Positions 1 through 64,000 of a stretch of DNA of 64,000 bases are shown here, in pieces. How positions within the stretch are numbered: position 1 is the first letter of the stretch; each line of letters begins with the position of its first letter. The notes under the pieces were generated by a model, which ran no database searches, was not told the DNA's origin, and was given only the letters and a program-made list of their open reading frames with translations. This DNA comes from Methanococcoides seepicolus (GTDB lineage: Archaea; Halobacteriota; Methanosarcinia; Methanosarcinales; Methanosarcinaceae), in NCBI RefSeq assembly GCF_023684405.1, contig NZ_JAGSOI010000007.1:1-64000 (forward strand), read 5' to 3'. The translations under genes and the position numbers were made by a program.

Positions 1-1
1 T

Positions 2-145
2 GAAGGATATAACAGCATAATTAGGCACTTTCTGGCAAGATTGAGAAGAAAGTCAAAGTGTTATACTAAGAGTCTTGAAATGCTGAAGTACTCTGTTCTT
101 CTTTTGATGAAGTACAGAAATAAAGAGGTAGCTATGTTTAGTTAA
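2..145 (+). pseudogene. IS1-family transposase, C-terminal end (cut by window edge)
   Basis: An open frame runs in from the window edge and stops at TAA 143-145. The readable residues include the pattern HFLARLRRKSKCYTKS followed by an EML..S.LLLM tail. This resembles the conserved HxLARLxRKxxxxxKS end of IS1-family (InsB-type) transposases. No start is visible, so it could be the tail of an intact element lying mostly to the left. The element end lies 58 bp downstream (186-203), which fits the compact layout of IS1. Confidence is good for the family and none for whether the whole gene is intact. Confidence 0.7.
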
Positions 146-185
146 CAATGTCATATTTTTTAACTAGAATTATTGCCAGAATATT

Positions 186-203
186 GAGGATTTCTACAAA
201 GCC
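186..203. mobile_element. Right terminal inverted repeat of the IS1-like element
   Basis: The bases GAGGATTTCTACAAAGCC end at 203, 58 bp after the transposase stop. The same motif in inverted orientation forms the left end of the small element at 49245-49376, and a 17/18 match lies alone at 6855-6872. Three independent occurrences support this as a genuine IS end. The neighbouring bases TAGATTTC would be one half of a target duplication if the insertion generated 8 bp. Confidence 0.6.
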
Positions 204-239
204 TAGATTTCGTTATTTTATATCATAATAATGAAAACT

Positions 240-290
240 AAAATTTTAACTATATTTTGTTGAGACAAAGACAGTTTAAACTAAGCATTG
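240..290 (+). promoter_or_regulatory. Promoter block 0 (TATA plus conserved start region)
   Basis: A TATA-like box TATATTTT at 251-258 is followed by TTGAGACAAAGACAGTTTAAACTAAG. The same arrangement recurs at 8585-8630, 17942-17985 and, more loosely, 14804-14845. The core AGTTTAAACT is a perfect palindrome about 20-25 bp after the TATA box, where archaeal transcription normally begins. It could be an initiator or an operator. The block lies about 450 bp before the first secreted gene. Confidence 0.5.
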
Positions 291-713
291 TGTTGACCCG
301 ATGCCGAAAATAGGTAGATAGATCGGTATTTGTAATATGATGCGACCGCTGGATGCAGCTCCCGAAAAAACGGTATTTGCATGAGAGGGAAATCATATGA
401 AGTCCAAATCGCCATCCAAGGGTTTCGATTAAATTGAACGATTTTTTTCTTATTTTGGTACCAAATTGTCAAAAATAGCTTTTTTGTGTACAATTAACAT
501 ATGAATTGACTCTATATTGTGATAAATACTTCCTTTATCTAAAATAAAACCCTGCATTTGCAAATTGTTGTCACCAACTATAAATAAGATCAGTCCAATG
601 TAATTTGTAATGTGGAGCTCGAAGAAATGGTAACCAACCCGAACTCCACATTGGCCCATAGGCAAGGTTAGGTTTGTAGTTTACACTATATAAGCGTAGC
701 TTTGCCTCTGGAG
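290..713 (+). promoter_or_regulatory. Structured 5' leader, copy 0
   Basis: This is the first of three related leaders (see 8765-9197 and 18130-18567). Visible stems are 301-307 with 323-329 (ATGCCGA/TCGGTAT, one G.U), 609-620 with 641-652 (AATGTGGAGCTC/GAACTCCACATT, one mismatch) and 660-670 with 697-707 (AGGCAAGGTTA/TAGCTTTGCCT). The last stem ends just before GGAG (710-713). Differences from the other copies in the last stem change a G-C pair to G.U and keep the pairing. Compared with the other copies, this one lacks about 150 bp just after the promoter. No gene is visible inside it. Confidence 0.6.
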
Positions 714-736
714 TAATTGGAAAAGTTGGAATTTCG

Positions 737-1102
737 TTGTTAGTCATGTTACTAGCTGTTGGAACGGTTTCAGCATCTGGTGGTTCATCGTATTCTAATG
801 CAGATACGATAACTGTTCCAGAGGGAAGACTCGGTTTTTGGAGTGGCACTTTTTCTGCAGATGACTGGTATCAATTCAGTGTAACCACTGGTGATAATGT
901 TTACATTGATGCACAGGCCACATTTGTACAGAACGGTGGGCATATGAAACTACATGATGACTATGAGGGTGACATTGAAGCACATGTTAGCAGTTCAAAC
1001 AATGATCACACCGCAAACGTGGGAGCATCTCCGCAGCCTCGCATTGAAATCTATCCCGGAACTCAGTTTTCCTATAAGTTTGTTGCAGGCATAAATACCT
1101 AA
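737..1102 (+). CDS. Small secreted PPC-domain-like protein, start codon apparently lost
   Basis: The reading frame gives a hydrophobic signal segment (LLVMLLAVGTVSA) and then a beta-rich domain with the WSGTFSADDWYQFSVTTGD pattern typical of bacterial/archaeal pre-peptidase C-terminal (PPC) or similar extracellular adhesion domains. About 100 residues remain after the signal, roughly one domain. In-frame codons upstream (716-736: ATT GGA AAA GTT GGA ATT TCG) look like the beginning of the signal peptide. No ATG or GTG is found between the leader's GGAG at 710-713 and this stretch, so TTG at 737 is a fallback start. It is the cargo gene of leader copy 0. It may be a decaying fragment of a longer protein, and I do not assign a function. 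Confidence 0.5.
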   Translation: MLVMLLAVGTVSASGGSSYSNADTITVPEGRLGFWSGTFSADDWYQFSVTTGDNVYIDAQATFVQNGGHMKLHDDYEGDIEAHVSSSNNDHTANVGASPQPRIEIYPGTQFSYKFVAGINT

Positions 1103-1129
1103 TCCGACACAATTAAAAGTTTTAGGAAT

Positions 1130-1162
1130 GATTGGGTCATTCCCAATCGTTTTCAATTTTTC
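1130..1162 (+). terminator. Hairpin plus T-rich tract
   Basis: A perfect 7-bp stem GATTGGG (1130-1136) and CCCAATC (1142-1148) with a 5-base loop is followed by GTTTTCAATTTTTC. It lies between the small secreted gene and the TolB-like gene and would end the transcript started at leader copy 0. Confidence 0.5.
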
Positions 1163-1214
1163 TACCACGTCCCACAATAAATCGATCAAAGAAACGCAAA
1201 ACATAGAGGGCCAA

Positions 1215-2795
1215 ATGCTTAAAAATCAAATAACATTAATACTAGTTCTAATTACATTGGTTTGCATATCCTTTCAACCGGTTTCTGCAACCACTAGTCT
1301 AAACGAAACGAATGCAACCATTGTGTCAGATTTAAACCAGACTGCAGGCAAAGACCTCATAAGTCTTGTGGATACCACTCGTCTTGATATCGGAAACCAC
1401 CAGTTTTTTGACGTAGTCTGGAGTCCCGATGGTAACCATATGTTGATTGATACATTTGTCAGTGCATATCCTAAAGGTGAATATCAGCCAGGCGGAATAG
1501 ATGCACTCTATGCAGCAAATGAAGACGGCTCCCAATTAACACGTATTGCATGGACAGAAAGAACTTCCAGAGAGGAAGGAAGAGCAATTACAGCACCAAT
1601 GTGGAGTCACTCCGGTGACTATTTTTCGTACTTATATTTGGAAAAAGGAAATTGGTACCAAATTAAGTCTGCGCATCTTTTTGTCATGTCGAATAATCTG
1701 AATTTCATTCAAAAAATAGAGCTGGATCCAAATGTGGAATCAGAAAGCGATCCGTCTAATTTCAAATGGTCTCCAAATGAGAATAAAATAGCTGCATTCA
1801 TACCTGGGAAAATTACCATTTATGATCTGGATGAAAATAATAACGTTAGTTTTAGCATACCGGGAGATAACGTTGATATAACTAATCTGGAATGGTCCCC
1901 TGATGGCAAGAAGCTTGTAATTTTGAAAAATAACCATGATGTTATTACTCTGGATATTGAAAAAAGACAAACAATCCCAATTTTCTCTGCAGAGAACGTA
2001 GGAGGAGTGCAGTGGAGTCCTGATAGTAAAAAAATATTATTCTATGAGTTGAAAACATCAAAGCAAGGTAATGATCTTAGTTACGACATGTACGTTAAAG
2101 ACGAAGCTGTGGAGAAACCTCTCAAAATCAGAACTTTCAACTCTGGTTTTTTGAGCATGAAACAATGGTATCCGGACAATGAAAAGTTCTTGATTAGAGT
2201 AAGTTCTGGTGGTTCATACACCTTATACTCACTCTCAATGACTGGGGATCTGAAAAAGCTGATCGAAGGAAATGGGAATCTTGATGGAATGGTGACTCCG
2301 AATGGTCATATTGTAACAACCAGTCCCAATCCCGGCTCCAGAATTCCTCCATATACAAGAACGTATGATCTATCCCTGCTCAACGGAACAGATCGATTGA
2401 CAATAGAAAATGTGGCATATCACGCGTGGAAAGATGCAGATATGTTATTCGTCAAAGATAACAGAGTCTCAGTGCTGAACACCAGCACAAAGGATACCTG
2501 CGATATAGCACTGCCATCCACAAATTCCGGCAGGATCAGCTTGGATCCATCAGGACGCTTCATTGCTGTAGATAATATTATTTTCGGACTGCATGAGCAA
2601 GGGAGCTACATACGCACAACTGGTGGAAATGATATGAACATTACAACGCCCAAAGTGGGCATTCTCAAAAATGATATGACTGAGCATTCGGAAACAAAAA
2701 CTAAAACAGAACCTGCAAAATTACCCGGGTTTACTGCAATTCCTGCATGTATGGGAATATTGATTGCATTGGCCCGTATGCACATGAAAAAATAA
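1215..2795 (+). CDS. TolB-like beta-propeller surface protein with C-terminal sorting/anchor segment
   Basis: A 526-residue exported protein. An N-terminal hydrophobic segment (ITLILVLITLVCISF) is followed by repeats of the WSPDG type (VWSPDGNHM, KWSPNENK, EWSPDGKK, QWSPDSKK), the hallmark of PD40/TolB propeller blades. The extreme C-terminus has PGF followed by a hydrophobic stretch and basic residues, as in archaeal PGF-type sorting signals. I chose ATG 1215 because GAGGG precedes it at a normal distance; an upstream in-frame ATG at 1128 has no such site. It heads a tightly packed cluster with two permeases, a NEW3-like protein and an ATPase, so it may be the surface partner of that ABC system. 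The substrate is unknown. Confidence 0.7.
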   Translation: MLKNQITLILVLITLVCISFQPVSATTSLNETNATIVSDLNQTAGKDLISLVDTTRLDIGNHQFFDVVWSPDGNHMLIDTFVSAYPKGEYQPGGIDALYAANEDGSQLTRIAWTERTSREEGRAITAPMWSHSGDYFSYLYLEKGNWYQIKSAHLFVMSNNLNFIQKIELDPNVESESDPSNFKWSPNENKIAAFIPGKITIYDLDENNNVSFSIPGDNVDITNLEWSPDGKKLVILKNNHDVITLDIEKRQTIPIFSAENVGGVQWSPDSKKILFYELKTSKQGNDLSYDMYVKDEAVEKPLKIRTFNSGFLSMKQWYPDNEKFLIRVSSGGSYTLYSLSMTGDLKKLIEGNGNLDGMVTPNGHIVTTSPNPGSRIPPYTRTYDLSLLNGTDRLTIENVAYHAWKDADMLFVKDNRVSVLNTSTKDTCDIALPSTNSGRISLDPSGRFIAVDNIIFGLHEQGSYIRTTGGNDMNITTPKVGILKNDMTEHSETKTKTEPAKLPGFTAIPACMGILIALARMHMKK

Positions 2796-2809
2796 CGGAA
2801 GGATCAATA

Positions 2810-3712
2810 ATGGAAACAAATCGAAATGTGTTTGTGATAGCACAAAAAGAATTTGCAGACAATGTGGGGAGTTCGAAGTTCATAATGTTGATGCTGGCGT
2901 TCACTGTTGTTGTTTTCTCAAAAAGCTACCTGCTTGGAATACAGGCAGAATACGACATATTCAGCCGATTTGTTGATGTTGCTCAAATTATTGCCCTTTT
3001 CCTGCCATTTATAGGAATTACACTTGGTTTTGATGCGATGAGCAAAGAACGGGAAAGTGGGTCTTTGAATGTGCTTCTGACACACCCACTTTACAGGGAT
3101 ACCATAATTGCCGGGAAAACACTGGGAGCAATGATAACACTGGCATTGGTTGTCTTTGTATCAATTATCGCCGTAGTAGGAACAATGCTCGTGACATCAG
3201 GGGCTGAGTTAAGTTCACTTATGTTAAATCGGTTTTTGATCTTTGCAATTCTTACATATTTGTATTTATCCATATTTATGGCAATTGGTATTCTTAGTTC
3301 GATTGTCACAAAAAATGCAAGAAATTCACTAATATACAACATCGCGGTCTGGCTTGTATTGTGTATCGCATTTGGTATGATTTTCACTACTACTGCTTCT
3401 ATTATAACCGGGCATAAACCCCTAGATCTCGATGACAACGATCATTTTTTAGAAGTCAATGCAGATATTCAAAAATTGTCACCTGGTCATCACTACGCTA
3501 TGACGGTAAGTGGTCTCCCTGATTTAAGCTGGCTAGGTATTTCAAGTGAGAGACCAAACGTGCGAGGGATATTTGATACAGAATATACGCTGGAGCAGTG
3601 GTGGGGTGAACTCTGGATAAATGTTCTGGTTTTGTTTATCACTCCTGTTTTTTTATTAATAATGGCATTTTTAACATTTTTGCGTCAGGATATAACTAAA
3701 AATATGGGGTAA
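2810..3712 (+). CDS. ABC-2 type transporter permease (NosY-like), first copy
   Basis: A 300-residue membrane protein with about six hydrophobic helices. A conserved cytoplasmic stretch, GFDAMSKERESGSLNVLLTH, is typical of ABC-2/NosY permeases that work with a separate ATPase. I chose ATG 2810 (MetGluThrAsnArg) because GGAAGGA precedes it and the following residues match the paralogue at 3718 (NVFVIAQKE); a longer frame from 2747 overlaps the upstream gene. It is paralogous to the next gene along its full length. Together with the ATPase at 5814 the pair probably forms a heterodimeric exporter. What it moves is not evident. Confidence 0.8.
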   Translation: METNRNVFVIAQKEFADNVGSSKFIMLMLAFTVVVFSKSYLLGIQAEYDIFSRFVDVAQIIALFLPFIGITLGFDAMSKERESGSLNVLLTHPLYRDTIIAGKTLGAMITLALVVFVSIIAVVGTMLVTSGAELSSLMLNRFLIFAILTYLYLSIFMAIGILSSIVTKNARNSLIYNIAVWLVLCIAFGMIFTTTASIITGHKPLDLDDNDHFLEVNADIQKLSPGHHYAMTVSGLPDLSWLGISSERPNVRGIFDTEYTLEQWWGELWINVLVLFITPVFLLIMAFLTFLRQDITKNMG

Positions 3713-3717
3713 CTCGA

Positions 3718-4590
3718 ATGAAAGGTAGAAATGTATTTGTGATTGCACAAAAAGAAGTTGCTGATCATCTTCAGGATACCGGTTTTTTGGTGCTGCTTGC
3801 AATATATACCATAATAATATTCTCCTCTACATACATGTCCGGTTCTTTTGTACATCAGGAAAGTTCAATGCTTCTGGGTAGTATTAATGTCAAAATGATA
3901 GCCATGTTCGCTCCATTGATCGGTATAGTGCTGGGATTTGATGCAGTTGTCAGAGAGCAGAAATCCGGATCACTTAATGTGTTGTTGACTCATCCCCTAT
4001 TCAGGGACAATATTATTGCAGGAAAATTACTCGGATCAATGCTGGTACTGGCTGCTATAATCATATTTTCAGTTTTTGTATCCATAGGAACACTGCTGAT
4101 TTTTTATGGAGTCGAAATCGGATATACAGAGATTATAAGAATATTCGTATTCACCATTCTCACATTTTTTTATGTGTCCATATTTTTGGGAGCTGCAGTT
4201 CTCATTTCAACAATGGTAAAAGATGGCACTGATTCGCTGACCTATAATGTTGTTGTATGGCTTTTTATTGGCATACTATTTGGTGCAATTCTCAAAACTG
4301 CTATTGCTATATTGACAGGGGACATATCGAACGAAAGTGTATTGATAACACAACTTTTGAATATGGCTCCAATACATCATTTTGCAGAGGCTGTAGTGGG
4401 CAGGATCGATTTGGGTTTTGGTGGATTTAATTCAGCCGGATCAGTCATCGGAGGCATTTTTGATACTGAATATACCCTTACCCAGTGCCTAATCGAATTC
4501 AAAATGAATATTGTAGTACTGGTAGTGACTCCAGCTATATTGTTCATTATAGCTTTCATTGCATTTCTGAGGAAAGACATTACTTTGTGA
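3718..4590 (+). CDS. ABC-2 type transporter permease (NosY-like), second copy
   Basis: A 290-residue membrane protein. It begins with the same NVFVIAQKE motif as its neighbour and repeats the GFDAVVREQKSGSLNVLLTH and IIAGKLLGS signatures. Only 5 bp separate it from the upstream permease, so the two are co-transcribed and arose by tandem duplication. Family knowledge says such permeases form the membrane channel of an ABC exporter or of a maturation system. The accompanying NEW3-like protein suggests work at the cell surface. Confidence is high for the family and low for the substrate. Confidence 0.8.
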   Translation: MKGRNVFVIAQKEVADHLQDTGFLVLLAIYTIIIFSSTYMSGSFVHQESSMLLGSINVKMIAMFAPLIGIVLGFDAVVREQKSGSLNVLLTHPLFRDNIIAGKLLGSMLVLAAIIIFSVFVSIGTLLIFYGVEIGYTEIIRIFVFTILTFFYVSIFLGAAVLISTMVKDGTDSLTYNVVVWLFIGILFGAILKTAIAILTGDISNESVLITQLLNMAPIHHFAEAVVGRIDLGFGGFNSAGSVIGGIFDTEYTLTQCLIEFKMNIVVLVVTPAILFIIAFIAFLRKDITL

Positions 4591-4601
4591 AGTGATAAAT
4601 A

Positions 4602-5807
4602 ATGTTCATAAAACAAAATTTTAAGAAACTTGGTATTGCTCTAATACTCATCATTTTATTAACTCTTCCTCCTGCAAGTGCAGATTGGTCTTCAGTCACA
4701 GTAATTACCAGTATAACCGGAAAGGTTGTTCTTCCCGGAGACACGGTGGAATTTCCAATTACCATCGAAAAAGGGCATAATAATAGCGATGAAGCCTGGT
4801 GCTCTCTCTCTATTAAAGATAAAAGCGATGGCTGGAGTGCAGGTTTTTACAATGATGGCGATCAGGTAACCGGTTTAACTTTTCCGGAAGACAAAAACAG
4901 TTCAAAAAAAATAACACTCCGGGTCAAACCCCCGATAAACACTCCAAATGGTGCATATGCCATATGGGCTGATTTCAAACCGGATGATGGTGATACTATT
5001 TCACAGGAGTTTGTGGTCAACGTAGACAGCGAGGCAGTTTTAGACCTTGATATTTACTCGGATATGCCGGGTCTGGAGACAAGACCAAACGATCCGGTGG
5101 AATTCTATGTTACTCTGGAGAATGACTACGATCATCGTGTGACTGCCAGCATCAATGTTGCTGAGAAACCCGATAGTTGGGATGTTGAATTTTTAGAAGA
5201 AGGCAATGGAAAATACAGGATCACAAAAACAAGTATAGCAGCCAATGATAAACAGAATTTCATTGTAAAGGTTCGTCCTTCTACAAATGTAAGTGATGGT
5301 ACTTACCCTGTTATTGTGGACGTTGCTTTGGAAAATAGCCAGATTGGTGTCTCCCAGCAACTTGATCTTACTATCAACAGGGGAATCGAGGAAGAAAAGA
5401 TGCTGACAATATTCCCGGAATCGAAAAGTATCAACTTAAACCCCGGCTCCTCTAGGGAAATTGTGGTTAATTTGCGAAATTCAGGTGATAGAACCCTCAA
5501 TAATGTCGAGCTAAAAATACAGGGTGTTTCTGGAATCACTACTTTTGTAAGAAGTTTTGGTGCCATAGATGAACTGGAGCCGGGTGAATCCCGGGAAATC
5601 CCGGTGGAAATCAAAGTGCGGGCGGACGCTAGTCCTGACACGAAAGAAATCCTGATGCGGGCTGTAAGCGATGAGGCAGAAAGTGAAGACGAACGTGTGG
5701 AAGTCTCTGTGGTTAAATCAAGTAGTGGTGGCTTCATCGGTATTGGAATGATAATCGGAGCTCTCCTTTTGCTGGTTTTCATTGTTTCTAAATTCGGAAG
5801 GAGGTAA
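4602..5807 (+). CDS. Secreted NEW3/Ig-like multidomain protein with C-terminal membrane anchor
   Basis: A 401-residue protein. An N-terminal signal (ALILIILLTLPPASA) precedes three beta-sandwich units. Each contains patterns such as GDTVEFPITIEKG or NPGSSREIVVNLRNSGD, typical of NEW3 (alpha-galactosidase-associated) Ig-like domains. It ends with GGFIGIGMIIGALLLLVFIV and a basic tail, a C-terminal transmembrane anchor. It stands between the permeases and the ATPase with short gaps (11 and 6 bp). Such NEW3 proteins commonly accompany ABC-2 systems in methanosarcinal genomes and probably act as an extracellular accessory or substrate-handling subunit; that role is inference. Confidence 0.75.
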   Translation: MFIKQNFKKLGIALILIILLTLPPASADWSSVTVITSITGKVVLPGDTVEFPITIEKGHNNSDEAWCSLSIKDKSDGWSAGFYNDGDQVTGLTFPEDKNSSKKITLRVKPPINTPNGAYAIWADFKPDDGDTISQEFVVNVDSEAVLDLDIYSDMPGLETRPNDPVEFYVTLENDYDHRVTASINVAEKPDSWDVEFLEEGNGKYRITKTSIAANDKQNFIVKVRPSTNVSDGTYPVIVDVALENSQIGVSQQLDLTINRGIEEEKMLTIFPESKSINLNPGSSREIVVNLRNSGDRTLNNVELKIQGVSGITTFVRSFGAIDELEPGESREIPVEIKVRADASPDTKEILMRAVSDEAESEDERVEVSVVKSSSGGFIGIGMIIGALLLLVFIVSKFGRR

Positions 5808-5813
5808 ATACAT

Positions 5814-6797
5814 ATGGAAAATTCACAGGATATATCCGGTGGCAGTAAAACCGGTAATGAAAATATTTTAGAAATCCGCAATCTCACCAAACAATTTGGC
5901 AAGCAGGGAGAGATTGTAGCGGTTGATTCACTTTCACTTGATGTCAAAAAGGGGGAGGTTTTTGGCTTCGTGGGACCTAATGGTGCAGGTAAAACAACGA
6001 CCATGAAAATGCTTATTGGATTATTGGAACCAACCGGTGGTATCGGGAAGGTTGCAGGTTTTGACATTGTGAGAGAGATTATCAATATTCGGAAGGTTAC
6101 AGGCGTACTCCCGGAACCGGCTGGATTTTATGATAACCTCACTGCCAGACAGAATCTGAGATTTTATGCAAAGTTGTATAATATTGAAGCAGGTATCCGG
6201 GAAAAGCGAATAGTTGAACTGCTGGATATGGTAGGACTTAATGGTGCCATAGACCAGAAAATAGGTGGCTTCTCAACAGGTATGCGTAAACGCTTCGGAC
6301 TTGCTCAGGCACTGATCAATGAGCCGGAGATTCTGTTCCTGGATGAGCCTACCAGTGGTATTGATCCAAAAGGGGCACAAATGATGCGTGGTCTGATAAA
6401 ACAGCTCAGTCGGGAAAATGATGTGACTGTTTTCTTAAGTTCTCATTCAATGTCTGAGGTGGAAGAGATCTGCAACAGGATAGCGGTGATTGAGAAAGGT
6501 AAACTGCTGGCTGTGGGAACCGTAGAAGAGTTGCAGGATATGGTCAGAGAAAAAGAAGGAGTGCAATATATTCTGGAAATATCGGATATATCTCTTCAGG
6601 ATGCTGTTGAAAAATTGAGTGAGATCGATGGTGTCTTTGAAACGCGTATCAGAGATGGTGTGCTACATGTGCATGCGGATACAGGGATGCGCTTTGAAAT
6701 TGCAAAGAGCATCAAGTTGTTAGGCGGGACAGTTTCCAGATTCGAAGAAGACCGGATGGATCTGCAGAAAGTATTTCTGAAACTGATAGAGAGTTGA
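5814..6797 (+). CDS. ABC transporter ATP-binding protein
   Basis: A 327-residue cytoplasmic ATPase. Walker A is GPNGAGKTTT (about residues 60-69), the signature is FSTGMRKRFG, Walker B is ILFLDEPTSG, and an H-loop follows (LSSHS). The C-terminal 90 residues form the extra domain seen in CcmA/NatA-type exporter ATPases. A strong AGGAGG precedes ATG 5814. It is the energy source for the two permeases just upstream, and the whole set 1215-6797 reads as one operon. Substrate unknown. Confidence 0.9.
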   Translation: MENSQDISGGSKTGNENILEIRNLTKQFGKQGEIVAVDSLSLDVKKGEVFGFVGPNGAGKTTTMKMLIGLLEPTGGIGKVAGFDIVREIINIRKVTGVLPEPAGFYDNLTARQNLRFYAKLYNIEAGIREKRIVELLDMVGLNGAIDQKIGGFSTGMRKRFGLAQALINEPEILFLDEPTSGIDPKGAQMMRGLIKQLSRENDVTVFLSSHSMSEVEEICNRIAVIEKGKLLAVGTVEELQDMVREKEGVQYILEISDISLQDAVEKLSEIDGVFETRIRDGVLHVHADTGMRFEIAKSIKLLGGTVSRFEEDRMDLQKVFLKLIES

Positions 6798-6854
6798 AAA
6801 ATAACGATTCAGCTAAAATTTGATAATAGTTTCATAAATCCAAAAAAGATAGTA

Positions 6855-6872
6855 GAGTATTTCTACAAAGCC
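6855..6872. mobile_element. Solo IS1-like end (relic)
   Basis: GAGTATTTCTACAAAGCC matches the IS end at 186-203 in 17 of 18 positions. No transposase or opposite end is visible nearby. It lies about 27 bp before the left edge of the duplicated regulator/UbiA segment, so an old insertion may have helped the duplication; that is inference. Confidence 0.4.
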
Positions 6873-6917
6873 ATAATTTCACACGGATTATTAAGAATCC
6901 ATGCATCAAATCTACAT

Positions 6918-6960
6918 TTAATTCGAAAATAAAGATAACTTTTTATCTAAACGAGTTTAT
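6918..6960 (+). promoter_or_regulatory. Promoter/operator of regulator copy A
   Basis: The bases AGATAACTTTTTATCT (6933-6948) form a dyad (AGATAA/TTATCT, 4-base spacer) 22 bp before the regulator start. The dyad is preserved exactly in front of the second copy (16290-16305). Its position suggests self-regulation by the Lrp-like protein; the AT-rich centre could also be part of the TATA region. Confidence 0.4.
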
Positions 6961-6969
6961 TTTATCGTA

Positions 6970-7647
6970 ATGAAACTGAATGATACTGATCAAACCAGAA
7001 TAAAAAAAATTGCTCAAACATTATCCGAAGTTTCAAACCTGAATGAAACTGACATGTTTATCCTGCTGACTTTGATGAAGAATAGCAAGATAACCAATTC
7101 AGAGCTGGCCAAGATACTGGATTTCAAAGACGGTAACTCTGCTGCATACCATACACGCAACATGCAAAAGGAAGGATTGATCGACAGGTATACCATAGTA
7201 CCTAACTGGAAACGTGCAGGATTGGCAACAGAATTCATCATACTTGCAGAAGCTGAAGATGAGGAGCAATTGCTTGAGATCGAGAAAGAACATGTGATAA
7301 TGGCTGATGAATATTCATCGACCACCGGGGAGATCGTTGTAACTCCAACTATTTCCGGATGCGTCATCCTTCAGAATGTCTATCATTGTTTCGGCGATAA
7401 AACCATGGCGGTAATAAGCGGAAGGGCAACATCAGATCAGGACGCTGCAGTCTATTGTAAAAATTATCTTGTCAACAGGTACCCCGATATCAAGATAAGT
7501 ATGCTCCTGAACAAATATAAGACTGTAGATGAGTTCTTCATTGATATGAATGCAGTAACAAAACTAAAAGAACTTTTCCAGATACCGGAAAAGGAAGAAA
7601 CTTCCGATACTCTGGAAAAATTACAAGGTCTGTCATCAGAATATTGA
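6970..7647 (+). CDS. Lrp/AsnC-like winged-helix transcription regulator, copy A
   Basis: A 225-residue protein. Residues about 22-75 form a helix-turn-helix of Lrp type (LLTLMKNSKITNSELAKILD, then a recognition helix with NSAAYHTRNMQKEGLI and the IDRYTIVPN wing). A longer C-terminal half of unknown fold follows, possibly ligand-binding. It differs from the copy at 16327 at only about ten positions, mostly at the two ends. Its 3' end overlaps the convergent UbiA gene by 12 bp. The regulator-UbiA-leader order is repeated, so it may control the leaders downstream, though nothing proves this. The N-terminus MKLNDTDQ has no strong ribosome site and is probably leaderless. Confidence 0.7.
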   Translation: MKLNDTDQTRIKKIAQTLSEVSNLNETDMFILLTLMKNSKITNSELAKILDFKDGNSAAYHTRNMQKEGLIDRYTIVPNWKRAGLATEFIILAEAEDEEQLLEIEKEHVIMADEYSSTTGEIVVTPTISGCVILQNVYHCFGDKTMAVISGRATSDQDAAVYCKNYLVNRYPDIKISMLLNKYKTVDEFFIDMNAVTKLKELFQIPEKEETSDTLEKLQGLSSEY

Positions 7648-8466
7648 TAACATTTTTACTAGTAGCACCATGAAATTTGGTATGGTCAATGCCATGATCA
7701 TCCTGTCTTTGAGCTTGTTTCCTTTTGCTACCGGATCATCCAGTAGTATTTGGATACAGCCTGCAATCAGTAAAACATAAATCAGTGCAGCCAGAAAAAG
7801 GTAATGATATTTTGTGGCCGCATATAACAGGGCTATCAATGGAAGTACTGCCAGCAGGCTACAGACGATCGCTGCACGCCGGATTCCAAGTTTCAGGGGC
7901 AGTGAATTGATATCACCGGCTACATCCTTGAAATCCTTCATGAACGTGAGGGAAAATATCAGCACGAATACGTAAGCTGCAACCATTAAGCCATCTGATG
8001 TCAATGGTGAATAAACATTCCAAAGACCAATTGATTCCAGAGCAAAGCAAACCGCCATATCCAGCATTGCAATACCGGGGATGTCTTTGAATCGGAACAT
8101 CGGATGCGAGTACATTACCCCACCAATAATGATCCCTGCTAAGAGGCATAAGAACAGGATAAAGCTCAACTTAAGGGATATCAAAAGTGCTGCAAAAAAC
8201 AGCAGTGCCATATAACCCCATGCTTTTTTCATGGACATCTGCCCGGAAGCAATAGCTCCATTGGGTTTACATATTTTGTCAATTTCAAAGTCAAAGATGT
8301 CATTTAGTATATCACATCCGCTGTGAATCATCGTTCCTGCCAGAATTACAAGAATGGCCCTGTAATCCCACATGCCCAGTATGGCACAATTTATTGCCAC
8401 TACTGAAATATCTACAATACTTCCCTTCAATTTTAGAACTGATATGTATGGATTCTTATAATTTAT
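7636..8466 (-). CDS. UbiA-family prenyltransferase, copy A (apparent ATA start)
   Basis: A polytopic membrane enzyme with both UbiA aspartate motifs: NDIFDFEIDK (NDxxDxxxD) and KDFKDVAGD. The family moves a prenyl chain onto an acceptor such as a lipid or quinone precursor; the acceptor here is unknown. The frame can begin at TTG 8430, but an in-frame stretch upstream (NYKNPYISVLKLKGS) looks like the normal UbiA N-terminus. GAGGTG at 8472-8477 lies 5 bp before an ATA codon at 8464-8466. The second copy has the same ATA and the same upstream site. With that start it is 276 residues. It is about 95% like the second copy and faces the regulator, overlapping it by 12 bp. Confidence 0.75.
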   Translation of the reverse strand: MNYKNPYISVLKLKGSIVDISVVAINCAILGMWDYRAILVILAGTMIHSGCDILNDIFDFEIDKICKPNGAIASGQMSMKKAWGYMALLFFAALLISLKLSFILFLCLLAGIIIGGVMYSHPMFRFKDIPGIAMLDMAVCFALESIGLWNVYSPLTSDGLMVAAYVFVLIFSLTFMKDFKDVAGDINSLPLKLGIRRAAIVCSLLAVLPLIALLYAATKYHYLFLAALIYVLLIAGCIQILLDDPVAKGNKLKDRMIMALTIPNFMVLLVKMLSIF

Positions 8467-8574
8467 TCTAACACCTCAAAAATATGTCAGAACTGAAAGT
8501 GATTTAAGATTTTTCCATACTTAATGATTAAAAATAAGTAGATATTCATTTTTACTACATTATAATTAAAAAAT

Positions 8575-8630
8575 CTAAAACTTTAACTATATTTTATTGA
8601 GATAAATACATTTTAAACTAAGTAATGAGT
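8575..8630 (+). promoter_or_regulatory. Promoter block A
   Basis: TATATTTT at 8588-8595 is followed by ATTGAGATAAATACATTTTAAACTAAGTAATGAGTTGA, closely matching the blocks at 240-290 and 17942-17985 and the block before the PLDc_N gene (14804-14845). It would start a transcript with a leader of about 600 bases before the metalloprotease. It is divergent from the ubiA gene. Confidence 0.5.
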
Positions 8631-8764
8631 TGATCCGAAAAGAAAAAGGAAGATTTGCAAGGTTTTTCACTTAATTGCCGGTGTGTAAGAAAATCGTATT
8701 TTTTCTTCCATATCCCTGCACATTTATCACTCTGGACAAATAGCCTATTCACATAATTGATTTC

Positions 8765-9197
8765 ATTCATTTGTCCAAGGTTGACCCGATGCCGAAAATA
8801 TTTGGATAGATCGGCATTTGTAATATGATGTGACCGCTGGCTACAGCTCCCGGAAAAACGCTATTTGTATGAGAGGGAAATCGTTTGAAGCTCAAATAAC
8901 TATTCAGGGTTTTTCATCAAATCTAGAGTGATTTTTATATTTTGGCATTATAAGACCAAAATAGCTATTTAGTATACAAGTAACATAAGAATTGACTCGA
9001 TATTATGATAAATACTTCTTTTGTCTAAAAAAAAGTCTATATTCGCAAATCACAATCACCAATTATAAATAGAACCAGTATAATTTAATTTATAATGTGG
9101 AGTTCAGATAATTGGTAACCAACCAGAACTCCACATTAGCCCAAAGGCAAGGCTAGTTTACCGTTTACATTATATAAGCATAGCTTTGCCTCTGGAG
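8765..9197 (+). promoter_or_regulatory. Structured 5' leader, copy A
   Basis: Stems visible by eye are 8789-8795 with 8811-8817 (ATGCCGA/TCGGCAT, perfect), 9094-9105 with 9126-9137 (12 perfect pairs, AATGTGGAGTTC/GAACTCCACATT) and 9145-9155 with 9181-9191 (AGGCAAGGCTA/TAGCTTTGCCT, one G.U). The last stem ends 2 bases before GGAG at 9194-9197. Sequence between the first stem and the last two drifts among copies while the stems persist. A role at RNA level (riboswitch, thermosensor, stability element) is inference. No open frame on either strand is shared by all three copies. Confidence 0.65.
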
Positions 9198-9222
9198 TAA
9201 ATAAATCGATGAGGCTATAGAA

Positions 9223-10521
9223 ATGGAAAATAGAACAAGATTTGGGGTAAGTGCATTGCTTATTTCTGTGCTAGTCTTAAGCATTGCATTTGCATCTGGA
9301 GCAACGTTTGCAAAAAGTGATGATTCGGCTATCTTAGAAGCAGTAACTGTCGACAAAAGGTCAGTAGGGTTTGCTGACACGTTGGCCTATTTTGACACCG
9401 TTACCGTAAACCCGGCAGTCTTTAAAAAAGACGCTGAAGATGGTTATGTGAATATAAAGATAATAGGACAAGACCTTGACATTGAACTGAACAAAAGACC
9501 TTCAGTAAGTGAAGGGGCCAAGATCATAGTAGAAGATGAAAAGGGAATCCAGATCATGGACGCACCCGAAATCTGTACGTATGAAGGGAAAGTTGTAGGT
9601 AAAGAAGATAGCAGTGTCAAGTTCACAGTGGATGATGTTATAATCATTGGAAAGATTGTGATTGATGAAAAGACATACTTCATTGAAGAAACAAACAATG
9701 TGTACAATGGTAAATACATCCACGTGGTCTACGATAAAGATGCAATAAAACAGAGTAGTCTTGCTGATTCCGCTGAGCCTGCTGGTTGTGGAACATGCGA
9801 TCTTGAAACTGTGGTTAATTCACCACTAACTGCTGAAAGCATGCAGATTGCAACTATGAGTACCCTGAGTCTGGCAACTATTGATCTACAAACTGGATAC
9901 GACACTGAATTCCAGACTACTTATCCAAGTCCTGAAACAAGAATTGATCGTCTTATAGACGATGTTAATGATATCTATGATCCCGCAGATGCTCAATTTA
10001 ACATAAACGGATTCAAGTATCTAAGTAATACCCCTAGTGGCAACATTTCCGATATCCTGGACTATTCTAAAGATAACTTGGATAGTGAAAGAGAGAGAAC
10101 AGATAGTGATCTTGTAATCATGTTTACAGGAAAAGAATGTACTGGAAACTGGATAGGCCTTTCACAAACATACAATGGAAGTTCTGACGCAGCGTACAGT
10201 GCTGTACAGATGGTTGCAGCAGGTACAAACTCAAGGTATCAGGCAAATCCTGATGATAGGGCTATTCTTACGGCACATGAACTTGGACACAATTTTGGAG
10301 CAAGACACGATGAAGCATTCAAGTGGAATACCACAGATAACAAAACATATTATACTGTTATGTGGACACCATACATGAGTACAATGATGTTTTATCCTGA
10401 CTATATGCAGCTTGAGTTCTCCTATAATGGAACAGGAGGTCATGGTAATGACACCTGTAACAACATAGGTAACCACATAATGGTTACAAAAGACACTCTC
10501 CAGGGATTCAGGACTGGATGA
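9223..10521 (+). CDS. Secreted adamalysin/reprolysin-like zinc metalloprotease
   Basis: A 432-residue protein. Residues 10-31 form a signal peptide (ALLISVLVLSIAFASGATFA). A prodomain of roughly 170 residues contains a CGTC that could be a cysteine switch. The catalytic domain carries HELGHNFGARHDE near residue 352, the HExxHxxGxxHD zinc signature of metzincins with the trailing Asp seen in adamalysins. A methionine-rich segment after it (MSTMMFYPDYM) is a plausible Met-turn. GAGG lies 7 bp before ATG 9223. It is the only gene behind leader copy A and ends in a hairpin, so it is transcribed alone. It probably digests extracellular protein or peptides; possible targets include rival cells or the cell's own precursors. 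Confidence 0.85.
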   Translation: MENRTRFGVSALLISVLVLSIAFASGATFAKSDDSAILEAVTVDKRSVGFADTLAYFDTVTVNPAVFKKDAEDGYVNIKIIGQDLDIELNKRPSVSEGAKIIVEDEKGIQIMDAPEICTYEGKVVGKEDSSVKFTVDDVIIIGKIVIDEKTYFIEETNNVYNGKYIHVVYDKDAIKQSSLADSAEPAGCGTCDLETVVNSPLTAESMQIATMSTLSLATIDLQTGYDTEFQTTYPSPETRIDRLIDDVNDIYDPADAQFNINGFKYLSNTPSGNISDILDYSKDNLDSERERTDSDLVIMFTGKECTGNWIGLSQTYNGSSDAAYSAVQMVAAGTNSRYQANPDDRAILTAHELGHNFGARHDEAFKWNTTDNKTYYTVMWTPYMSTMMFYPDYMQLEFSYNGTGGHGNDTCNNIGNHIMVTKDTLQGFRTG

Positions 10522-10532
10522 TTTTAAGCAAT

Positions 10533-10560
10533 ATGGCGATCATATGGTCGTCATTTTTTA
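10533..10560 (+). terminator. Hairpin terminator after the metalloprotease
   Basis: An 8-bp stem ATGGCGAT (10533-10540) and GTCGTCAT (10547-10554), with two G.U pairs and loop CATATG, is followed by TTTTTTATTT. Confidence 0.6.
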
Positions 10561-10583
10561 TTTAATGTTAAAGGGGATTTCGT

Positions 10584-11765
10584 ATGAAACTACAATCTCA
10601 AATCATAAGCTTCATGATAGTATTTTTTGTCATTTCACTACTGGCTACAAATCCAGCAATTGCAGCCATTATCACAGTTAACGACAATATGGATGCGGAT
10701 TACAAATCCATACAGGATGCCATAAATAACGCAACAGCAGGCGACATAATTCTTGTTTCACCAGGTGAATACGTGGAAAACGTGAATGTGAATAAAGAAT
10801 TAACAATCATGTCGAAATTTGGAAATCCTGAAAATACGGTTGTTCGTGCTGCCAGTACAAAGGACGATGTTTTTGACATCAATGCAAATAACGTAACCAT
10901 AAGTGGATTCAAGATAACAAGTGCAAAAACCGATGAATATGGGCAGGATAAAGCCGGGATATATTTTGAAGGTGGATACGGGCTTACCATAACGAACAAC
11001 ACGATCACACTAAACAATCTGGGAATTTTCCTGATGGATTCCCGGAATAATACGATCATTAATAACAGTGTAAATAATAACAGATTAATGGGTATCTGGT
11101 TATGGAACTCCAAAAATAATATCTTTGAAGATAACAACGTAAAGTCGAATAAGAATTATGGCATCCTTCTATGGGAAACGTGTCCCAACAATGAATTAAG
11201 CAACAATACCGTTACAAATAATGGAGAGGGGATTTCAGTAGACAGCGGTGATAACTGTACGATTAACAACAATGTTGTACTAAGTAACGGCGAAGGAATT
11301 TACGTAGCCCGATCCGATAACACCACAATTATTAACAATACTGCAAATTCAAATGGACGCAATGGAATTTACTTTGTAATCAGCAATGATAATCTGATAA
11401 TAAATAACACCGCGAACTCAAACGGGAATTCCGGTATTTACCTGTACCGTTGTCTGAACAACAAACTGATTAACAACAATGCCTCGGAAAACAGGGGACC
11501 CTCTGACATTTACATTGGGAAGTATAGCAGGAATAATGTTCTGATCGGCAATATTGCAATTTCCAATAACAACACAGACTTATTTATTGTTGAACCGGAA
11601 AGCAACACAATTGTTACTGAAGAACCCAGCCCATCTGAGGACATCCAGATTAATGACAGCAAAAATGAAACTGTACCTTCCCCTGGTCAGGAGGTGCCAT
11701 TCCCGGGTTTAGCAATGGTAATTGCTGTGTTTTTGATTGCGTATTTGTGCAGGAGAATAAAATGA
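10584..11765 (+). CDS. NosD-like parallel beta-helix surface protein with C-terminal anchor
   Basis: A 393-residue exported protein. A signal peptide (residues 8-28) precedes the opening INDAINNATAGDII-type segment of NosD/CASH domains (YKSIQDAINNATAGDI). About a dozen short repeats follow, rich in N-N-T and I-x-N-N-T, predicted to form a right-handed beta-helix. The many NxT/S sequons suggest N-glycosylation. The C-terminus reads PFPGLAMVIAVFLIAYLCRRIK in two parts: a PGF-like motif, then a membrane helix and basic residues. Such proteins bind or modify surface glycans, or serve as S-layer-associated adhesins. It overlaps the next, broken, gene by four bases (ATGA). Confidence 0.8.
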   Translation: MKLQSQIISFMIVFFVISLLATNPAIAAIITVNDNMDADYKSIQDAINNATAGDIILVSPGEYVENVNVNKELTIMSKFGNPENTVVRAASTKDDVFDINANNVTISGFKITSAKTDEYGQDKAGIYFEGGYGLTITNNTITLNNLGIFLMDSRNNTIINNSVNNNRLMGIWLWNSKNNIFEDNNVKSNKNYGILLWETCPNNELSNNTVTNNGEGISVDSGDNCTINNNVVLSNGEGIYVARSDNTTIINNTANSNGRNGIYFVISNDNLIINNTANSNGNSGIYLYRCLNNKLINNNASENRGPSDIYIGKYSRNNVLIGNIAISNNNTDLFIVEPESNTIVTEEPSPSEDIQINDSKNETVPSPGQEVPFPGLAMVIAVFLIAYLCRRIK

Positions 11766-12225
11766 AATCAAAGTTCAAAATTGAGGAAATAATTGGAGTC
11801 CTTGTTGGTGGAGTAATTTATTACATATGGGCATTTGCAATCCTGATAGTAGGTTTAGGAAATATAAAATATGAAGTAACTGGGCAACAATTGGTCTTCT
11901 ACCCCTATTTCTAATTGCGGGACATTATTTCATCGCTGGGAATGTAATTGACAAAAAGAAGAAAATCGAGGATAAAGTAAGTATAAAGAGTATCTCTGTT
12001 GGCTTTTTAATATGATTAACTGGAACTATAGCGATCTTTTTAACGAATACAGAAATTAGCTACTACGCAGTTCTGGCCGGAGGTTATGTAACAGCATTAA
12101 TAATTTATTTATATTTGAAAAGGAAGGTGGTTGAATCCGACAAATTAAAAGGTTTTACTGCTACATATGCAATTATATCCATAGTAGTGCTGTGGTCTAT
12201 ATACAATCTTTTTACAGGCAAGTGA
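11762..12225 (+). pseudogene. Broken small membrane protein gene (frameshift plus in-frame TGA)
   Basis: Starting at ATG 11762 the frame encodes a membrane segment (IIGVLVGGVIYYIWAFAILIVGLG) and stops at a TAA near 11913. A second frame picks up at once (ATIGLLPLFLIAGHYFIAGNVIDKKKK), meets TGA in SVGFLI*LTGTIAIF near 12012-12014, then continues with two more membrane helices to TGA 12223-12225. Joined, the pieces give about 150 residues with four helices. One indel and one nonsense change are needed to restore it. It is translationally coupled to the NosD-like gene. Family not recognised. Confidence 0.6.
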
Positions 12226-12340
12226 ATATACTTTATCAGATTTTGGATATTATCTCTATTTTCACCGCTCATTTTTATTTCAAAAGCAAGCTGTCCTGTT
12301 TCTGTTGAATGATATGGTCACTTTTGTACAGAACTATTGA

Positions 12341-13057
12341 TTATCTCATCAATTTATCCTTAAGAAGATGAAACTCAGCACTATTGCGGGGGAATAACGT
12401 GATATCTTTGTTTTCAGCATGGATTTTGATAGATTCAGGATAACGTGACCTTCGGTACCATCTATAAAAAATAAATGTGAATAAAAAATATGTAATAGCA
12501 ATAATGGCTATATTTGGACCATCGGCAAATCCCATTGAACTAAGCCTAGCATAATCTTTTGTTATTTTAATAAATAAAAACACAAATACAACAACAACTA
12601 AAATATAGTACAACTTTTTCAGTTTATACATAGTATTGTCAACAATTGTTGCAGATTCCACATCTCCCAATGGAATTTTTAAGGATTTGAAAAGAGGGAC
12701 TTTTATCAACAGCATTTCAAGATCAATGGTTATTTTGTTGTACTCAAACAGGAAAAATGCTGCTATCAGTGCCGTAGCAATTAGAACTTCGAGAAGATAG
12801 GTTGTAGGCGTCCTATTTAAGTGGTCAGGAAGTGAGAAGATCAGGAACAATAGAGAAAGACCAATGAGAATTGCTAAGATACGCCAATCGATCATCTGCA
12901 GAGGCACACTCATATTCCTTACTGGAGCACTATTTGATCGAATTGGATGGGCGTTGGTACACCGACCATGTGATGAACATTGTTTCTATGCAATTTGCCA
13001 GTTTTGCATCGGACACCAGCCCATCATTCTATTAATATATTCAATAACTGTTGTCAT
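12341..13057 (-). CDS. DUF1673-like membrane protein with early in-frame UAG (pyrrolysine candidate)
   Basis: From ATG 13057 the frame reads 23 residues including RMMGWCPMQNW. It meets TAG at 12986-12988 and then continues open for another 214 codons with several membrane helices. The ATG overlaps the stop of the upstream gene (ATGA at 13054-13057), and the MGWCP signature matches the next two proteins, so this start is real rather than the internal ATG at 12913. If UAG is read as pyrrolysine, which this organism evidently does in mttB and mtbB, the product has 238 residues. Otherwise the gene is either nonsense-mutated or restarts at Met 12913 (190 residues). DUF1673 is my recollection of the family; the function is unknown. 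Confidence 0.55.
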
Positions 13058-13662
13058 TCCGTGTCCCCCTCATTCGATACTACAACAATTGGCGTAACAT
13101 ACCCCGACTTAACCAGTGTCTTCTGGTTTTTCCTTTCCCATTGTACAATCTGCATGTAATGTGACCACAGCAGGGACATGCCGCATCCACCAAGAAATGA
13201 AACGACACTTCTTAATCCGTAAATTGACTTAAAATGGGCGATTGCAGCCACATATATGAAAATAATGATACCAAAAACAACTATCCGTTTTATAAAGAGT
13301 TTTGTGGCAGCTTTACGGGGTGTGCGAATTGCTATCCTGTCCAGTGAATGCCAGGTTGTTTTCCATGTAATCGTGCTTATCAATATCCCTAAAAAAGTTC
13401 CTGCCAAAAAAATACTCATGTTCCTTCCTCCCCACGAAATAAACATATTTATGGGACTGATGGTGCCAAGAATTGATATTATTAAAATCAAGTTGCGATA
13501 TTTATTCCACCATGTCATGGTCGTATGATTTGGTTCCCCACCTTTATCAGATGCATTTACTACAAGGTCATCGACTTGCACTGCTTTTCTGGCTTCCATA
13601 GCACCCACATTCGGACACCAACCCATGACTTTACGTATAGTCTCTACCACATTTATTGTCAT
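13054..13662 (-). CDS. DUF1673-like membrane protein
   Basis: A 202-residue protein. It begins MTINVVETIRKVMGWCPN, the same start as the gene at 13777, and carries about four membrane helices and a KWxKY/WWNKY segment before the first helix. The family appears restricted to methanosarcinal archaea as far as I know, and its function is unknown. The start overlaps the stop of a truncated regulator remnant (13659-13776) by four bases. The 3' end overlaps the next family member. The layout points to tandem duplication of a regulator + membrane-protein pair. Confidence 0.6.
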   Translation of the reverse strand: MTINVVETIRKVMGWCPNVGAMEARKAVQVDDLVVNASDKGGEPNHTTMTWWNKYRNLILIISILGTISPINMFISWGGRNMSIFLAGTFLGILISTITWKTTWHSLDRIAIRTPRKAATKLFIKRIVVFGIIIFIYVAAIAHFKSIYGLRSVVSFLGGCGMSLLWSHYMQIVQWERKNQKTLVKSGYVTPIVVVSNEGDTE

Positions 13663-13776
13663 ACTAACTTCCCCAATATTTCAAACAGTACCCCTGTCAA
13701 TTTTGTTGGATCGTCCGTCTGTTCGAGTTTGATCTTCATTTCATCTGCAAAATCGTTTGCATTAGATATTGCATAC
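13659..13776 (-). pseudogene. Remnant of the C-terminus of a duplicated regulator
   Basis: The minus-strand frame ending at TGA 13659-13661 reads NDFADEMKIKLEQTDDPTKL and ends LFEILGKLV. It closely matches the last 35 residues of the intact regulator at 14145-14591 (DFADEMQIKLKQTDDPTKL then LFEKLRGLL). Only the tail is left, and it begins immediately after the stop of the upstream DUF1673-like gene. It shows that a regulator-membrane protein unit was duplicated and one regulator was then mostly deleted. Confidence 0.65.
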
Positions 13777-14148
13777 TCAGATTGAACAATTATTTTCACG
13801 ATGGGCTTTTTCGCGTTTAAGCCTCCTGAGTTTCAACATAGTGAATATCCATATTATTGCAAGACCGAGTGTGCCTACAGTGATCCGATTCGCCTGCATT
13901 AAGTATAATTCACTTCCTAAAAGGGAACTTAAATTATATATTATTAGAATAGAAAGTGCAACTAATGAAAAAATAACTGTTCTTCTTTGTTGTTCTGAAT
14001 TCATTTGTTCTTGGCTCCCCCTTATTCCTGAAGGTTTTAGTGAAGTGTTTGCAAAATCAATCTGCTGAGATGAGTTTAATCTCCCCGCAGTTTCATTGGG
14101 ACACCAGCCCATGACTTTCCGTATAGTTTCTGTCACATTTATTGTCAT
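13777..14148 (-). CDS. Short DUF1673-like membrane protein, probably truncated
   Basis: A 123-residue protein that starts MTINVTETIRKVMGWCPN exactly like its neighbour and carries two membrane helices. It then ends abruptly with RRLKREKAHRENN, at the junction with the regulator remnant. At about 60% of the neighbour's length it has probably lost its C-terminal half in the same deletion. It overlaps the upstream regulator's stop by four bases, so the two are translationally coupled. Function unknown. Confidence 0.5.
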   Translation of the reverse strand: MTINVTETIRKVMGWCPNETAGRLNSSQQIDFANTSLKPSGIRGSQEQMNSEQQRRTVIFSLVALSILIIYNLSSLLGSELYLMQANRITVGTLGLAIIWIFTMLKLRRLKREKAHRENNCSI

Positions 14149-14591
14149 AACAACCCCCTCAACTTTTCAAACAGTTCCTCTGCCAGTTTTGTAGGATCAT
14201 CTGTCTGCTTCAGTTTGATCTGCATCTCATCTGCAAAATCCCAGAGCAACTCCATACACTCTTTATACCTGTTGCACTCACCACAATCACCTTCATGTTC
14301 ATACCATACCTGCATACCGTATTTTTCAGATATAAAAATCAAAACATTAACATTCAGGGGTACTGAGTGCCCGAACAATATACCACGCTCAATATTCAAA
14401 TTCTCCACTTCGATCTGGTTTGCCTGCGCCATTTCAAGAAGTGTTTTTTCGATGCGATTGTCCATTTTTATGAGTGCTCTGGATACCGCCTGCCGGGAGA
14501 TGTTGAACGAGTGTGCGATGTTGATGTTGGGAAGACCACTCCTTCGTAGTATCCAGAACTCGAACTGCTTTTCTCCTGTTGGAAGGAACAT
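14145..14591 (-). CDS. Helix-turn-helix regulator with C-terminal Cys motif
   Basis: A 148-residue protein. Residues 10-50 hold an HTH (FEFWILRRSGLPNINIAHSF, then ISRQAVSRALIKMD) of the sigma-70-region-4 or TrmB-like kind. The centre has EGDCGECNRYKEC, three cysteines that could bind a metal. The C-terminal DFADEMQIKLKQTDDPTKL helix is the piece duplicated at 13659. Its gene precedes the DUF1673-like genes and is coupled to them, so it probably controls that set. ATG 14591 is the only in-frame start near a promoter-like AT-rich stretch. Confidence 0.6.
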   Translation of the reverse strand: MFLPTGEKQFEFWILRRSGLPNINIAHSFNISRQAVSRALIKMDNRIEKTLLEMAQANQIEVENLNIERGILFGHSVPLNVNVLIFISEKYGMQVWYEHEGDCGECNRYKECMELLWDFADEMQIKLKQTDDPTKLAEELFEKLRGLL

Positions 14592-14884
14592 ATGTCAACA
14601 TGTGCAGGTTTACTATATATATCTTTTTACATAATATTACTTTAGTATTAAAATTAAATCTTAATAATACCTAATTTATTTGTTTAAATTAAACAATTTA
14701 ATGCTAATATATTAAATATATAGTTAAACTAAAAAATACAGTTTGATGATATGGCCATAAAATTAATATAACTTTGAATTCTTTTAACTGTTCGTCATAT
14801 TAAATATATTTGATTGAGATAACAACATTAAACTGAAGTGATGCAATTAATAAAATAAGATCAGAATGGACATTCACCGGACTT
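14592..14884. promoter_or_regulatory. Divergent AT-rich intergenic region with promoter block D
   Basis: This 293-bp gap holds no gene that I can see. At 14804-14845 lies TATATTTGATTGAGATAACAACATTAAACTGAAGTGATG, a looser relative of the promoter blocks in front of the three structured leaders. Here it drives the PLDc_N/DUF4064/channel operon with no long leader. On the minus strand, several TATA-like tracts (14695-14725) could serve the HTH regulator at 14591. Confidence 0.45.
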
Positions 14885-15136
14885 ATGATATTCTTTACTA
14901 CACTTGTTTTTACATTCTATGTGGGACAGCTATTGTGGGGAATTATCGCGATAGCCATTCTTTTCTGGATATTCATGTTATGTGACTGTCTACAAAGGAA
15001 CACAGAGGATTTTCCCCGCACAGGAGAGCATGAAAAATTGATCTGGTCGGTTGTGCTAATAGTCCTGAATTTCATAGGTGCAATAATGTATTATTTTCTG
15101 GTCAGGATGCAGGATAACAGGATGAAAATATTATGA
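14885..15136 (+). CDS. PLDc_N-domain small membrane protein, copy 1 (start eroded)
   Basis: An 83-residue, two-helix membrane protein with the pattern LLWGIIAIAILFWIFMLCDC followed by LIWSVVLIVLNFIGAIMYYF. This is typical of the phospholipase D/cardiolipin-synthase N-terminal (PLDc_N) membrane hairpin. The second copy at 22442 begins 13 residues earlier (NKIKSEWT) with GTG. Here the matching residues exist in frame (about 14850-14884), but the initiating codon is gone and a stop lies just upstream, so ATG 14885 is the only start. It overlaps the next gene by 4 bases. Role unknown; it may stabilise the membrane or form a complex with the next two proteins. Confidence 0.6.
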   Translation: MIFFTTLVFTFYVGQLLWGIIAIAILFWIFMLCDCLQRNTEDFPRTGEHEKLIWSVVLIVLNFIGAIMYYFLVRMQDNRMKIL

Positions 15137-15501
15137 GCAAAAAAACTGAAACAATATTTGGAATCGCCGGTGGCTCTATTGGAGTCATCATATCAGCCTT
15201 CATATTTTATGTAGCCATAATCAATATCTGGCCAGACGGGAGTACCATGATGTATGCCACTTCTGAGGTCTTCGGAATATCTGATCCTTTCGTGGTAATG
15301 ATGGGATTTGGCACAGTAACACTAATATTGGGATTGATAGGAATTGCCGGAGGAATTGTTGCTAAAACAGACAAGAAGAAGGGTGGTAAATTAATGTTAG
15401 CATCCGGCATACTTGGAATTGCTTTATTCTTCTGGATGTGGATCCTCCCCGGACTATTACTTACGATTGGCGGGATCATGGCAATTCGAACCAGTGAATA
15501 A
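15133..15501 (+). CDS. DUF4064-like membrane protein, copy 1
   Basis: A 122-residue protein with four hydrophobic helices, glycine-rich (FGIAGGSIGVI, GLIGIAGGIVAKTDKKKGGKLM, PGLLLTIGGIMAIR). The KxGGKLM loop and GGIMA ending fit the DUF4064 family. It overlaps the PLDc_N gene by four bases and precedes the broken potassium channel. The second copy at 22729 keeps the same order. Function unknown. Confidence 0.6.
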   Translation: MSKKTETIFGIAGGSIGVIISAFIFYVAIINIWPDGSTMMYATSEVFGISDPFVVMMGFGTVTLILGLIGIAGGIVAKTDKKKGGKLMLASGILGIALFFWMWILPGLLLTIGGIMAIRTSE

Positions 15502-15535
15502 ATTATGTGAGAAATAATTCGTGGAGTTTGACCAA

Positions 15536-15883
15536 ATGCACAGAAGTCCCTTTACACACGTTTTACATGAAAGTTTCTGAAAAATAGTTTTATTCCTATT
15601 TGCGCTTCTATGCCTGACAATAATATCAGGCGTTCTGATGTACTTTATTGAAGGAAAAACTGGCGGGTTTGCCAGCATACCAAATAGTATCTACTGGACC
15701 ATTACAACGCTTACAGCTATAGGATATGGAGATATAGTTCCGCAAACAGGTATTGGAAGAGCAGTTCATTCAATCATTACACTACTCGGATCAAGTATTA
15801 TAATCGTACCGATTGTCATTGTAATTGGCGAAATTTACAACTCACTTTATAAAGCAATCTCAGGGAGAGCCGAGGAAAAATGA
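15536..15883 (+). pseudogene. K+ channel gene, copy 1, broken by TGA
   Basis: From ATG 15536 the frame encodes HRSPFTHVLHESF, then TGA at 15578-15580, then continues KIVLFLFALL to the pore segment TLTAIGYGDIVPQ. The intact copy at 23135 has CGA (Arg) where this one has TGA, so a single C-to-T transition broke the gene. The pore filter TxxTxxGYGD and the two flanking helices show a two-helix (Ion_trans_2/KcsA-type) potassium channel. A GTG at 15521 is an alternative start. A shorter product could start internally at Met 15638 but would lack the first helix. Confidence 0.75.
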
Positions 15884-16227
15884 ATCGAGACAAATACACT
15901 TCCGAACAAAATATATTCGAGTCGCAAGCTCTAACCCATTCACAAATATGTCAGAAGGCGACCACATTTATCGGCATATATTTTTTGCTTGTATTTGGTG
16001 GTATCGATGGAAAATATGAAAGTATCTTTTCCGCTGATCTCAATGGTAAAGCAGTGATCGTTATTTATCCCGGAATATGTACTATTTCTAAAAATGATCA
16101 ACTCCGGATCTCTGGAAAATGGCACAGTGGAAAGAAGATCGGAGTGGATGATCGTTATATTAAGGCCAGTCGGATAGAGAACATGAGTTTAGGACTTGTT
16201 TTTGTTGCAGATAAGTCCATTATTTAA
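15880..16227 (+). CDS. Unknown 115-residue protein
   Basis: It overlaps the channel gene's stop by four bases (ATGA). The first five residues (MNRDK) match the remnant peptide at 23479, after which the two copies diverge completely, marking the right edge of the duplicated triplet. The chain has one hydrophobic stretch (TFIGIYFLLVFGGI) and then a beta-rich region (LNGKAVIVIYPGICTISKND, LRISGKW) that could be an OB or NfeD-like fold. I do not recognise the family. Confidence 0.4.
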   Translation: MNRDKYTSEQNIFESQALTHSQICQKATTFIGIYFLLVFGGIDGKYESIFSADLNGKAVIVIYPGICTISKNDQLRISGKWHSGKKIGVDDRYIKASRIENMSLGLVFVADKSII

Positions 16228-16289
16228 CATGCATTCAAGAATACTCACAATGATCCCATGCATCAAATCGACATTTAATTCGAAAATAA

Positions 16290-16305
16290 AGATAACTTTT
16301 TATCT
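16290..16305 (+). promoter_or_regulatory. Operator-like dyad of regulator copy B
   Basis: AGATAACTTTTTATCT is identical to 6933-6948 and sits at the same distance from the regulator start. The flanking homology between the two copies begins at about 16257 (CCATGCATCAAATC). Confidence 0.4.
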
Positions 16306-16326
16306 AAACGAGTTCATTTTATCGCA

Positions 16327-17004
16327 ATGACACTCGATGAAACTGATCAAACAAGAATAAAAAGAATTGCTCAAACGTTATCTGAAGTTTCAAACCTGAA
16401 TGAAACTGACATGTTTATTCTGCTGACGTTGATGAAAAATAGCAAGATAACCAATTCAGAGCTGGCAAAGATACTGGATTTTAAAGACGGTAACTCTGCT
16501 GCATATCATACACGCAACATGCAAAAGGAAGGGTTGATCGACAGGTATACCATAGTACCTAACTGGAAACGTGCAGGATTGGCAACAGAATTCATCATAC
16601 TTGCAGAAGCTGAAGATGAGGAGCAATTGCTTGAGATCGAGAAAGAACATGTGATAATGGCTGATGAATATTCATCGACCACAGGGGAAATTGTTGTAAC
16701 TCCAACTATTTCCGGATGCGTCATCCTTCAGAATGTCTATCATTGTTTCGGCGATAAAACCATGGCTGTAATAAGCGGAAGGGCAACATCAGATCAGGAC
16801 GCTGCAGTCTATTGTAAAAATTATCTTGTCAACAGGTACCCCGATATCAAAATAAGTATGCTCCTGAACAAATATAAGACGGTAAATGAGTTCTTCATTG
16901 ACAAAAAAGCAGTAACAAAGCTAAAAGAACTTTTCCAGATACCGGAAAAGGAAGAAACTTCCGGTACTCTGGAAAAATTACAGGGCCTGTCATCAGAAGA
17001 TTGA
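16327..17004 (+). CDS. Lrp/AsnC-like regulator, copy B
   Basis: A 225-residue near-twin of the protein at 6970. Differences cluster in the first 13 residues (TLDETDQ for KLNDTDQ, one K/R) and the last third (VNEFFIDKK, SGTLEKL, final SED). The HTH (ITNSELAKILD and recognition helix) is unchanged, so both copies should recognise the same DNA. It overlaps the convergent UbiA gene by 12 bp. It stands upstream of the archaeocin's leader in the same relation as copy A to the metalloprotease's. Confidence 0.7.
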   Translation: MTLDETDQTRIKRIAQTLSEVSNLNETDMFILLTLMKNSKITNSELAKILDFKDGNSAAYHTRNMQKEGLIDRYTIVPNWKRAGLATEFIILAEAEDEEQLLEIEKEHVIMADEYSSTTGEIVVTPTISGCVILQNVYHCFGDKTMAVISGRATSDQDAAVYCKNYLVNRYPDIKISMLLNKYKTVNEFFIDKKAVTKLKELFQIPEKEETSGTLEKLQGLSSED

Positions 17005-17823
17005 TAACATTTTTACCAGTAACACCATAAAGTTAGGCATGGTCAATGCCATGATCATCCTATCTTTGAGCTTGTTTCCTTTTGCTACCGGATCATCCAG
17101 TAGCATTTGGATACAGCCTGCAATCAGTACTACATAGATCAGTGCAGCCAGAAAAAGGTAATGATATTTTGTGGCCGCATACAATAAGGGTATCAATGGA
17201 AGTACTACCAGCAGACTACAAACAATTGCTGCACGGCGGATCCCAATCTTCAGGGGCAGCGAATTGATATCACCGGCCACATCCTTGAAATCCTTCATGA
17301 AGGTGAGGGAAAATATCAGTACAAATACATAGGCTGCAACCATTAAGCTATCTGGGGACAGCGGTGAATAAACACTCCAGAGACCAATTGATTCCAGAGC
17401 AAAGCAGACCGCCATATCCAGCATTGCAATACCAGGGATGTCTTTAAATCTGAACATCGGATGCGAATACATTATCCCACCAATAATGATACCTGCCAAG
17501 AGACATAAGAACAAGATAAAGCTTAACTTGAGTGATAATAAAAGCGCTGCAAAAAACAGCAGCGCCATATAAATCCATGCTTTTTTCATGGACATCTGAC
17601 CGGAAGCAATAGCTCCATTTGGTTTACATATTTTGTCAATTTCAAAATCAAAGATGTCATTTAGTATGTCACATCCGCTGTGGATCATCGTTCCTGCCAG
17701 AATTACAAGAATGGCCCTATAATCCCACATGCCCAGTATGGCACAGTTTATTGCCACTACTGAAATATCTACAATACTTCCCTTTAATTTTAGAACTGAT
17801 ATGTATGGATTCTTATAATTTAT
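16993..17823 (-). CDS. UbiA-family prenyltransferase, copy B (apparent ATA start)
   Basis: This keeps both Asp motifs (NDIFDFEIDK and KDFKDVAGD) and differs from copy A at a few percent of residues. Here the alternative TTG start of copy A is TTA, so the only conventional start would be GTG about ten codons further in (MAINCAILG). The ATA at 17821-17823, with GAGGTG five bases before it, is shared with copy A and gives 276 residues including the conserved NYKNPYISVLKLKGS. The membrane topology is about eight helices. The acceptor substrate is unknown. A link to archaeocin immunity or modification is speculation. Confidence 0.7.
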   Translation of the reverse strand: MNYKNPYISVLKLKGSIVDISVVAINCAILGMWDYRAILVILAGTMIHSGCDILNDIFDFEIDKICKPNGAIASGQMSMKKAWIYMALLFFAALLLSLKLSFILFLCLLAGIIIGGIMYSHPMFRFKDIPGIAMLDMAVCFALESIGLWSVYSPLSPDSLMVAAYVFVLIFSLTFMKDFKDVAGDINSLPLKIGIRRAAIVCSLLVVLPLIPLLYAATKYHYLFLAALIYVVLIAGCIQMLLDDPVAKGNKLKDRMIMALTMPNFMVLLVKMLSIF

Positions 17824-17941
17824 TCTAACACCTCAAAATAATGTCAGAACTGAAAGAGATTTAAGATTTTTCCATACTAAATGATAAAAACGAACTATAT
17901 ATTCATATTTATTATATTATAATTAAAAAAACTAAAACTTT

Positions 17942-17985
17942 AACTATATATTTTAGAGACAAAATCAGTTTAAACTAAGAAATGA
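17942..17985 (+). promoter_or_regulatory. Promoter block B
   Basis: TATATATTTT at 17945-17954 is followed by AGAGACAAAATCAGTTTAAACTAAGAAATGAG. The palindrome AGTTTAAACT is perfect, as in block 0. It would start the leader of the archaeocin gene, giving roughly 600 bases of untranslated RNA. Confidence 0.5.
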
Positions 17986-18129
17986 GTTGATCCGAAAAGA
18001 AAAAGGAAGATTTGCAAGGCTTTTCACTTAATTGTCGGTGTGTAAGAAAATCGTATTTTTTCGTCCATATCCCTGCACATTTATCACTCTGGACAAATAG
18101 CCTATTCACATAATTGATTTCATCTATTT

Positions 18130-18567
18130 GTCCAGGGTTGTCCCGATGCCGATAATATGTGGATAGATCGGCATTTGTAATATGATACAACCAATGGCTA
18201 CAGCTCCCGGAAAAATGGTATTTGTATGAGAGGGAAATCTTATGGACTCCAAATTACGATCCACGATTTTATACATAATCAAGAGAGAATTTTAGATTTT
18301 ATTACAATAAGATTGAATTTCGTTATTTTATATACAATTAACATGTAAAGTAACTCGAAATTATGATTAATATAAGTTTTATCTGAAATACGAGTCCATA
18401 TTTACAAATAATTACCACTAAGTATTAATAGAACTTGTACAATGTAAATTATAATGTGGAGTTAAGATAATTGGTAAACAACCAGAACTCCACATTAGCC
18501 CAAAGGCAAGGCTAGTTTGTCATTTACATTATATAAGCATAGCTTTGTCTTTGTAATTAAATTGGAG
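18130..18567 (+). promoter_or_regulatory. Structured 5' leader, copy B
   Basis: Stems are 18146-18152 with 18168-18174 (ATGCCGA/TCGGCAT), enclosed by GGTTGT and ACAACC; 18453-18464 with 18485-18496 (11 pairs); and 18504-18514 with 18540-18550 (AGGCAAGGCTA/TAGCTTTGTCT). In the last stem a C-to-T change relative to copy A keeps pairing as G.U. The gene's GGAGAG (18564-18569) follows 13 bases later. It is the best-preserved copy upstream of the archaeocin gene. Confidence 0.65.
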
Positions 18568-18578
18568 AGATAAAAGAT

Positions 18579-19392
18579 ATGAAAACTAAAGGAATTAGAA
18601 TGGCAGCGCTGTTTATGGCAATGTTGGTTGTGAGTATGTTTGCAGTCACACCTGCTATGGCATGTGCCTAGTGGGACAAGCTGTTTGCAAGCATCTGCGG
18701 ATGGAAATACTTACGGAATGTTTTCAGACATCACAACATTGGATTCTAAGTCAGTTGATATACACGTACAAAATGCTTTGAAATCCAATGATATACAAAA
18801 ATTAGTACAAACATTGAACAAAAAAGGGTACAAGTTAAATCAAGAATATGCTCAGGGATTGAGTACAACTGTAGAAGATACCTATTATGAGGGAGTAGGA
18901 TTACCATTTCTAGGCACAAATAATTCTGATGCCTCCATTATTGCTATAATGAACAATGATAATGAAATTATCAAAATGCAAGCAACGATTGTCCATAGAG
19001 ACAAAGACCAATTCCCAACATCTGTTGACTTATTAACTGTAAACGGAAATAGTATAGAAACTGAAAGTGCTACTGTAGATAGCATATTTGGTACTGGAGC
19101 TAAAGTTTCCATGGCTTCCATAGCTTCCGTAGATTCCACGAGTCCTCTTATTCAGATAGATCAGATAACAACTAGTTCAGCCGAATGCAGCGGATGTAAA
19201 ACGTTATACGGTATTGTATGTGTATATGGATGTGCCATCTCCATGGCCGTATTATGCACAATAGCAGGACTTACAACCGGTGTCGGTGGAATTGCATGTG
19301 TAGTAGTTGCAACTGCTCTATGCGGTTTCATAGATGAGCATGGATGTGATTATGGAGCAGAGGCTGCATGCGTACTCCTAGGTTACTGCTAA
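18579..19392 (+). CDS. Halocin-C8-like archaeocin precursor (one apparent frameshift)
   Basis: ATG 18579, preceded by GGAGAG, encodes a Sec-type signal peptide (MAALFMAMLVVSMFAVTPAMA) and stops at TAG 18669. The rest of the protein is in the +1 frame. Removing the T of that TAG joins MACA to SGTSCLQASADG without a break. The middle (about 170 residues) is acidic and soluble, like the immunity-containing propeptide of halocin C8. The last 69 residues hold ten cysteines spaced 2-7-3-7-13-7-7-7-5; as I recall the mature halocin C8, its spacing is 2-7-3-7-13-7-8-8-5. It ends in a Cys, as does halocin C8. The product is probably a secreted, disulfide-rich antimicrobial peptide. The frameshift may be real inactivation or a sequence error. 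Confidence 0.75.
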
Positions 19393-19404
19393 CATGTAGA
19401 AGAT

Positions 19405-19440
19405 TAGAATGAAAAATCCCTTTTTATTTTTTTATTATTC
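19405..19440 (+). terminator. T-rich terminator after the archaeocin gene
   Basis: CCCTTTTTATTTTTTTATT follows the stop by about 30 bp. No clear hairpin is seen, but pyrimidine-rich T tracts suffice for archaeal termination. Confidence 0.35.
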
Positions 19441-19547
19441 GAACCTCACTAAGGTACCATACATGATAAAAAATCAGTGGATTTGTGCTCACATTGATTG
19501 GTTTATGAATTATATTTTAAACTCAAATTTTAAGGAAGGATTCGTGT

Positions 19548-20246
19548 ATGATAACAACGAAAAATTTTAGATTAATACTCGTGCTGGCTTCCATAGCTAT
19601 AGCCTTATTTGTCTCAGGATGCATGGAGGAAAACTTAAGTGCAGAAGAAATTACATCCCAGATACTGGATAAAAAGAACAGCATTCAAGATTATTCATAT
19701 ACAATGCACATGACCTCCTATATCGAACAAAAAACTGAAGAAATTGAATATAAAACTATGTTCAAAAGGCCAAATATGCTTATAAGTACTGCAACAAAGC
19801 CCGGTAAACAAAATCAAAACATCAGAATTTTAGATGGGGAATTTATGTGGACATACTTTCCAGATACCAACACGGTCACAAAAATCGCAATTTCCAATAT
19901 ACCCGAACATATGAAAAATGACTATGCCAACATTATAGATAAATTTCTGAATGATACAAGCGTAACATTACTTGGTGAGGAAAACATAGATGGAAGAACT
20001 ACTTATCTGTTGGAAACAACTCCAGAAAAAATGGATGGATATTCCGAGTTACCATACAAAACAAAAATCTGGGTAGATCAAGAAACATGGATGCCTCTTA
20101 AGTATGAGATTTATAAGTCCAATGGAAATCTAACAATGAAATTAGAAATTCGAGAACTTAAAGTTAACACAGGAATCCCAGATTCTGAATTTAAATTTGA
20201 AGTTCCAACAAGCGCAAAAATGCTGGTTTTGGGGGAGGAGGAATAA
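19548..20246 (+). CDS. LolA-like secreted lipoprotein
   Basis: A 232-residue protein. A signal peptide ends in the lipobox LFVSGC (Cys 25), so it should be a lipoprotein on the outer face of the membrane. The body has the alternating pattern of LolA/LppX-type half-barrels (DYSYTMHMTSYIEQ, MFKRPNMLISTATKPG, LDGEFMWTYFPDTNTVTK, LPYKTKIWVDQETWMPLKYE), the family of outer-membrane lipoprotein-sorting-like proteins found in many archaea. It follows the archaeocin gene by 155 bp on the same strand. A role in binding lipids or the peptide is possible but unproven. Confidence 0.65.
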   Translation: MITTKNFRLILVLASIAIALFVSGCMEENLSAEEITSQILDKKNSIQDYSYTMHMTSYIEQKTEEIEYKTMFKRPNMLISTATKPGKQNQNIRILDGEFMWTYFPDTNTVTKIAISNIPEHMKNDYANIIDKFLNDTSVTLLGEENIDGRTTYLLETTPEKMDGYSELPYKTKIWVDQETWMPLKYEIYKSNGNLTMKLEIRELKVNTGIPDSEFKFEVPTSAKMLVLGEEE

Positions 20247-20332
20247 ATCTCCTGAATAATTAAGCTTGAAAAAGAATAAGTTCTTAAATTCAATAGATTA
20301 AAAACAAAAAAAAGGCAATAGGAAGGATAAAC

Positions 20333-20509
20333 ATGAATAAATCTCTAATGAAAGAACGATTTTTTCAGTTCATTGCAGCCCTTATTACAGGCACATTACT
20401 AGGATACTTGTCTCATGATTTAATGAATGGAATATTTAATGGATTTCTCATTGGAATTGGGTTCATTACAGGGATGGAGCTCATAAGAAGGGTAAAGAAA
20501 ACCAATTGA
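20333..20509 (+). CDS. Small two-helix membrane protein
   Basis: A 58-residue frame, preceded by GGAAGGA at a good distance, encodes two hydrophobic segments (FFQFIAALITGTLLGYL and GIFNGFLIGIGFITGMELI) with a basic tail (RRVKKTN). Its place between the archaeocin and the thioredoxin-CcdA gene makes it a candidate immunity peptide. That is only a guess from size and location, and I do not recognise a family. Confidence 0.5.
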   Translation: MNKSLMKERFFQFIAALITGTLLGYLSHDLMNGIFNGFLIGIGFITGMELIRRVKKTN

Positions 20510-20767
20510 TTAGATGCATTTATGAATATATCCTGTTAAAATCAAATAATATGACAGTATTTGTATGATATTTAAATTCGCCTCAACTTTATTATTTTTG
20601 TATATATTCGCTGCAAAGAGTGTCGAGACGAACCAACAAACACTCAACCAAGCACTATAATTTAAAAGATAATATTAATAGGAGGTCGCCATTGGAAATT
20701 TTTATCAAGGAACTCCTATGAGCCCAACCATTACAATTGAACAATTCGGATTTTAAAGAGGTTTAAT
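20510..20767 (+). other. Gap with a possible 21-residue peptide behind AGGAGG
   Basis: A strong ribosome site GGAGG (20681-20685) is followed by ATT at 20691, which opens a 21-codon frame ending TAA 20754-20756, 11 bases before the next start. An overlapping TTG at 20692 gives only nine codons. No ATG is available. It may be a leader peptide or the remains of a gene. The rest of the gap is AT-rich without a recognisable feature. Confidence 0.25.
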
Positions 20768-21751
20768 ATGCTGAAATATTTCACTTATTTCTTTTTTATT
20801 TTACTCCTCCTGTCCATCCCCACTTCTGCTGCACAACCATTATACATCGAATATTTCCACCAAACTGGATGCCATGATTGCGAGATAACTGACCCCATTA
20901 TTGATCAAATCGAAAAACAATATGAAAGTATAGAAATTGTAAGAATCGATGTAATAAACACTGAAGGATTCAACCGATGGAACCAATACGGTTTTATAGA
21001 GGTTCCAGCGGTGGTCATAAATAATGAAACTAAAATCCCAAAGGAAGAACTAACTGAAGAAAAACTTAGACTATCAATTGATAGGTATTTTAAGGATAAT
21101 AAGCCTGAAAACCAGTACATAAACAGTGATTTGAATCTTCCGTTTGCTTATTCACTCGGTTTGTTTGCAGGATTCTCCCCTTGTTTAATGGCAATACTTG
21201 GATTTCTTTTAAGTTTTACAGCCGGTACCAGTGAATCTACCCGCAGCGGTATGGAACGAGCAATAGTCTTTGGTGTCGGATTGATGACTTCCTATCTAGC
21301 CATAGGAGTGGGGTTGCTTGTATTCAGGAAGACACTCCCTGACATGGAATTGTTTTCTGTAGTCACAGGAATTATAGTTATTGGAATCGGACTGTACCTG
21401 ATGGGACTTTTCAGCCTGCCGATGTCCCTCGACAAATATTTCCAGAACAAGGCCAGAAAACATGCCGGTACAATTGGAGGATTATTTTTCCTGGGTGTTT
21501 TGTTCTCTCTGGTAAAAGTGCCGTGCACTGTACCTATGCTTCTGGTTTTGCTGAACAAAACAATTACAGAAGGGACAATTGGTGATTTAGCCCTATTGTT
21601 TGCTTTTAGTTTTGGAGTATTGACACCTTTCCTTGGAATTGGGTTGCTTGGAGGTTATACTTTATCCAAACATGTTCGTGAGCACAGGAGATACCTGAAA
21701 TTAATAAGTGGAATATCCCTTGTTTTGTTGGGTTTATGGGTTATGATCTGA
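20768..21751 (+). CDS. Thioredoxin-CcdA (DsbD-like) fusion protein
   Basis: A 327-residue membrane protein. A signal segment (residues 1-22) precedes an extracellular thioredoxin-like domain with the redox motif CHDC near residue 35 and a cis-Pro-like EVPAVVI. From residue about 120 follow six helices of the CcdA/DsbD type, with cysteine-proline motifs GFSPCLMAILGF and VKVPCTVPMLLVLL. The family carries electrons across the membrane to reduce or shuffle disulfides outside. It sits 1.4 kb downstream of a ten-cysteine secreted peptide, which could be its substrate. It could equally serve cytochrome c maturation, which this organism also needs for MmcA. Confidence 0.85.
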   Translation: MLKYFTYFFFILLLLSIPTSAAQPLYIEYFHQTGCHDCEITDPIIDQIEKQYESIEIVRIDVINTEGFNRWNQYGFIEVPAVVINNETKIPKEELTEEKLRLSIDRYFKDNKPENQYINSDLNLPFAYSLGLFAGFSPCLMAILGFLLSFTAGTSESTRSGMERAIVFGVGLMTSYLAIGVGLLVFRKTLPDMELFSVVTGIIVIGIGLYLMGLFSLPMSLDKYFQNKARKHAGTIGGLFFLGVLFSLVKVPCTVPMLLVLLNKTITEGTIGDLALLFAFSFGVLTPFLGIGLLGGYTLSKHVREHRRYLKLISGISLVLLGLWVMI

Positions 21752-21838
21752 GGTGAAGAAAGGAATCACCATATAATATAAAACATTATAAAAAGCACTG
21801 AAATGTTATGACTATGATGGGATTATAGGGGGTTAATT

Positions 21839-22387
21839 TTGATAGAAATCATCTTGATATTGGGAATTGTGTTCTTTGCTTTCATGACTGTTTACAATGC
21901 GATTGCATACAGAAAAAATAAAACAAGTCTCTTACCAACAATATTCAGTTTTTTGCTGACCTTGATAACGCTACTTTTATTCCTAGAGCAATCTCTCCTG
22001 TGTATAACCATACTCATGTTAGCTGTATTCCTACTTTCAGTAGTAAAATACCCGATGATCTCAAAAATCCAGGAGAAAAGATTCTTAAAGGAATTGGAGA
22101 AAACCGATCTCAACGAACCTCTTAAAGTAATGGATTTTGTTGTTGGGATGAAAGGTTGGGGAAAAATCGCCGTTAAATATGGAGCAAGAAAGACAGCACT
22201 CATCTATTCAGTAAGCTTTTCGACCATTATAGGTCTCGGACTTCTATCCATGAATGTGCTAATTCCTGATTATGAAAAGAGTAAATATTTCGTGCTGCAA
22301 ATGACCCTGATTTTTACAGTACTCTTTTATTTTCAGATGCACAAGACATTAAAAAAATATATTTATAGCATGATAAGGACTGACTAA
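21839..22387 (+). CDS. Unknown 182-residue membrane protein
   Basis: Four to five hydrophobic segments (EIILILGIVFFAFMTVY, LPTIFSFLLTLITLLLFL, LCITILMLAVFLLSVVKYP, and two near the C-terminus) with a basic central loop. It lies between the thioredoxin-CcdA gene and the intact K+ channel triplet. The GGGGGTT before the TTG at 21839 gives a plausible ribosome site. I do not recognise the family. An immunity or export role for the nearby archaeocin is possible by position only. Confidence 0.5.
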   Translation: MIEIILILGIVFFAFMTVYNAIAYRKNKTSLLPTIFSFLLTLITLLLFLEQSLLCITILMLAVFLLSVVKYPMISKIQEKRFLKELEKTDLNEPLKVMDFVVGMKGWGKIAVKYGARKTALIYSVSFSTIIGLGLLSMNVLIPDYEKSKYFVLQMTLIFTVLFYFQMHKTLKKYIYSMIRTD

Positions 22388-22441
22388 AAACAGACTGCAA
22401 ACTAGAGACATATGTAAAATTAAAAATAAGGGGAGGATAAA

Positions 22442-22732
22442 GTGAACAAAATAAAATCAGAATGGACAGTCGCTGGACTTATGTTACTATTTGCAATAAT
22501 TGTATTCACATATCATATCGGCCAATTATTGTGGGGAATAATTGCAATAGCCATTCTTTTCTGGATATTCATGTTATGTGACTGTCTCCAAAGGAACACA
22601 GAGGATTTTCCCCGCACAGGAGAGCATGAGAAATTGATCTGGTCGGTTGCTTTGATCTTCCTAAATTTGATAGGTGCAGTAATGTATTACTTCCTGGTCA
22701 GGATGCAGGATAACAGGGACATCTTACAATGA
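22442..22732 (+). CDS. PLDc_N-domain small membrane protein, copy 2
   Basis: A 96-residue protein starting at GTG 22442, preceded by GGGGAGG. It has the same two helices and the TEDFPRTGEHEKLIWSV loop as copy 1, with about 80% identity. It overlaps the next gene by four bases. This copy keeps the N-terminus lost at 14885. Promoter block D is not conserved in front of it, so the two triplets are probably expressed under different conditions. Confidence 0.65.
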   Translation: MNKIKSEWTVAGLMLLFAIIVFTYHIGQLLWGIIAIAILFWIFMLCDCLQRNTEDFPRTGEHEKLIWSVALIFLNLIGAVMYYFLVRMQDNRDILQ

Positions 22733-23100
22733 AAGCAAAAGTCGAAACACTATTAGGTATCATTGGAGGTTCCTTAGGAGTCCTTGCGTCAGTTATCATT
22801 TTATCTGTAGCCCTGATTTCGATATGGCCAGGCGGAGGTTCCATGATATATGGCAGTCCTGTAATTATTGGAGATGCTGGAACTTCACTGATAATGATTG
22901 TTTGGGGGATGTTATCATTAGTAGTGGGTTTGGTGGGAATTGCCGGAGGAATTATTGCTAAAACAGACATGAGTAAAGGCGGTAAATTAATGCTGGTATC
23001 CGGTATAATTGGATTTTTTTTATATTTCTCCATATGGTGGATTATCCCCGGGGTATTGCTTATATCCGGCGGAATAATGGCAATGCGGAGCAGTGAATAA
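22729..23100 (+). CDS. DUF4064-like membrane protein, copy 2
   Basis: A 123-residue protein with four helices, glycine-rich, keeping the GLVGIAGGIIAKTDMSKGGKLM loop and SGGIMAMRSSE end. It overlaps the PLDc_N gene by four bases, and the channel gene follows after 34 bp. Function unknown. Confidence 0.6.
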   Translation: MKAKVETLLGIIGGSLGVLASVIILSVALISIWPGGGSMIYGSPVIIGDAGTSLIMIVWGMLSLVVGLVGIAGGIIAKTDMSKGGKLMLVSGIIGFFLYFSIWWIIPGVLLISGGIMAMRSSE

Positions 23101-23134
23101 ACGATGTAAGAAATAATTCGTGGAGTTTGATCAA

Positions 23135-23482
23135 ATGCACAGCAGTCCCTTTACGCGAGTATTACATGAAAGTTTCCGAAAAATAGTTTTATTCATATTT
23201 GCTCTTCTGAGTTTAACAATAATATCAGGCGTTCTGATGTACTTTATTGAAGGAAAAACTGGCGGGTTTGCCAACATACCAAATAGTATTTACTGGGCCA
23301 TAACAACGCTCACAACTATAGGATATGGGGATATAGTTCCGCAAACAGGCATTGGAAGAGCAGTTAATTCAATCATTACACTACTCGGATTAAGTATCAT
23401 AATCGTACCGATTGTTATTGTAATTGCCGAAATTTACAACTCACTCTATAAAGCGATCTCAGGGGGAGCCGAGGAAAAATGA
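23135..23482 (+). CDS. Two-helix potassium channel, copy 2 (intact)
   Basis: A 115-residue protein (or 120 from GTG 23120). Helix 1 is KIVLFIFALLSLTIISGVLMYF. The pore loop carries TTLTTIGYGDIVPQ with the GYGD selectivity filter, and helix 2 is SIITLLGLSIIIVPIVIVIAEIY. It has no voltage sensor and no RCK domain. Such channels tune membrane potential and K+ leak. Next to an archaeocin it could offset pore damage, but that is speculative. The copy at 15536 is broken by one nonsense codon. Confidence 0.8.
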   Translation: MHSSPFTRVLHESFRKIVLFIFALLSLTIISGVLMYFIEGKTGGFANIPNSIYWAITTLTTIGYGDIVPQTGIGRAVNSIITLLGLSIIIVPIVIVIAEIYNSLYKAISGGAEEK

Positions 23483-23553
23483 ATCGAGAAAAAGAAATAA
23501 GAACAGCTATAGTTTCATTAGCTGCACTTTCTTTGCCGATATATGCAATTTAA
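23479..23553 (+). pseudogene. Remnant 24-residue frame after the channel
   Basis: It starts ATGAATCGAGAAAAA, overlapping the channel stop by four bases exactly as the 115-residue gene does at 15880. It diverges after five codons and ends at TAA after a short hydrophobic run (IVSLAALSLPIYAI). It marks the right end of the duplicated block. Confidence 0.4.
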
Positions 23554-23686
23554 GTTCTTTTTGAGGCTAGCTATTGACTATGAAAAGGAGTGAATCTATC
23601 AATACACTCCTTTTGAAACTGGATATATCACAGGATCAAACCCAAAAGCTAATAATCCTACATTGCCTATGCGGATTGGTGATTAT

Positions 23687-24244
23687 ATGAAAATACTTGG
23701 GATATCAGGAAGTCCAAAACAAGACGGTAACAATGAGACTATCATAAGAAACGTACTGGAAGTCGCAAAAAGCAAGGGTTTTGAGACTGACAGCATCATG
23801 ATCTCACAAAAGAAGATAGCACCTTGTATTGCATGTGGAACATGTGCAAGAGGGGAAAAATGTCCTATCAATGATGATATGCAGGAACTATATGGCAAAC
23901 TTGCAGAAGCTGATGCGATCGTATTTTCAACTCCGGTGTATTTCGGTGGCATGACAGCACAACTCAAAGCATTGTTCGACAGAAGCGTACTGCTCAGAAG
24001 GCAGGGATCCCAGCTTCGTGGCAAGTTCGGTGCAGTAATGGCAGTCGGAGGCTCCAGGAACGGAGGTCAGGAAAAGACCATACAGAACGTCCACGACTGC
24101 ATGATGGTGCACGGAATGATACTGGTAGGAGACGGCGCACACTTTGGCGGAATTGCACAAAAACCTGTGGATGATGACGAGATTGGCATGAAGACCGTAA
24201 TTGACACCATCGAGAACCTTTGTGCGACCCTCAAAAAAGAATAA
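23687..24244 (+). CDS. Archaeal iron-sulfur flavoprotein (ISF) / NADPH-dependent FMN reductase family
   Basis: A 185-residue flavodoxin-fold protein. It has KILGISGSPKQDGNN (FMN phosphate loop), then CIACGTCARGEKC, the compact C-x2-C-x2-C-x5-C cluster motif of methanogen ISF proteins, and TPVYFGGMTAQLKALFDR. ISF passes electrons between ferredoxin and acceptors such as oxygen or peroxide-derived species. I chose ATG 23687 (KILGIS) because flavodoxin folds begin there; an upstream ATG adds seven unlikely residues. It is a single gene with divergent-looking AT-rich DNA on both sides. Confidence 0.85.
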   Translation: MKILGISGSPKQDGNNETIIRNVLEVAKSKGFETDSIMISQKKIAPCIACGTCARGEKCPINDDMQELYGKLAEADAIVFSTPVYFGGMTAQLKALFDRSVLLRRQGSQLRGKFGAVMAVGGSRNGGQEKTIQNVHDCMMVHGMILVGDGAHFGGIAQKPVDDDEIGMKTVIDTIENLCATLKKE

Positions 24245-24354
24245 CGTATTAATTATTTATAAAATATCAGCATGCAGAGGATGAGCAATGTTGCACATCC
24301 TTTGCGCCCTATAGAATTAATATCGAATATATTATGTGAAGTTCGTGGACCATC

Positions 24355-26088
24355 ATGTTCTCAAGATCGGACATCACTAAATTAATGCAACGATGGCCCC
24401 ACTTTGAAGATGGGGTCACCAATGATATAGCGATACTTATAGGAATATTCACAGGACTGACCATTGTAGCATACAACATTTGTCTGAACTATACAGAAGA
24501 TTTCTTCTGGAGCAATAGTGAGATCACGAACAGCTATTTTGTGATATTGATCCCTGCCATCGGTGGATTATTGGTCGGCATCATAGCTTTCCTTTCCGCA
24601 GATATACGTCGCTGCAATGTAGCAGAGGTCATTGAAGGGACTGCTTTGCATGGAGGGCGTATCAGGATAAAGGATGCTTTCCGGGAAGTGGTCTTATCAA
24701 TAATATCCATTGCAACAGGAGGTTCCGTAGGTAAAGAAGCTCCCGGCATCCTTGCGGGTTCAGGTATCGGCTCGATATTCGCAAAAGCCCTGAAAGCACC
24801 CGACCATCGTTACAGGACATTGATAGGATGCGGTGCTGCCGGAGGTATCGCTGCTGCTTTTAATGCACCTCTAGCAGGAGTGGTCTTTGTTGTAGAAGTG
24901 ATATTCGGAGAACTTGAAACAAGGACTTTCATACCTATTGTAATATCGGCCGTATTCGCTACACTTGTAGCGAATCTTATCTTCGAGGTCAAGCCGATAC
25001 AGATATCATACTACGGCCTTGTGGACCCGATAGGGGAATTGATCCTTTACCTCATACTTGGAATTCTTTGCGGCATATCATCCGTATTATTGATACGTAC
25101 CCTTTTCACAGTACATGACGGATTTAACAAACTTCCTGTCCACAGTGCATTCAAGCCTGCTATTGGCGGCCTTTTCGTAGGGTTAATGGGATATTGTTAC
25201 CCCCAGATACGCGGTATAGGATATGATGTTATAGCAGATGTGCTTATGAACAGCTTTACCATCCAGCTGCTTCTGGTATTATTCGTCCTGAAAATACTCG
25301 CATTTTCATTTACGATCGGTTCCGGTGGTGCTGGCGGTTCCATTGTACCATCAATGTTCGCAGGAGCCATGCTCGGTGGAGCATACGGAACGATAGTACA
25401 CAGCATATTCCCAACAAGCACCGCCGCTGCAGGAGCTTATGCACTGGTAGGAATGGGCGCTACACTTGCAGGAGTCGCAAGAGCCCCGCTTACAGCGGTA
25501 CTTATCCTTTTTGAACTTACACGAGACTACAACATCATATTACCACTGATGTTCGCATGTGTGATCAGCAACTCTATTTCGAACAGCCTTCACGAAGAAT
25601 CGATGTTCACAGAAGTGCTTAAACGAAGAGGGTTCACAATACGCAGAGGAAAAGAGGTCAACATAATGGAAGCAATGTTCGTCAGGGATAATATGCGAAC
25701 TAATGTCCATACGATATCCGTGGAAGATACCGCAAAGGACCTGCTCGGCCTTATGCAGTCAAGCCGGCACGCAGGATTTCCGGTCCTTGATAGCGATCAG
25801 AAGTTATGTGGGATAGTAACTCTCGAGGATATGAGAGAAAAGGTCAATTATGGAGAGCTTGATACTAAGATAAGCCAAATTGCAACCCATGATGTTATAG
25901 CAGCATACCCTGACGAAACGCTGGATGTTGTCCTGAAAAGATTTGCGATGAGGGACGTTGGAAGACTACCTGTTGTCTCAAGAGATGATGACAAAAGACT
26001 TCTTGGCATCATTACAAGAAGTGATATCGTCAAATCCTACAACAAGGAAATAGTCACTCGTGTTCAGGAAAAAGATCAAAAAAGATAA
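24355..26088 (+). CDS. ClC-family chloride channel/antiporter with CBS domains
   Basis: A 577-residue protein. The first 430 residues form the ClC membrane domain with selectivity-filter motifs GGSVGKEAPG (gating Glu) and GSGGAGGSIVPSMFAGAMLGG, and PLAGVVFVVE. Residues about 440-570 are two CBS domains (HAGFPVLDSDQKLCGIVTLED and GRLPVVSRDDDKRLLGIITRSD), which in this family bind adenine nucleotides. c-di-AMP, which the DacZ encoded at 62707 would make, is also a known CBS ligand in some transporters; that link is inference. It probably moves chloride across the membrane for osmotic or pH balance. Confidence 0.9.
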   Translation: MFSRSDITKLMQRWPHFEDGVTNDIAILIGIFTGLTIVAYNICLNYTEDFFWSNSEITNSYFVILIPAIGGLLVGIIAFLSADIRRCNVAEVIEGTALHGGRIRIKDAFREVVLSIISIATGGSVGKEAPGILAGSGIGSIFAKALKAPDHRYRTLIGCGAAGGIAAAFNAPLAGVVFVVEVIFGELETRTFIPIVISAVFATLVANLIFEVKPIQISYYGLVDPIGELILYLILGILCGISSVLLIRTLFTVHDGFNKLPVHSAFKPAIGGLFVGLMGYCYPQIRGIGYDVIADVLMNSFTIQLLLVLFVLKILAFSFTIGSGGAGGSIVPSMFAGAMLGGAYGTIVHSIFPTSTAAAGAYALVGMGATLAGVARAPLTAVLILFELTRDYNIILPLMFACVISNSISNSLHEESMFTEVLKRRGFTIRRGKEVNIMEAMFVRDNMRTNVHTISVEDTAKDLLGLMQSSRHAGFPVLDSDQKLCGIVTLEDMREKVNYGELDTKISQIATHDVIAAYPDETLDVVLKRFAMRDVGRLPVVSRDDDKRLLGIITRSDIVKSYNKEIVTRVQEKDQKR

Positions 26089-26098
26089 AGAAGCGACA

Positions 26099-27391
26099 TC
26101 ATACCAGAACACGACCAAGGAAATATCCGGCAGTCGTATCATAAATTTCAACATCACAGGAAGTTCCCGGAGATACAGAGCCTTCAGGAAGAACGACCGG
26201 TTTGTATGATGCAGTACGTGCCATTACTCCTTTGACCTTTGCATCCATTGAAATGAAAACTTCCCCTTTCCAGCCGATCATCTTTTTCTTTGAATCCAAT
26301 TTAATGGCATCACATAGTTTGTGAAGTTTATGTGAACGTTCGACAACGATGCGAGTATCCAGATTGCGATATTCAAGTGCTTTTGTAAGAGGGCGAGGAG
26401 TATAACGGGAAATGTTCACCTTGTCAGGTTTCATTGTCTTCACCCATTCCAGCGTCATGTTGAAATCTTCATCGGATTCACCCGGAAATCCTACAATGAT
26501 ATCAGTAAAAAGTGTCAGATTCGGAAAAGCATCCTTTAAACGGGAAATGATGGCGTTGGTCTCTTCTATGGAATGGTAACGGTTCATCTTCTTAAGGACA
26601 GAATCAGATGCTGACTGTATCGGAAGATGCACTATCTTGTATATCTTATCAGATTTGAAAGCATCAATAAGCTCATCAAGGATAGGAGTTACCGAGAACG
26701 GGTTCATCATGCCGACCCTTACCTTGAAATCTCCTGGGATCGCCACGATACGCCTTAAGAGTTCCGGAAGCAACACATCCCTGTCAGTGCCATACTGCCC
26801 GTTATCCTGCGAGGTCAGCCATATCTCACGACATCCCTCATCCACTGCCATACGGATATCCTCAACAATGGAATCGGCATCGAAAGAACGTAATTTGCCC
26901 CGGGCTATCGTAACGATACAATAAGCACAGCTATAATCACATCCCTGAGATATCTGGCAGATGTGTATGTTCGGATTAAAACGTGAATGAGCGGTCTTGA
27001 GAAAACCTTCCGGCTCAGAGGATAATAGTTCCACCCTTTCGCGTGAACCTCCATTGCGGGAGTTTTCAATATACTTAATAATCTGCCCGATCTTTGCAAT
27101 GGAGTTCACACCAAGGATATGAGCATCGGGATTCCTCTCAAGTATCGTTTCGAGCTGTACCTGTGGCATGCAGCCGGTGACGACCACATCGATTCCTTTA
27201 GCCCCAAGATCCTCGATCTTGTGAAGGATCTTCTGCTCAGTGGTATACTTAACAGTACATGTGTTAATGACCACTACTTCGGCATTCTTTTCATCCACAA
27301 ACTCATACCCGAGATCTTTGACCGATGCGATCATGATCTCGGATGAAGCCTGATTTGCCGAACATCCATAGGTTGTGATGTGTACTTTCAT
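26099..27391 (-). CDS. tRNA-t6A37 methylthiotransferase (archaeal e-MtaB type)
   Basis: A 430-residue radical-SAM enzyme. The N-terminal UPF0004 domain (KVHITTYGCSANQASSEIM) carries three Fe-S cysteines. The radical SAM motif CDYSCAYC lies near residue 155, and the C-terminal 65 residues are a TRAM-like RNA-binding domain. The family adds a methylthio group to t6A at position 37 of tRNAs. It is adjacent to the convergent ClC gene (10-bp gap) and 12 bp downstream of glpX. The KEOPS subunit Cgi121 at 28603, needed to make t6A, lies close by. Confidence 0.9.
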   Translation of the reverse strand: MKVHITTYGCSANQASSEIMIASVKDLGYEFVDEKNAEVVVINTCTVKYTTEQKILHKIEDLGAKGIDVVVTGCMPQVQLETILERNPDAHILGVNSIAKIGQIIKYIENSRNGGSRERVELLSSEPEGFLKTAHSRFNPNIHICQISQGCDYSCAYCIVTIARGKLRSFDADSIVEDIRMAVDEGCREIWLTSQDNGQYGTDRDVLLPELLRRIVAIPGDFKVRVGMMNPFSVTPILDELIDAFKSDKIYKIVHLPIQSASDSVLKKMNRYHSIEETNAIISRLKDAFPNLTLFTDIIVGFPGESDEDFNMTLEWVKTMKPDKVNISRYTPRPLTKALEYRNLDTRIVVERSHKLHKLCDAIKLDSKKKMIGWKGEVFISMDAKVKGVMARTASYKPVVLPEGSVSPGTSCDVEIYDTTAGYFLGRVLV

Positions 27392-27403
27392 GTCAAGGAG
27401 GAA

Positions 27404-28492
27404 TTACAAACGAAGAGGTGTCTGTTCTTTGTCGCCGATGTAGATGGAATCTGTCAGTTTCACAACACCAGAACTACCCATAGAAATACTGTGAACCCTC
27501 GCATCTCCGCCACCGAAAAGGTTCACCTGGTTCAGGAACTGACCATTTGTGACTCCAGATGCTGCAAAGATGAAATCTTTGCCTGGAACGAGTTTGTCAG
27601 TGTCAAGAACATCATTGATGTTATCTTCTGTGATACCCATTGTAGCAAGACGGGGCATCTTCTCTGCTTTCTCTGCTTCTATATCTTCTTCCGATCCGCC
27701 GTTGGCAACGGTAGGAAGGATGAGTCTTGCAAGGACCTTGCCGCCAAGGATCTTAATTGCAGCCGCAGTCAGCACAGCCTCGCCTGAACCGCCTGAACCC
27801 ATTACGACATGGATACCCGAACCACGTACAGCTGTGGAAACACCTGGCATAAGGTCGCCGTCAGAAACAAGGCTTACACGTGCACCGGTGGCACGGATCT
27901 CCTCGATCTTATTTGTGTGTCGTTCCCTGTCGAGAATGACAACAACAATCTCCCCAATATCCCTGTCAAGTGCCTTTGCAACTATCTCAAGATTCTTTAT
28001 GACAGGTGCATCAAGGTCAATTTTTTCATCAGGATGTTCCTTTTCATACCTGACAACATCAGGACCAACAACGATCTTGTCCATATAAACATCAGGCCCA
28101 TGGAACAATCCGCCAGGCTCTGCCATTGCCATAACGGAGATAGAACCAGGGATACCGTCTGCGGTCAGATTGGTCCCTTCAAGAGGATCGACTGCTATAT
28201 CTACTACGATATCGCCTTTGCCTGTACCGACTTCCTCACCGATGAATAGCATAGGAGCTTCATCACGCTCACCTTCACCGATCTTGATAACACCTTTGAA
28301 ATCAAGAGTGTTCATCATCCTACGCATGGCTTCTACAGAAACCTGATCTGCGTAGTTCTTGTTGCCTTTCCCCATCTGATATGATGCAGCAATGGCTGCA
28401 GTTTCTGTTACGTGGATAAGGCTTGGAAGTAATGCACACTCGATAGGACCTGCGCATTTTATCATGTTCTCTACTGTCTTTGGGTGAGGCAA
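27404..28492 (-). CDS. glpX: Class II fructose-1,6-bisphosphatase
   Basis: A 362-residue enzyme with GlpX motifs: GVIKIGEGERDEAPML, DIAVDPLEGTNL (metal and phosphate binding) and GSGGSGEAVLTAAAIKIL. It hydrolyses fructose-1,6-bisphosphate in gluconeogenesis, the direction methanogens mainly use. The length is slightly above the bacterial 330-340. It is followed by the methylthiotransferase gene at 12 bp and could be co-transcribed. A TATA-like region lies at about 28500-28560. Confidence 0.9.
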   Translation of the reverse strand: MPHPKTVENMIKCAGPIECALLPSLIHVTETAAIAASYQMGKGNKNYADQVSVEAMRRMMNTLDFKGVIKIGEGERDEAPMLFIGEEVGTGKGDIVVDIAVDPLEGTNLTADGIPGSISVMAMAEPGGLFHGPDVYMDKIVVGPDVVRYEKEHPDEKIDLDAPVIKNLEIVAKALDRDIGEIVVVILDRERHTNKIEEIRATGARVSLVSDGDLMPGVSTAVRGSGIHVVMGSGGSGEAVLTAAAIKILGGKVLARLILPTVANGGSEEDIEAEKAEKMPRLATMGITEDNINDVLDTDKLVPGKDFIFAASGVTNGQFLNQVNLFGGGDARVHSISMGSSGVVKLTDSIYIGDKEQTPLRL

Positions 28493-28602
28493 AATATCAT
28501 CTCCGATAAAAGTATGTAGCTGACTAATGTTTCAAAACTATTAATGTTTTCCATTAACTTTCATCAAAAACGAACGTTGGTACAGATAGGGTCGAAACAA
28601 AC

Positions 28603-29157
28603 TTATTTAAGAACATCAACAAGAGCAACCCTTTCCAGAACCAGTTCAGGTATCCGGTCTTCTCCCACCGCTTCAATTTCAGCATCCGTTATAGAGAATT
28701 GGGAAATAAGCTTCTCATTCTTGGATATTGAATGTTTGAGCACATCCGAAGGCTCAACGAGTGAAGAAACCTTTTTAGCGGCTTCGCCCACATTCTCAGG
28801 AGCTCCCATTATAATGAACACGACATCCAGCCTGCCTTCGGAAAGCCCAATGGAGAATGCCTCGCCGATCTGCCTTTTACCGGAAGCATAACGCATCATC
28901 TCCACCCCAAGGTCCTTTGCAATGTTAGTACCATTCTCCATTGCTTTCATTGCTTTTGAAATTGCATGGTCTATATGGGCTTTTCCAGCGATCTTGCCGG
29001 CATCCATTCCCTGTATTATCACATCATGTTCGGATGCTATTGAAGAAAGACCTTTCAAAAACCTTTGTAGTTCATCTATGACCAAAGAGCCTTCTATGAG
29101 CTGGATATCCATGATATGTGGATTAGATTTCCCTTCAATAAGTATGACGGTCACCAT
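28603..29157 (-). CDS. cgi121: KEOPS complex subunit Cgi121
   Basis: A 184-residue protein with the pattern IIQGMDAGKIAGKAHIDHAI followed by MRYASGKRQIGEAF and GLSEG, typical of archaeal Cgi121. This subunit binds the 3' CCA end of tRNA and helps KEOPS make t6A37. I chose ATG 29157 (MetValThrVal), since a longer frame from 29181 adds a stretch without family support. The downstream methylthiotransferase acts on the same tRNA position. Confidence 0.8.
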   Translation of the reverse strand: MVTVILIEGKSNPHIMDIQLIEGSLVIDELQRFLKGLSSIASEHDVIIQGMDAGKIAGKAHIDHAISKAMKAMENGTNIAKDLGVEMMRYASGKRQIGEAFSIGLSEGRLDVVFIIMGAPENVGEAAKKVSSLVEPSDVLKHSISKNEKLISQFSITDAEIEAVGEDRIPELVLERVALVDVLK

Positions 29158-29370
29158 ATAAAGAAAACAATATATGATCAAAGGGAAGCGTTCTTTCCGC
29201 TCCTTTTATTTAGTTTGTCATTAATTAAACGAAATATAACTAAATTTATCAGAACTAGAGCTATTATCATATCTACAATTTTCCATAGCAAAAGTCGCGG
29301 ATACCAAGATCGAAGCTATCCATGATGTGTTCTCGAAATAAGATAAGAACTTGTTGGAACGGTGTTATTT

Positions 29371-32259
29371 ATGCAACAGGATTATAATTCAAGCAATATT
29401 GAACAAAAATGGCAACAAAAATGGGATGAGAGCAAGGTCTTTGAAGCTGAAGCCGATGACCGCGACAAGTATTTCATAACTATCCCATACCCTTACCTGA
29501 ACGGAAATCTCCATGCCGGGCATACAAGGACATTCACCATCGGTGATGTCGTTGCAAGGTACAAGAGGATGATGGGCAACAATGTCCTCTATCCAATGGG
29601 ATTCCATGTGACCGGAACACCGATAGTCGGGCTTGCAGAGCTCATACAGAATCGGGATCCAGAGACGATGAAAGTGTATACCGAGTTCCACGGGATACCA
29701 ATGGAAACGCTCAAGGGCATAGACACTCCTGAAAAAATAGTGGATTATTTCAGTGTGGAAGCTGAAAGGTCCATGCGCTCCATTGGATATTCCATCGACT
29801 GGAGACGTAAGTTCACGACCACCGATCCAAATTATAAGAAGTTCATCGAATGGCAGTTCAATCTGCTTTATGAAAAGGACCTCATCGTCAAGGGTTCACA
29901 TCCTGTCAAATGGTGCCCTAATGACGATAATCCTGTGGAAGATCATGATATCCTCCACGGAGAAGAAGCTACGATCATAGATTACACTCTTGTCAAATTC
30001 AAGTATGATGGCATGATTATCCCATGTGCCACATTAAGACCTGAAACGGTCTTCGGTGTGACAAATCTGTGGATCAATCCAAATCTGGAGCATGTTAAGA
30101 TAAAAGTGACCTTTGAAGGCAGGGAAGAGGTATGGGTCGTAAGCAAGGAAGCATATCGTAAACTTACTTTCACGGACAGAGAGGTAGAGTTCATCGAGGA
30201 TATCGATGCCAGGTCATTGATAGGCATCAAGGTCACTAACCCCCTGAACGACGCACAGGTCATTACCTTGCCTGCATCCTTTGTTAAGGGAGAGAACGGA
30301 AGCGGTATCGTAATGAGCGTGCCTTCACATGCACCATACGATTATCTTGCTTTGAGAGACCTCTATGACAAGGACCTCAGCGAATATGGGATCATTGAAG
30401 ACCTGCGGGAACTCAAGTTCATTTCATTGATCAAAGTGAAAGAATTCGGGGAATTCCCTGCGATAGAGGCTGTGGAACAGTTCGAGGTAAAGGACCAGGA
30501 CGACCCCAAGGCAGAAGAGGCGACAAAGATCGTCTATCGCCGCGAATTCCATGGTGGTGTGCTTAAAGAGAATACGGGCAAGTATTCCGGAATGGCTGTT
30601 TCCAAGATCAAGGATGTTCTTACACGGGACCTCATTGAAATGGGGATCGGCGAAGTATTCTACGAGTTCAGTGAACCGGTCGTCTGCCGTTGCGGAACAC
30701 CATGTGTCGTCAATATGGTCAAAGGACAATGGTTCCTCAACTATTCTAACCCTGAATGGAAGGAAAAGGTTTACCACTGTATCGAGAACATGGACATCAT
30801 CCCTGAAGACCTCAGGGTCGAGTTCAACAACAAAGTGGACTGGCTCAAGGACAAGGCATGTGCGAGGAAGAAAGGGCTTGGAACACTTCTGCCCTTTGAT
30901 AACCAGTGGCTTATTGAGTCCCTTGGGGATTCCACGATCTACATGTCATATTACATCGTTGCGAAGTTCATTGCAATGGGAATTGAGACAGAGCAGCTAG
31001 TGCCGGAACTGTTCGACCATGTGCTCCTTAAAAAATGTTCATTGGAGACTGCTGCTGAAAAGAGCGGTATCGATGCAGATATCATCGAACAGATAAGCAA
31101 CGACTTCGAATACTGGTACCCTGTTGACCTGAGATCTTCAGGAAAGGACCTGATACCGAACCACCTGTTGTTCTTCCTGTTCCACCACGTAGCTATCTTC
31201 GATGAGGATAAATGGCCACGTGCAATAGCCATCAATGGTTTTGTGTCACTTGAAGGAAAGAAGATGAGTAAATCAAAGGGTCCCCTTCTTACACTGAATG
31301 ATGCTATCGCAAATTATGGTGCGGACATTTCCAGGATGTATATCCTTTCCAGTGCGGAACAGATGCAGGATGCTGACTGGAAGAACTCCGGAATCGAAAC
31401 TGCCAGAAAGCAGATAGAAAGGTTCTATAATTTCTCAAAGGATATTATCGGATCCGGCATCCCAACCTGTAATATGGAGAAACTGAAAGGCATCGATAGA
31501 TGGATGCTCAGCAGATTGCAGCAGCGCATACTTGAAACAAATGAGGCCCTTGATACGATCAGGACACGAAATGCATTGCAGAATGCATACTTCCTGCTGT
31601 TCAATGATATAAGATGGTATCAGAAGCGTGGTGGAAGCGCTCTTCTTTGTGAGGTACTGGATGTCTGGATAAGACTCATGGCGCCATTCACCCCGCATAT
31701 CTGTGAAGAGATATGGGAGGCAATAGGCCATTCAGACAATAATCTTATTTCATTGGCAGACTATCCGCAATATGATGAGACTCTCGTGGACACTCAGGCA
31801 GAATTTACAGAGGAGCTTATCAGCGGTACCCTTGCAGATGTGGATGAGATCATAAAAGTTACAAAGCTCACACCAAAGAAGGCCATATTGTACACTTCAC
31901 CTGAATGGAAGATGGAGACATTCAAGAAGGCCCTTTCAATGCAAAAGGAAGGAAGCCTGAATCCTGGTATACTTATAAAGGATCTTATGAGCGAACCAGA
32001 GATGAGGAGCCATGGAAAGGAAGTTCCTAAGTTTGCGCAGAAGGTCGTTTCGGACATAACGGCCATGAACGAGGAAAAGTTCGATACCCTTTCGAACTTC
32101 GATCTTGATGAGAAGATCGCACTTGAGGAAAATCTGGAATTCTTCAAGAACGAGCTTGGATGCCCTGTTGAGATATATTCAGCAGATAATGCGGACTATG
32201 ACCCCGAAAATAAGGCAAGGTTCGCATATCCACTCAGACCGGCCATCTATCTTGAATGA
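29371..32259 (+). CDS. leuS: Leucyl-tRNA synthetase
   Basis: A 962-residue class I synthetase. The HIGH-type motif is NGNLHAGHTRTF near residue 50. The editing (CP1) domain spans about 150-400 with TLRPETVFGVTN. The KMSKS loop is GKKMSKSKGP near residue 631, followed by the anticodon-binding region. The archaeal-type C-terminus ends in a basic YPLRPAIYLE. I chose ATG 29371 (MetGlnGlnAspTyrAsn), since GTG 29362 adds three residues without a better site. It charges tRNA-Leu in protein synthesis. Confidence 0.95.
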   Translation: MQQDYNSSNIEQKWQQKWDESKVFEAEADDRDKYFITIPYPYLNGNLHAGHTRTFTIGDVVARYKRMMGNNVLYPMGFHVTGTPIVGLAELIQNRDPETMKVYTEFHGIPMETLKGIDTPEKIVDYFSVEAERSMRSIGYSIDWRRKFTTTDPNYKKFIEWQFNLLYEKDLIVKGSHPVKWCPNDDNPVEDHDILHGEEATIIDYTLVKFKYDGMIIPCATLRPETVFGVTNLWINPNLEHVKIKVTFEGREEVWVVSKEAYRKLTFTDREVEFIEDIDARSLIGIKVTNPLNDAQVITLPASFVKGENGSGIVMSVPSHAPYDYLALRDLYDKDLSEYGIIEDLRELKFISLIKVKEFGEFPAIEAVEQFEVKDQDDPKAEEATKIVYRREFHGGVLKENTGKYSGMAVSKIKDVLTRDLIEMGIGEVFYEFSEPVVCRCGTPCVVNMVKGQWFLNYSNPEWKEKVYHCIENMDIIPEDLRVEFNNKVDWLKDKACARKKGLGTLLPFDNQWLIESLGDSTIYMSYYIVAKFIAMGIETEQLVPELFDHVLLKKCSLETAAEKSGIDADIIEQISNDFEYWYPVDLRSSGKDLIPNHLLFFLFHHVAIFDEDKWPRAIAINGFVSLEGKKMSKSKGPLLTLNDAIANYGADISRMYILSSAEQMQDADWKNSGIETARKQIERFYNFSKDIIGSGIPTCNMEKLKGIDRWMLSRLQQRILETNEALDTIRTRNALQNAYFLLFNDIRWYQKRGGSALLCEVLDVWIRLMAPFTPHICEEIWEAIGHSDNNLISLADYPQYDETLVDTQAEFTEELISGTLADVDEIIKVTKLTPKKAILYTSPEWKMETFKKALSMQKEGSLNPGILIKDLMSEPEMRSHGKEVPKFAQKVVSDITAMNEEKFDTLSNFDLDEKIALEENLEFFKNELGCPVEIYSADNADYDPENKARFAYPLRPAIYLE

Positions 32260-32264
32260 TGTGG

Positions 32265-32298
32265 AGGGGGATAATCCCTTCACCATCCTTTTTTGATC
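32265..32298 (+). terminator. Terminator after leuS
   Basis: AGGG...CCCT around GGATAAT, followed by CACCATCCTTTTTTG; a short hairpin with a T tract. Confidence 0.4.
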
Positions 32299-32304
32299 TT
32301 AGCC

Positions 32305-32913
32305 TTAAATTAGAGTGATCTGTTTTGTCTTTGGTACAAGACCACTAAGGTCAGACATTTCTTTGACCAAAGCAATAAGAACAGTATTCGCGAGCCTTAG
32401 TATCTCGACTGATGTGGGATCCACTGCGATATTATATGCAGGGTCCGAATCGGGAATTTCGATACGATTAATGGACCTTCTCAATTCTTTCAGATCTTTA
32501 CCCGCCAGGTCCCCGACCGTAATGAGAGAACGGCGATAGTTCCTGATGTGGGATTCATTAATACCCATTAATTTCAGTTCTTCTTTGAAAACAGGTCTTT
32601 CAAAGATGGAAGTGGCAATGTGAACAGCCACAGGAAAACGAATATCCGGTTCAAGGGATTGAAAATGTTTGGCCATTACAGAATATAGCTCACTTTCGGA
32701 TGCATCCCCACCCTCCACACATACATATATCTTGGAGGGAGGGATTTCAACTTCCTTTAATTTATCCATATCACGCAATGCGCGAAGATAGCCTGTGATG
32801 ATAAGCCGGTGTTCTTCAAAACCTTCTGCTTTGAGCTCCCTGCTTATACCACTTATGGATAATTGCTTTTTATCAAGTATCTTATAAATTTTCGTATATA
32901 GATCTTCAGCCAT
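32305..32913 (-). CDS. Winged-helix domain protein, conserved archaeal type
   Basis: A 202-residue protein. The first 60 residues look like a winged helix (YKILDKKQLSISGISRELKAEGF, LIITGYLRALRDMDKL). The middle has a hydrophobic FPVAVHIATSIFERPVFKEEL helix pair and SLITVGDLAGKDLKELRRSI. It is transcribed toward leuS and is monocistronic. It is probably a DNA-binding or chromatin-associated protein; I cannot name its targets. Confidence 0.55.
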   Translation of the reverse strand: MAEDLYTKIYKILDKKQLSISGISRELKAEGFEEHRLIITGYLRALRDMDKLKEVEIPPSKIYVCVEGGDASESELYSVMAKHFQSLEPDIRFPVAVHIATSIFERPVFKEELKLMGINESHIRNYRRSLITVGDLAGKDLKELRRSINRIEIPDSDPAYNIAVDPTSVEILRLANTVLIALVKEMSDLSGLVPKTKQITLI

Positions 32914-33064
32914 GCTTCCTAATCAGTATTGATAACAAACTTGGATAAATGTATCGGTCAATTAAAGATGATGATTTTTATCATAAAAAAGAAGAGCATA
33001 AGACACTAGAATCTGCGCAATAAAGCCATACACCCACAACACCTTTATTTAGTTAAAGTTGCAT

Positions 33065-33139
33065 ATGGGAGTAAGCGTAGTGAATAAAAAAGTGGATTTT
33101 ACCCGGAAAAATCTGCGAACCCCCCAAAACTTACCTTAA
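33065..33139 (+). other. Possible 24-codon upstream open frame
   Basis: ATG 33065 opens a 24-codon frame ending at TAA 33137-33139, just before AGAGGT of the next gene. There is a TATA-like CTTTATTTAG around 33041-33050. It may be a leader peptide or chance. The rest of 32914-33154 has no gene. Confidence 0.2.
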
Positions 33140-33154
33140 AAGAGGTTTCTAATA

Positions 33155-33664
33155 ATGCCGAAAAGGACTCGAATTATAAATGACCCCTCAGAACTGGTTC
33201 CCCTGCTCCAGACTTTTCAGTCAAAAGAACATAAACAGGTGTTCAATCTCCTTTTAGACGAGTGGTTGACAAAAGGAGACATAGAAGAGAAAATGGGATT
33301 TGATGCAACAGAAAGCATTAGCATACTGAAAAAATGTGGACTTCTTGAAAGTCAGTGGCATATGCCGGAACCCGGAAAAATGCCCGAAAAGGAATATCAT
33401 TCATCTTATTCTAAAGTTCAATCGAACTTCCAGTGTTCTTTTGAAGATCTGAGCGATATAATAATACTTACTTTCAATAAATATGAAGAGATCAGTGACC
33501 TCATAACAGAACTTGAAGAACTGGTGGAGAAAGGAAATCATTCCATGAGCAGTTTGACACGTGCTATGAACAAAAATCCATTATATATTCGTTCTCTGGC
33601 CAGAAGATCATCGAAGCTTTCTGTCATGGGACAAAGGCTCAAGATGAATGAGGAAAATGAATGA
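33155..33664 (+). CDS. ArsR-like small DNA-binding protein
   Basis: A 169-residue protein. Residues about 20-75 have a helix-turn-helix arrangement (FNLLLDEWLTKGDIEEKMGF, ESISILKKCGLLESQW), then a hydrophilic helical C-terminus. It overlaps the next regulator by four bases (ATGA at 33661), so they are made together and may act in one pathway. AGAGGT precedes ATG 33155. Family not known precisely. Confidence 0.55.
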   Translation: MPKRTRIINDPSELVPLLQTFQSKEHKQVFNLLLDEWLTKGDIEEKMGFDATESISILKKCGLLESQWHMPEPGKMPEKEYHSSYSKVQSNFQCSFEDLSDIIILTFNKYEEISDLITELEELVEKGNHSMSSLTRAMNKNPLYIRSLARRSSKLSVMGQRLKMNEENE

Positions 33665-34449
33665 TAGATATTCTTCAAACTAAAAGTGGTATCACCAAAT
33701 TTCAGATACTTACAGAAGTTGCTGCACATCAACCAAATGTTCGCCAGAAGGAGATCGCTGAAAAGATCGGCGTTACACCTCAGGCAGTTTCTGAATATAT
33801 AAAAGAACTTACCGCTGAAGGATTTATCTTTTCTGATGGCCGTGTACGCTACAGGATCACTAAAAAAGGTGTTGAATGGGTCCTGGAAGGTGCTGCGGAC
33901 ATGAAGCGTTATGCTAATTTTGTCATGAGCGACATCATTAGTCATGTTTCCACATGGACAGCCATTGCAGATGAGGATCTTGAAAAAGGGGATAATGTAT
34001 ACCTTCAGATGCGAAAGGGTTTACTTTACGTCAGCAAAATGAATATAACGAGTGCAACCGGCATCACGATATCTTCTGTTGAAAAAGGGGATGATGTTGG
34101 AGTTACGAACCTTTTGGGAATGATCGAACTTGAAACGGCAAGCATCACCGTATGCAAGATACCACGAAGTGAACGTGGCGGATCAAGAAATGTAGATCTT
34201 GAAAGGCTGGAAAAACTTGCCAGTTCAAAATCATTTATTGCAGTCATTGGTGTTGAATCACTTGTAGCGTTGAAAAAGATAAACATGGAACCAGACGTGA
34301 TGTATGGGGCCAAGGAATCAATTGTGGAAGCTGCATTCCACGGATTGTCATCTCTCGTACTTGCAATTGATGAGGAAGTACCACAGATTATGAGCAGGCT
34401 AGAGATAGAAAATCTGGAATATGAGCTGGTAGACCTCACTGTTCAGTGA
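33661..34449 (+). CDS. Winged-helix regulator with C-terminal sensor-like domain
   Basis: A 262-residue protein. The N-terminal 75 residues form a MarR/Lrp-type wing (QKEIAEKIGVTPQAVSEYIKE, LTAEGFIFSDGRVRYRITKKG). The remainder holds an alpha/beta domain (GITISSVEKGDDVGVTNLLGM, SFIAVIGVESLVALKKI) possibly binding a small ligand. This family is common in methanogens and halophiles with unknown ligand. It is coupled to 33155 and followed 31 bp later by a phosphoesterase. Confidence 0.65.
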   Translation: MIDILQTKSGITKFQILTEVAAHQPNVRQKEIAEKIGVTPQAVSEYIKELTAEGFIFSDGRVRYRITKKGVEWVLEGAADMKRYANFVMSDIISHVSTWTAIADEDLEKGDNVYLQMRKGLLYVSKMNITSATGITISSVEKGDDVGVTNLLGMIELETASITVCKIPRSERGGSRNVDLERLEKLASSKSFIAVIGVESLVALKKINMEPDVMYGAKESIVEAAFHGLSSLVLAIDEEVPQIMSRLEIENLEYELVDLTVQ

Positions 34450-34480
34450 GGAAAAGCTGACATATTATAGATAGATAACT

Positions 34481-35011
34481 ATGAAAATACTTGCTATTTC
34501 TGACACACATCTCAAGGAGGGTGATATACCCCCCACCTTCAAGGGATTGCTTGATGACTGCGATATAATCGCCCATGCTGGCGATTTTACATCAACTGAA
34601 TGCTATAATGCATTTGCAGCCACAGGTAAACTTAAGGCAGTACATGGGAATTCAGATAATTCTGAATTAAGACAATTATTGCCTGAAAGACTTGTTTTTG
34701 AAGCAGATGGGGTTAAGATAGGGATCGTTCATGAAGGCTCACTGTCTATTATGGATACGACCGCTTTGCGTTATCTAGCCCTTGAGATGGGGGTTGATGT
34801 CCTTATATTCGGACACATCCACAGACCATTGATAGAAAAAAGCGATGTGATACTGATATGCCCGGGTTCACCGACAAAACCACGCCTTTCAGACCCATCT
34901 GTAGTATTGATAGATATTGAGGCTGGAAAAATATCTCCCAAGATCGTTGAGATCGAAGGGAAAGCATGCGGGTTCATCGATTTTTCACGAGATCTGGAGA
35001 ACGATAGATAA
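34481..35011 (+). CDS. YfcE/MJ0936-type metallophosphoesterase
   Basis: A 176-residue calcineurin-like phosphoesterase. Metal ligands sit in ISDTHL (D-x-H), HAGDFTS (GD), HGNSDN (GNxD, here GNSD), IVHEG and GHIHRP (GHxH). These small enzymes hydrolyse phosphodiesters; the natural substrate is unclear. The gene begins ATG 34481 with the usual KILAISDTH. Confidence 0.9.
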   Translation: MKILAISDTHLKEGDIPPTFKGLLDDCDIIAHAGDFTSTECYNAFAATGKLKAVHGNSDNSELRQLLPERLVFEADGVKIGIVHEGSLSIMDTTALRYLALEMGVDVLIFGHIHRPLIEKSDVILICPGSPTKPRLSDPSVVLIDIEAGKISPKIVEIEGKACGFIDFSRDLENDR

Positions 35012-35030
35012 AAACGATAATGGCAAGGCT

Positions 35031-35277
35031 TTATTCTTCCTGATCGTTTATAGTTTCTATTTTGAACATTACACCCATGTTAGGAAGACTTAACTGCGCT
35101 TTATCGCCAAATTTCAGAATCTCATCAACATTTAGGGAAATGTCCCAGTCATAAACATGATCATAAAACCCTGAACCGGTTTAAAGCCCATTGACATAAG
35201 GCGTCTGTTAACTTTAGAAGGACTGGCACCTTCAATGCCGAACCATATCAAAATGTCTTCATAACATCACCGTACAT
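35031..35277 (-). pseudogene. Frameshifted small conserved protein
   Basis: ATG 35277 reads MYGDVMK. The frame then shifts to DILIWFGIEGASPSKVNRRL followed by MSMGFKPVQG, and shifts again to YDHVYDWDISLNVDEILKFG and ends NDQEE at TAA 35031-35033. The three pieces together make about 82 residues, all hydrophilic and coherent. Two single-base indels (near 35258 and 35180) would restore one frame. It fits a small archaeal family I cannot name with confidence. It may be a true pseudogene or reflect sequence errors. Confidence 0.6.
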
Positions 35278-35351
35278 ATGTAAGATGACTTCTTTACCTA
35301 CGTTTTGTTCAAAAATAGGAAAACTGCACAAAATGTGCAGTTGTTGAAATA

Positions 35352-35918
35352 TCAGAGATCTTCTTTCAATGATCTCAAAGCTTCCTTGACCATTGATGAA
35401 TAATGATCTTTATCAGTATTGTAGTGCTCTTTTGCTTTGACGACATTGGAATCCATATTATCAAGATCCTTGACACGCTCAAGAGTTCGTCTTGCCGTAT
35501 CAGCAACCCAAAGATCGCGTGTTGTAACATCGACAATAGAGATCGATTCCGGCCTTACTGATGTAAGAACTGTGCCCTCAGCGGTTGTATAAGTGCTTGG
35601 CTTGCCTACGATCGCTACAAAAGCGGGAGTTTCACATTCTGCAAGAGCCTGAGCAGCTTCCGGCTGGTACTGACCTGCATAGATCATGAAAGAACCAGTT
35701 GGATCGGACACGCGACCCCTCCAATACTCGGAATCCGTACCGATATCCTCTTTCTCGATGAGAGTACCTACAATGAAAAGGCGATTTACCTTTGCACCGG
35801 TAGGTGTCAGCAGATATTGTGGGGAATACTGGTCATCCCCATCCTTGAAAGTCAGATTGGATTCTCTGAATTCCTGTGCAAAAACACGCCTTGAAACTTC
35901 CCTAACATATCCAGCCAT
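35352..35918 (-). CDS. RPA-associated OB-fold protein
   Basis: A 188-residue protein with an OB-fold (TPTGAKVNRLFIVGTLIEKEDIG, VSDPTGSFMIYAGQYQPEAAQAL, ATPAFVAIVGKPSTYTT). Such proteins are encoded next to archaeal RPA and probably bind it. ATG 35918 follows the stop of the RPA gene by one base, with GGAGGTG as ribosome site. A paralogue of 287 residues is paired with the other RPA at 49454. Confidence 0.8.
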   Translation of the reverse strand: MAGYVREVSRRVFAQEFRESNLTFKDGDDQYSPQYLLTPTGAKVNRLFIVGTLIEKEDIGTDSEYWRGRVSDPTGSFMIYAGQYQPEAAQALAECETPAFVAIVGKPSTYTTAEGTVLTSVRPESISIVDVTTRDLWVADTARRTLERVKDLDNMDSNVVKAKEHYNTDKDHYSSMVKEALRSLKEDL

Positions 35919-37199
35919 TTAGAGCACCTCCGCCTCTGTAATAAGTTCATCAAGCATTTCCATATCCAGCCCATCCTGCAGTTCAATTGAATCTACAAGA
36001 ATGTAGCGATCAACTTTGGAGCCAGTCACGATGAAATATTTTCCAAGTAATTTTAACTTCATCTGATCAAGGACAACACCCTGATCAAGTGCATCAGCAG
36101 CCATGGAAATTGCATCATCCAGAGTTATACCACTTACCTGTTCAGCAAGATCTCTTTTAAGAATAGATTCCTGTGCAGTGTTACCGTCATCAAGAACTGC
36201 CTTGATACGAAGATCATAAGTCCCATCTACTTTTCCATGCTCCATACAGGCACCTTTCGTGAGTGCCCTTTTACACTCAGGACAACGTTTTATCAATCCG
36301 GAACCTGACTGTACATCCACCATTGCACCAGCAAATATAATGGAAGAAGAAGCGATCTCTATGTCTTCATCAAGTTCTTCTATAGAACTGTTCTTGTTAA
36401 GAGTTAACTCAAACTTGTCATTCCATTCCTGTGCAACGACATTATTAAAAAGATAACTATTCCCCTCAGTGAGATCTAACAGATCTGCACTCGTCCATTT
36501 GATGAATTTGATAGTACCAGTGCTATCTCCGACCAATCCTACCTGAGATATAGATTCATGGGAATTGTCCCATAACTGAGAGACCTTTACTTTAATAGAT
36601 AACCATTTTCCATCTTCTGCAATATCAGCAACATTTACCATTGGTGCAGGCTGCCCATCTCCAGCTCCGCCGATCGGAGATGAAATAACTTCAATGTCCT
36701 CATCGAGTTCTTCTACTACAGTGTTCTTATTAAGAGTTACTTCAAACCTTCCATTCCACTCATTGCTAACAACATTCTTGAAATAGTAGCTTTTTCCCTC
36801 TTCAACATCAGGGATCATGTCACGTGCCCATTTGATGAACTTTATTGTAGCAGTTTCATCACCGATGATGCCTACCTGTGAAACAGATTCATGGGAACTG
36901 TCCCACAATTGTAAGACCTTTGCCTTGATGTTCACCCATTTTCCACCTTCATCAATCCCATTGAGCTTAACATCGGGTGTTGACCTCGAGTCAGGTGTTG
37001 TTGACTGACCACCAAAAAAAGCATTTCTGTCGAGATCATTTTCCTTTAAGAAATACGTAATGACACTTCTGCGAGCTTCATCAAGAGGAACTTTGAATTT
37101 TGTCACCAATTTATCAAGACGATCTACAATGTCCTCAATTGGTATATCCACACCAAGTTCCAAAAATTTTGATTTTATATTCTCTGCTGTTTTATCCAT
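35919..37199 (-). CDS. Replication protein A, single-strand DNA binding (operon 1)
   Basis: A 426-residue protein. Two OB-folds (about 75-165 and 185-275) share the pattern GKWVNIKAKVLQLWDSSHES and end in FELTLNKN. A zinc finger follows (CPECKRALTKGACMEHG), then a third domain. It coats single-stranded DNA in replication and repair. It is followed immediately by the RPA-associated gene. The two internal OB domains are very alike, showing duplication within the gene. Methanosarcinal archaea usually have several RPAs; another is at 50322. Confidence 0.9.
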   Translation of the reverse strand: MDKTAENIKSKFLELGVDIPIEDIVDRLDKLVTKFKVPLDEARRSVITYFLKENDLDRNAFFGGQSTTPDSRSTPDVKLNGIDEGGKWVNIKAKVLQLWDSSHESVSQVGIIGDETATIKFIKWARDMIPDVEEGKSYYFKNVVSNEWNGRFEVTLNKNTVVEELDEDIEVISSPIGGAGDGQPAPMVNVADIAEDGKWLSIKVKVSQLWDNSHESISQVGLVGDSTGTIKFIKWTSADLLDLTEGNSYLFNNVVAQEWNDKFELTLNKNSSIEELDEDIEIASSSIIFAGAMVDVQSGSGLIKRCPECKRALTKGACMEHGKVDGTYDLRIKAVLDDGNTAQESILKRDLAEQVSGITLDDAISMAADALDQGVVLDQMKLKLLGKYFIVTGSKVDRYILVDSIELQDGLDMEMLDELITEAEVL

Positions 37200-37309
37200 A
37201 TTATTTCCTCAAGCCTCATGTTTGTTCCTGATAGAGAGGCAAATTAACTTACATCACTTAAGTATAAGTAATTAAAGTAAGCGGGGTGAAAGTAATTGAA
37301 AAACTGAAA

Positions 37310-39142
37310 TTACCTACCCAAAAGGTCTGCAACAACCTTTGCTGCATCCCCTTCCCCAATGACAGTTACCACATCATCGAATTCAAGTACGAGGTTACCG
37401 TTTGCAATGAACGATTGATTACCCCTCCTCACCATTAGCAGAAGACTGTCCTCAGGAAGCGACAACTCTTTGATGGATTTTCCGGCAACCTTTGGATTTG
37501 TGACCTTGATCTCGAGTATATCCCCACCTTCACCTACTTCGCACATGGAGAACATGTGAGGCCTACCAACCATATTATCGAGGAAAAGAGCAGTACTCAT
37601 GGCAGGGCTCATTGCGCGTATCTCAAGGTCCCAAAATGCATGTAGGTTTTCCATATTGTTTACCCTTGCAACTATCTGATCTTCCTTGAAACCGAACTTT
37701 GTCTTTGCGATCTGGCATACCAGAAGATTGGTATTATCCTGATCAGTACTTGCAACGACATATTTTGCATTTTCAATACCGGCTTTTTTGAGGACATTCA
37801 CATCTTCCGCATCGCCATGTACGACACGAATTCCAGATTTCATAAGGCGTTGACAGTGCTCATCGGATGATTCAACAACAACTACATTTTCACCTCTTTT
37901 TTCAAATCTCTCCGCAAGTATTCTGCCGACTTCTCCTCCGCCTACTATAAGGATCTCCATGGGTATCACTCCTAAAAACTTAGCTACATATTTCGACAGG
38001 AAACCTGTCATTAATACAGTAATGATAACAGTTAAAAATACCAGACCTACAAGCTCTTGCCCACCTTCAAAATTTAAACCATTCAGTTTTATCGCAAAAT
38101 AAGTTGCAATTGATGCGGGTACGACTCCGCGAGGACCAACAAACGAGATAAATAGCTTTTCCTTAGTATTGAACGCTGTCCCCACCATACTTGCAAAAAC
38201 GGAAAGAGGACGAACAAAGAACATCAATAAGAATACAACAGTAATTCCAAGAAGACCGATCCTGAAAATATCTTCGAACCTGAGCATTGCAGCAAGAAGA
38301 ATAAAGATAAGAGAGAGCATCATCATAACGAGATCCCCTTTGAACTCTTTTAAAACATTCTTGTAAGGTACATCTGAGGTACCCATAATTATTCCAAACA
38401 CTGCCATTGCAAGGATCCCGGATTCTGCACCCAATGACTCAGAGACTACAAAAATAGCAATAACTGAAGTTAAGGTCAAAAATTTCACCATTTGCTCGGA
38501 GATAACGGCTTTTGAGAGGAACTTTGATAATAAGAAACCTCCCAGTGAACCCATTAACAGACCAATGAGAGCTCTGTAAAGAATAAAGCTGGCAACTTCA
38601 AAACCTGATAACTGGGAAACTACGACCTCAAAAACAAGTGCTGCAAGTATAACACAGGCGGCATCGTTAAGGACACCTTCAAGCTCTAGGGTTTTGCTGA
38701 CCTTATGACTTACCCGGACCTGCCTCACAACAGGAGTGATCACCGTAGGACCTGTTGCAGTTACCAATGCTCCGAAAACAGCAGCTATTTCCAATGGGAT
38801 ACCAACTATTGCATAGCTTAGAAATGTTGCACAGACGAATGTAATAATGACCCCAATGGTCACAAGCCTGAGCACACCTTTTTGTATGGCCCTTATCGAC
38901 TTCACATCAATATGAAGCCCACCATCAAATACTATCACTGCAACGCACAAAGAGACTATTGCTGTAAGACCTTCTCCAAGAAGAGAAGGGTCCAGAAGTC
39001 CAAGTATTTCAGGTCCTGCAATGATACCTTCTGCAAGCAGAAAAATAAGGACGGGCATTTTGAAGAGCCTGCTCAGACTTTGTGCCAGAAGGCTCATGAC
39101 CAATACCGCAAGCGCGATCTGTAACAGATATATGGATTCCAC
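37310..39142 (-). CDS. Cation/proton antiporter with TrkA (RCK) domains
   Basis: A 610-residue protein. The first 390 residues form a 12-helix Na+(K+)/H+ exchanger of the CPA family (AEGIIAGPEILGLL, GVLNDAACVILAALVFE, GPRGVVPASIATYFAI). Residues about 395-515 are a TrkA-N/RCK Rossmann domain (MEILIVGGGEVGRILAERFE, GDAEDVNVLKKAGI), and the last 80 a TrkA-C domain. The RCK part usually gates transport by nucleotide or c-di-AMP. It is monocistronic. Confidence 0.85.
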   Translation of the reverse strand: MESIYLLQIALAVLVMSLLAQSLSRLFKMPVLIFLLAEGIIAGPEILGLLDPSLLGEGLTAIVSLCVAVIVFDGGLHIDVKSIRAIQKGVLRLVTIGVIITFVCATFLSYAIVGIPLEIAAVFGALVTATGPTVITPVVRQVRVSHKVSKTLELEGVLNDAACVILAALVFEVVVSQLSGFEVASFILYRALIGLLMGSLGGFLLSKFLSKAVISEQMVKFLTLTSVIAIFVVSESLGAESGILAMAVFGIIMGTSDVPYKNVLKEFKGDLVMMMLSLIFILLAAMLRFEDIFRIGLLGITVVFLLMFFVRPLSVFASMVGTAFNTKEKLFISFVGPRGVVPASIATYFAIKLNGLNFEGGQELVGLVFLTVIITVLMTGFLSKYVAKFLGVIPMEILIVGGGEVGRILAERFEKRGENVVVVESSDEHCQRLMKSGIRVVHGDAEDVNVLKKAGIENAKYVVASTDQDNTNLLVCQIAKTKFGFKEDQIVARVNNMENLHAFWDLEIRAMSPAMSTALFLDNMVGRPHMFSMCEVGEGGDILEIKVTNPKVAGKSIKELSLPEDSLLLMVRRGNQSFIANGNLVLEFDDVVTVIGEGDAAKVVADLLGR

Positions 39143-39275
39143 TTTAAAACTCCAGAAAGCATTTAGGCATCTGCCTGAGTAATGTTAATAGAGATAATGC
39201 AATTAAAATATAAAGTTGTTTTCAAAAACGACTAATATAATGGTGTTGAAACCAAATGATTTTGAAAGATCACTA

Positions 39276-39316
39276 AAAAAAGAAAAGATAAAAAGAAGAC
39301 AGGGTAGAACCCTATC
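39276..39316 (-). terminator. Terminator of the methylamine operon, after mtbB
   Basis: On the minus strand GATAGGGT (39309-39316) and ACCCTGTC (39298-39305) form an 8-bp stem with loop TCT. A run rich in T (TTCTTTTTATCTTTTC) follows. It lies 14-54 bp past the mtbB stop. Confidence 0.65.
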
Positions 39317-39329
39317 TACTTTATTGAAA

Positions 39330-40733
39330 TTATGCGATTGTGTTTCTGAAAGTTTCACAGCAGTTGATTTCGATATCGAGGAGTTTCTCGATGTTCATCT
39401 TAGCTGCAATACCCTTTGCGCAACCTGGCACAGAGGTGATTACACCGATGTCGAGCTCTTCTCTGATCTCTCTCATGACGAACTCGTCGGAAAGGTCTGC
39501 ATTTGAGACACCGAGCTTCTTTGCTACGAAGTCCTTTGCTTCTCCAAGTCTCATGTTCTTTGAGAACTGCATCCTTGCAACAAGGTCACCAGCTGCTCTC
39601 ATACCGGTCATACCGGAAGCCATGATGTGTGCGATTGGCATACCGAGTGGGTCGCCAACACCGATCTATATTCCATCTACGCCTGCGATCTCAACAATTG
39701 CCTTGCTTGCCCTTGTTACTGCATCTATTGGAGGGGTCTCAAGCATTGGAATACCGCCGACACCCATACCCATATCTGCGTGACATGGAATAGAGGATGC
39801 TTCGACAGCTGCCTTTGTGAATGTTACTGAACGACCCATGTTCCATGCGGAAGTCTTGCTGGTGTTTGTGTTACATACTGGACCGAAGGTGTTAGCTCCT
39901 GCCTTCTCAGCAAGTAATACCTGCTCGTGTGGCCAGAGACCTGCAAGTCTTGTACCATCGTACTCAAGGTCACCGTGCATACCAAGAACGAGTTCTCCTG
40001 CCATACCTGCATTGATGTACATGTTAGGGAACTCTTTTCGGAGTTGCTCAATAGCATTAAGTGATGCGTACATGTCACCGTCGCCAGCTGCGCCGATGGT
40101 ATCGAAGTTAACACCGTCAGAGCCAACCTTCTGGAGCTTCTGCATGATCCAGACCATGTCACGTATTCCGTGGTCACCAGCGTGCTGGATAGAGTCCTGA
40201 GCTTCAGATATCTTGAAAGCTTTCATAAGGTCGCCTGGGTTCTCGAAAGGACCATCAGGAGTGTAGTACAGACCCATGTTTGGCATTGCACCGTAGAGCA
40301 TAGGAATAACCATGTTCTGCTGGCAAACTTCCATTGTCTGCTGTTCCTGGGAGATAACTGGCTTGACTGGCTTGAAGCTGTAGTCGATGTGACCGAGCTC
40401 CATTGTGTCTGCGCCAAATGCACGCTCGTGGACCATTGAACCAACGAGTCTGCTTGCAGGAATACCTACACCACTGTTACCCTGGTCACCATCGATCCTG
40501 ATAGCACCAATGTCGTGTGTTACCGGAACTTCAAGTCCTGGCTCTACACCGACGATCCTGCCAGGTGAAGTGATGATGTCAAGCATATGATCCATTTCAT
40601 CTTCGGAAAGTGCTGGAATGTCACCGAGGTCTGCTGCGTCAGCACAACCTGCTTCGATGTCAGCCAGTATGTCTTCCTTGGTCATGAAGATCTTCTGACC
40701 GTCACCCATTCTTAAGAAATATTCTGTTGCCAT
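39330..40733 (-). CDS. mtbB: Dimethylamine methyltransferase MtbB (pyrrolysine protein)
   Basis: A 467-residue protein if the in-frame TAG at 39666-39668 is read as pyrrolysine (codon 356), the position known for MtbB. The pieces are [17 protein letters not shown]... up to [10 protein letters not shown], then UAG, then [19 protein letters not shown]. MtbB moves a methyl group from dimethylamine to the cobalt of MtbC, feeding methanogenesis. It lies 22 bp downstream of mtbC. Because UAG would otherwise truncate it at 355 residues, it requires tRNA-Pyl, encoded elsewhere. Confidence 0.95.
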
Positions 40734-40755
40734 GTTTACACCTTAAAATTTGTGA

Positions 40756-41400
40756 TTATAAAAGAAGCTCTTTTGCTTTTGCTACAGCTTCACTTGCATT
40801 TTCTGCATAGCAGTCTGCGCCACATTTCTTTGCCCATGCGTCTGTTGCTGGTGCGCCACCGACCATGACCTTGATGCTGTCCCTCATGCCGTTCTCTTTG
40901 AGAAGCTCGATGACTTCTTTCTGGCCCTGAAGGGTTGTTGTCATAAGTGCGGAGAGACCGACCATGTCAGCGTTGGTTTCCTTGATCTTGTCAATGAAGT
41001 TCTGTACAGGAACATCTCTGCCAATGTCGTGGACTTCAAAGCCTGCTGCCTGAAGCATTGTTGATACGATTGCCTTACCGATGTCGTGAACGTCACCCTC
41101 GACGGTACCGTTTACGATAACACCGAGCTTAGTGGATGCGCCTTCGCCGGTTGCAAGCTCGTCCTGGAGCATTTCAACACCAGCGGACATTGCGTCTGCT
41201 GCCATCATGACGTGTGGAAGGAAAAGCTTTCCTCTCTCGAAGAGTACACCGACTTCGTTCATGCCTGCTGCGAGACCATTGTCGATAAGTTCTACTGCTG
41301 GAGCCTGGCCCTTTGCCTTCTCTACTGCAGCGATTACATCGTCTTTCTTGCAACTTACTACCGCATCGGATAGTGTTTTAAATAATTCTTCGTTTGTCGT
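40756..41400 (-). CDS. mtbC: Dimethylamine corrinoid protein MtbC, apparent ACG start
   Basis: A 214-residue cobalamin protein. A helical cap (TNEELFKTLSDAVVSCKKDD) precedes the B12 domain with GDVHDIGKAIVS (base-off histidine), GLSALMTTT and GGAP motifs. It carries the methyl group from MtbB to MtbA. AGGAGG lies 7 bases before ACG at 41398-41400, in the same place where mttC has AAAGGAGTTTTAAAAATG. Frames extending further upstream (to 41511) would include unlikely sequence. Either ACG initiates, or this base was ATG in the parent strain. Confidence 0.9.
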   Translation of the reverse strand, partial: TTNEELFKTLSDAVVSCKKDDVIAAVEKAKGQAPAVELIDNGLAAGMNEVGVLFERGKLFLPHVMMAADAMSAGVEMLQDELATGEGASTKLGVIVNGTVEGDVHDIGKAIVSTMLQAAGFEVHDIGRDVPVQNFIDKIKETNADMVGLSALMTTTLQGQKEVIELLKENGMRDSIKVMVGGAPATDAWAKKCGADCYAENASEAVAKAKELLL

Positions 41401-41462
41401 TTTAAAACCTCCTTTGAAAACAATTCTATGACAATCCCAAAGGGACTTATAGAAAATTGAAA

Positions 41463-41525
41463 GTGTAGTTGGGGCGGATGCGCTGAGGCATATACCCCAT
41501 CGTTTACCCAAAAGTCCAACTACAC
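41463..41525 (-). promoter_or_regulatory. Structured spacer before mtbC
   Basis: On the minus strand GTGTAGTTGG (41516-41525) pairs with CCAACTACAC (41463-41472), ten perfect base pairs around 43 bases. Inside, ATGC and GCAT and a GGGG/CCCC pair suggest a further arm. It lies between the small membrane peptide and mtbC, so it could separate their expression by processing or attenuation. A promoter for mtbC may also lie here (TATATATTTTG on the complement near 41527-41540). Confidence 0.5.
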
Positions 41526-41549
41526 ATATATATTTTGTGTTTTAGGCCT

Positions 41550-41708
41550 TTAGAATTGGGACACGAATGTCCTTGCCTGCCACAGTGCGATCAAAGCAAT
41601 GACGATGATCGCGATCATCCAAGTGTATTCTGCTGCTGGAAAAACGGCAGTGGACATATCAAAGCCTTCACCGTAGTAGCCAACCATATAGTCGTTCATT
41701 ACTCCCAT
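41550..41708 (-). CDS. Small single-helix membrane protein of the methylamine operon
   Basis: A 52-residue frame: MGVMNDYMVGYYGEGFDMST, then a helix (WMIAIIVIALIALWQA), then RTFVSQF. AGGAGG lies six bases before its ATG. It stands between orf98 and mtbC. A subunit or regulator of the MttP permease is a reasonable guess given its location and size. It is easily missed by gene finders. Confidence 0.65.
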   Translation of the reverse strand: MGVMNDYMVGYYGEGFDMSTAVFPAAEYTWMIAIIVIALIALWQARTFVSQF

Positions 41709-41720
41709 ATTCAAACCTCC

Positions 41721-42017
41721 TTATACGTACATTAGGCATGCATCTGATGCACGAGTCTTTCCGAAATCTGTGATGACATATTTGTGCAAAAGGAAACCTT
41801 TCTTATACACACCATCTTCATCTACTTTTGATTCCACTGACCTGAGCATACCGCCTGAGGCTAACTCAAGGATATCGAAATTGAGTGAGTCTCTGCCGAA
41901 ATTGCTGTTCATTCCGTATTCTTTCTGCATCTGTTCAACGATCTCGTTGTTCCAGTGCTCCTTCTCATCAGAGAATAGCTCAAGCAACCTGAATTTTATT
42001 GGGCGTAGTCCAGCCAT
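41721..42017 (-). CDS. Conserved 98-residue protein, winged-helix-like
   Basis: Starts at ATG 42017 (MAGLRPIKFRLLELFSDEKE), preceded by GAGGTG, and overlaps nothing important; a longer frame from 42026 overlaps the mttP stop. It has the pattern of a winged helix (HWNNEIVEQMQKEYGMN, FDILELASGGMLRSVES, HKYVITDFGKTRASDA). It may regulate the operon or bind another subunit. Family not named with confidence. Confidence 0.6.
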   Translation of the reverse strand: MAGLRPIKFRLLELFSDEKEHWNNEIVEQMQKEYGMNSNFGRDSLNFDILELASGGMLRSVESKVDEDGVYKKGFLLHKYVITDFGKTRASDACLMYV

Positions 42018-42018
42018 A

Positions 42019-43083
42019 TTATTCACCTCTCAGAGATTCCATGTCACCTGTTTCTTCGGAGATCATTACAAAGCTACCGAGGACACAAAGTGCACCACCG
42101 ACAAGTACTGTCCATGCTGGCACCTGTGCAAGGAAAAGGTACATGAAGATCACAGCGCAAAGACCGTAAAGGTTTCCTATACCCTGACCTCTTCCAACAC
42201 CGATAAGTGGGAATGATTTATACCAGCAGACATAACAGAACCCGAATGTGATACCTGCGAATGCAAGGACCAGGATTGACAGTGGGTTAAATGCTGCAAT
42301 TGCATACTCGAAGATTGGATATCCAGCAAGTGCGACTGCTGGTACGATGAGGACCCACCAGAGGAGGTTTTCACCAATGAAACGAATTGCAATACCAACA
42401 TCAGGTTCTGCAATGTCGAGACCCTTTCCAGCAATAGCGCCTTCAATACCCCAACCTAATGCAGCCATTAATCCACCAGCGTATCCGATCCATGCGATAT
42501 TTCCAGCGGATATCTCAGCAAGAGCTCCACCAACGAAGATGGTAAGTCCACCAGCGATGATGACAAAGATACCAAGAGCTGCACGTTTACTGATCTTTTC
42601 ACCATACCAGTAATAGGCCAAAACTGAACCGATCACAGGATAGAGCAAAGCAGCAACTGCTGCGAAACCGGCACCAACGAATCCAATAGCAATGAATGAA
42701 CCAAGGATAGCCATAGGGCCACCAAAGATAGATGCAAGGAAGAACCATTTACTGCATGGGTGGAACTCTTTCAATGTTCTCTTCATTTCTCCGAACTTAC
42801 CAAGAGCACCATTCCAAATTAAAAGTGCAATAATAACAGTTAACGCATTGAACGCAGATATCAGTACAGCGACCACAAGTGTTGCAGCTGTTGCACTTTC
42901 GTATGTTCCTGCACCAGTTGGATCTGCAATATTGATCCACATTGCATCAAATGGAGGTACTGCCCAGATAATTGTTCCAGGAATATACCAGATACCCCAT
43001 AATAATGCACAGAACAAAGCCCACATGTAGCCCTTGTTCATTTTACGTTTATTTTCCAATTTCTTCAATTCTCTTATGTCCAA
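42019..43083 (-). CDS. mttP: Putative trimethylamine permease MttP
   Basis: A 354-residue membrane protein with about ten helices in two EamA/DMT-like halves (GYMWALFCALLWGIWYIPGT, GYAGGLMAALGWGIEGAIA). AGGAGG lies seven bases before TTG 43081-43083, making TTG the likely start over the internal ATG at 43041. It sits between mttC and orf98 in the classical mttC-mttB-mttP cluster order, where it is believed to import trimethylamine. The name rests on synteny. Confidence 0.85.
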   Translation of the reverse strand: MDIRELKKLENKRKMNKGYMWALFCALLWGIWYIPGTIIWAVPPFDAMWINIADPTGAGTYESATAATLVVAVLISAFNALTVIIALLIWNGALGKFGEMKRTLKEFHPCSKWFFLASIFGGPMAILGSFIAIGFVGAGFAAVAALLYPVIGSVLAYYWYGEKISKRAALGIFVIIAGGLTIFVGGALAEISAGNIAWIGYAGGLMAALGWGIEGAIAGKGLDIAEPDVGIAIRFIGENLLWWVLIVPAVALAGYPIFEYAIAAFNPLSILVLAFAGITFGFCYVCWYKSFPLIGVGRGQGIGNLYGLCAVIFMYLFLAQVPAWTVLVGGALCVLGSFVMISEETGDMESLRGE

Positions 43084-43102
43084 AGTGACTCCTCCAACTC
43101 TA

Positions 43103-43124
43103 TAATAATAATAATAATAATAAT
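43103..43124. repeat. (ATA)n microsatellite upstream of mttP
   Basis: About seven ATA/TAA units lie in the mttC-mttP gap, roughly 20 bp upstream of the mttP start. Length change here could affect mttP expression, though nothing shows that it does. Confidence 0.5.
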
Positions 43125-43162
43125 TCGTACAAGTATATATAATTATAGATAATAAATTCTAA

Positions 43163-43193
43163 AGAAAAGAAAAAGGAGTCCGAGCGAACCCCT
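43163..43193 (-). terminator. Hairpin after mttC
   Basis: On the minus strand AGGGGTTCG and CGGACTCCT pair (with G.U pairs) around CT, followed by TTTTTCTTTTCTTT. It lies 20 bp after mttC, before the AT-rich region of mttP. It probably sets a lower level for the downstream permease. Confidence 0.5.
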
Positions 43194-43213
43194 CATCTTC
43201 TCATAGAGTCAAT

Positions 43214-43864
43214 TTACTCAGCTGCTGCGTTACATTTGACGACTGCGTCAGTTGCGTTCTCAGCATAGATGTCTGAGCCGATCTTGTCTGCCCAGTCCTG
43301 TGTGACAGGTGCGCCACCGACCATGGTCATGACAGTGTCACGGATTCCAGCTTCCTTAAGCTGTTCTTCGATCTGCATCTGAAGGACCATTGTTGTGGTC
43401 ATGAGTGCGGAAGAACCAACGATTATTGGCTTGTGTTCCTTGACTGCATCTATGTATGTTTCGATTGCAACGTCCCTGCCGAGGTCAACTACCTTGAATC
43501 CAGCGATCTTGAGCATTGTTAAGACAATGTCCTTACCGATGGAGTGGATGTCACCCGCGATGGTACCGAGAACGATTGTTCCCTTTGATTTTACAGCTCC
43601 GCCCTGTGCCTCAAGCGTAGGGGTGAGTACTGCAACACCAGCGCTCATTGCTTCGGATGCTGCAATGACATGAGGAAGGAAGAGGGTACCCTGTTCGAAC
43701 TGGTCGCCTACTTCGTTCATACCTGCAGTAAGACCTTCCTGAATAAGGGAAACCATATCGACCTTTGCTTCGATTGCTTCTTCACAAATCTCTTCAACAA
43801 GCTCGTCATCGAAATCCATGACTGCAGCTTTTGCTTTCGCGTTAATTTCATCCTGTGTAACCAT
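43214..43864 (-). CDS. mttC: Trimethylamine corrinoid protein MttC
   Basis: A 216-residue cobalamin protein. The helical cap ends in NEVGDQFEQGTLFLPHVIAA, followed by GDIHSIGKDIVLTMLK (cobalt-binding His), GSSALMTTT and GGAPV. It accepts methyl groups from MttB and delivers them to MtbA. AAAGGAG with an ideal gap precedes ATG 43864. It is homologous to MtbC (40756) along its length. Confidence 0.95.
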   Translation of the reverse strand: MVTQDEINAKAKAAVMDFDDELVEEICEEAIEAKVDMVSLIQEGLTAGMNEVGDQFEQGTLFLPHVIAASEAMSAGVAVLTPTLEAQGGAVKSKGTIVLGTIAGDIHSIGKDIVLTMLKIAGFKVVDLGRDVAIETYIDAVKEHKPIIVGSSALMTTTMVLQMQIEEQLKEAGIRDTVMTMVGGAPVTQDWADKIGSDIYAENATDAVVKCNAAAE

Positions 43865-43905
43865 TTTTAAAACTCCTTTATTTATGTAGATAATTATATT
43901 CCAAT

Positions 43906-45396
43906 TTACATGTTGGATCTAAATGCAACATCTGCCTTGTCCACCACAGCCTTCATGTCTGCTAAGAGGTCGCTGTCGATTGCCTTGACTACATGGTTCT
44001 TCATGATGTCAAGAACTTTTTCGTGTGCAACTGTTGCGAGGTCTTTTGAACCTGCAGCTTCCCAGTCACCGAACATGTCTCTGTCGATATGTTCTGGATC
44101 AGATACGACACCGATGTTGTTCCTGGTTTCCTTGTGTGCAAGGAAGTTGTTACCGATTCCTACCTTCTGGATGGATGGTACAGCGAGTGTCTCGTCTGTT
44201 ACTGGGACACCTTGCATTGCGGACCTGGTCATCTTGATGATATCGTTGTCGATAACCAACTGCTCCAAAGAGAGTGTCATACCGAGCTCGAGCATACCTG
44301 CACCGTAGATGGTGTTACATCCTGCGAATGCTGGAAGGAGAGTGGTCATTGTCTTTTCGTGGCCTGCCTGTATATCAGGGATCTTTGCATCTGCCTAAGT
44401 ACCTGCAACATAGGTTGGGAGGCCATAGTACTGACCGAGCTTACCTACTGCAGCGCTGATAAGACCGAGTTCTGGTGCACCGACCGGAGCTGTTCCTCTC
44501 TTCAGATCGAAGGTTGTGGTTGAGCTACCGTAGAATACTGCTGCGCCTGGCTGTACAAGCTGTGCGAGTACAATACCTGCGAGAACTTCTGCGTTGTGTG
44601 TAACGAGTGTACCTGCCCTGAATACTGGGGAGGATCCACCGGACATTGCCATGCTCAGAACGTTTACAGGCATACCGAAGCGTGCACCTTTGATGATTAC
44701 CTGGCATGCATTGTCACTGAGCTCGAGTGGGCTGGTTGGGCACAGAAGCATAGAGAAGATAGGCCTCTTGCGTGCTGCTTCAGAGTCGCCACCGTAGTAT
44801 GCGTCAACAATACCTTTGTAGTACTCAACGTTCTCACCAACAGGGTCGATGTGGTGGAAGTGTTTTGTGGTGCTTGCGATAGGTGTGAATGTCTCGTGAA
44901 CATCCTGTGCACCCTTACCTGCCCAGTCCCTTGCGGAAACGGAAAGTGTAAAGTAGCTGATCTCCTCTAAGTAGTCAACGACCTTTGCGGAATCTGCAAT
45001 GTCCTGCTCAACGGAGTCGACTGTCTCGTACTTGCCTGGTGCGACATAGTTGCACATCTTGACACCGGTACCGAAGTTAACCCAGTGAACCTTACCCTTG
45101 TGCTCCATTGCGACATCCTTCTTCTTGTCACGGCCAGCGAGAACGAACCTTGATGGAGCGTCAATAAGTGCTCTGTTTACAAGGTACTCAGGGATCTTTA
45201 CGATCTGGGTTTTCTCATCAACTTCACAGCCTGCTTCCTTGAAGATAGCCCTTGCTTCTGCGTCAGATACCTGAACACCAGGGTTAAGGAAAACTTCCAT
45301 TGAAGCATAATGAATAGCTCTGAGATCATCTTCGGAGAACAACTCTAACTGTACACCCTGGAGAGGGGATCTACCTGGATAATAAGCTTCTACCAT
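43906..45396 (-). CDS. mttB: Trimethylamine methyltransferase MttB (pyrrolysine protein)
   Basis: A 496-residue protein with UAG at 44395-44397 as codon 334, the known pyrrolysine position of MttB. The residues before it are LPTYVAGT and after it [20 protein letters not shown]. It demethylates trimethylamine and methylates MttC. I chose ATG 45396 ([15 protein letters not shown]), since GGAG lies 10 bases before it; a longer frame from 45468 continues into the leader. It is the first gene of the operon. Confidence 0.95.
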
Positions 45397-45468
45397 TTTC
45401 TTTACAACTCCTTTATTTGTCTTTTTTAGTAAGATCGGATCAATTCTGGAACGAACGTCCCCGATCAT

Positions 45469-45560
45469 AATATCGGCAAGTCTTTTTTATTCGGACAAGG
45501 TCACAAGGACCACAGCCCCCAAAAGGGTGTCCGAATGTGGCGGAAATGCCAACATTATAT
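45469..45560 (-). promoter_or_regulatory. mttB leader with three-way-junction-like fold
   Basis: On the minus strand TTCGGACA (45538-45545) pairs with TGTCCGAA (45490-45497). Within it CCC/GGG (CCCTTTTGGG) and GGTC/GACC (GGTCCTTGTGACC) form two further arms, and TAAAAAAG follows. Three nested or adjacent stems in 56 bases are unlikely by chance. A TATA-like TATATATATAAG on the complement near 45768-45781 would place the transcript start about 350 bases before mttB. Confidence 0.5.
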
Positions 45561-46206
45561 TGCTTCGGTATGAAACCCCGTAAGACAGGTCAATGACCTA
45601 TACAAACAGCGTTTCATATAGCGTCTTAAAACATCTATAATGGAAAACATCATTAACATGCCAAGATCCGTATAGACCCTGTAAGCAATTGTTAATTTGA
45701 TCATCCATCATCAGTTGTCAGACGCACTTCCGCTTTTTACTGTAATACCTGCTTTTCAATACTCGCTTATATATATATTGGTTAACAACTCCAAAAATAT
45801 ATATGCCCCATTTGCCTTAAACGGACAATTTCAAAAGAATCACAACATCCATATTTTTAGATGCTTGTCTAAATCAAGCATATTTGCTCGGATGCTAAAA
45901 AAAGAACATGGAGCAGATTTAGAGAAAAAAACACGATCAATAGAAGCTAAAAAGATAAAATGTGAGAATTGTGACAAAATAACACAAGAAAAATTGCTCC
46001 TATTTATTGTATCTACACATGTGATAATACACAGGCAAATAGAGTATATGAATTTTATAATAATGTATCAAAATATGTTTTAAATGATGATGTGTTTAAA
46101 AGCAAAACACTGAATTACATAAGATTTAAATACAAAGAAGAGATGCCGCCGCAACTACCCGATAAAAAAATAAAAAAGAGAATTGAGCACGCCTTTACAA
46201 GCGCAT
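45561..46206 (+). pseudogene. AT-rich gap containing a degenerate open frame
   Basis: On the plus strand, 45880-46000 reads MLKKEHGADLEKKTRSIEAK and KIKCENCDKITQE. A frame change then leads to IAPIYCIYTCDNTQANRVYE, NNVSKYVLNDDVFKSKTLNY and PPQLPDKKIKKRIEHAF, ending at TAA 46215-46217, which overlaps the ramA end. This looks like the tail of a broken protein of unknown kind. Left of it (45561-45850) I see only promoter-like AT tracts. Confidence 0.35.
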
Positions 46207-47829
46207 TCAATGTTTAACAGAGATCTCCTTATAGTGAATTGCATCCACCGGGCAAACCGCCACACATCTTCTGCAACTGGTGCCAAGGCATCTTTCACTA
46301 TTATAATTTGCATAGAGCTCCCCATCGCGCTCAATTATCTCAATAGCATCCTCCGGACATTCGATCTCACATTGACCGCAGCGAATACATTTAGGAGCAT
46401 GTTCTTCAATGATGATGCCAATGTCCTCAACTATCTGAAGCCCGCCTACGCCAACTTCATCGATATCCTTTACACCCCTCTTCTCTATACGAGGATTTAT
46501 GAAAGTTTCCGGCAGAGAAGGCAAACCGTACATCTCAAGCATCTGGTTATACATCTCAATGGGCATTCCCTGTGTCCAGTAAGAAAGCTCACACATATAG
46601 ATATTAGAGAAAACCGTACTTTTTGCCATCATCAAGTGATCGGCGGTGATCTTATGGGCCATCTCGATAACCTCATCGAGCTTGGACTCATCAAGAACAA
46701 GGTCCCTTGCAAGTGCAACTGAAGTGTTCCCGAATTGTACTATATTATGTGCAAAATTAGGACATGAACCCAATTTTCTCGCCTTGTCCGCATCAACATA
46801 AGCACCCGTTGCACCAGCCATATACATATTATCAAGGTCACTATAAGCAGTACCTGATTCGATCATAAGGGTAAGTTGTGCAGCCCTGATAGCACCAATC
46901 GCTTTACCAGCCTCTTCGATATCCTTTTCAAATATCTCGATACCCTCATCAAGGAAAAGCTTACCATTGGGAAGCTCAGGTATTTTCTTCATGATACCAC
47001 ATTCCAATGCAAGAGCCAGAGCAGAAATGACACCAGTACCCGTCACGCCTTTTGCAACAACATCAGAAGACTCTTTTATCTCACCTGTAACAGGATCAAT
47101 CAAATGCCCCTTGCGCCCGGTCATGGACTCATCGAGGATAGTGACCCTCCACAGACCATCTTCAACCGTCACATCTGATATAGCACCCGGACTTGCCAGC
47201 ATTCCACAATTGATGCCCTGCCCTTCAATGGCAGGACCTGCTGCTGCACTACCGGTTATGATCTTATCGCCCACCTTGATAGCCATCTCTGCATTGGTAC
47301 CATAATCAGTCACCATCGAAGGAGTGTTCATGTCCATAAAATCGGTCTTGATCATCATAGCAAGAGCATCTGCACCGATCTCATGTTTTATCGCAGGAGG
47401 AACAATAACGATACAGTTTGGAAGGTCCATGATACCTTCGAACAGTTCGCTTGCAGGGAAGACCCTTGCATCCCTGACCACATTCTCAACACCCAACTTT
47501 TTCTGCTTGTTCTCACCCGCATAAGCAAGGTCCCTTATCTCCATGTTCTGGAACAGGGAGAGCTGTATAGGATTCCCACAAACAGCAAGTCTTTTAATGA
47601 GAGAAGGATCAACACCGAACTCATCAAATATCCTTTTGATCGTATCCAACATTATCTCATTGGCCACATCTTCTCCGATCTGGATAGCGAAATCCAGATG
47701 GTCCATGACATTTCCACCAGGTAGCGGATGTTTCATAGTAATAGCCGTCTTTAGAACCTTTTTAGATTCCAGATCGATCAACTGGGCACGAAACCCACTT
47801 GTTCCCAAATCCAATGCGATACCATACAT
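46207..47829 (-). CDS. ramA: Methylamine corrinoid reductive activase RamA
   Basis: A 540-residue protein. The N-terminus (YGIALDLGTSGFRAQLIDL) is an ASKHA-type ATPase. The C-terminus has two [4Fe-4S] ferredoxin motifs (CIRCGQCEIECP and CLGTSCRRCVAVCP), typical of RamA. It reduces Co(II) to Co(I) in MtbC/MttC with ATP. I chose ATG 47829, as AGAGGT lies seven bases before it. It is transcribed in the same direction as the mtt operon but separate from it. Confidence 0.95.
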   Translation of the reverse strand: MYGIALDLGTSGFRAQLIDLESKKVLKTAITMKHPLPGGNVMDHLDFAIQIGEDVANEIMLDTIKRIFDEFGVDPSLIKRLAVCGNPIQLSLFQNMEIRDLAYAGENKQKKLGVENVVRDARVFPASELFEGIMDLPNCIVIVPPAIKHEIGADALAMMIKTDFMDMNTPSMVTDYGTNAEMAIKVGDKIITGSAAAGPAIEGQGINCGMLASPGAISDVTVEDGLWRVTILDESMTGRKGHLIDPVTGEIKESSDVVAKGVTGTGVISALALALECGIMKKIPELPNGKLFLDEGIEIFEKDIEEAGKAIGAIRAAQLTLMIESGTAYSDLDNMYMAGATGAYVDADKARKLGSCPNFAHNIVQFGNTSVALARDLVLDESKLDEVIEMAHKITADHLMMAKSTVFSNIYMCELSYWTQGMPIEMYNQMLEMYGLPSLPETFINPRIEKRGVKDIDEVGVGGLQIVEDIGIIIEEHAPKCIRCGQCEIECPEDAIEIIERDGELYANYNSERCLGTSCRRCVAVCPVDAIHYKEISVKH

Positions 47830-47997
47830 TTTGATTACCTCTGACATAATAATACTTTCAGTTCAATATAATAATAATGCATTAAAACAAAAGATTCAAT
47901 GCTATATAAGGGCTTTGTATAAACCATACAAAACCGGTCGGTCGATGCCTTAAGCAACAAAAAAAGAAATAAAAAAGAGAAAATGACAAAATAAGTT

Positions 47998-48588
47998 TCA
48001 GTCACACTGACAACATTCAAAATTGAATCCAAGAAGGAATGAACCAGTACCATGTTCACTCTGAAGCCCCATCTTTTCTTTCAGATACTCATCCGTAGGA
48101 GGAGAGGGGGAAGCGAGAATTGCATTACAGACATGGGAAAAACATTCGACCTCATCACATGGCTTTGGTGGCATAACGACCACGAGAGGATCAGATTTAG
48201 AATTGAGCGCTGTTAGGAAACCTTTATCGTATACCACAATATTGCCGATGACAAGAGACTCCGCGTCATTTTCAAAGGACTGTAATTTCTCAGGATCATT
48301 AATATCCTCACCAACGACCGTATCCTCATGCATAAGAAGAACATTAGGCCCACAAGGCCACTTATATTCCATGGTCGTCTGGAATGGAATAATAACATCA
48401 CTCTGCAGAACTGCCTTCACGCCTTTGTTGTCACCCCTGCCAAGTCCCATAAGAGTCATTTGATCTGCTTTTTCTTCCAGTTTTGCTATGACCTTCCTGT
48501 CTTCATCACTAAGGACAATTGTTTTGCCAACTCCGGTCATACCCTCCAATCCTTCCCGTACCATTTTGATAATCTCATCTTTTTCCAT
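47998..48588 (-). CDS. Conserved methanogen protein of unknown function
   Basis: A 196-residue protein starting at ATG 48588 (MEKDEIIKMVREGL). It contains VLSDEDRKVIAKLEEKADQM, hydrophobic strands (SLVIGNIVVYDKGFL, DPLVVVMPPKPCDEVEC) and a C-terminal cysteine cluster (FNFECCQCD). The cysteines (four within the last 50 residues) suggest metal or cluster binding. It lies upstream of ramA and may be linked to methylamine metabolism. Family not named. Confidence 0.55.
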   Translation of the reverse strand: MEKDEIIKMVREGLEGMTGVGKTIVLSDEDRKVIAKLEEKADQMTLMGLGRGDNKGVKAVLQSDVIIPFQTTMEYKWPCGPNVLLMHEDTVVGEDINDPEKLQSFENDAESLVIGNIVVYDKGFLTALNSKSDPLVVVMPPKPCDEVECFSHVCNAILASPSPPTDEYLKEKMGLQSEHGTGSFLLGFNFECCQCD

Positions 48589-48909
48589 GCCAATCCCTTC
48601 CCTGCCTTCAATATCAAAAAATTGTGATCGTAAATGTTTTTTGAGAGACACAATCGCTGTGAATCTATTTTTGTTTTCTTTATTTAAGCATATCGAACAA
48701 TCCCTATCAATATTTAACCTTTTTGTAATGAAAATAACTGATAAAACAAATATTGAGAAGGTAGAATATGACACAAGTGCTGAACCATATGGTTTTGTGA
48801 CATTTTTACAAGACCTTATATAGAAAGTTCACGATACGTTTATTAGACAGATCAGCAAATGAAATTTATCAAGGCATATATTTTATTAAAGATCTACAAG
48901 AGGTATACC
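48589..48909. promoter_or_regulatory. Divergent promoter region
   Basis: A TATA-like CTTATATAG lies near 48812-48820, about 95 bp before the plus-strand gene at 48910. On the complement, GGTTAAATATTGATAGG (48702-48720) would serve the minus-strand gene at 48588. No gene is visible in the gap. Confidence 0.35.
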
Positions 48910-49224
48910 ATGACAGATATCACTGTAAACTCAAGGATATGTGGATTCACACACAAGATCCATGGAACAAAGGACGGTAAAAATGTTACGATCAAAATTG
49001 AGACAGATTGTCCAAAAGTAAAGAACATTTCAGATCTTGAAGTTTCAATGATGCAAATGTTTGGTATTAAAGATAATTATGTCATCGGAAAAGCACAAGA
49101 CGGGAACTGTTGTGCCACCTGTATAGTACCGAGCGGAATACTTCATGCATGCAACCTTGAGCTAGGATTAATATCACAGACCCTTGCAAAAAATGTAAAA
49201 GATATAAGTATCGAGTTTAAGTGA
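48910..49224 (+). CDS. Small cysteine-containing conserved protein (DUF6951-like)
   Basis: A 104-residue protein: ITVNSRICGFTHKIHG then VTIKIETDCPKVKNI and NCCATCIVPSGILHACNLEL. Six or so cysteines suggest a bound metal or cluster. The pattern fits a methanogen family that I recall as DUF6951. AGAGGT lies just before ATG 48910; a longer frame starting at 48859 covers the promoter. Function unknown. Confidence 0.6.
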   Translation: MTDITVNSRICGFTHKIHGTKDGKNVTIKIETDCPKVKNISDLEVSMMQMFGIKDNYVIGKAQDGNCCATCIVPSGILHACNLELGLISQTLAKNVKDISIEFK

Positions 49225-49244
49225 ATTAATACATATCAAAAAAT

Positions 49245-49376
49245 GTCTCTGTAGAAATCCTCGATATTCGGACACTAATCCAATTTGAAAAGATTATGGA
49301 ATGTGTTACATGATGTTGGAATATAATTCCAATTCCAGTCTATATATGTTGATTTTGATAGGTTTTCTACAGAGCC
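49245..49376. mobile_element. 132-bp MITE with IS1-like ends and 8-bp target duplication
   Basis: The left end GTCTCTGTAGAAATCCTCGA and the inverted right end GGCTCTGTAGAAAACC share 13 of 16 positions. The left end also matches the inverse of the IS tail at 186-203. CAAAAAAT stands directly on both sides (49237-49244 and 49377-49384), as expected from an IS1-family insertion. There is no coding frame, so it must have moved with a transposase supplied in trans. Confidence 0.8.
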
Positions 49377-49453
49377 CAAAAAATGATACATTATAATTGA
49401 TACCCTTGATACAATTATATCAAGGTATCAATACAATATATCAGAATGATATC

Positions 49454-50317
49454 TTATGATATCAGCTTTAAGATACCCGCCTTTGGCTCATAACATTGCC
49501 CTATTGCAAGTAATGACCTTACTGCTGAATCCACTGTTCTTTCATTAAGCTGTCTGGAAACTGCAACAGATAGAAGTTCGGCATAATCAACACCTTTACC
49601 CTTATCAAGTTCGTCCATTATTTCCAGAACGAGGGTATCAATATCCTTTTCATCAGATGCGTCAGAAAGCAGATCCAGGGAAACTATACATTTCTTTACG
49701 ACTGATCGAATTTCATTAAGATAACTTTCATCAACGCCATAATGCCTTATAGCCATTCCAATTCCCTCTGAAAGCACAGGAGCTATTCCAAGACCTTCCA
49801 TGCATTCATCCATGGAATCAATATTGCCACATGCTAGCAATATCTTAGAAAATGCATCCAGCCTGTCAAGCGTCAATTCTGCAGTATCCAATATCCACCT
49901 GTTGCGCGCATCCTCATCTGCAATATTGATCTCTTCAGGCCTTAGAGATATGACCACAGGACCATCATCCGGCTTATGGGATCGGACCTTACCAACAACA
50001 GAAACATACTCCGGAGGCTCTACGGATGACAGAAATATCGCTGCATCGGACTGATACTGACCTGCATATAAAGTAAAAGCTCCGGAAGGATCAACAACGC
50101 GAGCCCGCCAAGTATCACCATCGGAACCTATATTCTCCACCTCTGTCAGAACCCCTGTGACAAAAACGCGGTTCACCATAACACCACCCGGAGTCAACAG
50201 ATAGTTTGGCGTGTGCCCATCAGATGTTATCGCCTCATCCACAGTAGAATGGATCGTAGAACTGGAATCATTAAGCTCTTTTGCAAACACCCTATATGCT
50301 ATTTCACGATCTACCAT
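49454..50317 (-). CDS. RPA-associated OB-fold protein, second pair
   Basis: A 287-residue protein. The N-terminal 150 residues share the layout of the protein at 35352 (REIAYRVFAKEL, LLTPGGVMVNRVFVTGVLTE, VVDPSGAFTLYAGQYQSDAA). A helical C-terminal extension of 100 residues follows. It is encoded right after the RPA at 50322, and probably forms a complex with it. I chose ATG 50317, with GGAG in front. Confidence 0.8.
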   Translation of the reverse strand: MVDREIAYRVFAKELNDSSSTIHSTVDEAITSDGHTPNYLLTPGGVMVNRVFVTGVLTEVENIGSDGDTWRARVVDPSGAFTLYAGQYQSDAAIFLSSVEPPEYVSVVGKVRSHKPDDGPVVISLRPEEINIADEDARNRWILDTAELTLDRLDAFSKILLACGNIDSMDECMEGLGIAPVLSEGIGMAIRHYGVDESYLNEIRSVVKKCIVSLDLLSDASDEKDIDTLVLEIMDELDKGKGVDYAELLSVAVSRQLNERTVDSAVRSLLAIGQCYEPKAGILKLIS

Positions 50318-50321
50318 ACTA

Positions 50322-51623
50322 TTACTCCACCCCATCCAGCCTTTTTAGAAGAAGAGGAACCCTTTCTTCAATATCCGACTCCGGCACCCATACAGACTTT
50401 GTCACAAAAGTAACCCCGAACTCGATTCGGGAAGTATTCCCACGAACTCCAAGATAACGCCCCGTAAGAACACGTTTCATATCCTCAAAGATCGCATTCA
50501 TCGACATAGTCTTACCCAAAAGAGAGAACGATTCATGAAGAGTTTTTCCATAAACGATCTCCGAGAGTTCCCTATTCAACATCACGAGTACGGAACCGGT
50601 CCCATCATCGAGAATTAGTTTGATCCTCATATCCTGCAAACCATCAACAGCCCCATGGGAACGGCAAACGTTCTTTATGATCACCCGATTACAGACAGGA
50701 CAGCGTGTGATCAGACCTGAACCCGGCCTGACAGAAACAATATTGCCCTCCACAGCAACATCGAACATACCTTCAGCCTGCAAGACATTAGAGATGGGCA
50801 CTGGCTCAGGAGGTTTGTTCACTGCCAACGGATCGAACGATAGATCTTCATCAGCACCAACCGATTCAACTGGAGTAGAACTATCAAGATGTATAGATGG
50901 AACCCCACGATACATACGCACAGATGCATCTTTAAAACGGATCATCGAACCGATATCCATACCATCCAGAGGAGACCACGAGACAAAAGGCAACCTACCG
51001 GTCTCATCCGCCAGAACACCTTCAATGATGGTAAGATCTTCACCCTTTACTTCCACATTTCGATGATACAGGTCAATGATCGCAGCCACCGAACTAATAA
51101 AAAGATCAGAAGGACCTACATCGATGAGCTTCTTTACAGGAGTAACAGACAATTCAGAAATGTCCGGAAGAGAACTATCATCCAGCAATATGACCTCGGA
51201 ATAAGCACTGATACTCACTTCCGCACGATTATGCCAGTTCTTGACACTTGCATTACTTATCCTCACCGCATCCCCGGCATTCAACGCGAGTTGTTTCCAC
51301 GATGTAAAAGGACATAATCCGGACCCGTCCGCAAGAACACCAGAAAATATGTTAGTTCGTTCACCTTTCAGATCAACGGTCCTTTCACCGATATTAAGGA
51401 TGCGAGTCTCCAGGGAAACTCCTTTGTCACCTATAGAAAGGTCTTTGACATCAGTCGTCACAGAGTCTGATGATCTGAATTTTCTCAGTATCGTACGTTT
51501 TGCTTCACTGATCGGAACACGATACTTTATCAGCAAATGAAATTCATCTTCGACCTTGGACCTATCGACATTAGCAAGCGCCTTTGTTAGTTCCTCAATG
51601 TGAGGCGCATATTTCTCATCCAT
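50322..51623 (-). CDS. Replication protein A, operon 2
   Basis: A 433-residue protein. OB-folds lie at about 70-155 and 180-265 (DLSIGDKGVSLETRILNIGE, VEVKGEDLTIIEGVLADE). A zinc finger follows (CPVCNRVIIKNVCRSHG) and a third OB-like domain. It differs from the RPA at 35919 in having a single-copy rather than duplicated OB pattern. It binds single-stranded DNA. It is followed 4 bp later by its associated OB-fold protein. Confidence 0.85.
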   Translation of the reverse strand: MDEKYAPHIEELTKALANVDRSKVEDEFHLLIKYRVPISEAKRTILRKFRSSDSVTTDVKDLSIGDKGVSLETRILNIGERTVDLKGERTNIFSGVLADGSGLCPFTSWKQLALNAGDAVRISNASVKNWHNRAEVSISAYSEVILLDDSSLPDISELSVTPVKKLIDVGPSDLFISSVAAIIDLYHRNVEVKGEDLTIIEGVLADETGRLPFVSWSPLDGMDIGSMIRFKDASVRMYRGVPSIHLDSSTPVESVGADEDLSFDPLAVNKPPEPVPISNVLQAEGMFDVAVEGNIVSVRPGSGLITRCPVCNRVIIKNVCRSHGAVDGLQDMRIKLILDDGTGSVLVMLNRELSEIVYGKTLHESFSLLGKTMSMNAIFEDMKRVLTGRYLGVRGNTSRIEFGVTFVTKSVWVPESDIEERVPLLLKRLDGVE

Positions 51624-51757
51624 AATATTCTCCCTTTTTAGTGAGACAGTACACATAATCTAAGCATTTCTTCCATAAATAAGATACACCCACAGATATT
51701 TCAGATCAGAATACCAGGAAAAACAAGCATACGTAGCTTTTTTCATAATACAAACGT

Positions 51758-51765
51758 ATATATAG
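51758..51765 (+). promoter_or_regulatory. TATA box of the histone gene
   Basis: TATATATA about 70 bp before the histone start, with GGGGATG close to the ATG. Confidence 0.45.
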
Positions 51766-51833
51766 ATATTTACCCAAATCAAGAGCAGAGCTTCAATTAA
51801 AAAGCGATAAAAAAGAAATAAGGGGATGAAAGA

Positions 51834-52055
51834 ATGACAATACTACCATTGGCTTCCGTAGAAAGGTTGATACGCAGTGCAGATGCAGAAAGAGTTAGCG
51901 AACCTGCAGCAACCGCCCTTTTGGAAATAATAGAAGCATACGGGATCAAAATTTCAAAGGAAGCAATAATATACGCCAATCATGCAGGAAGAAAAACAGT
52001 AAAAGAGGAAGATATAAAACTGGCTTACGAAATGATCACAAAGCCACGCGATTGA
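51834..52055 (+). CDS. Archaeal histone
   Basis: A 73-residue single histone fold: PLASVERLIRSADAERVSEP, helix alpha2 (AATALLEIIEAYGIKISKEA), and ANHAGRKTVKEEDIKLAYEM. It lacks any tail. It wraps and compacts DNA as dimers. GGGGATG is the ribosome site. The convergent membrane gene starts 17 bp beyond. Confidence 0.9.
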   Translation: MTILPLASVERLIRSADAERVSEPAATALLEIIEAYGIKISKEAIIYANHAGRKTVKEEDIKLAYEMITKPRD

Positions 52056-52071
52056 ACCTCCCCACTATTTT

Positions 52072-52578
52072 TTAATTCAATATCTCAAGGGCACCCATTC
52101 CAGCCAGAGTTACAAGAGTAACCACAATTCCGGCGATCAACAATCCTGCAAATATAGCCAGCAAAGCTTGCCTGAACTTTATTCCAAATACGAACGCTGC
52201 CGCGCAACCGGTCCAGGCACCTGTGACCGGTAAGGGGATGGCAACGAACAACGTCAGAGCAAGTGGTCCATACTTGTCCATACGTTCAGAATGCTTTTGA
52301 CGTGTCCTTGTGAAAAGCCATGTGAAGAAGATGTCCCCTACCTTGAAACGTCTCAGAAAGGTTGAAACCGGCTCCAGAAAAAGTAAAAGCGGGATCACAG
52401 GGATGAGATTTCCCAACACCGCTAAAAAGTATGTTTCTATCGGACCTAGCCCATAGACACCAATAGCTATCGGAATTGAACCACGTAGCTCAGAAATAGG
52501 CAGAGCACTCAAGATTATGGTTGCAAACCAGGAAGGGATGCTTACAAGAAGTTCAATTAACTGCTCTTCGAAAGGCAT
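52072..52578 (-). CDS. COG2426-type small multidrug export family membrane protein
   Basis: A 168-residue protein with four to five helices and the signature ALPISELRGSIPIAIGVYGL followed by PLPVTGAWTGCAAAFVFGI. The family is called small multidrug export, with thin functional evidence. It follows rfcS by 3 bp on the same strand. Confidence 0.75.
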   Translation of the reverse strand: MPFEEQLIELLVSIPSWFATIILSALPISELRGSIPIAIGVYGLGPIETYFLAVLGNLIPVIPLLLFLEPVSTFLRRFKVGDIFFTWLFTRTRQKHSERMDKYGPLALTLFVAIPLPVTGAWTGCAAAFVFGIKFRQALLAIFAGLLIAGIVVTLVTLAGMGALEILN

Positions 52579-52581
52579 TCC

Positions 52582-53538
52582 TTATTGCTCCTCTGCCAGT
52601 GCAAAATGGGCCAGTAGAGCATCGAGCTGTATCCTTTCATTGGCACCTTCAGTGAGCCTGAAATCGACCTCACCGATCATATCCATCAAGGCTACCAGTT
52701 TCTTACCGGAAACATCCATATCAAAGATGGCACGATATATCTGCCCTACAACATCTTCCCCTGAAAGACCTTTTTCGAGCATTAAAGAATCAAGTTTCTT
52801 GCGTGCAGATATGAAGTTCCCTGAAAGAGCTGTTTTCAAAAGTTCGGCTATCTCTTCCGGATGAGCGGTCGCAGTTATTCTATAGATCGCATCCTTGTGA
52901 ATGGTGGTATCGAACAATGCTGCAGCCTGAAGTGCATTTATTGCTTTCCTCATATCACCCTGTGCAACATACTTCAAAGCATCCATCCCATCATCGGCGA
53001 TGGTAAGGCCCTCTTTTTCAGCCACATGGCGACATCTTTCACCAACGGAATCATCTGCAAGGTGTCGGAACCTGTAAACTGCACATCTTGACTGAATTGG
53101 TTCGATTATCTTTGAAGAGTAATTACAGGAAAGAATGAAACGACAGTTACTGGTATATTTTTCCATTGTACGGCGCAAAGCGGACTGTGCATCAGATGTC
53201 AATGCATCGGCTTCATCAAGGAAGATTATCTTGAAATCCGCACCACCAATAGGAGAGGTTTTAGCAAAATTCTTGATCTTGGTCCTGACCACATCGATAC
53301 CACGCTCATCCGATGCATTAAGCTCTGTGAAGTTCTCACGCCAGTCATCTTTAAAAAGTTCCCTTGCAATTGAGACTGCAGTGGCGGTCTTGCCTACTCC
53401 CGGAGGACCTGAGAACAATAAGTGAGGAAGATTTCCAGACCTTACATAGGATATCAGCCTTTCAGTTGTCTCTTTTTGACCTACGACATCTTCAAGCTTA
53501 AAAGGCCTGTATTTTTCGATCCATATCTCTTCTTTTAT
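52582..53538 (-). CDS. rfcS: Replication factor C small subunit (apparent ATA start)
   Basis: A 318-residue clamp loader AAA+ ATPase. Walker A is [11 protein letters not shown], Walker B contains DEAD, and the sensor/arginine finger segment has SRC. The open frame has no ATG until residue 41 (FSGPPG), but the usual RFC N-terminus [20 protein letters not shown] is in frame. It is preceded by GGAGGG, six bases before an ATA codon at 53536-53538, and a stop precedes that. It loads the PCNA clamp. ATA may be the real start or an altered ATG. Confidence 0.9.
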
Positions 53539-53700
53539 TTAGAACCCTCCATTCAATTGCGAATTGGATTAACGATGCAGGAATAAGGTTGATAATACTT
53601 TTTAATCTTTCGTGAGAAAGACCATAGTTCATAAAAAATAAACAAAGGTCATGTGCAAGATGCACATGAAAATTGAAATTGAGACCGGAAAGATCCGGAC
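53539..53700. other. Gap between rfcS and the DUF4870-like gene
   Basis: A 162-bp region with the ribosome site GGAGGG for rfcS at its left end. An inverted tract (GTGCAAGATGCAC, 53651-53663) forms a short hairpin past the 53701 gene on the minus strand. No gene is seen. Confidence 0.3.
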
Positions 53701-54033
53701 TCACTGGTAAACATAGTTGTATGCGATCCTTCCAATGACAGGTACTTTGAGCCTTGAACCTCTCCATGCCATGAACATGAACAATGCCCAAAGGAAAAGG
53801 GAAAAGAAACCTGCAAAATCTGCAAGTAACCAGCCAACGTATGGAACCCATGCAATGAGGAAGACGATCGCAGTAAGGACCATGAAGACCATTGCTGACT
53901 GAATTGCATGGAAACGAACGAACTTATTCTCCTTTTCAATGAAAAGGAACAAAACACCGGTCATCCAGAATCCAAGATAGCACAATACCGCCACAATGTT
54001 CTCGTTGAGTCCTATAGAAGTCTTATATGTCAT
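53701..54033 (-). CDS. DUF4870-like small membrane protein
   Basis: A 110-residue protein with three helices (VAVLCYLGFWMTGVLFLFI, MVFMVLTAIVFLIAWVPYVG, LLADFAGFFSLFLWALFMFM). The pattern KENKFVRFHAIQS is typical of DUF4870/Tic20-like small membrane proteins. It follows rnfB by 12 bp and could belong to the rnf transcript. Function unknown. Confidence 0.7.
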   Translation of the reverse strand: MTYKTSIGLNENIVAVLCYLGFWMTGVLFLFIEKENKFVRFHAIQSAMVFMVLTAIVFLIAWVPYVGWLLADFAGFFSLFLWALFMFMAWRGSRLKVPVIGRIAYNYVYQ

Positions 54034-54045
54034 TCAACTCACTCC

Positions 54046-54843
54046 TTATCTCATTTCAATACAGTTCTGTGGACATTTCTCTACACAGATTCCACAAGCA
54101 GTACACTTATCCTGATCGACCTCTGCAAGGAACTTCGTGACCTTGATAGCATCTTCAGGACAGTTCTTCTCACAGATCTTACAGCCAATACATCCGACTT
54201 CACAGACAGCCTTTACGGTCTTTCCTTTGTCATGTGAATTACACTGGACATGAACTTGCTCAGAGTCCTTTGCAAACATCAGTATATCGTTCGGACATGC
54301 TTCGAGACAAAGACCACAGCTTGTACAGAGGTTCTTGTTCACAGATGGAAGGCGGTCCTCGCCAATAAAAATAGCATCGAATGGACACGCGCGAACACAA
54401 GTACCACGGCCCATACAGCCGTAATTACAGCCCTTTTCACCGTCTGAAAGCATGATAACAGCAGTACAATCTTCAATACCGACATAATCGAACCTGTCGA
54501 CACAGCGGATGCCACCACCACATCTTACATATGGATATTCCTTCTCGGATTCTGAAACTTCCTGACCAATGATCACACCGATCTCCTTAGTGGTATCAAA
54601 ACCTCCAACAGGGCAACCATCAAGAGGTGCATCTTCAGCAACTACCTTCTCTGCAAAGTCCGCACATCCCGCATAACCACAAGCACCGCAATTTGCACCT
54701 GGCAGGATCTCAACAACTTCCTCAACAAGAGGATTTGTCTCGACCTTGAACAACTTTGATGCCACGATCAGCATGATACCTATCACAAGGCCAAGACCAC
54801 CAAGGGTGGCCATTGCCTGGATTATCAATGTAGTCAGACTCAT
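54046..54843 (-). CDS. rnfB: Rnf complex subunit RnfB
   Basis: A 265-residue iron-sulfur protein. One N-terminal membrane helix is followed by the CGACGYAGCADF cluster motif (Fe-S near the membrane), then four ferredoxin-type motifs (CMGRGTCVRACPFDAI, CTSCGLCLEACPNDI, CKICEKNCPEDAI, CTACGICVEKCPQNCI). It receives electrons from ferredoxin and feeds the membrane subunits. It is last in the rnf set and overlaps the rnfA stop by four bases. Confidence 0.95.
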   Translation of the reverse strand: MSLTTLIIQAMATLGGLGLVIGIMLIVASKLFKVETNPLVEEVVEILPGANCGACGYAGCADFAEKVVAEDAPLDGCPVGGFDTTKEIGVIIGQEVSESEKEYPYVRCGGGIRCVDRFDYVGIEDCTAVIMLSDGEKGCNYGCMGRGTCVRACPFDAIFIGEDRLPSVNKNLCTSCGLCLEACPNDILMFAKDSEQVHVQCNSHDKGKTVKAVCEVGCIGCKICEKNCPEDAIKVTKFLAEVDQDKCTACGICVEKCPQNCIEMR

Positions 54844-55430
54844 AAGGGGATCACTCCAAAGTAGTTAACAAATGCCATAGACAGCATTGTTGCAATAAGG
54901 AACGCATGCGGCAAACCACGCATTGATGACGGAACGTTCACAAGGGTAGTCCTTTCCCTGATACCGGACATCATCAACATCACCAGGGCATAACCAATAC
55001 CTGCTGAAACACCGAAAACGACACTCTGAATGAAAGAGTATTCATTCAGAACATTGAGCAATACTACACCGAGAACTGCACAATTTGTCGTAATAAGAGG
55101 CAGGTAGATACCAAGGGAACGATAAAGTGATGGGACATTCTTCCTTACAACGAACTCTACAAGCTGTACAAGTGCTGCAATTACCACAATGAAGCTAATA
55201 AGATCAAGGAACTCTAGTTTTAGTGGAACAAGCACAAAGTTATAGATAAGGAAGGACACGGTCGCTGCCAGTGTCATTACGAAAATGACAGCTCCGGACA
55301 TGCCCGCAGCACTCTTTGTATCCTTGGTCACACCTACAAAGGAACACAGACCAAGGAACTGTATGATAAGGAAGTTCTTGATGAACACACCATCCATGAA
55401 TATCTGGAAAAGACTTACATCAGCAGCCAT
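54840..55430 (-). CDS. rnfA: Rnf complex subunit RnfA
   Basis: A 196-residue membrane protein of six helices. It has FLGLCSFVGVTKD and TTNCAVLGVVLL, whose cysteines hold a [2Fe-2S] cluster between RnfA and RnfE in solved structures (family knowledge). It pairs with RnfE. ATG 55430 overlaps nothing and follows the rnfE stop by one base. Confidence 0.9.
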   Translation of the reverse strand: MAADVSLFQIFMDGVFIKNFLIIQFLGLCSFVGVTKDTKSAAGMSGAVIFVMTLAATVSFLIYNFVLVPLKLEFLDLISFIVVIAALVQLVEFVVRKNVPSLYRSLGIYLPLITTNCAVLGVVLLNVLNEYSFIQSVVFGVSAGIGYALVMLMMSGIRERTTLVNVPSSMRGLPHAFLIATMLSMAFVNYFGVIPL

Positions 55431-55431
55431 A

Positions 55432-56043
55432 TTAGCCACCCCTTGCAAGCTTCTTTGCTCTTCTGTGATTTACTATTGCCATGAGAATACCTATTGTCAA
55501 AAATGCTCCCGGTGACAGGATCATAAAGGTTATCGGATTGATAGGAATGCTTACAAGCTGAGTTCCAAAGATCGCGAGACCACCGGTTCCGAGAAGCTCC
55601 CTTATCCCACCGATCAGTACCAGCACAAGAAGGAAACCTGCAGAACTTCCTAAAGCATCGATCAATGAATAGAACATATTGTTCTTATTAGCATAAGCTT
55701 CCGCACGACCGATGATGATACAGTTCACGACGATCAGGGGAATGAACACACCTAATGCCGCATACATCGGCGGGAAATAAGCTTCCATGACCATCTTGAC
55801 AATGGAAACGAATGTTGCTATTATCAAAATGAATATCGGCAATCTTACAGAAGCAGGAATTTGCTTTCTCAGACCTGAGATCATAAGGTTGGAACAGATC
55901 AGAACAAATGCTGTCCCTGCGGACATACCGATCGCATTGTCAATGGATGTGGTAACTGCCAGTGTAGGACAGAGACCCAATACCAGACCAAATATAGGAT
56001 TATCTTTTGTAATTCCACGAATAAATTCACTTAAGGGATCCAT
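55432..56043 (-). CDS. rnfE: Rnf complex subunit RnfE
   Basis: A 203-residue membrane protein homologous to RnfA. It has FGLVLGLCPTLAVTT and VVNCIIIGRAEAYAN motifs with the matching cysteines. I chose ATG 56043 with GGAGGTG five bases before. Its frame extended to 56094 would overlap rnfG. Confidence 0.9.
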   Translation of the reverse strand: MDPLSEFIRGITKDNPIFGLVLGLCPTLAVTTSIDNAIGMSAGTAFVLICSNLMISGLRKQIPASVRLPIFILIIATFVSIVKMVMEAYFPPMYAALGVFIPLIVVNCIIIGRAEAYANKNNMFYSLIDALGSSAGFLLVLVLIGGIRELLGTGGLAIFGTQLVSIPINPITFMILSPGAFLTIGILMAIVNHRRAKKLARGG

Positions 56044-56056
56044 ATCTACACCTCCG

Positions 56057-56629
56057 TTAGGCCTCTGCCATTTTAATGTCTCCAACCTGTTCATTCAGGG
56101 CATCAATTACTGCCTGCGAGGATATCGTAGCACCTGTGATAGAATCAATAGCTCCACCTGATTTTGAAAGGCTGAGATCTGCAACCTTCACATCGGTGAA
56201 CTGGCTCTTGAAGGGGTCATCCGCGATCTTTGAACCAAGTCCGGGAGTCTCAGTGTGAGCCATGATACCTATACCGGTAATTGCATTGAACGAGGAATCA
56301 ACGCCACCTGCCACTTCGATCATACCCTGAGCACCTACTTGTTTTCTGAAGAAAGCATACCCTACGAGATTACCGGAACTATCCTTTGCACGATAATAGA
56401 GGATCTCCTTGTCACCTTCGTCATTTATGACAGTATCGCCATAGATTGCCTCGAACTCTGCTGCTGAGGGCATGATCTCTGCAAGGGTAGAAGTCCTTGC
56501 TTCCGCGTAGTTCTTCTTCAGTTGTTCATTCGTAGGCACAAATGTCACAGCCAGAAGGGCTGAAGCAATGACCGAGATCAATACCAATTTGCCTATAATT
56601 ATTACAATATCTTTGTTGGAATCAGTCAT
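56057..56629 (-). CDS. rnfG: Rnf complex subunit RnfG
   Basis: A 190-residue protein. One N-terminal helix (LVLISVIASALLAVTFV) anchors a periplasm-like domain with the flavinylation site DSITGAT near residue 165, where ApbE attaches FMN to Thr. It passes electrons to MmcA in methanosarcinal archaea (known for relatives). The start overlaps rnfD by eight bases. Confidence 0.95.
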   Translation of the reverse strand: MTDSNKDIVIIIGKLVLISVIASALLAVTFVPTNEQLKKNYAEARTSTLAEIMPSAAEFEAIYGDTVINDEGDKEILYYRAKDSSGNLVGYAFFRKQVGAQGMIEVAGGVDSSFNAITGIGIMAHTETPGLGSKIADDPFKSQFTDVKVADLSLSKSGGAIDSITGATISSQAVIDALNEQVGDIKMAEA

Positions 56630-57551
56630 CTAAGAACACCTCCAGACGGTCCTTGAAAGGTACCTTTGAAACAATACTCCTGTACTTACGCTGTAAGAAT
56701 GTCTCGGTACCATATGATGCCGGAAGGGTATTGTTATCGATCAGTGAAGCAACACAGTTTGCAAGGAACAGACCATAGAAAGTCCCATCCACATAATTTG
56801 CAAAGTGTCCATATACAACTACAAGAACACCACAAACGATACCATAGATCACACGACCGTTCTTTGTCGTGGGTGAAGTTGAAGTATCAGTTGCTATGAA
56901 AAGAACACCAAACACTACAACCCCAAGAACAACATAGGACAGACTGTCACCCAGTAAGAAGGCAAGCAGTACCGTTGTCACAAAGAAAGCCACAGGAATT
57001 CTCCATTCGATGTACCTGCGGAAGATAAGGACTGCACCTGCCAGTAAAATGAATAAAGGTGACACTCCAGCCATTACCCCTGCCCCGTTCTCAAGAACCA
57101 GCTCAAATAAGGCACTTGTCTGAGGATAGGATGCAGGAGCCATTATTGAACCCCATGCCAACGACAGGAAGAGCCATGCCGCGAGGACTGGATTGAAAAC
57201 ATAGGAACCAATGCCCCCAAAAGCATGCTTTCCAATACCAACAGCAAAAACAGTTCCTATCATAGGGATCCAGAGGGGAACTTCCGGTGGAATTATCATA
57301 GCTACCATCAGACCGATCAACACTGCATGTCCGTCGGCGATAGTTATCTTCTGGCCAAATGCTTTTTGTATAGCTGCTTCGGTCGCTATCGCTGCAAAGA
57401 TACTTGCAGCCACCAGCCCTATGGCAGGAAGACCGAACAAATATACGGACAAAAGGACTACAGGCATAAGAGCAAGGACCTTTGCCCACATTATCTTCTT
57501 AAAAGTGATATTCTCTTTCTTATGAGGTGGAGCTGAGATCGTAAAGGTCAT
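56622..57551 (-). CDS. rnfD: Rnf complex subunit RnfD
   Basis: A 309-residue membrane protein with about eight helices. The ATDTSTSPTTKNGR segment contains the usual covalent FMN site. GGIGSYVFNPVLAAW and PASYPQTSAL are typical RnfD signatures. It moves ions together with RnfA/E while carrying electrons. It starts 1 bp before the end of rnfC's stop region. Confidence 0.95.
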   Translation of the reverse strand: MTFTISAPPHKKENITFKKIMWAKVLALMPVVLLSVYLFGLPAIGLVAASIFAAIATEAAIQKAFGQKITIADGHAVLIGLMVAMIIPPEVPLWIPMIGTVFAVGIGKHAFGGIGSYVFNPVLAAWLFLSLAWGSIMAPASYPQTSALFELVLENGAGVMAGVSPLFILLAGAVLIFRRYIEWRIPVAFFVTTVLLAFLLGDSLSYVVLGVVVFGVLFIATDTSTSPTTKNGRVIYGIVCGVLVVVYGHFANYVDGTFYGLFLANCVASLIDNNTLPASYGTETFLQRKYRSIVSKVPFKDRLEVFLDD

Positions 57552-57552
57552 A

Positions 57553-58914
57553 TTAGTTACCTCCGCTACAGCCGCATCCTAATTTCAGATTCGCAGGAGA
57601 TTCCTTTGAAGAAAGGTCTTCATATGCATTTTCAATGGAATTCTTTGCATATCTGATAAGCTGTAACAAATGTATCTTTGAAGGACAGACAGCTGAGCAT
57701 CTGCCACATTCCACACAATTCAAAATATTCATCTGGCGACACTCATCGAAACGACCCTGGTCTGCAAAAGCAGTTATCCTGCTTGGAATAAGGTCCACAG
57801 GACAAACATCCGCACATCTTGCACAGTGAGTACAGTCAATTGACACGTCCCTTATGACCTCATCTGCGGACAAAACCGTAATAGAAGTTGTCATCTTGGT
57901 AACCGGGACATCATCGGTGTACTGTGCCACACCTGTGACAGCACCATTTGCAATGAGTTTGCCCGTTTCACCCATGTAACCACCACATGCATCGATAACA
58001 TCCTTGAAAGGAGTACCGATCTTAACAAGGATCTTCTTTGGGCTATTGACCTTGCCGGAAACGGAAACTACTGTTTCTATGTACGGTCTGCCTTCGTGCA
58101 CTGCATCATACAATGCCTTTGCAGACTTCACACCACAGATAGCAACACCTACATCAGTAGGATCACAACAGAAAGAAACTCTTCTTCCGGTCAGATTATA
58201 GGTCAAAAGGTCAAGGATCTTCTGACCATAAATGCGTTCCTGGGAAACCACTATGATATCTGAGCCCATGTCCTTGAAGTAATAGCTGAGTTTTCGCTTA
58301 CCCATCAAAGGAGCAACTGTCAACAACTTACCATCGACCCTCAGGTGGTCAAAAGCATTAATTGACTCAAGGTCATCATTTCTTAGCACAACCGCACCTT
58401 TTGAAGCCCCTGCGGCCTTCATCAGCAACTTCAAAGCATCGATCATCTGGGAGGCATACTGTGCAGATGTATCATAGTGCCCGCCAATCCATTCCGAAGA
58501 AGTTGCGTTTATCAGAACTGTATCGATCTGCTTCCCTTCCGGCCTCAGGACCTTATGCGTAGGAGTGCCATAGTGTTCTACGATACCAGCACCCTTGATC
58601 ACATCCACGAGTTTAGATGCAGAAACATCCTTTACCGGTGTAAGATCAACACATTCGACATCTTCAGTCGGCTGTATGATAACACTGTTCACTTTTGTTC
58701 CATTTGGATTAGCAGCCTCTTCGATAGAGATAACCTCTCCGCAAACACTTGAATGGACGGAAGCCGAATCATAACAGTCACAATCCCCGATCTTCTGTCC
58801 CATTGACACCATATCCCCTTTGCTCACAAGAGGTGTACAAAGACACCCATCGTGCTGTTTAAGAGGAATTATGATCTTTTCAGGGATCTTTTCCATAACA
58901 TATACATTTGTCAC
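57553..58914 (-). CDS. rnfC: Rnf complex subunit RnfC
   Basis: A 453-residue protein. An N-terminal biotinyl-lipoyl-like domain (CLCTPLVSKGDMVSMGQKIGD) leads into the SLBB and complex-I-51kDa-like parts. The C-terminal two cluster motifs are CTHCARCADVCPVDL and CVECGRCSAVCPSKI. I chose GTG 58912-58914 because GGAG stands eight bases upstream; the frame extends to 58950, within mmcA. Family members in bacteria bind NAD; in methanogens the role differs, as ferredoxin electrons go to MmcA and methanophenazine. Confidence 0.95.
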   Translation of the reverse strand: MTNVYVMEKIPEKIIIPLKQHDGCLCTPLVSKGDMVSMGQKIGDCDCYDSASVHSSVCGEVISIEEAANPNGTKVNSVIIQPTEDVECVDLTPVKDVSASKLVDVIKGAGIVEHYGTPTHKVLRPEGKQIDTVLINATSSEWIGGHYDTSAQYASQMIDALKLLMKAAGASKGAVVLRNDDLESINAFDHLRVDGKLLTVAPLMGKRKLSYYFKDMGSDIIVVSQERIYGQKILDLLTYNLTGRRVSFCCDPTDVGVAICGVKSAKALYDAVHEGRPYIETVVSVSGKVNSPKKILVKIGTPFKDVIDACGGYMGETGKLIANGAVTGVAQYTDDVPVTKMTTSITVLSADEVIRDVSIDCTHCARCADVCPVDLIPSRITAFADQGRFDECRQMNILNCVECGRCSAVCPSKIHLLQLIRYAKNSIENAYEDLSSKESPANLKLGCGCSGGN

Positions 58915-58927
58915 GACAATCAACTCC

Positions 58928-60397
58928 TTAGAAAGCAGGCTCCCTTTCAACCTCAGAAGGCTTTGCCCCAGGAATGGTCACGCCAATATCCTTTAATGTG
59001 AAATCAGTTGGAGGGTCGGTCTGTGCAGGATCCGAAATGAACCCTATGGACTCCCAATCGATAGCATTTGCAGTTGAACCATGACAATCCGCACAAGCAA
59101 GAGGATCTGCAAGACCTACTTCCGAACTTGCGACATTATGGCTCAGCTTGTAGTAAAGCTCAACTGTTCTAAGAACCGCATTCGGATAATCTGCATTACC
59201 ATCGATGTCACCATCAAAGCTTTTCATCTCATCGGCAGTTACAACACCATCATCATTGGAATCTGCAGCCTTAACATCTGACACAGGTATCGCATCACCA
59301 ATCTCATTGCTGGTGTCCGGGGAACTGACGATCTCACTGTTAATGCCAGCATCCCACCAGATACCCGTCACAACATTGAACGGTTCAAGAAGAACACCAT
59401 CTTCGCCCCTACCATCACTGGCAGGCAACTCATGCCCTTCAACTCCATTGGACCATGCAAGAACCGGTTCGAAGCTATCATCCTTATAGGAATCAGCCCT
59501 TTCCCCATTCGACCAGTCAAATGAAGCAAGTGGGGTCACACCACCAAGATCTCCGCCCGGAAGGGCTGGAATATGACAGGACTCGCATGCCACGGTCTCG
59601 TGTGCATCGACTATAGGTCCATGTGAAATACCTTCATGGCAACCAGGGTCATCACAGCTCTTCGTTTCTGCCTCGAGCTCATGAATATTTTCAAGGTCTT
59701 GCTTAACGAACATACTGGACTGGGAGATCTCATGACATTCCACGCAATTGACATCTGCATGTGCATCGAATTTATGGTAATCCTCTGATGCCCATGTAAC
59801 AGCAGTGGTCTCCACATCTGTAACATGACAATTAGAACAGGATTCCTTGACAGGTGCACCATTAACAGAGTCGTGGAATAATAACAACAATGGCAGTGGG
59901 GTCACAGCATTTCCCACGTAAGTGATCTTACGGATAGTATCCTGTTGCACCTTAACATTTGCAGATTCCATTGCTGCAGCATTCGCATCTTCAAAATTTC
60001 CTGCAGTAAAGAACTCAGCACGAGCATCAAAATCATATTCGCCATACTGTTCATGACAGATCATACAATCTGCATCTACACCATACTTTTCAAGTTCTCC
60101 GCCACCTGGATGATAAGCTCCAAAGTTCTTCACCCATTCATCCTCACCTTCGACCTCGATATCAAAATTTGTCAATGGGTCCCATTCCCCAATATCCCTC
60201 TGGATATGAGTATTGGTAGCCACATGATCAGGTGCTGTAAAGTGACAACCACCACAGCTTGAATCGGACCATTCTCCCTCGGTCATATAGTGAGTAGCAA
60301 TAGCTTCATTACCACTATATCCCATGCTGGCAAAAACACCTGCAAAAGCAAAGATGAAAATAGCAGCTCCTAATAGAATTATCTCTAACCTTGCCAT
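58928..60397 (-). CDS. mmcA: Multihaem cytochrome c MmcA
   Basis: A 489-residue exported protein with an N-terminal anchor (IILLGAAIFIFAFAGVFA). It has six CxxCH sites (CGGCH 48, CMICH 111, CSNCH 187, CVECH 218, CESCH 271, CADCH about 447) and one CxxxxCH (CDDPGCH, 248), thus seven haems. The CxxxxCH site is also seen in known MmcA relatives. It accepts electrons from RnfG and passes them to methanophenazine or outside acceptors. It needs cytochrome c maturation genes from elsewhere. Confidence 0.95.
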   Translation of the reverse strand: MARLEIILLGAAIFIFAFAGVFASMGYSGNEAIATHYMTEGEWSDSSCGGCHFTAPDHVATNTHIQRDIGEWDPLTNFDIEVEGEDEWVKNFGAYHPGGGELEKYGVDADCMICHEQYGEYDFDARAEFFTAGNFEDANAAAMESANVKVQQDTIRKITYVGNAVTPLPLLLLFHDSVNGAPVKESCSNCHVTDVETTAVTWASEDYHKFDAHADVNCVECHEISQSSMFVKQDLENIHELEAETKSCDDPGCHEGISHGPIVDAHETVACESCHIPALPGGDLGGVTPLASFDWSNGERADSYKDDSFEPVLAWSNGVEGHELPASDGRGEDGVLLEPFNVVTGIWWDAGINSEIVSSPDTSNEIGDAIPVSDVKAADSNDDGVVTADEMKSFDGDIDGNADYPNAVLRTVELYYKLSHNVASSEVGLADPLACADCHGSTANAIDWESIGFISDPAQTDPPTDFTLKDIGVTIPGAKPSEVEREPAF

Positions 60398-60409
60398 AAA
60401 AATCCCTCA

Positions 60410-60811
60410 TTAATCCTGCGCCACGTCCTCCAATTCTTTGAGCACGACCTCAACGATGGTCGATAAGTGCTGTTTCTCCAGAACGTTCAGTTCATCAGAA
60501 ACATACTTGTGCAGCTCAAAGCTTTTGGGAATTTCACGCACATTAAAATCGAAAATTTTGTCTAAAAGTCCTTTCTTTGGAGTTATACCCAAAAAGTTAA
60601 CATCCAGGCGATTTCCAACCTTATGTGCCTTCACTTCGATCTTGTCCAATAAAGAACCAGACTTGACATAGATCATCTTATGATCAGCACCAAAGTTCTT
60701 CTCAATCCCTTTCCAGCCATACTCTTCAATGATCTGATGGATAGCAACTGCGAGGTATTTGTCCTTCCCAACAATACCTCCCGAAGCTATTCCTACATTA
60801 GAATCACTCAT
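60410..60811 (-). CDS. Conserved protein first in the mmcA-rnf operon
   Basis: A 133-residue soluble protein with ASGGIVGKDKYLAVAIHQII, SGSLLDKIEVKAHKVGNRL and SDELNVLEKQHLSTIVEVVL. It has no cysteine and no membrane helix. ATG 60811 is followed 12 bp after its stop by mmcA, so they are co-transcribed. Its position suggests an assembly or regulatory role. Family unknown to me. Confidence 0.6.
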   Translation of the reverse strand: MSDSNVGIASGGIVGKDKYLAVAIHQIIEEYGWKGIEKNFGADHKMIYVKSGSLLDKIEVKAHKVGNRLDVNFLGITPKKGLLDKIFDFNVREIPKSFELHKYVSDELNVLEKQHLSTIVEVVLKELEDVAQD

Positions 60812-60912
60812 ACTGACACTTCCTAAATGAATAATAATTAACATTTAACGGATTAATATAATTGTCAGAATCATTGATTACCAATATTTATATGTTTCGA
60901 AATAAGCTTAAT

Positions 60913-61965
60913 ATGAAGCACATCCATCCCTACGCCATGGACACAAGAGCCGCTTTATTGTTTGTATTAATCGTTATAGTTTCAATATCATTTACACAGT
61001 TATATAACGAACAAGAGAGTGATTTGTTCCAAAATAGCCCTATATTTTACACCGACAGTCGCAGTATAATGGACACCACGGTTACGGCTGCAATTTATGA
61101 TTCTGACACAGAGCATGCGGTACAAACTGTGGACAAAGCTTTTGAGAGAATTGCCCAAACAGACGAACTAATGAGCAGTTATAAGAATGATAGCCAGCTC
61201 ACCATACTAAATGAGAACAACAGACTTGAAGACCCTTCAGAGGAACTATTGTTCGTAATTAGCCGTTCCACATATTACTCCAACATAAGCAACGGTGCAT
61301 TTGACATAACAATAAAACCGATACTCGACCTGTGGTCAGGCAAATTCAGTCCCGGCGGAACTTACAAGCCACCAAGCCAGGAAGAGATAGACACCACACT
61401 GGAACTTGTTGACTACAAAAAGATAGTCATTGAAGAAAATACCATCTCCACAGAACCCGGAATGAAGATCGTTCTTGGAGGTATAGCAAAAGGGTATGCT
61501 GTTGACCAGGCAATAGGATCACTTATCGATGACGGAATAGAAAGCTGCTTTGTGGATGCCGGCGGAGACGGGCGTTATATCGGCGTAAAACCAGATGGAA
61601 GCAGCTGGACCGTAGGGTTACAGAACCCTGACAAACAAGGCGAGTTCATAACTGTCATACAACTGGAGAACATGGCTGTTGCCACAAGTGGGAACTATGA
61701 ACGATATTTCAGTGATGCTGCAAAAGTATCCCATATATCCGACCCAAGAACAGGATATTCATCCCAGGGACTCATAAGTGCAACAGTTATCGCAGAGACC
61801 ACAATGGATGCAGATGCACTTGCAACCACAGTGTTCGTACTCGGTGAAAAGGAAGGTTTGGAGCTTATCGAGAGCCTTGAAGATATCGAATGCCTGATCA
61901 TCACATCAGATAAAAGGATACTTCAGTCCAGTGGATTCACAACATACGAAAATACAGAGATCTGA
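60913..61965 (+). CDS. apbE: FAD:protein FMN transferase ApbE
   Basis: A 350-residue protein. The N-terminal hydrophobic helix (LLFVLIVIVSISFTQLY) anchors it outside the membrane. ApbE motifs are IVLGGIAKGYAVDQAI, FVDAGGDGRYIG, HISDPRTGYSSQG and TTMDADALATTVFVLG. It attaches FMN to Thr in RnfG and RnfD. It is divergent from the mmcA-rnf operon with about 100 bp between. ATG 60913 lies 25 bp after a TATA-like TATTTATATG, suggesting a leaderless mRNA; an upstream frame from 60862 is less likely. Confidence 0.9.
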   Translation: MKHIHPYAMDTRAALLFVLIVIVSISFTQLYNEQESDLFQNSPIFYTDSRSIMDTTVTAAIYDSDTEHAVQTVDKAFERIAQTDELMSSYKNDSQLTILNENNRLEDPSEELLFVISRSTYYSNISNGAFDITIKPILDLWSGKFSPGGTYKPPSQEEIDTTLELVDYKKIVIEENTISTEPGMKIVLGGIAKGYAVDQAIGSLIDDGIESCFVDAGGDGRYIGVKPDGSSWTVGLQNPDKQGEFITVIQLENMAVATSGNYERYFSDAAKVSHISDPRTGYSSQGLISATVIAETTMDADALATTVFVLGEKEGLELIESLEDIECLIITSDKRILQSSGFTTYENTEI

Positions 61966-61972
61966 CATCAGT

Positions 61973-62009
61973 GAAGGGGTATGAAATACCACACCTTCCT
62001 TCTTTTTTT
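61973..62009 (+). terminator. Terminator after apbE
   Basis: GAAGG (61973-61977) and CCTTC (61994-61998) enclose GGTAT/ATACC. CTTCTTTTTTT follows. Confidence 0.65.
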
Positions 62010-62016
62010 ATATAGC

Positions 62017-62568
62017 TCATTTTCGTCCTAACAAGACCTCATGCATTGTCTCATAAACAGGACCATAAGGAGTAAGAGTACTTTTCTTCAAAAATACTTT
62101 ATCGACCCTTATTTCCCCAAGGTCCACCTCTTTAAGCTTATCAAGTACAGCTAAGAACCCTTCCATCTGTTCTTTAGGCATGAACTTGATACGTCCCAGA
62201 GTTGCATGGGCAGTGAATTCCCTTTTATCTTTGTCGAAATCGAGCCTTGAAAGACTGGCTTCCACATCCTCATGGAGTTGCTTGAAATTCCCTTCAGCTC
62301 CAAGCCAGACGACCCTTGGAGAGCGGAAGTTGGGGAAAACGCCAACTCCTTTGATATTCGCATTAAATGGCATGCATTCAATACCATCCAATGAAGATGC
62401 AATATCCGGCACCATATCATCTGAAATCTCACCAAGGAACTTCAGCGTAATATGTATAAGTTCAGGAGAAACAAGCTTTAGCTTAAAACCCTCAAATGAA
62501 GAAAGGACATCAATAAGTTCCCCACGTACAGAAGACGGAAGGTCCACCGCAATAAATAGTCTTGACAT
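62017..62568 (-). CDS. thpR: RNA 2',3'-cyclic phosphodiesterase ThpR (LigT family)
   Basis: A 183-residue protein of the 2H phosphoesterase family with HITLKFLG and HATLGRIKF as the two HxT motifs. It hydrolyses 2',3'-cyclic phosphate ends in RNA and may act in tRNA repair. I chose ATG 62568 (MSRLFIAVDLP), the typical family N-terminus. It is convergent with apbE. Confidence 0.9.
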   Translation of the reverse strand: MSRLFIAVDLPSSVRGELIDVLSSFEGFKLKLVSPELIHITLKFLGEISDDMVPDIASSLDGIECMPFNANIKGVGVFPNFRSPRVVWLGAEGNFKQLHEDVEASLSRLDFDKDKREFTAHATLGRIKFMPKEQMEGFLAVLDKLKEVDLGEIRVDKVFLKKSTLTPYGPVYETMHEVLLGRK

Positions 62569-62706
62569 AATAAGAATAAAACACATATGCCTGTTAAATA
62601 TTACTGTCAAACTAATTTAAGGAATTGTTTTGACTATAATATATATATATATCAGGAATGTACATAATAAATAACACACAATGATTTCGTAATTTAGAGG
62701 GATGAT

Positions 62707-63588
62707 ATGGGTACTATAGATACAACAGGAATTTTAGCAAAACATGCGATCAAGATCGCAGAAGAACTCTGCTCTCCTGCTATAATAGTATCCGGAGATT
62801 TTGATCTTGCGGGCATTGAGACCAATATCCCCATATATTATGTACCACGCCGCCAAAAGAGTATCATCGACAACCTCATATCCGACAGTCTGGAAGACGA
62901 AAAACGACTGAAGAGCATTCTTGAACCAATGGCAAGAGAGGCCACCGGCAATACACAACACATCGAACAGGCTGCTGCCATCGAACATATCATAGGTGAA
63001 CTTCGAACGGGAACTATCGTAGGCCTCATACAGACCAGAGAGTCAGGTGCCATTGTAACCCACGAAGTATCACAAAGCCCGCTCATTAGAACCATTCAGG
63101 AATGTGAAGAAAGGGTAGATCCCGAGGTCATGCGTGTAGCTTTGGCAATTGCATTTGACATTGCAGCCTCTGGAAGAGAGGGCCATAAGATAGGAACGGC
63201 ATTCATTTTGGGAGATACCGAAGAAGTATTGCAGCGTTCCCACCAGATGATACTCAACCCTTACGCAGGACACAAGGATGAACATCGCAACCTGCTGGAT
63301 AAGAAGAACTGGGAATCGGTAAAGGAGTTCGCACTTCTTGATGGTGTGTTCGTCATTTCAGAAGAGGGTATCGTTCAGGCTGCCGGCAGATACCTCGATG
63401 TCGATGCTAAAGATATAGACATAGAACAAGGATTGGGAGGACGACATGTCTCAGCTGCAGCCATTACAAGAGACACCTTCGCCATAGCAGTAACGATATC
63501 AGAATCCGGCGGAACCGTACGCATATATATGGACGGAAAGGAACTGCTATGCCTTGATTATATCGAAAGACCGTCCTTACAAAAATGA
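62707..63588 (+). CDS. dacZ: Diadenylate cyclase DacZ
   Basis: A 293-residue protein. The C-terminal domain carries LLDGVFVISEEGIVQAAGRY and GLGGRHVSAAAITRDT (RHxxAA), the DAC catalytic signature. The N-terminal 150 residues form the archaeal DacZ domain (PAIIVSGDFDLAG). It makes c-di-AMP, a second messenger linked with osmotic and potassium balance in archaea. Together with the K+ channel, antiporter and ClC channel in this window it suggests an osmotic network, though the link is inference. It has its own TATA tract (62640-62655, ATATATATATAT). Confidence 0.9.
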   Translation: MGTIDTTGILAKHAIKIAEELCSPAIIVSGDFDLAGIETNIPIYYVPRRQKSIIDNLISDSLEDEKRLKSILEPMAREATGNTQHIEQAAAIEHIIGELRTGTIVGLIQTRESGAIVTHEVSQSPLIRTIQECEERVDPEVMRVALAIAFDIAASGREGHKIGTAFILGDTEEVLQRSHQMILNPYAGHKDEHRNLLDKKNWESVKEFALLDGVFVISEEGIVQAAGRYLDVDAKDIDIEQGLGGRHVSAAAITRDTFAIAVTISESGGTVRIYMDGKELLCLDYIERPSLQK

Positions 63589-63610
63589 ATGTGCAATGCT
63601 TGCGAAACTC

Positions 63611-64000
63611 TCATATCTTAAATCGCAAGATCGCTGCAATTCCACCAAGTGAATGTAATCTTTGACCGGGTTCGAATTCTGTGCTGAAAACGACCATTTT
63701 CCCCTGTGAACGTTCAACGTTCTGTATAAGACCGTCAATGTTGCCGGATTCCCTCTCAAGACGAAGCATCTCATCCGCAACCAGAAGGGTTTCCACAGCA
63801 CCGAAATCGATTGCCTGCTTCACTTCATCCATACCATAGGCAACCTTGCCATCAAGTGCTATCTCTTTTAAGAGGCTGTCCATGAGAGAGGATTCCCTTG
63901 CGATCCTTGACTCTTCCATGATACGGTCGACAGCACCCCTTCGAAGAACTTCCTGGAAGCCGGACATGCCTATGGAAGAAGTATCCTCAACAAGGATACC
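63611..64000 (-). CDS. pelA: Pelota/Dom34 mRNA surveillance protein, C-terminal part (cut by window edge)
   Basis: The frame encodes the pelota C-terminal eL30-like domain: VKQAIDFGAVETLLVADEML, then MVVFSTEFEPGQRLHSLGG and IAAILRF. The gene continues beyond the right edge. It rescues stalled ribosomes. It is convergent with dacZ, with 22 bp between the stops. Confidence 0.9.
   Translation of the reverse strand, partial: GILVEDTSSIGMSGFQEVLRRGAVDRIMEESRIARESSLMDSLLKEIALDGKVAYGMDEVKQAIDFGAVETLLVADEMLRLERESGNIDGLIQNVERSQGKMVVFSTEFEPGQRLHSLGGIAAILRFKI

Follow-up and report, generated by a model that had tools for sequence, protein, structure and literature searches.

The window (the whole stretch of 64,000 nucleotides from Methanococcoides seepicolus that was analysed) rather probably holds the Methanococcoides copy of a modular cassette for secreted peptides, which would be disulfide-bonded and antagonistic, with an exchangeable payload and partner gene, the copy found here being now broken. 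The C-terminal domain of the precursor is a member of the halocin C8-like family TIGR04449, and comparison with locus L094 of genome G017, a member of the same genus which we take to be Methanococcoides burtonii, indicates that the body of the precursor and its partner gene were exchanged as one block, at the left edge of which the reading frame was lost. The features of the locus are collected in Table 1.

Table 1. Positions of the features of the cassette in the window.
Feature	Position	Strand	Basis
Winged-helix regulator adjoining the cassette	16327..17004	+	PF13412; 95% identical in L094 (M. burtonii)
UbiA prenyltransferase adjoining the cassette	16993..17757	-	PF01040; conserved in M. burtonii and a Methanolobus locus
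Possible diverged sRNA162-like antisense RNA, weak	18373..18507	-	RF02792, 17.3 bits, E = 1.2, gathering 78
Leader RNA up to the start codon (P1 ~18452-18497, P2 ~18501-18553, Shine-Dalgarno region before 18579)	18434..18581	+	Model R1
ORF of the signal peptide, 30 codons closed by a TAG at 18669	18579..18671	+	Translation from ATG 18579; signal near identical in M. burtonii locus L094
Precursor body, middle domain and HalC8-like C-terminus, 252 open codons	18634..19392	+	Frame next to that of the signal; 71% identity to L011 over 242 residues
Signal/body junction, where Methanococcoides-like upstream sequence joins the body and the frame is lost	18660..18684	+	2 nt shorter than L011; identity switches here
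Body and LolA segment without M. burtonii counterpart, both flanks matching M. burtonii	18668..20788	+	blast
Halocin C8-like domain with ten cysteines, ending in Cys	19186..19389	+	TIGR04449
LolA-like lipoprotein, encoded by the partner gene of types A, C and F	19548..20246	+	PF17131, E = 1.2e-16
Trx-CcdA, a fusion of an exported thioredoxin domain (GCHDCE) with a CcdA/DsbD-like membrane domain	20768..21751	+	PF02683, E = 6.5e-11
182-aa membrane protein after Trx-CcdA	21839..22387	+	94% identical in L094 (M. burtonii)

HalC8-like domain and reading frame of the precursor

An earlier note on this DNA had read a halocin C8-like peptide at the C-terminus and had proposed a search with the HMM of that family; the search gave a significant alignment rather than none, the domain scoring 42.5 bits in hmmscan (E = 9.7e-11, positions 1-69 of 69) against the curated TIGR04449 cut-off of 24, and 45.4 bits in a six-frame search. 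The start C-x2-C-x7-C-x3-C-x7-C and the terminal Cys of the TIGR04449 pattern are both present. The spacing given earlier for the ten cysteines, 2-7-3-7-13-7-7-7-5, was confirmed in the C-terminal 68-69 residues and is identical in L002, L003, L005 and L023, and the spacing that the earlier note gave for HalC8 itself, 2-7-3-7-13-7-8-8-5, was found exactly in L022, a TIGR04449 member of the same phylum. The C-terminal part holds 10 of the 12 cysteines of the protein, a clustering matched in 2 of 20000 shuffles; of the 173 residues in the middle part, 21 are acidic and 10 basic, and the body, this middle included, is weakly similar to L021 and L020 (25-26% over 181-214 residues, E 7e-10 and 1e-8). 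The signal beginning at 18579 is of the Sec type, MKTKGIRMAALFMAMLVVSMFAVTPAMA being without a twin arginine, and Tat-like signals are found in other TIGR04449 members of the phylum (for example NRRKVLRMG in L021). A Pfam match to RuBisCO_small, at 16.5 bits against a cut-off of 27, was rejected as chance; a search of PDB sequences gave no meaningful match, plasmid records gave no match, and an AlphaFold model of an intact relative was left unused (pLDDT 49; best Foldseek E 0.06).

The HalC8-like domain occurs once in this genome. It was found above the cut-off in 8 of 112 Methanosarcinaceae genomes and, phylum-wide, in 26 of 393 genomes (17 of 136 genera), so that its presence in a methanogen, which had been called unusual, is uncommon but not singular. 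Proteins with the domain are also encoded in small genomes of another family (f8; L019, L123 and L141), and G216, from the group of small genomes with the domain, is presumably Archaeoglobus fulgidus.

The precursor layout described in the earlier note holds good in its parts, a Sec-type signal, an acidic middle and a Cys-rich end, but not as one gene: the 814 bases of 18579-19392 are not divisible by three, signal and body lie in different frames, and a single ORF is therefore ruled out. The frame of the ATG at 18579 encodes MKTKGIRMAALFMAMLVVSMFAVTPAMACA and then reaches a TAG, the signal peptide being coded by 18579-18668. The closest relative, L011:3826-4641 (contig JAUWQD010000068.1 of the Methanosarcinaceae MAG CSMAG_2493), is one continuous ORF of 271 aa, and in alignment with it the window is short by 2 nt precisely at the junction of signal and body. 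Signal, N-terminal part and Cys-rich end form an intact single ORF in L011, L012, L014 and L015 but not in the window; the precursors of M. spelaei (L013), L087, L144, L103 and L090 are broken at other sites, so that decay of the precursor is common. No copy of the 25-base junction sequence was present in 29 relatives searched, its only occurrence among the 30 genomes being in this one.

Because the difference amounts to two bases in a non-homopolymer context, and because other precursors of the family are broken elsewhere, we favour a true break; a one-base sequencing slip was dropped, since the difference to L011 is two bases. The genome is nevertheless a draft of 158 contigs, and the remaining frame of the body is open and well conserved, as would be expected if an assembly or sequencing error had been laid over an intact gene and the ORF of the earlier note were functionally right. 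The position of the two-base difference at the recombination junction, together with its context and with the breaks seen at different sites in other genomes, makes such an error rather unlikely. Programmed frameshifting at the junction stop, fusing signal to body in this organism, would call for a +1 shift at UAG, a codon that is recoded in pyrrolysine users; yet the intact relatives (L011, L012, L014 and L015) need no shift and the break in M. spelaei lies at another site, and there is no conserved slip site, so that this explanation can hardly be right. With a true break, the HalC8-type copy of this genome most likely yields no secreted peptide at present, the frame being lost at the junction.

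Exchange of bodies and partner genes

Locus L094 shares with the window the regulator, UbiA, leader, signal, Trx-CcdA, 182-aa membrane protein, PLDc_N, DUF4064 and channel genes, and in place of the HalC8-type body and LolA-like gene it carries an unrelated body, likewise Cys-rich, with genes for a membrane protein of 95 aa and a protein of 391 aa. The blast matches to M. burtonii end at 18667 and restart at 20789. When leader and signal (18480-18639) were compared in 40-nt steps, identity was 90-100% to M. burtonii and 62-75% to the MAG, and in the body this relation was reversed.

Several further rearrangements were seen around these loci. Between Trx-CcdA and the 182-aa membrane protein, M. 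burtonii has an ABC ATPase and an ABC-2 permease (L094 4821-6502) that are absent there in the window. The cassette is flanked by diverged direct copies (82-87%) of a PLDc_N/DUF4064/ion-channel module about 7.6 kb apart (window 14840-15737 and 22436-23336), the left ion-channel copy containing an in-frame stop. The regulator-UbiA pair is duplicated in the window (6970-8403 and 16327-17760, 93% identity), with a third copy (76%) on contig C143; after the first copy come a leader RNA and an M12 reprolysin-like protease (9223-10521), and after the second the HalC8-like gene.

Cassettes were collected across the Methanosarcinaceae by way of the Trx-CcdA alignment (A2). The Trx-CcdA clade is found in Methanosarcina, Methanolobus, Methanohalophilus, Methanococcoides and uncultured Methanosarcinaceae; the gene adjoins nearly all precursors, and few copies lack a precursor, intact or broken (G103, the second copy in G079 and the decayed second copy in G082). 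A MAG labelled Bacteroidaceae also contains a 51% identical Trx-CcdA fragment (L052 2393-2695), probably misbinned archaeal DNA. The precursors beside Trx-CcdA resemble one another in their signals, and their Cys-rich bodies fall into at least seven types (A, which is HalC8-like, and B, C, D, E, F and G); type A alone scores above a curated family cut-off, and the other types tested matched no NCBIfam or Pfam family. Signals group by genus and bodies by type: within Methanosarcina, signal identity among types A, B, C and F is 70-90%, and that of the single type E signal 47-57%, while two bodies of unlike type mostly share about 20-30% of their residues; type A bodies from separate genera share 45%.

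The gene that follows the body goes with the body type, types having been assigned by eye and by motif. A LolA-like gene follows types A, C and F in 11 of 12 loci, the exception carrying transposases, compared with none of 13 others (Fisher p = 2.7e-6), and a 391-aa protein (COIL391) follows type D in all five loci, compared with none of 20 others (Fisher p = 1.9e-5), although these values overstate independence because the loci share ancestry. A second LolA-like family, usually preceded by a small membrane protein, follows types B and E in 8 of 8, and type G has no partner gene of its own. The LolA-like lipoprotein of the window is a candidate immunity or sequestering protein; since the middle domain diverges between body types and the partner is type-specific, the partner gene is as good an immunity candidate as the middle domain. 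Partner genes could instead be processing factors. Values of dN/dS were 0.77 for the body, 0.34 for LolA, 0.13-0.19 for Trx-CcdA and 0.08 for UbiA, the fast evolution of the body fitting either an arms race or the decay of a broken copy. The regulated cassette of its own that the earlier note had recognized is real, but it is larger than was stated there, with a leader RNA that is structured, bodies that can be exchanged and a thioredoxin-CcdA gene dedicated to it.

Leader RNA and sRNA162

A conserved leader of ~150 nt lies upstream of nearly every precursor examined. R1, a covariance model built from 21 leaders, has matches in 69 of 112 Methanosarcinaceae genomes, with up to 25 copies; the leader of the window, itself one of the training sequences, scores 101.6 bits (E = 1.5e-22), and its fold has an energy of -40 kcal/mol (z = -5.4). 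The matches stop at start codons, and the proteins encoded by the sampled downstream genes mostly carry a Sec-type signal at the start, among them M12 reprolysin-like and C39-like peptidases and probable trypsin-like ones. Because many of the genes under the leader are plain exported enzymes, it is not weapon-specific. Further copies are present in the window at 590-736 and 9075-9225, the first ahead of an exported protein of 121 aa and the second ahead of the M12 peptidase, and five clustered leaders (L204-L208) precede serine-protease-like and C39-like exported proteins on contig C35 of the same genome (G000; 22192-39862).

Pairing in the two helices reaches 89.4% across 92 distinct leaders, and two-sided changes number 152, compared with 54 when shuffled and at most 32 when slid, in an alignment fitted to the structure, which favours this result; 12 of the 15 pairs, in P1 and the Shine-Dalgarno helix, change on both sides, and P1 bears most of the covariation. 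A segment before the ribosome site (GCCUCUU-like) pairs with an upstream strand in 81-83 of 84-85 at the core pairs, this helix being backed by conservation rather than covariation because it is mostly invariant, and the same segment alternatively pairs into the Shine-Dalgarno helix (helix 2, 90.1% paired). Among the minimum-energy folds of 86 leaders, 49 have the upstream-strand pairing and 20 the Shine-Dalgarno pairing. From these features the leader looks like a translational switch. An Rfam search of the leader strand gave no family above threshold, sRNA162 matching the antisense strand only. We also considered the leader as a DNA operator over a TATA box (TTATATAAG near 18530), which is less likely because in Methanosarcina a TATA-like element precedes P1 of the leader and the transcription start in M. 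mazei lies upstream of the hairpins (PMC3510493).

In Methanosarcina, RF02792 (sRNA162) matches antisense to the leaders with about 138-215 bits for the best cassette copies, its 5′ end lying 75-78 nt upstream of the start codon in 10 of 12 places and 136 nt upstream in two with a duplicated helix. The weak match in the window lies 72 nt from the start codon, near the Methanosarcina spacing, and agrees in position alone. sRNA162 binds the 5′ UTR of MM2442, a gene of unassigned function, with an overlap of 65 nt (Jager et al. 2012, PMC3510493), and the transcription start of MM2442 was placed 184 nt before the annotated start, with no ribosome-binding site noted (PMC3510493). In G082, which has the best RF02792 matches, the precursor L086:15600-16376 has upstream of it an overlapping gene pair, the second gene coding for a winged-helix-like regulator, as in MM2440-MM2441. 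The gap from this pair to the TTG start of the precursor is 694 nt, or ~736 nt on the assumption that annotation begins at Met15, another 42 nt downstream, compared with 739 in the paper, and the antisense distance is 76+42 nt, compared with 184-65=119 from the paper. Because gene order, gap and antisense distance agree, MM2442 is most likely a type C precursor (L086:15600-16376, itself or an ortholog), its true start most likely being the TTG behind AAGAGGTG and the annotated start 42 nt too far downstream.

Strong RF02792 matches antisense to the leaders at a fixed distance would also suit a type I toxin-antitoxin system, with an intracellular toxin and an sRNA162-like RNA as antitoxin. Type I toxins, however, are small membrane peptides, whereas the precursors run to about 200-280 residues, with a signal peptide, many cysteines and a dedicated exported thioredoxin. 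The antisense match is moreover weak in the window, no sRNA162 antisense match was detected in M. burtonii, and an sRNA162 deletion strain of M. mazei is viable (PMC3510493), all of which makes a type I system very unlikely. A second alternative is that these Cys-rich precursors are secreted for a role other than antagonism, such as surface redox sensing, adhesion or kin signalling, the HalC8 domain being a mere shared scaffold; the same leader does precede exported peptidases and other secreted proteins, and sRNA162 of M. mazei also influences methylamine genes through MM2441 (PMC3510493). We nevertheless think such a role unlikely, as bodies and their type-specific partners are replaced block by block while the signal in front stays constant, and several copies have decayed, a pattern usual for weapon and immunity genes and less so for structural proteins, and as HalC8, the sole characterized relative, is an antibiotic.

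Proposed working of the cassette and comparison with known systems

In the working that we infer for an antagonistic cassette, down to the direction of its regulation, the ~150-nt leader RNA would control translation, its GCCUCUU-like segment pairing with either the upstream strand or the Shine-Dalgarno sequence, and in Methanosarcina the antisense sRNA162 would overlap the 5′ part of the leader. The precursor would be exported through its Sec-type signal, the membrane thioredoxin-CcdA protein would act outside the cytoplasm to shape the disulfides in its Cys-rich C-terminal peptide, and a protease outside the cell, perhaps one that has this leader as well, would release the peptide, which may then inhibit neighbouring archaea. 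The producer would be protected by the partner gene specific to the body type, that is, by the LolA-like lipoprotein for the HalC8 type. Body and partner would be swapped together as one block while leader and signal stay the same, and the HalC8-type block of the window probably came by such a swap, with loss of the frame at the junction.

More tentatively, the Methanosarcinaceae may possess polymorphic secreted weapons with Cys-rich payloads, immunity partners, a disulfide enzyme and a new RNA switch that also stands over secreted peptidases, sRNA162 being an antisense regulator of the system. The evidence suggests a modular weapon system that is not known from earlier descriptions. To our knowledge, archaeal peptide antibiotics come almost solely from haloarchaea and Sulfolobus, and neither the leader nor exchangeable bodies of this kind have been described before; a search of the papers available on methanogen bacteriocins, exchangeable bodies and the leader gave no relevant description, and an earlier mention of methanogen HalC8 domains is possible. 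If methanogens and their uncultured relatives do possess such a payload system, conflict between methanogens in sediments and digesters could be studied directly through its genes. MM2442, on which one of the best-studied archaeal sRNAs acts, would also gain a possible function, and the leader, as a defined RNA family present in 69 of 112 genomes, opens the way to a search for its trigger.

Maturation of HalC8 releases the C-terminal end of a precursor, the N-terminal part of which gives immunity (PMC11509114, PMC12893001). The window resembles it in having the TIGR04449 domain above the cut-off, ten cysteines with nearly the same spacing and an N-terminal extension, but its signal is of the Sec type, in contrast with the Tat signal of HalC8, and its frame is broken. 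At several loci of the phylum with Tat-like signals, the halocin gene is followed by a membrane protein of ~125 aa and a permease of ~535 aa, with no Trx-CcdA seen; the cassette of the window has Trx-CcdA and LolA-like genes instead of the small membrane protein and permease. The type D precursor of M. burtonii touches the C-terminal part of NF040679, halocin C8 precursor-like, at 11.1 bits against a cut-off of 200, and is not a member. Halocin H4 is released by an extracellular serine protease (PMC12893001), and the halocin H4/halolysin system is similar in having a secreted precursor whose C-terminal active part is freed outside, as is predicted here, where secreted proteases encoded under the same leader are candidates for this step. 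Finally, MM2442 and sRNA162 share with the window the leader, the type of signal and the place of the antisense RNA, and differ from it in that the body of MM2442 is of type C, not HalC8, and that the antisense match in the window falls under the Rfam threshold.
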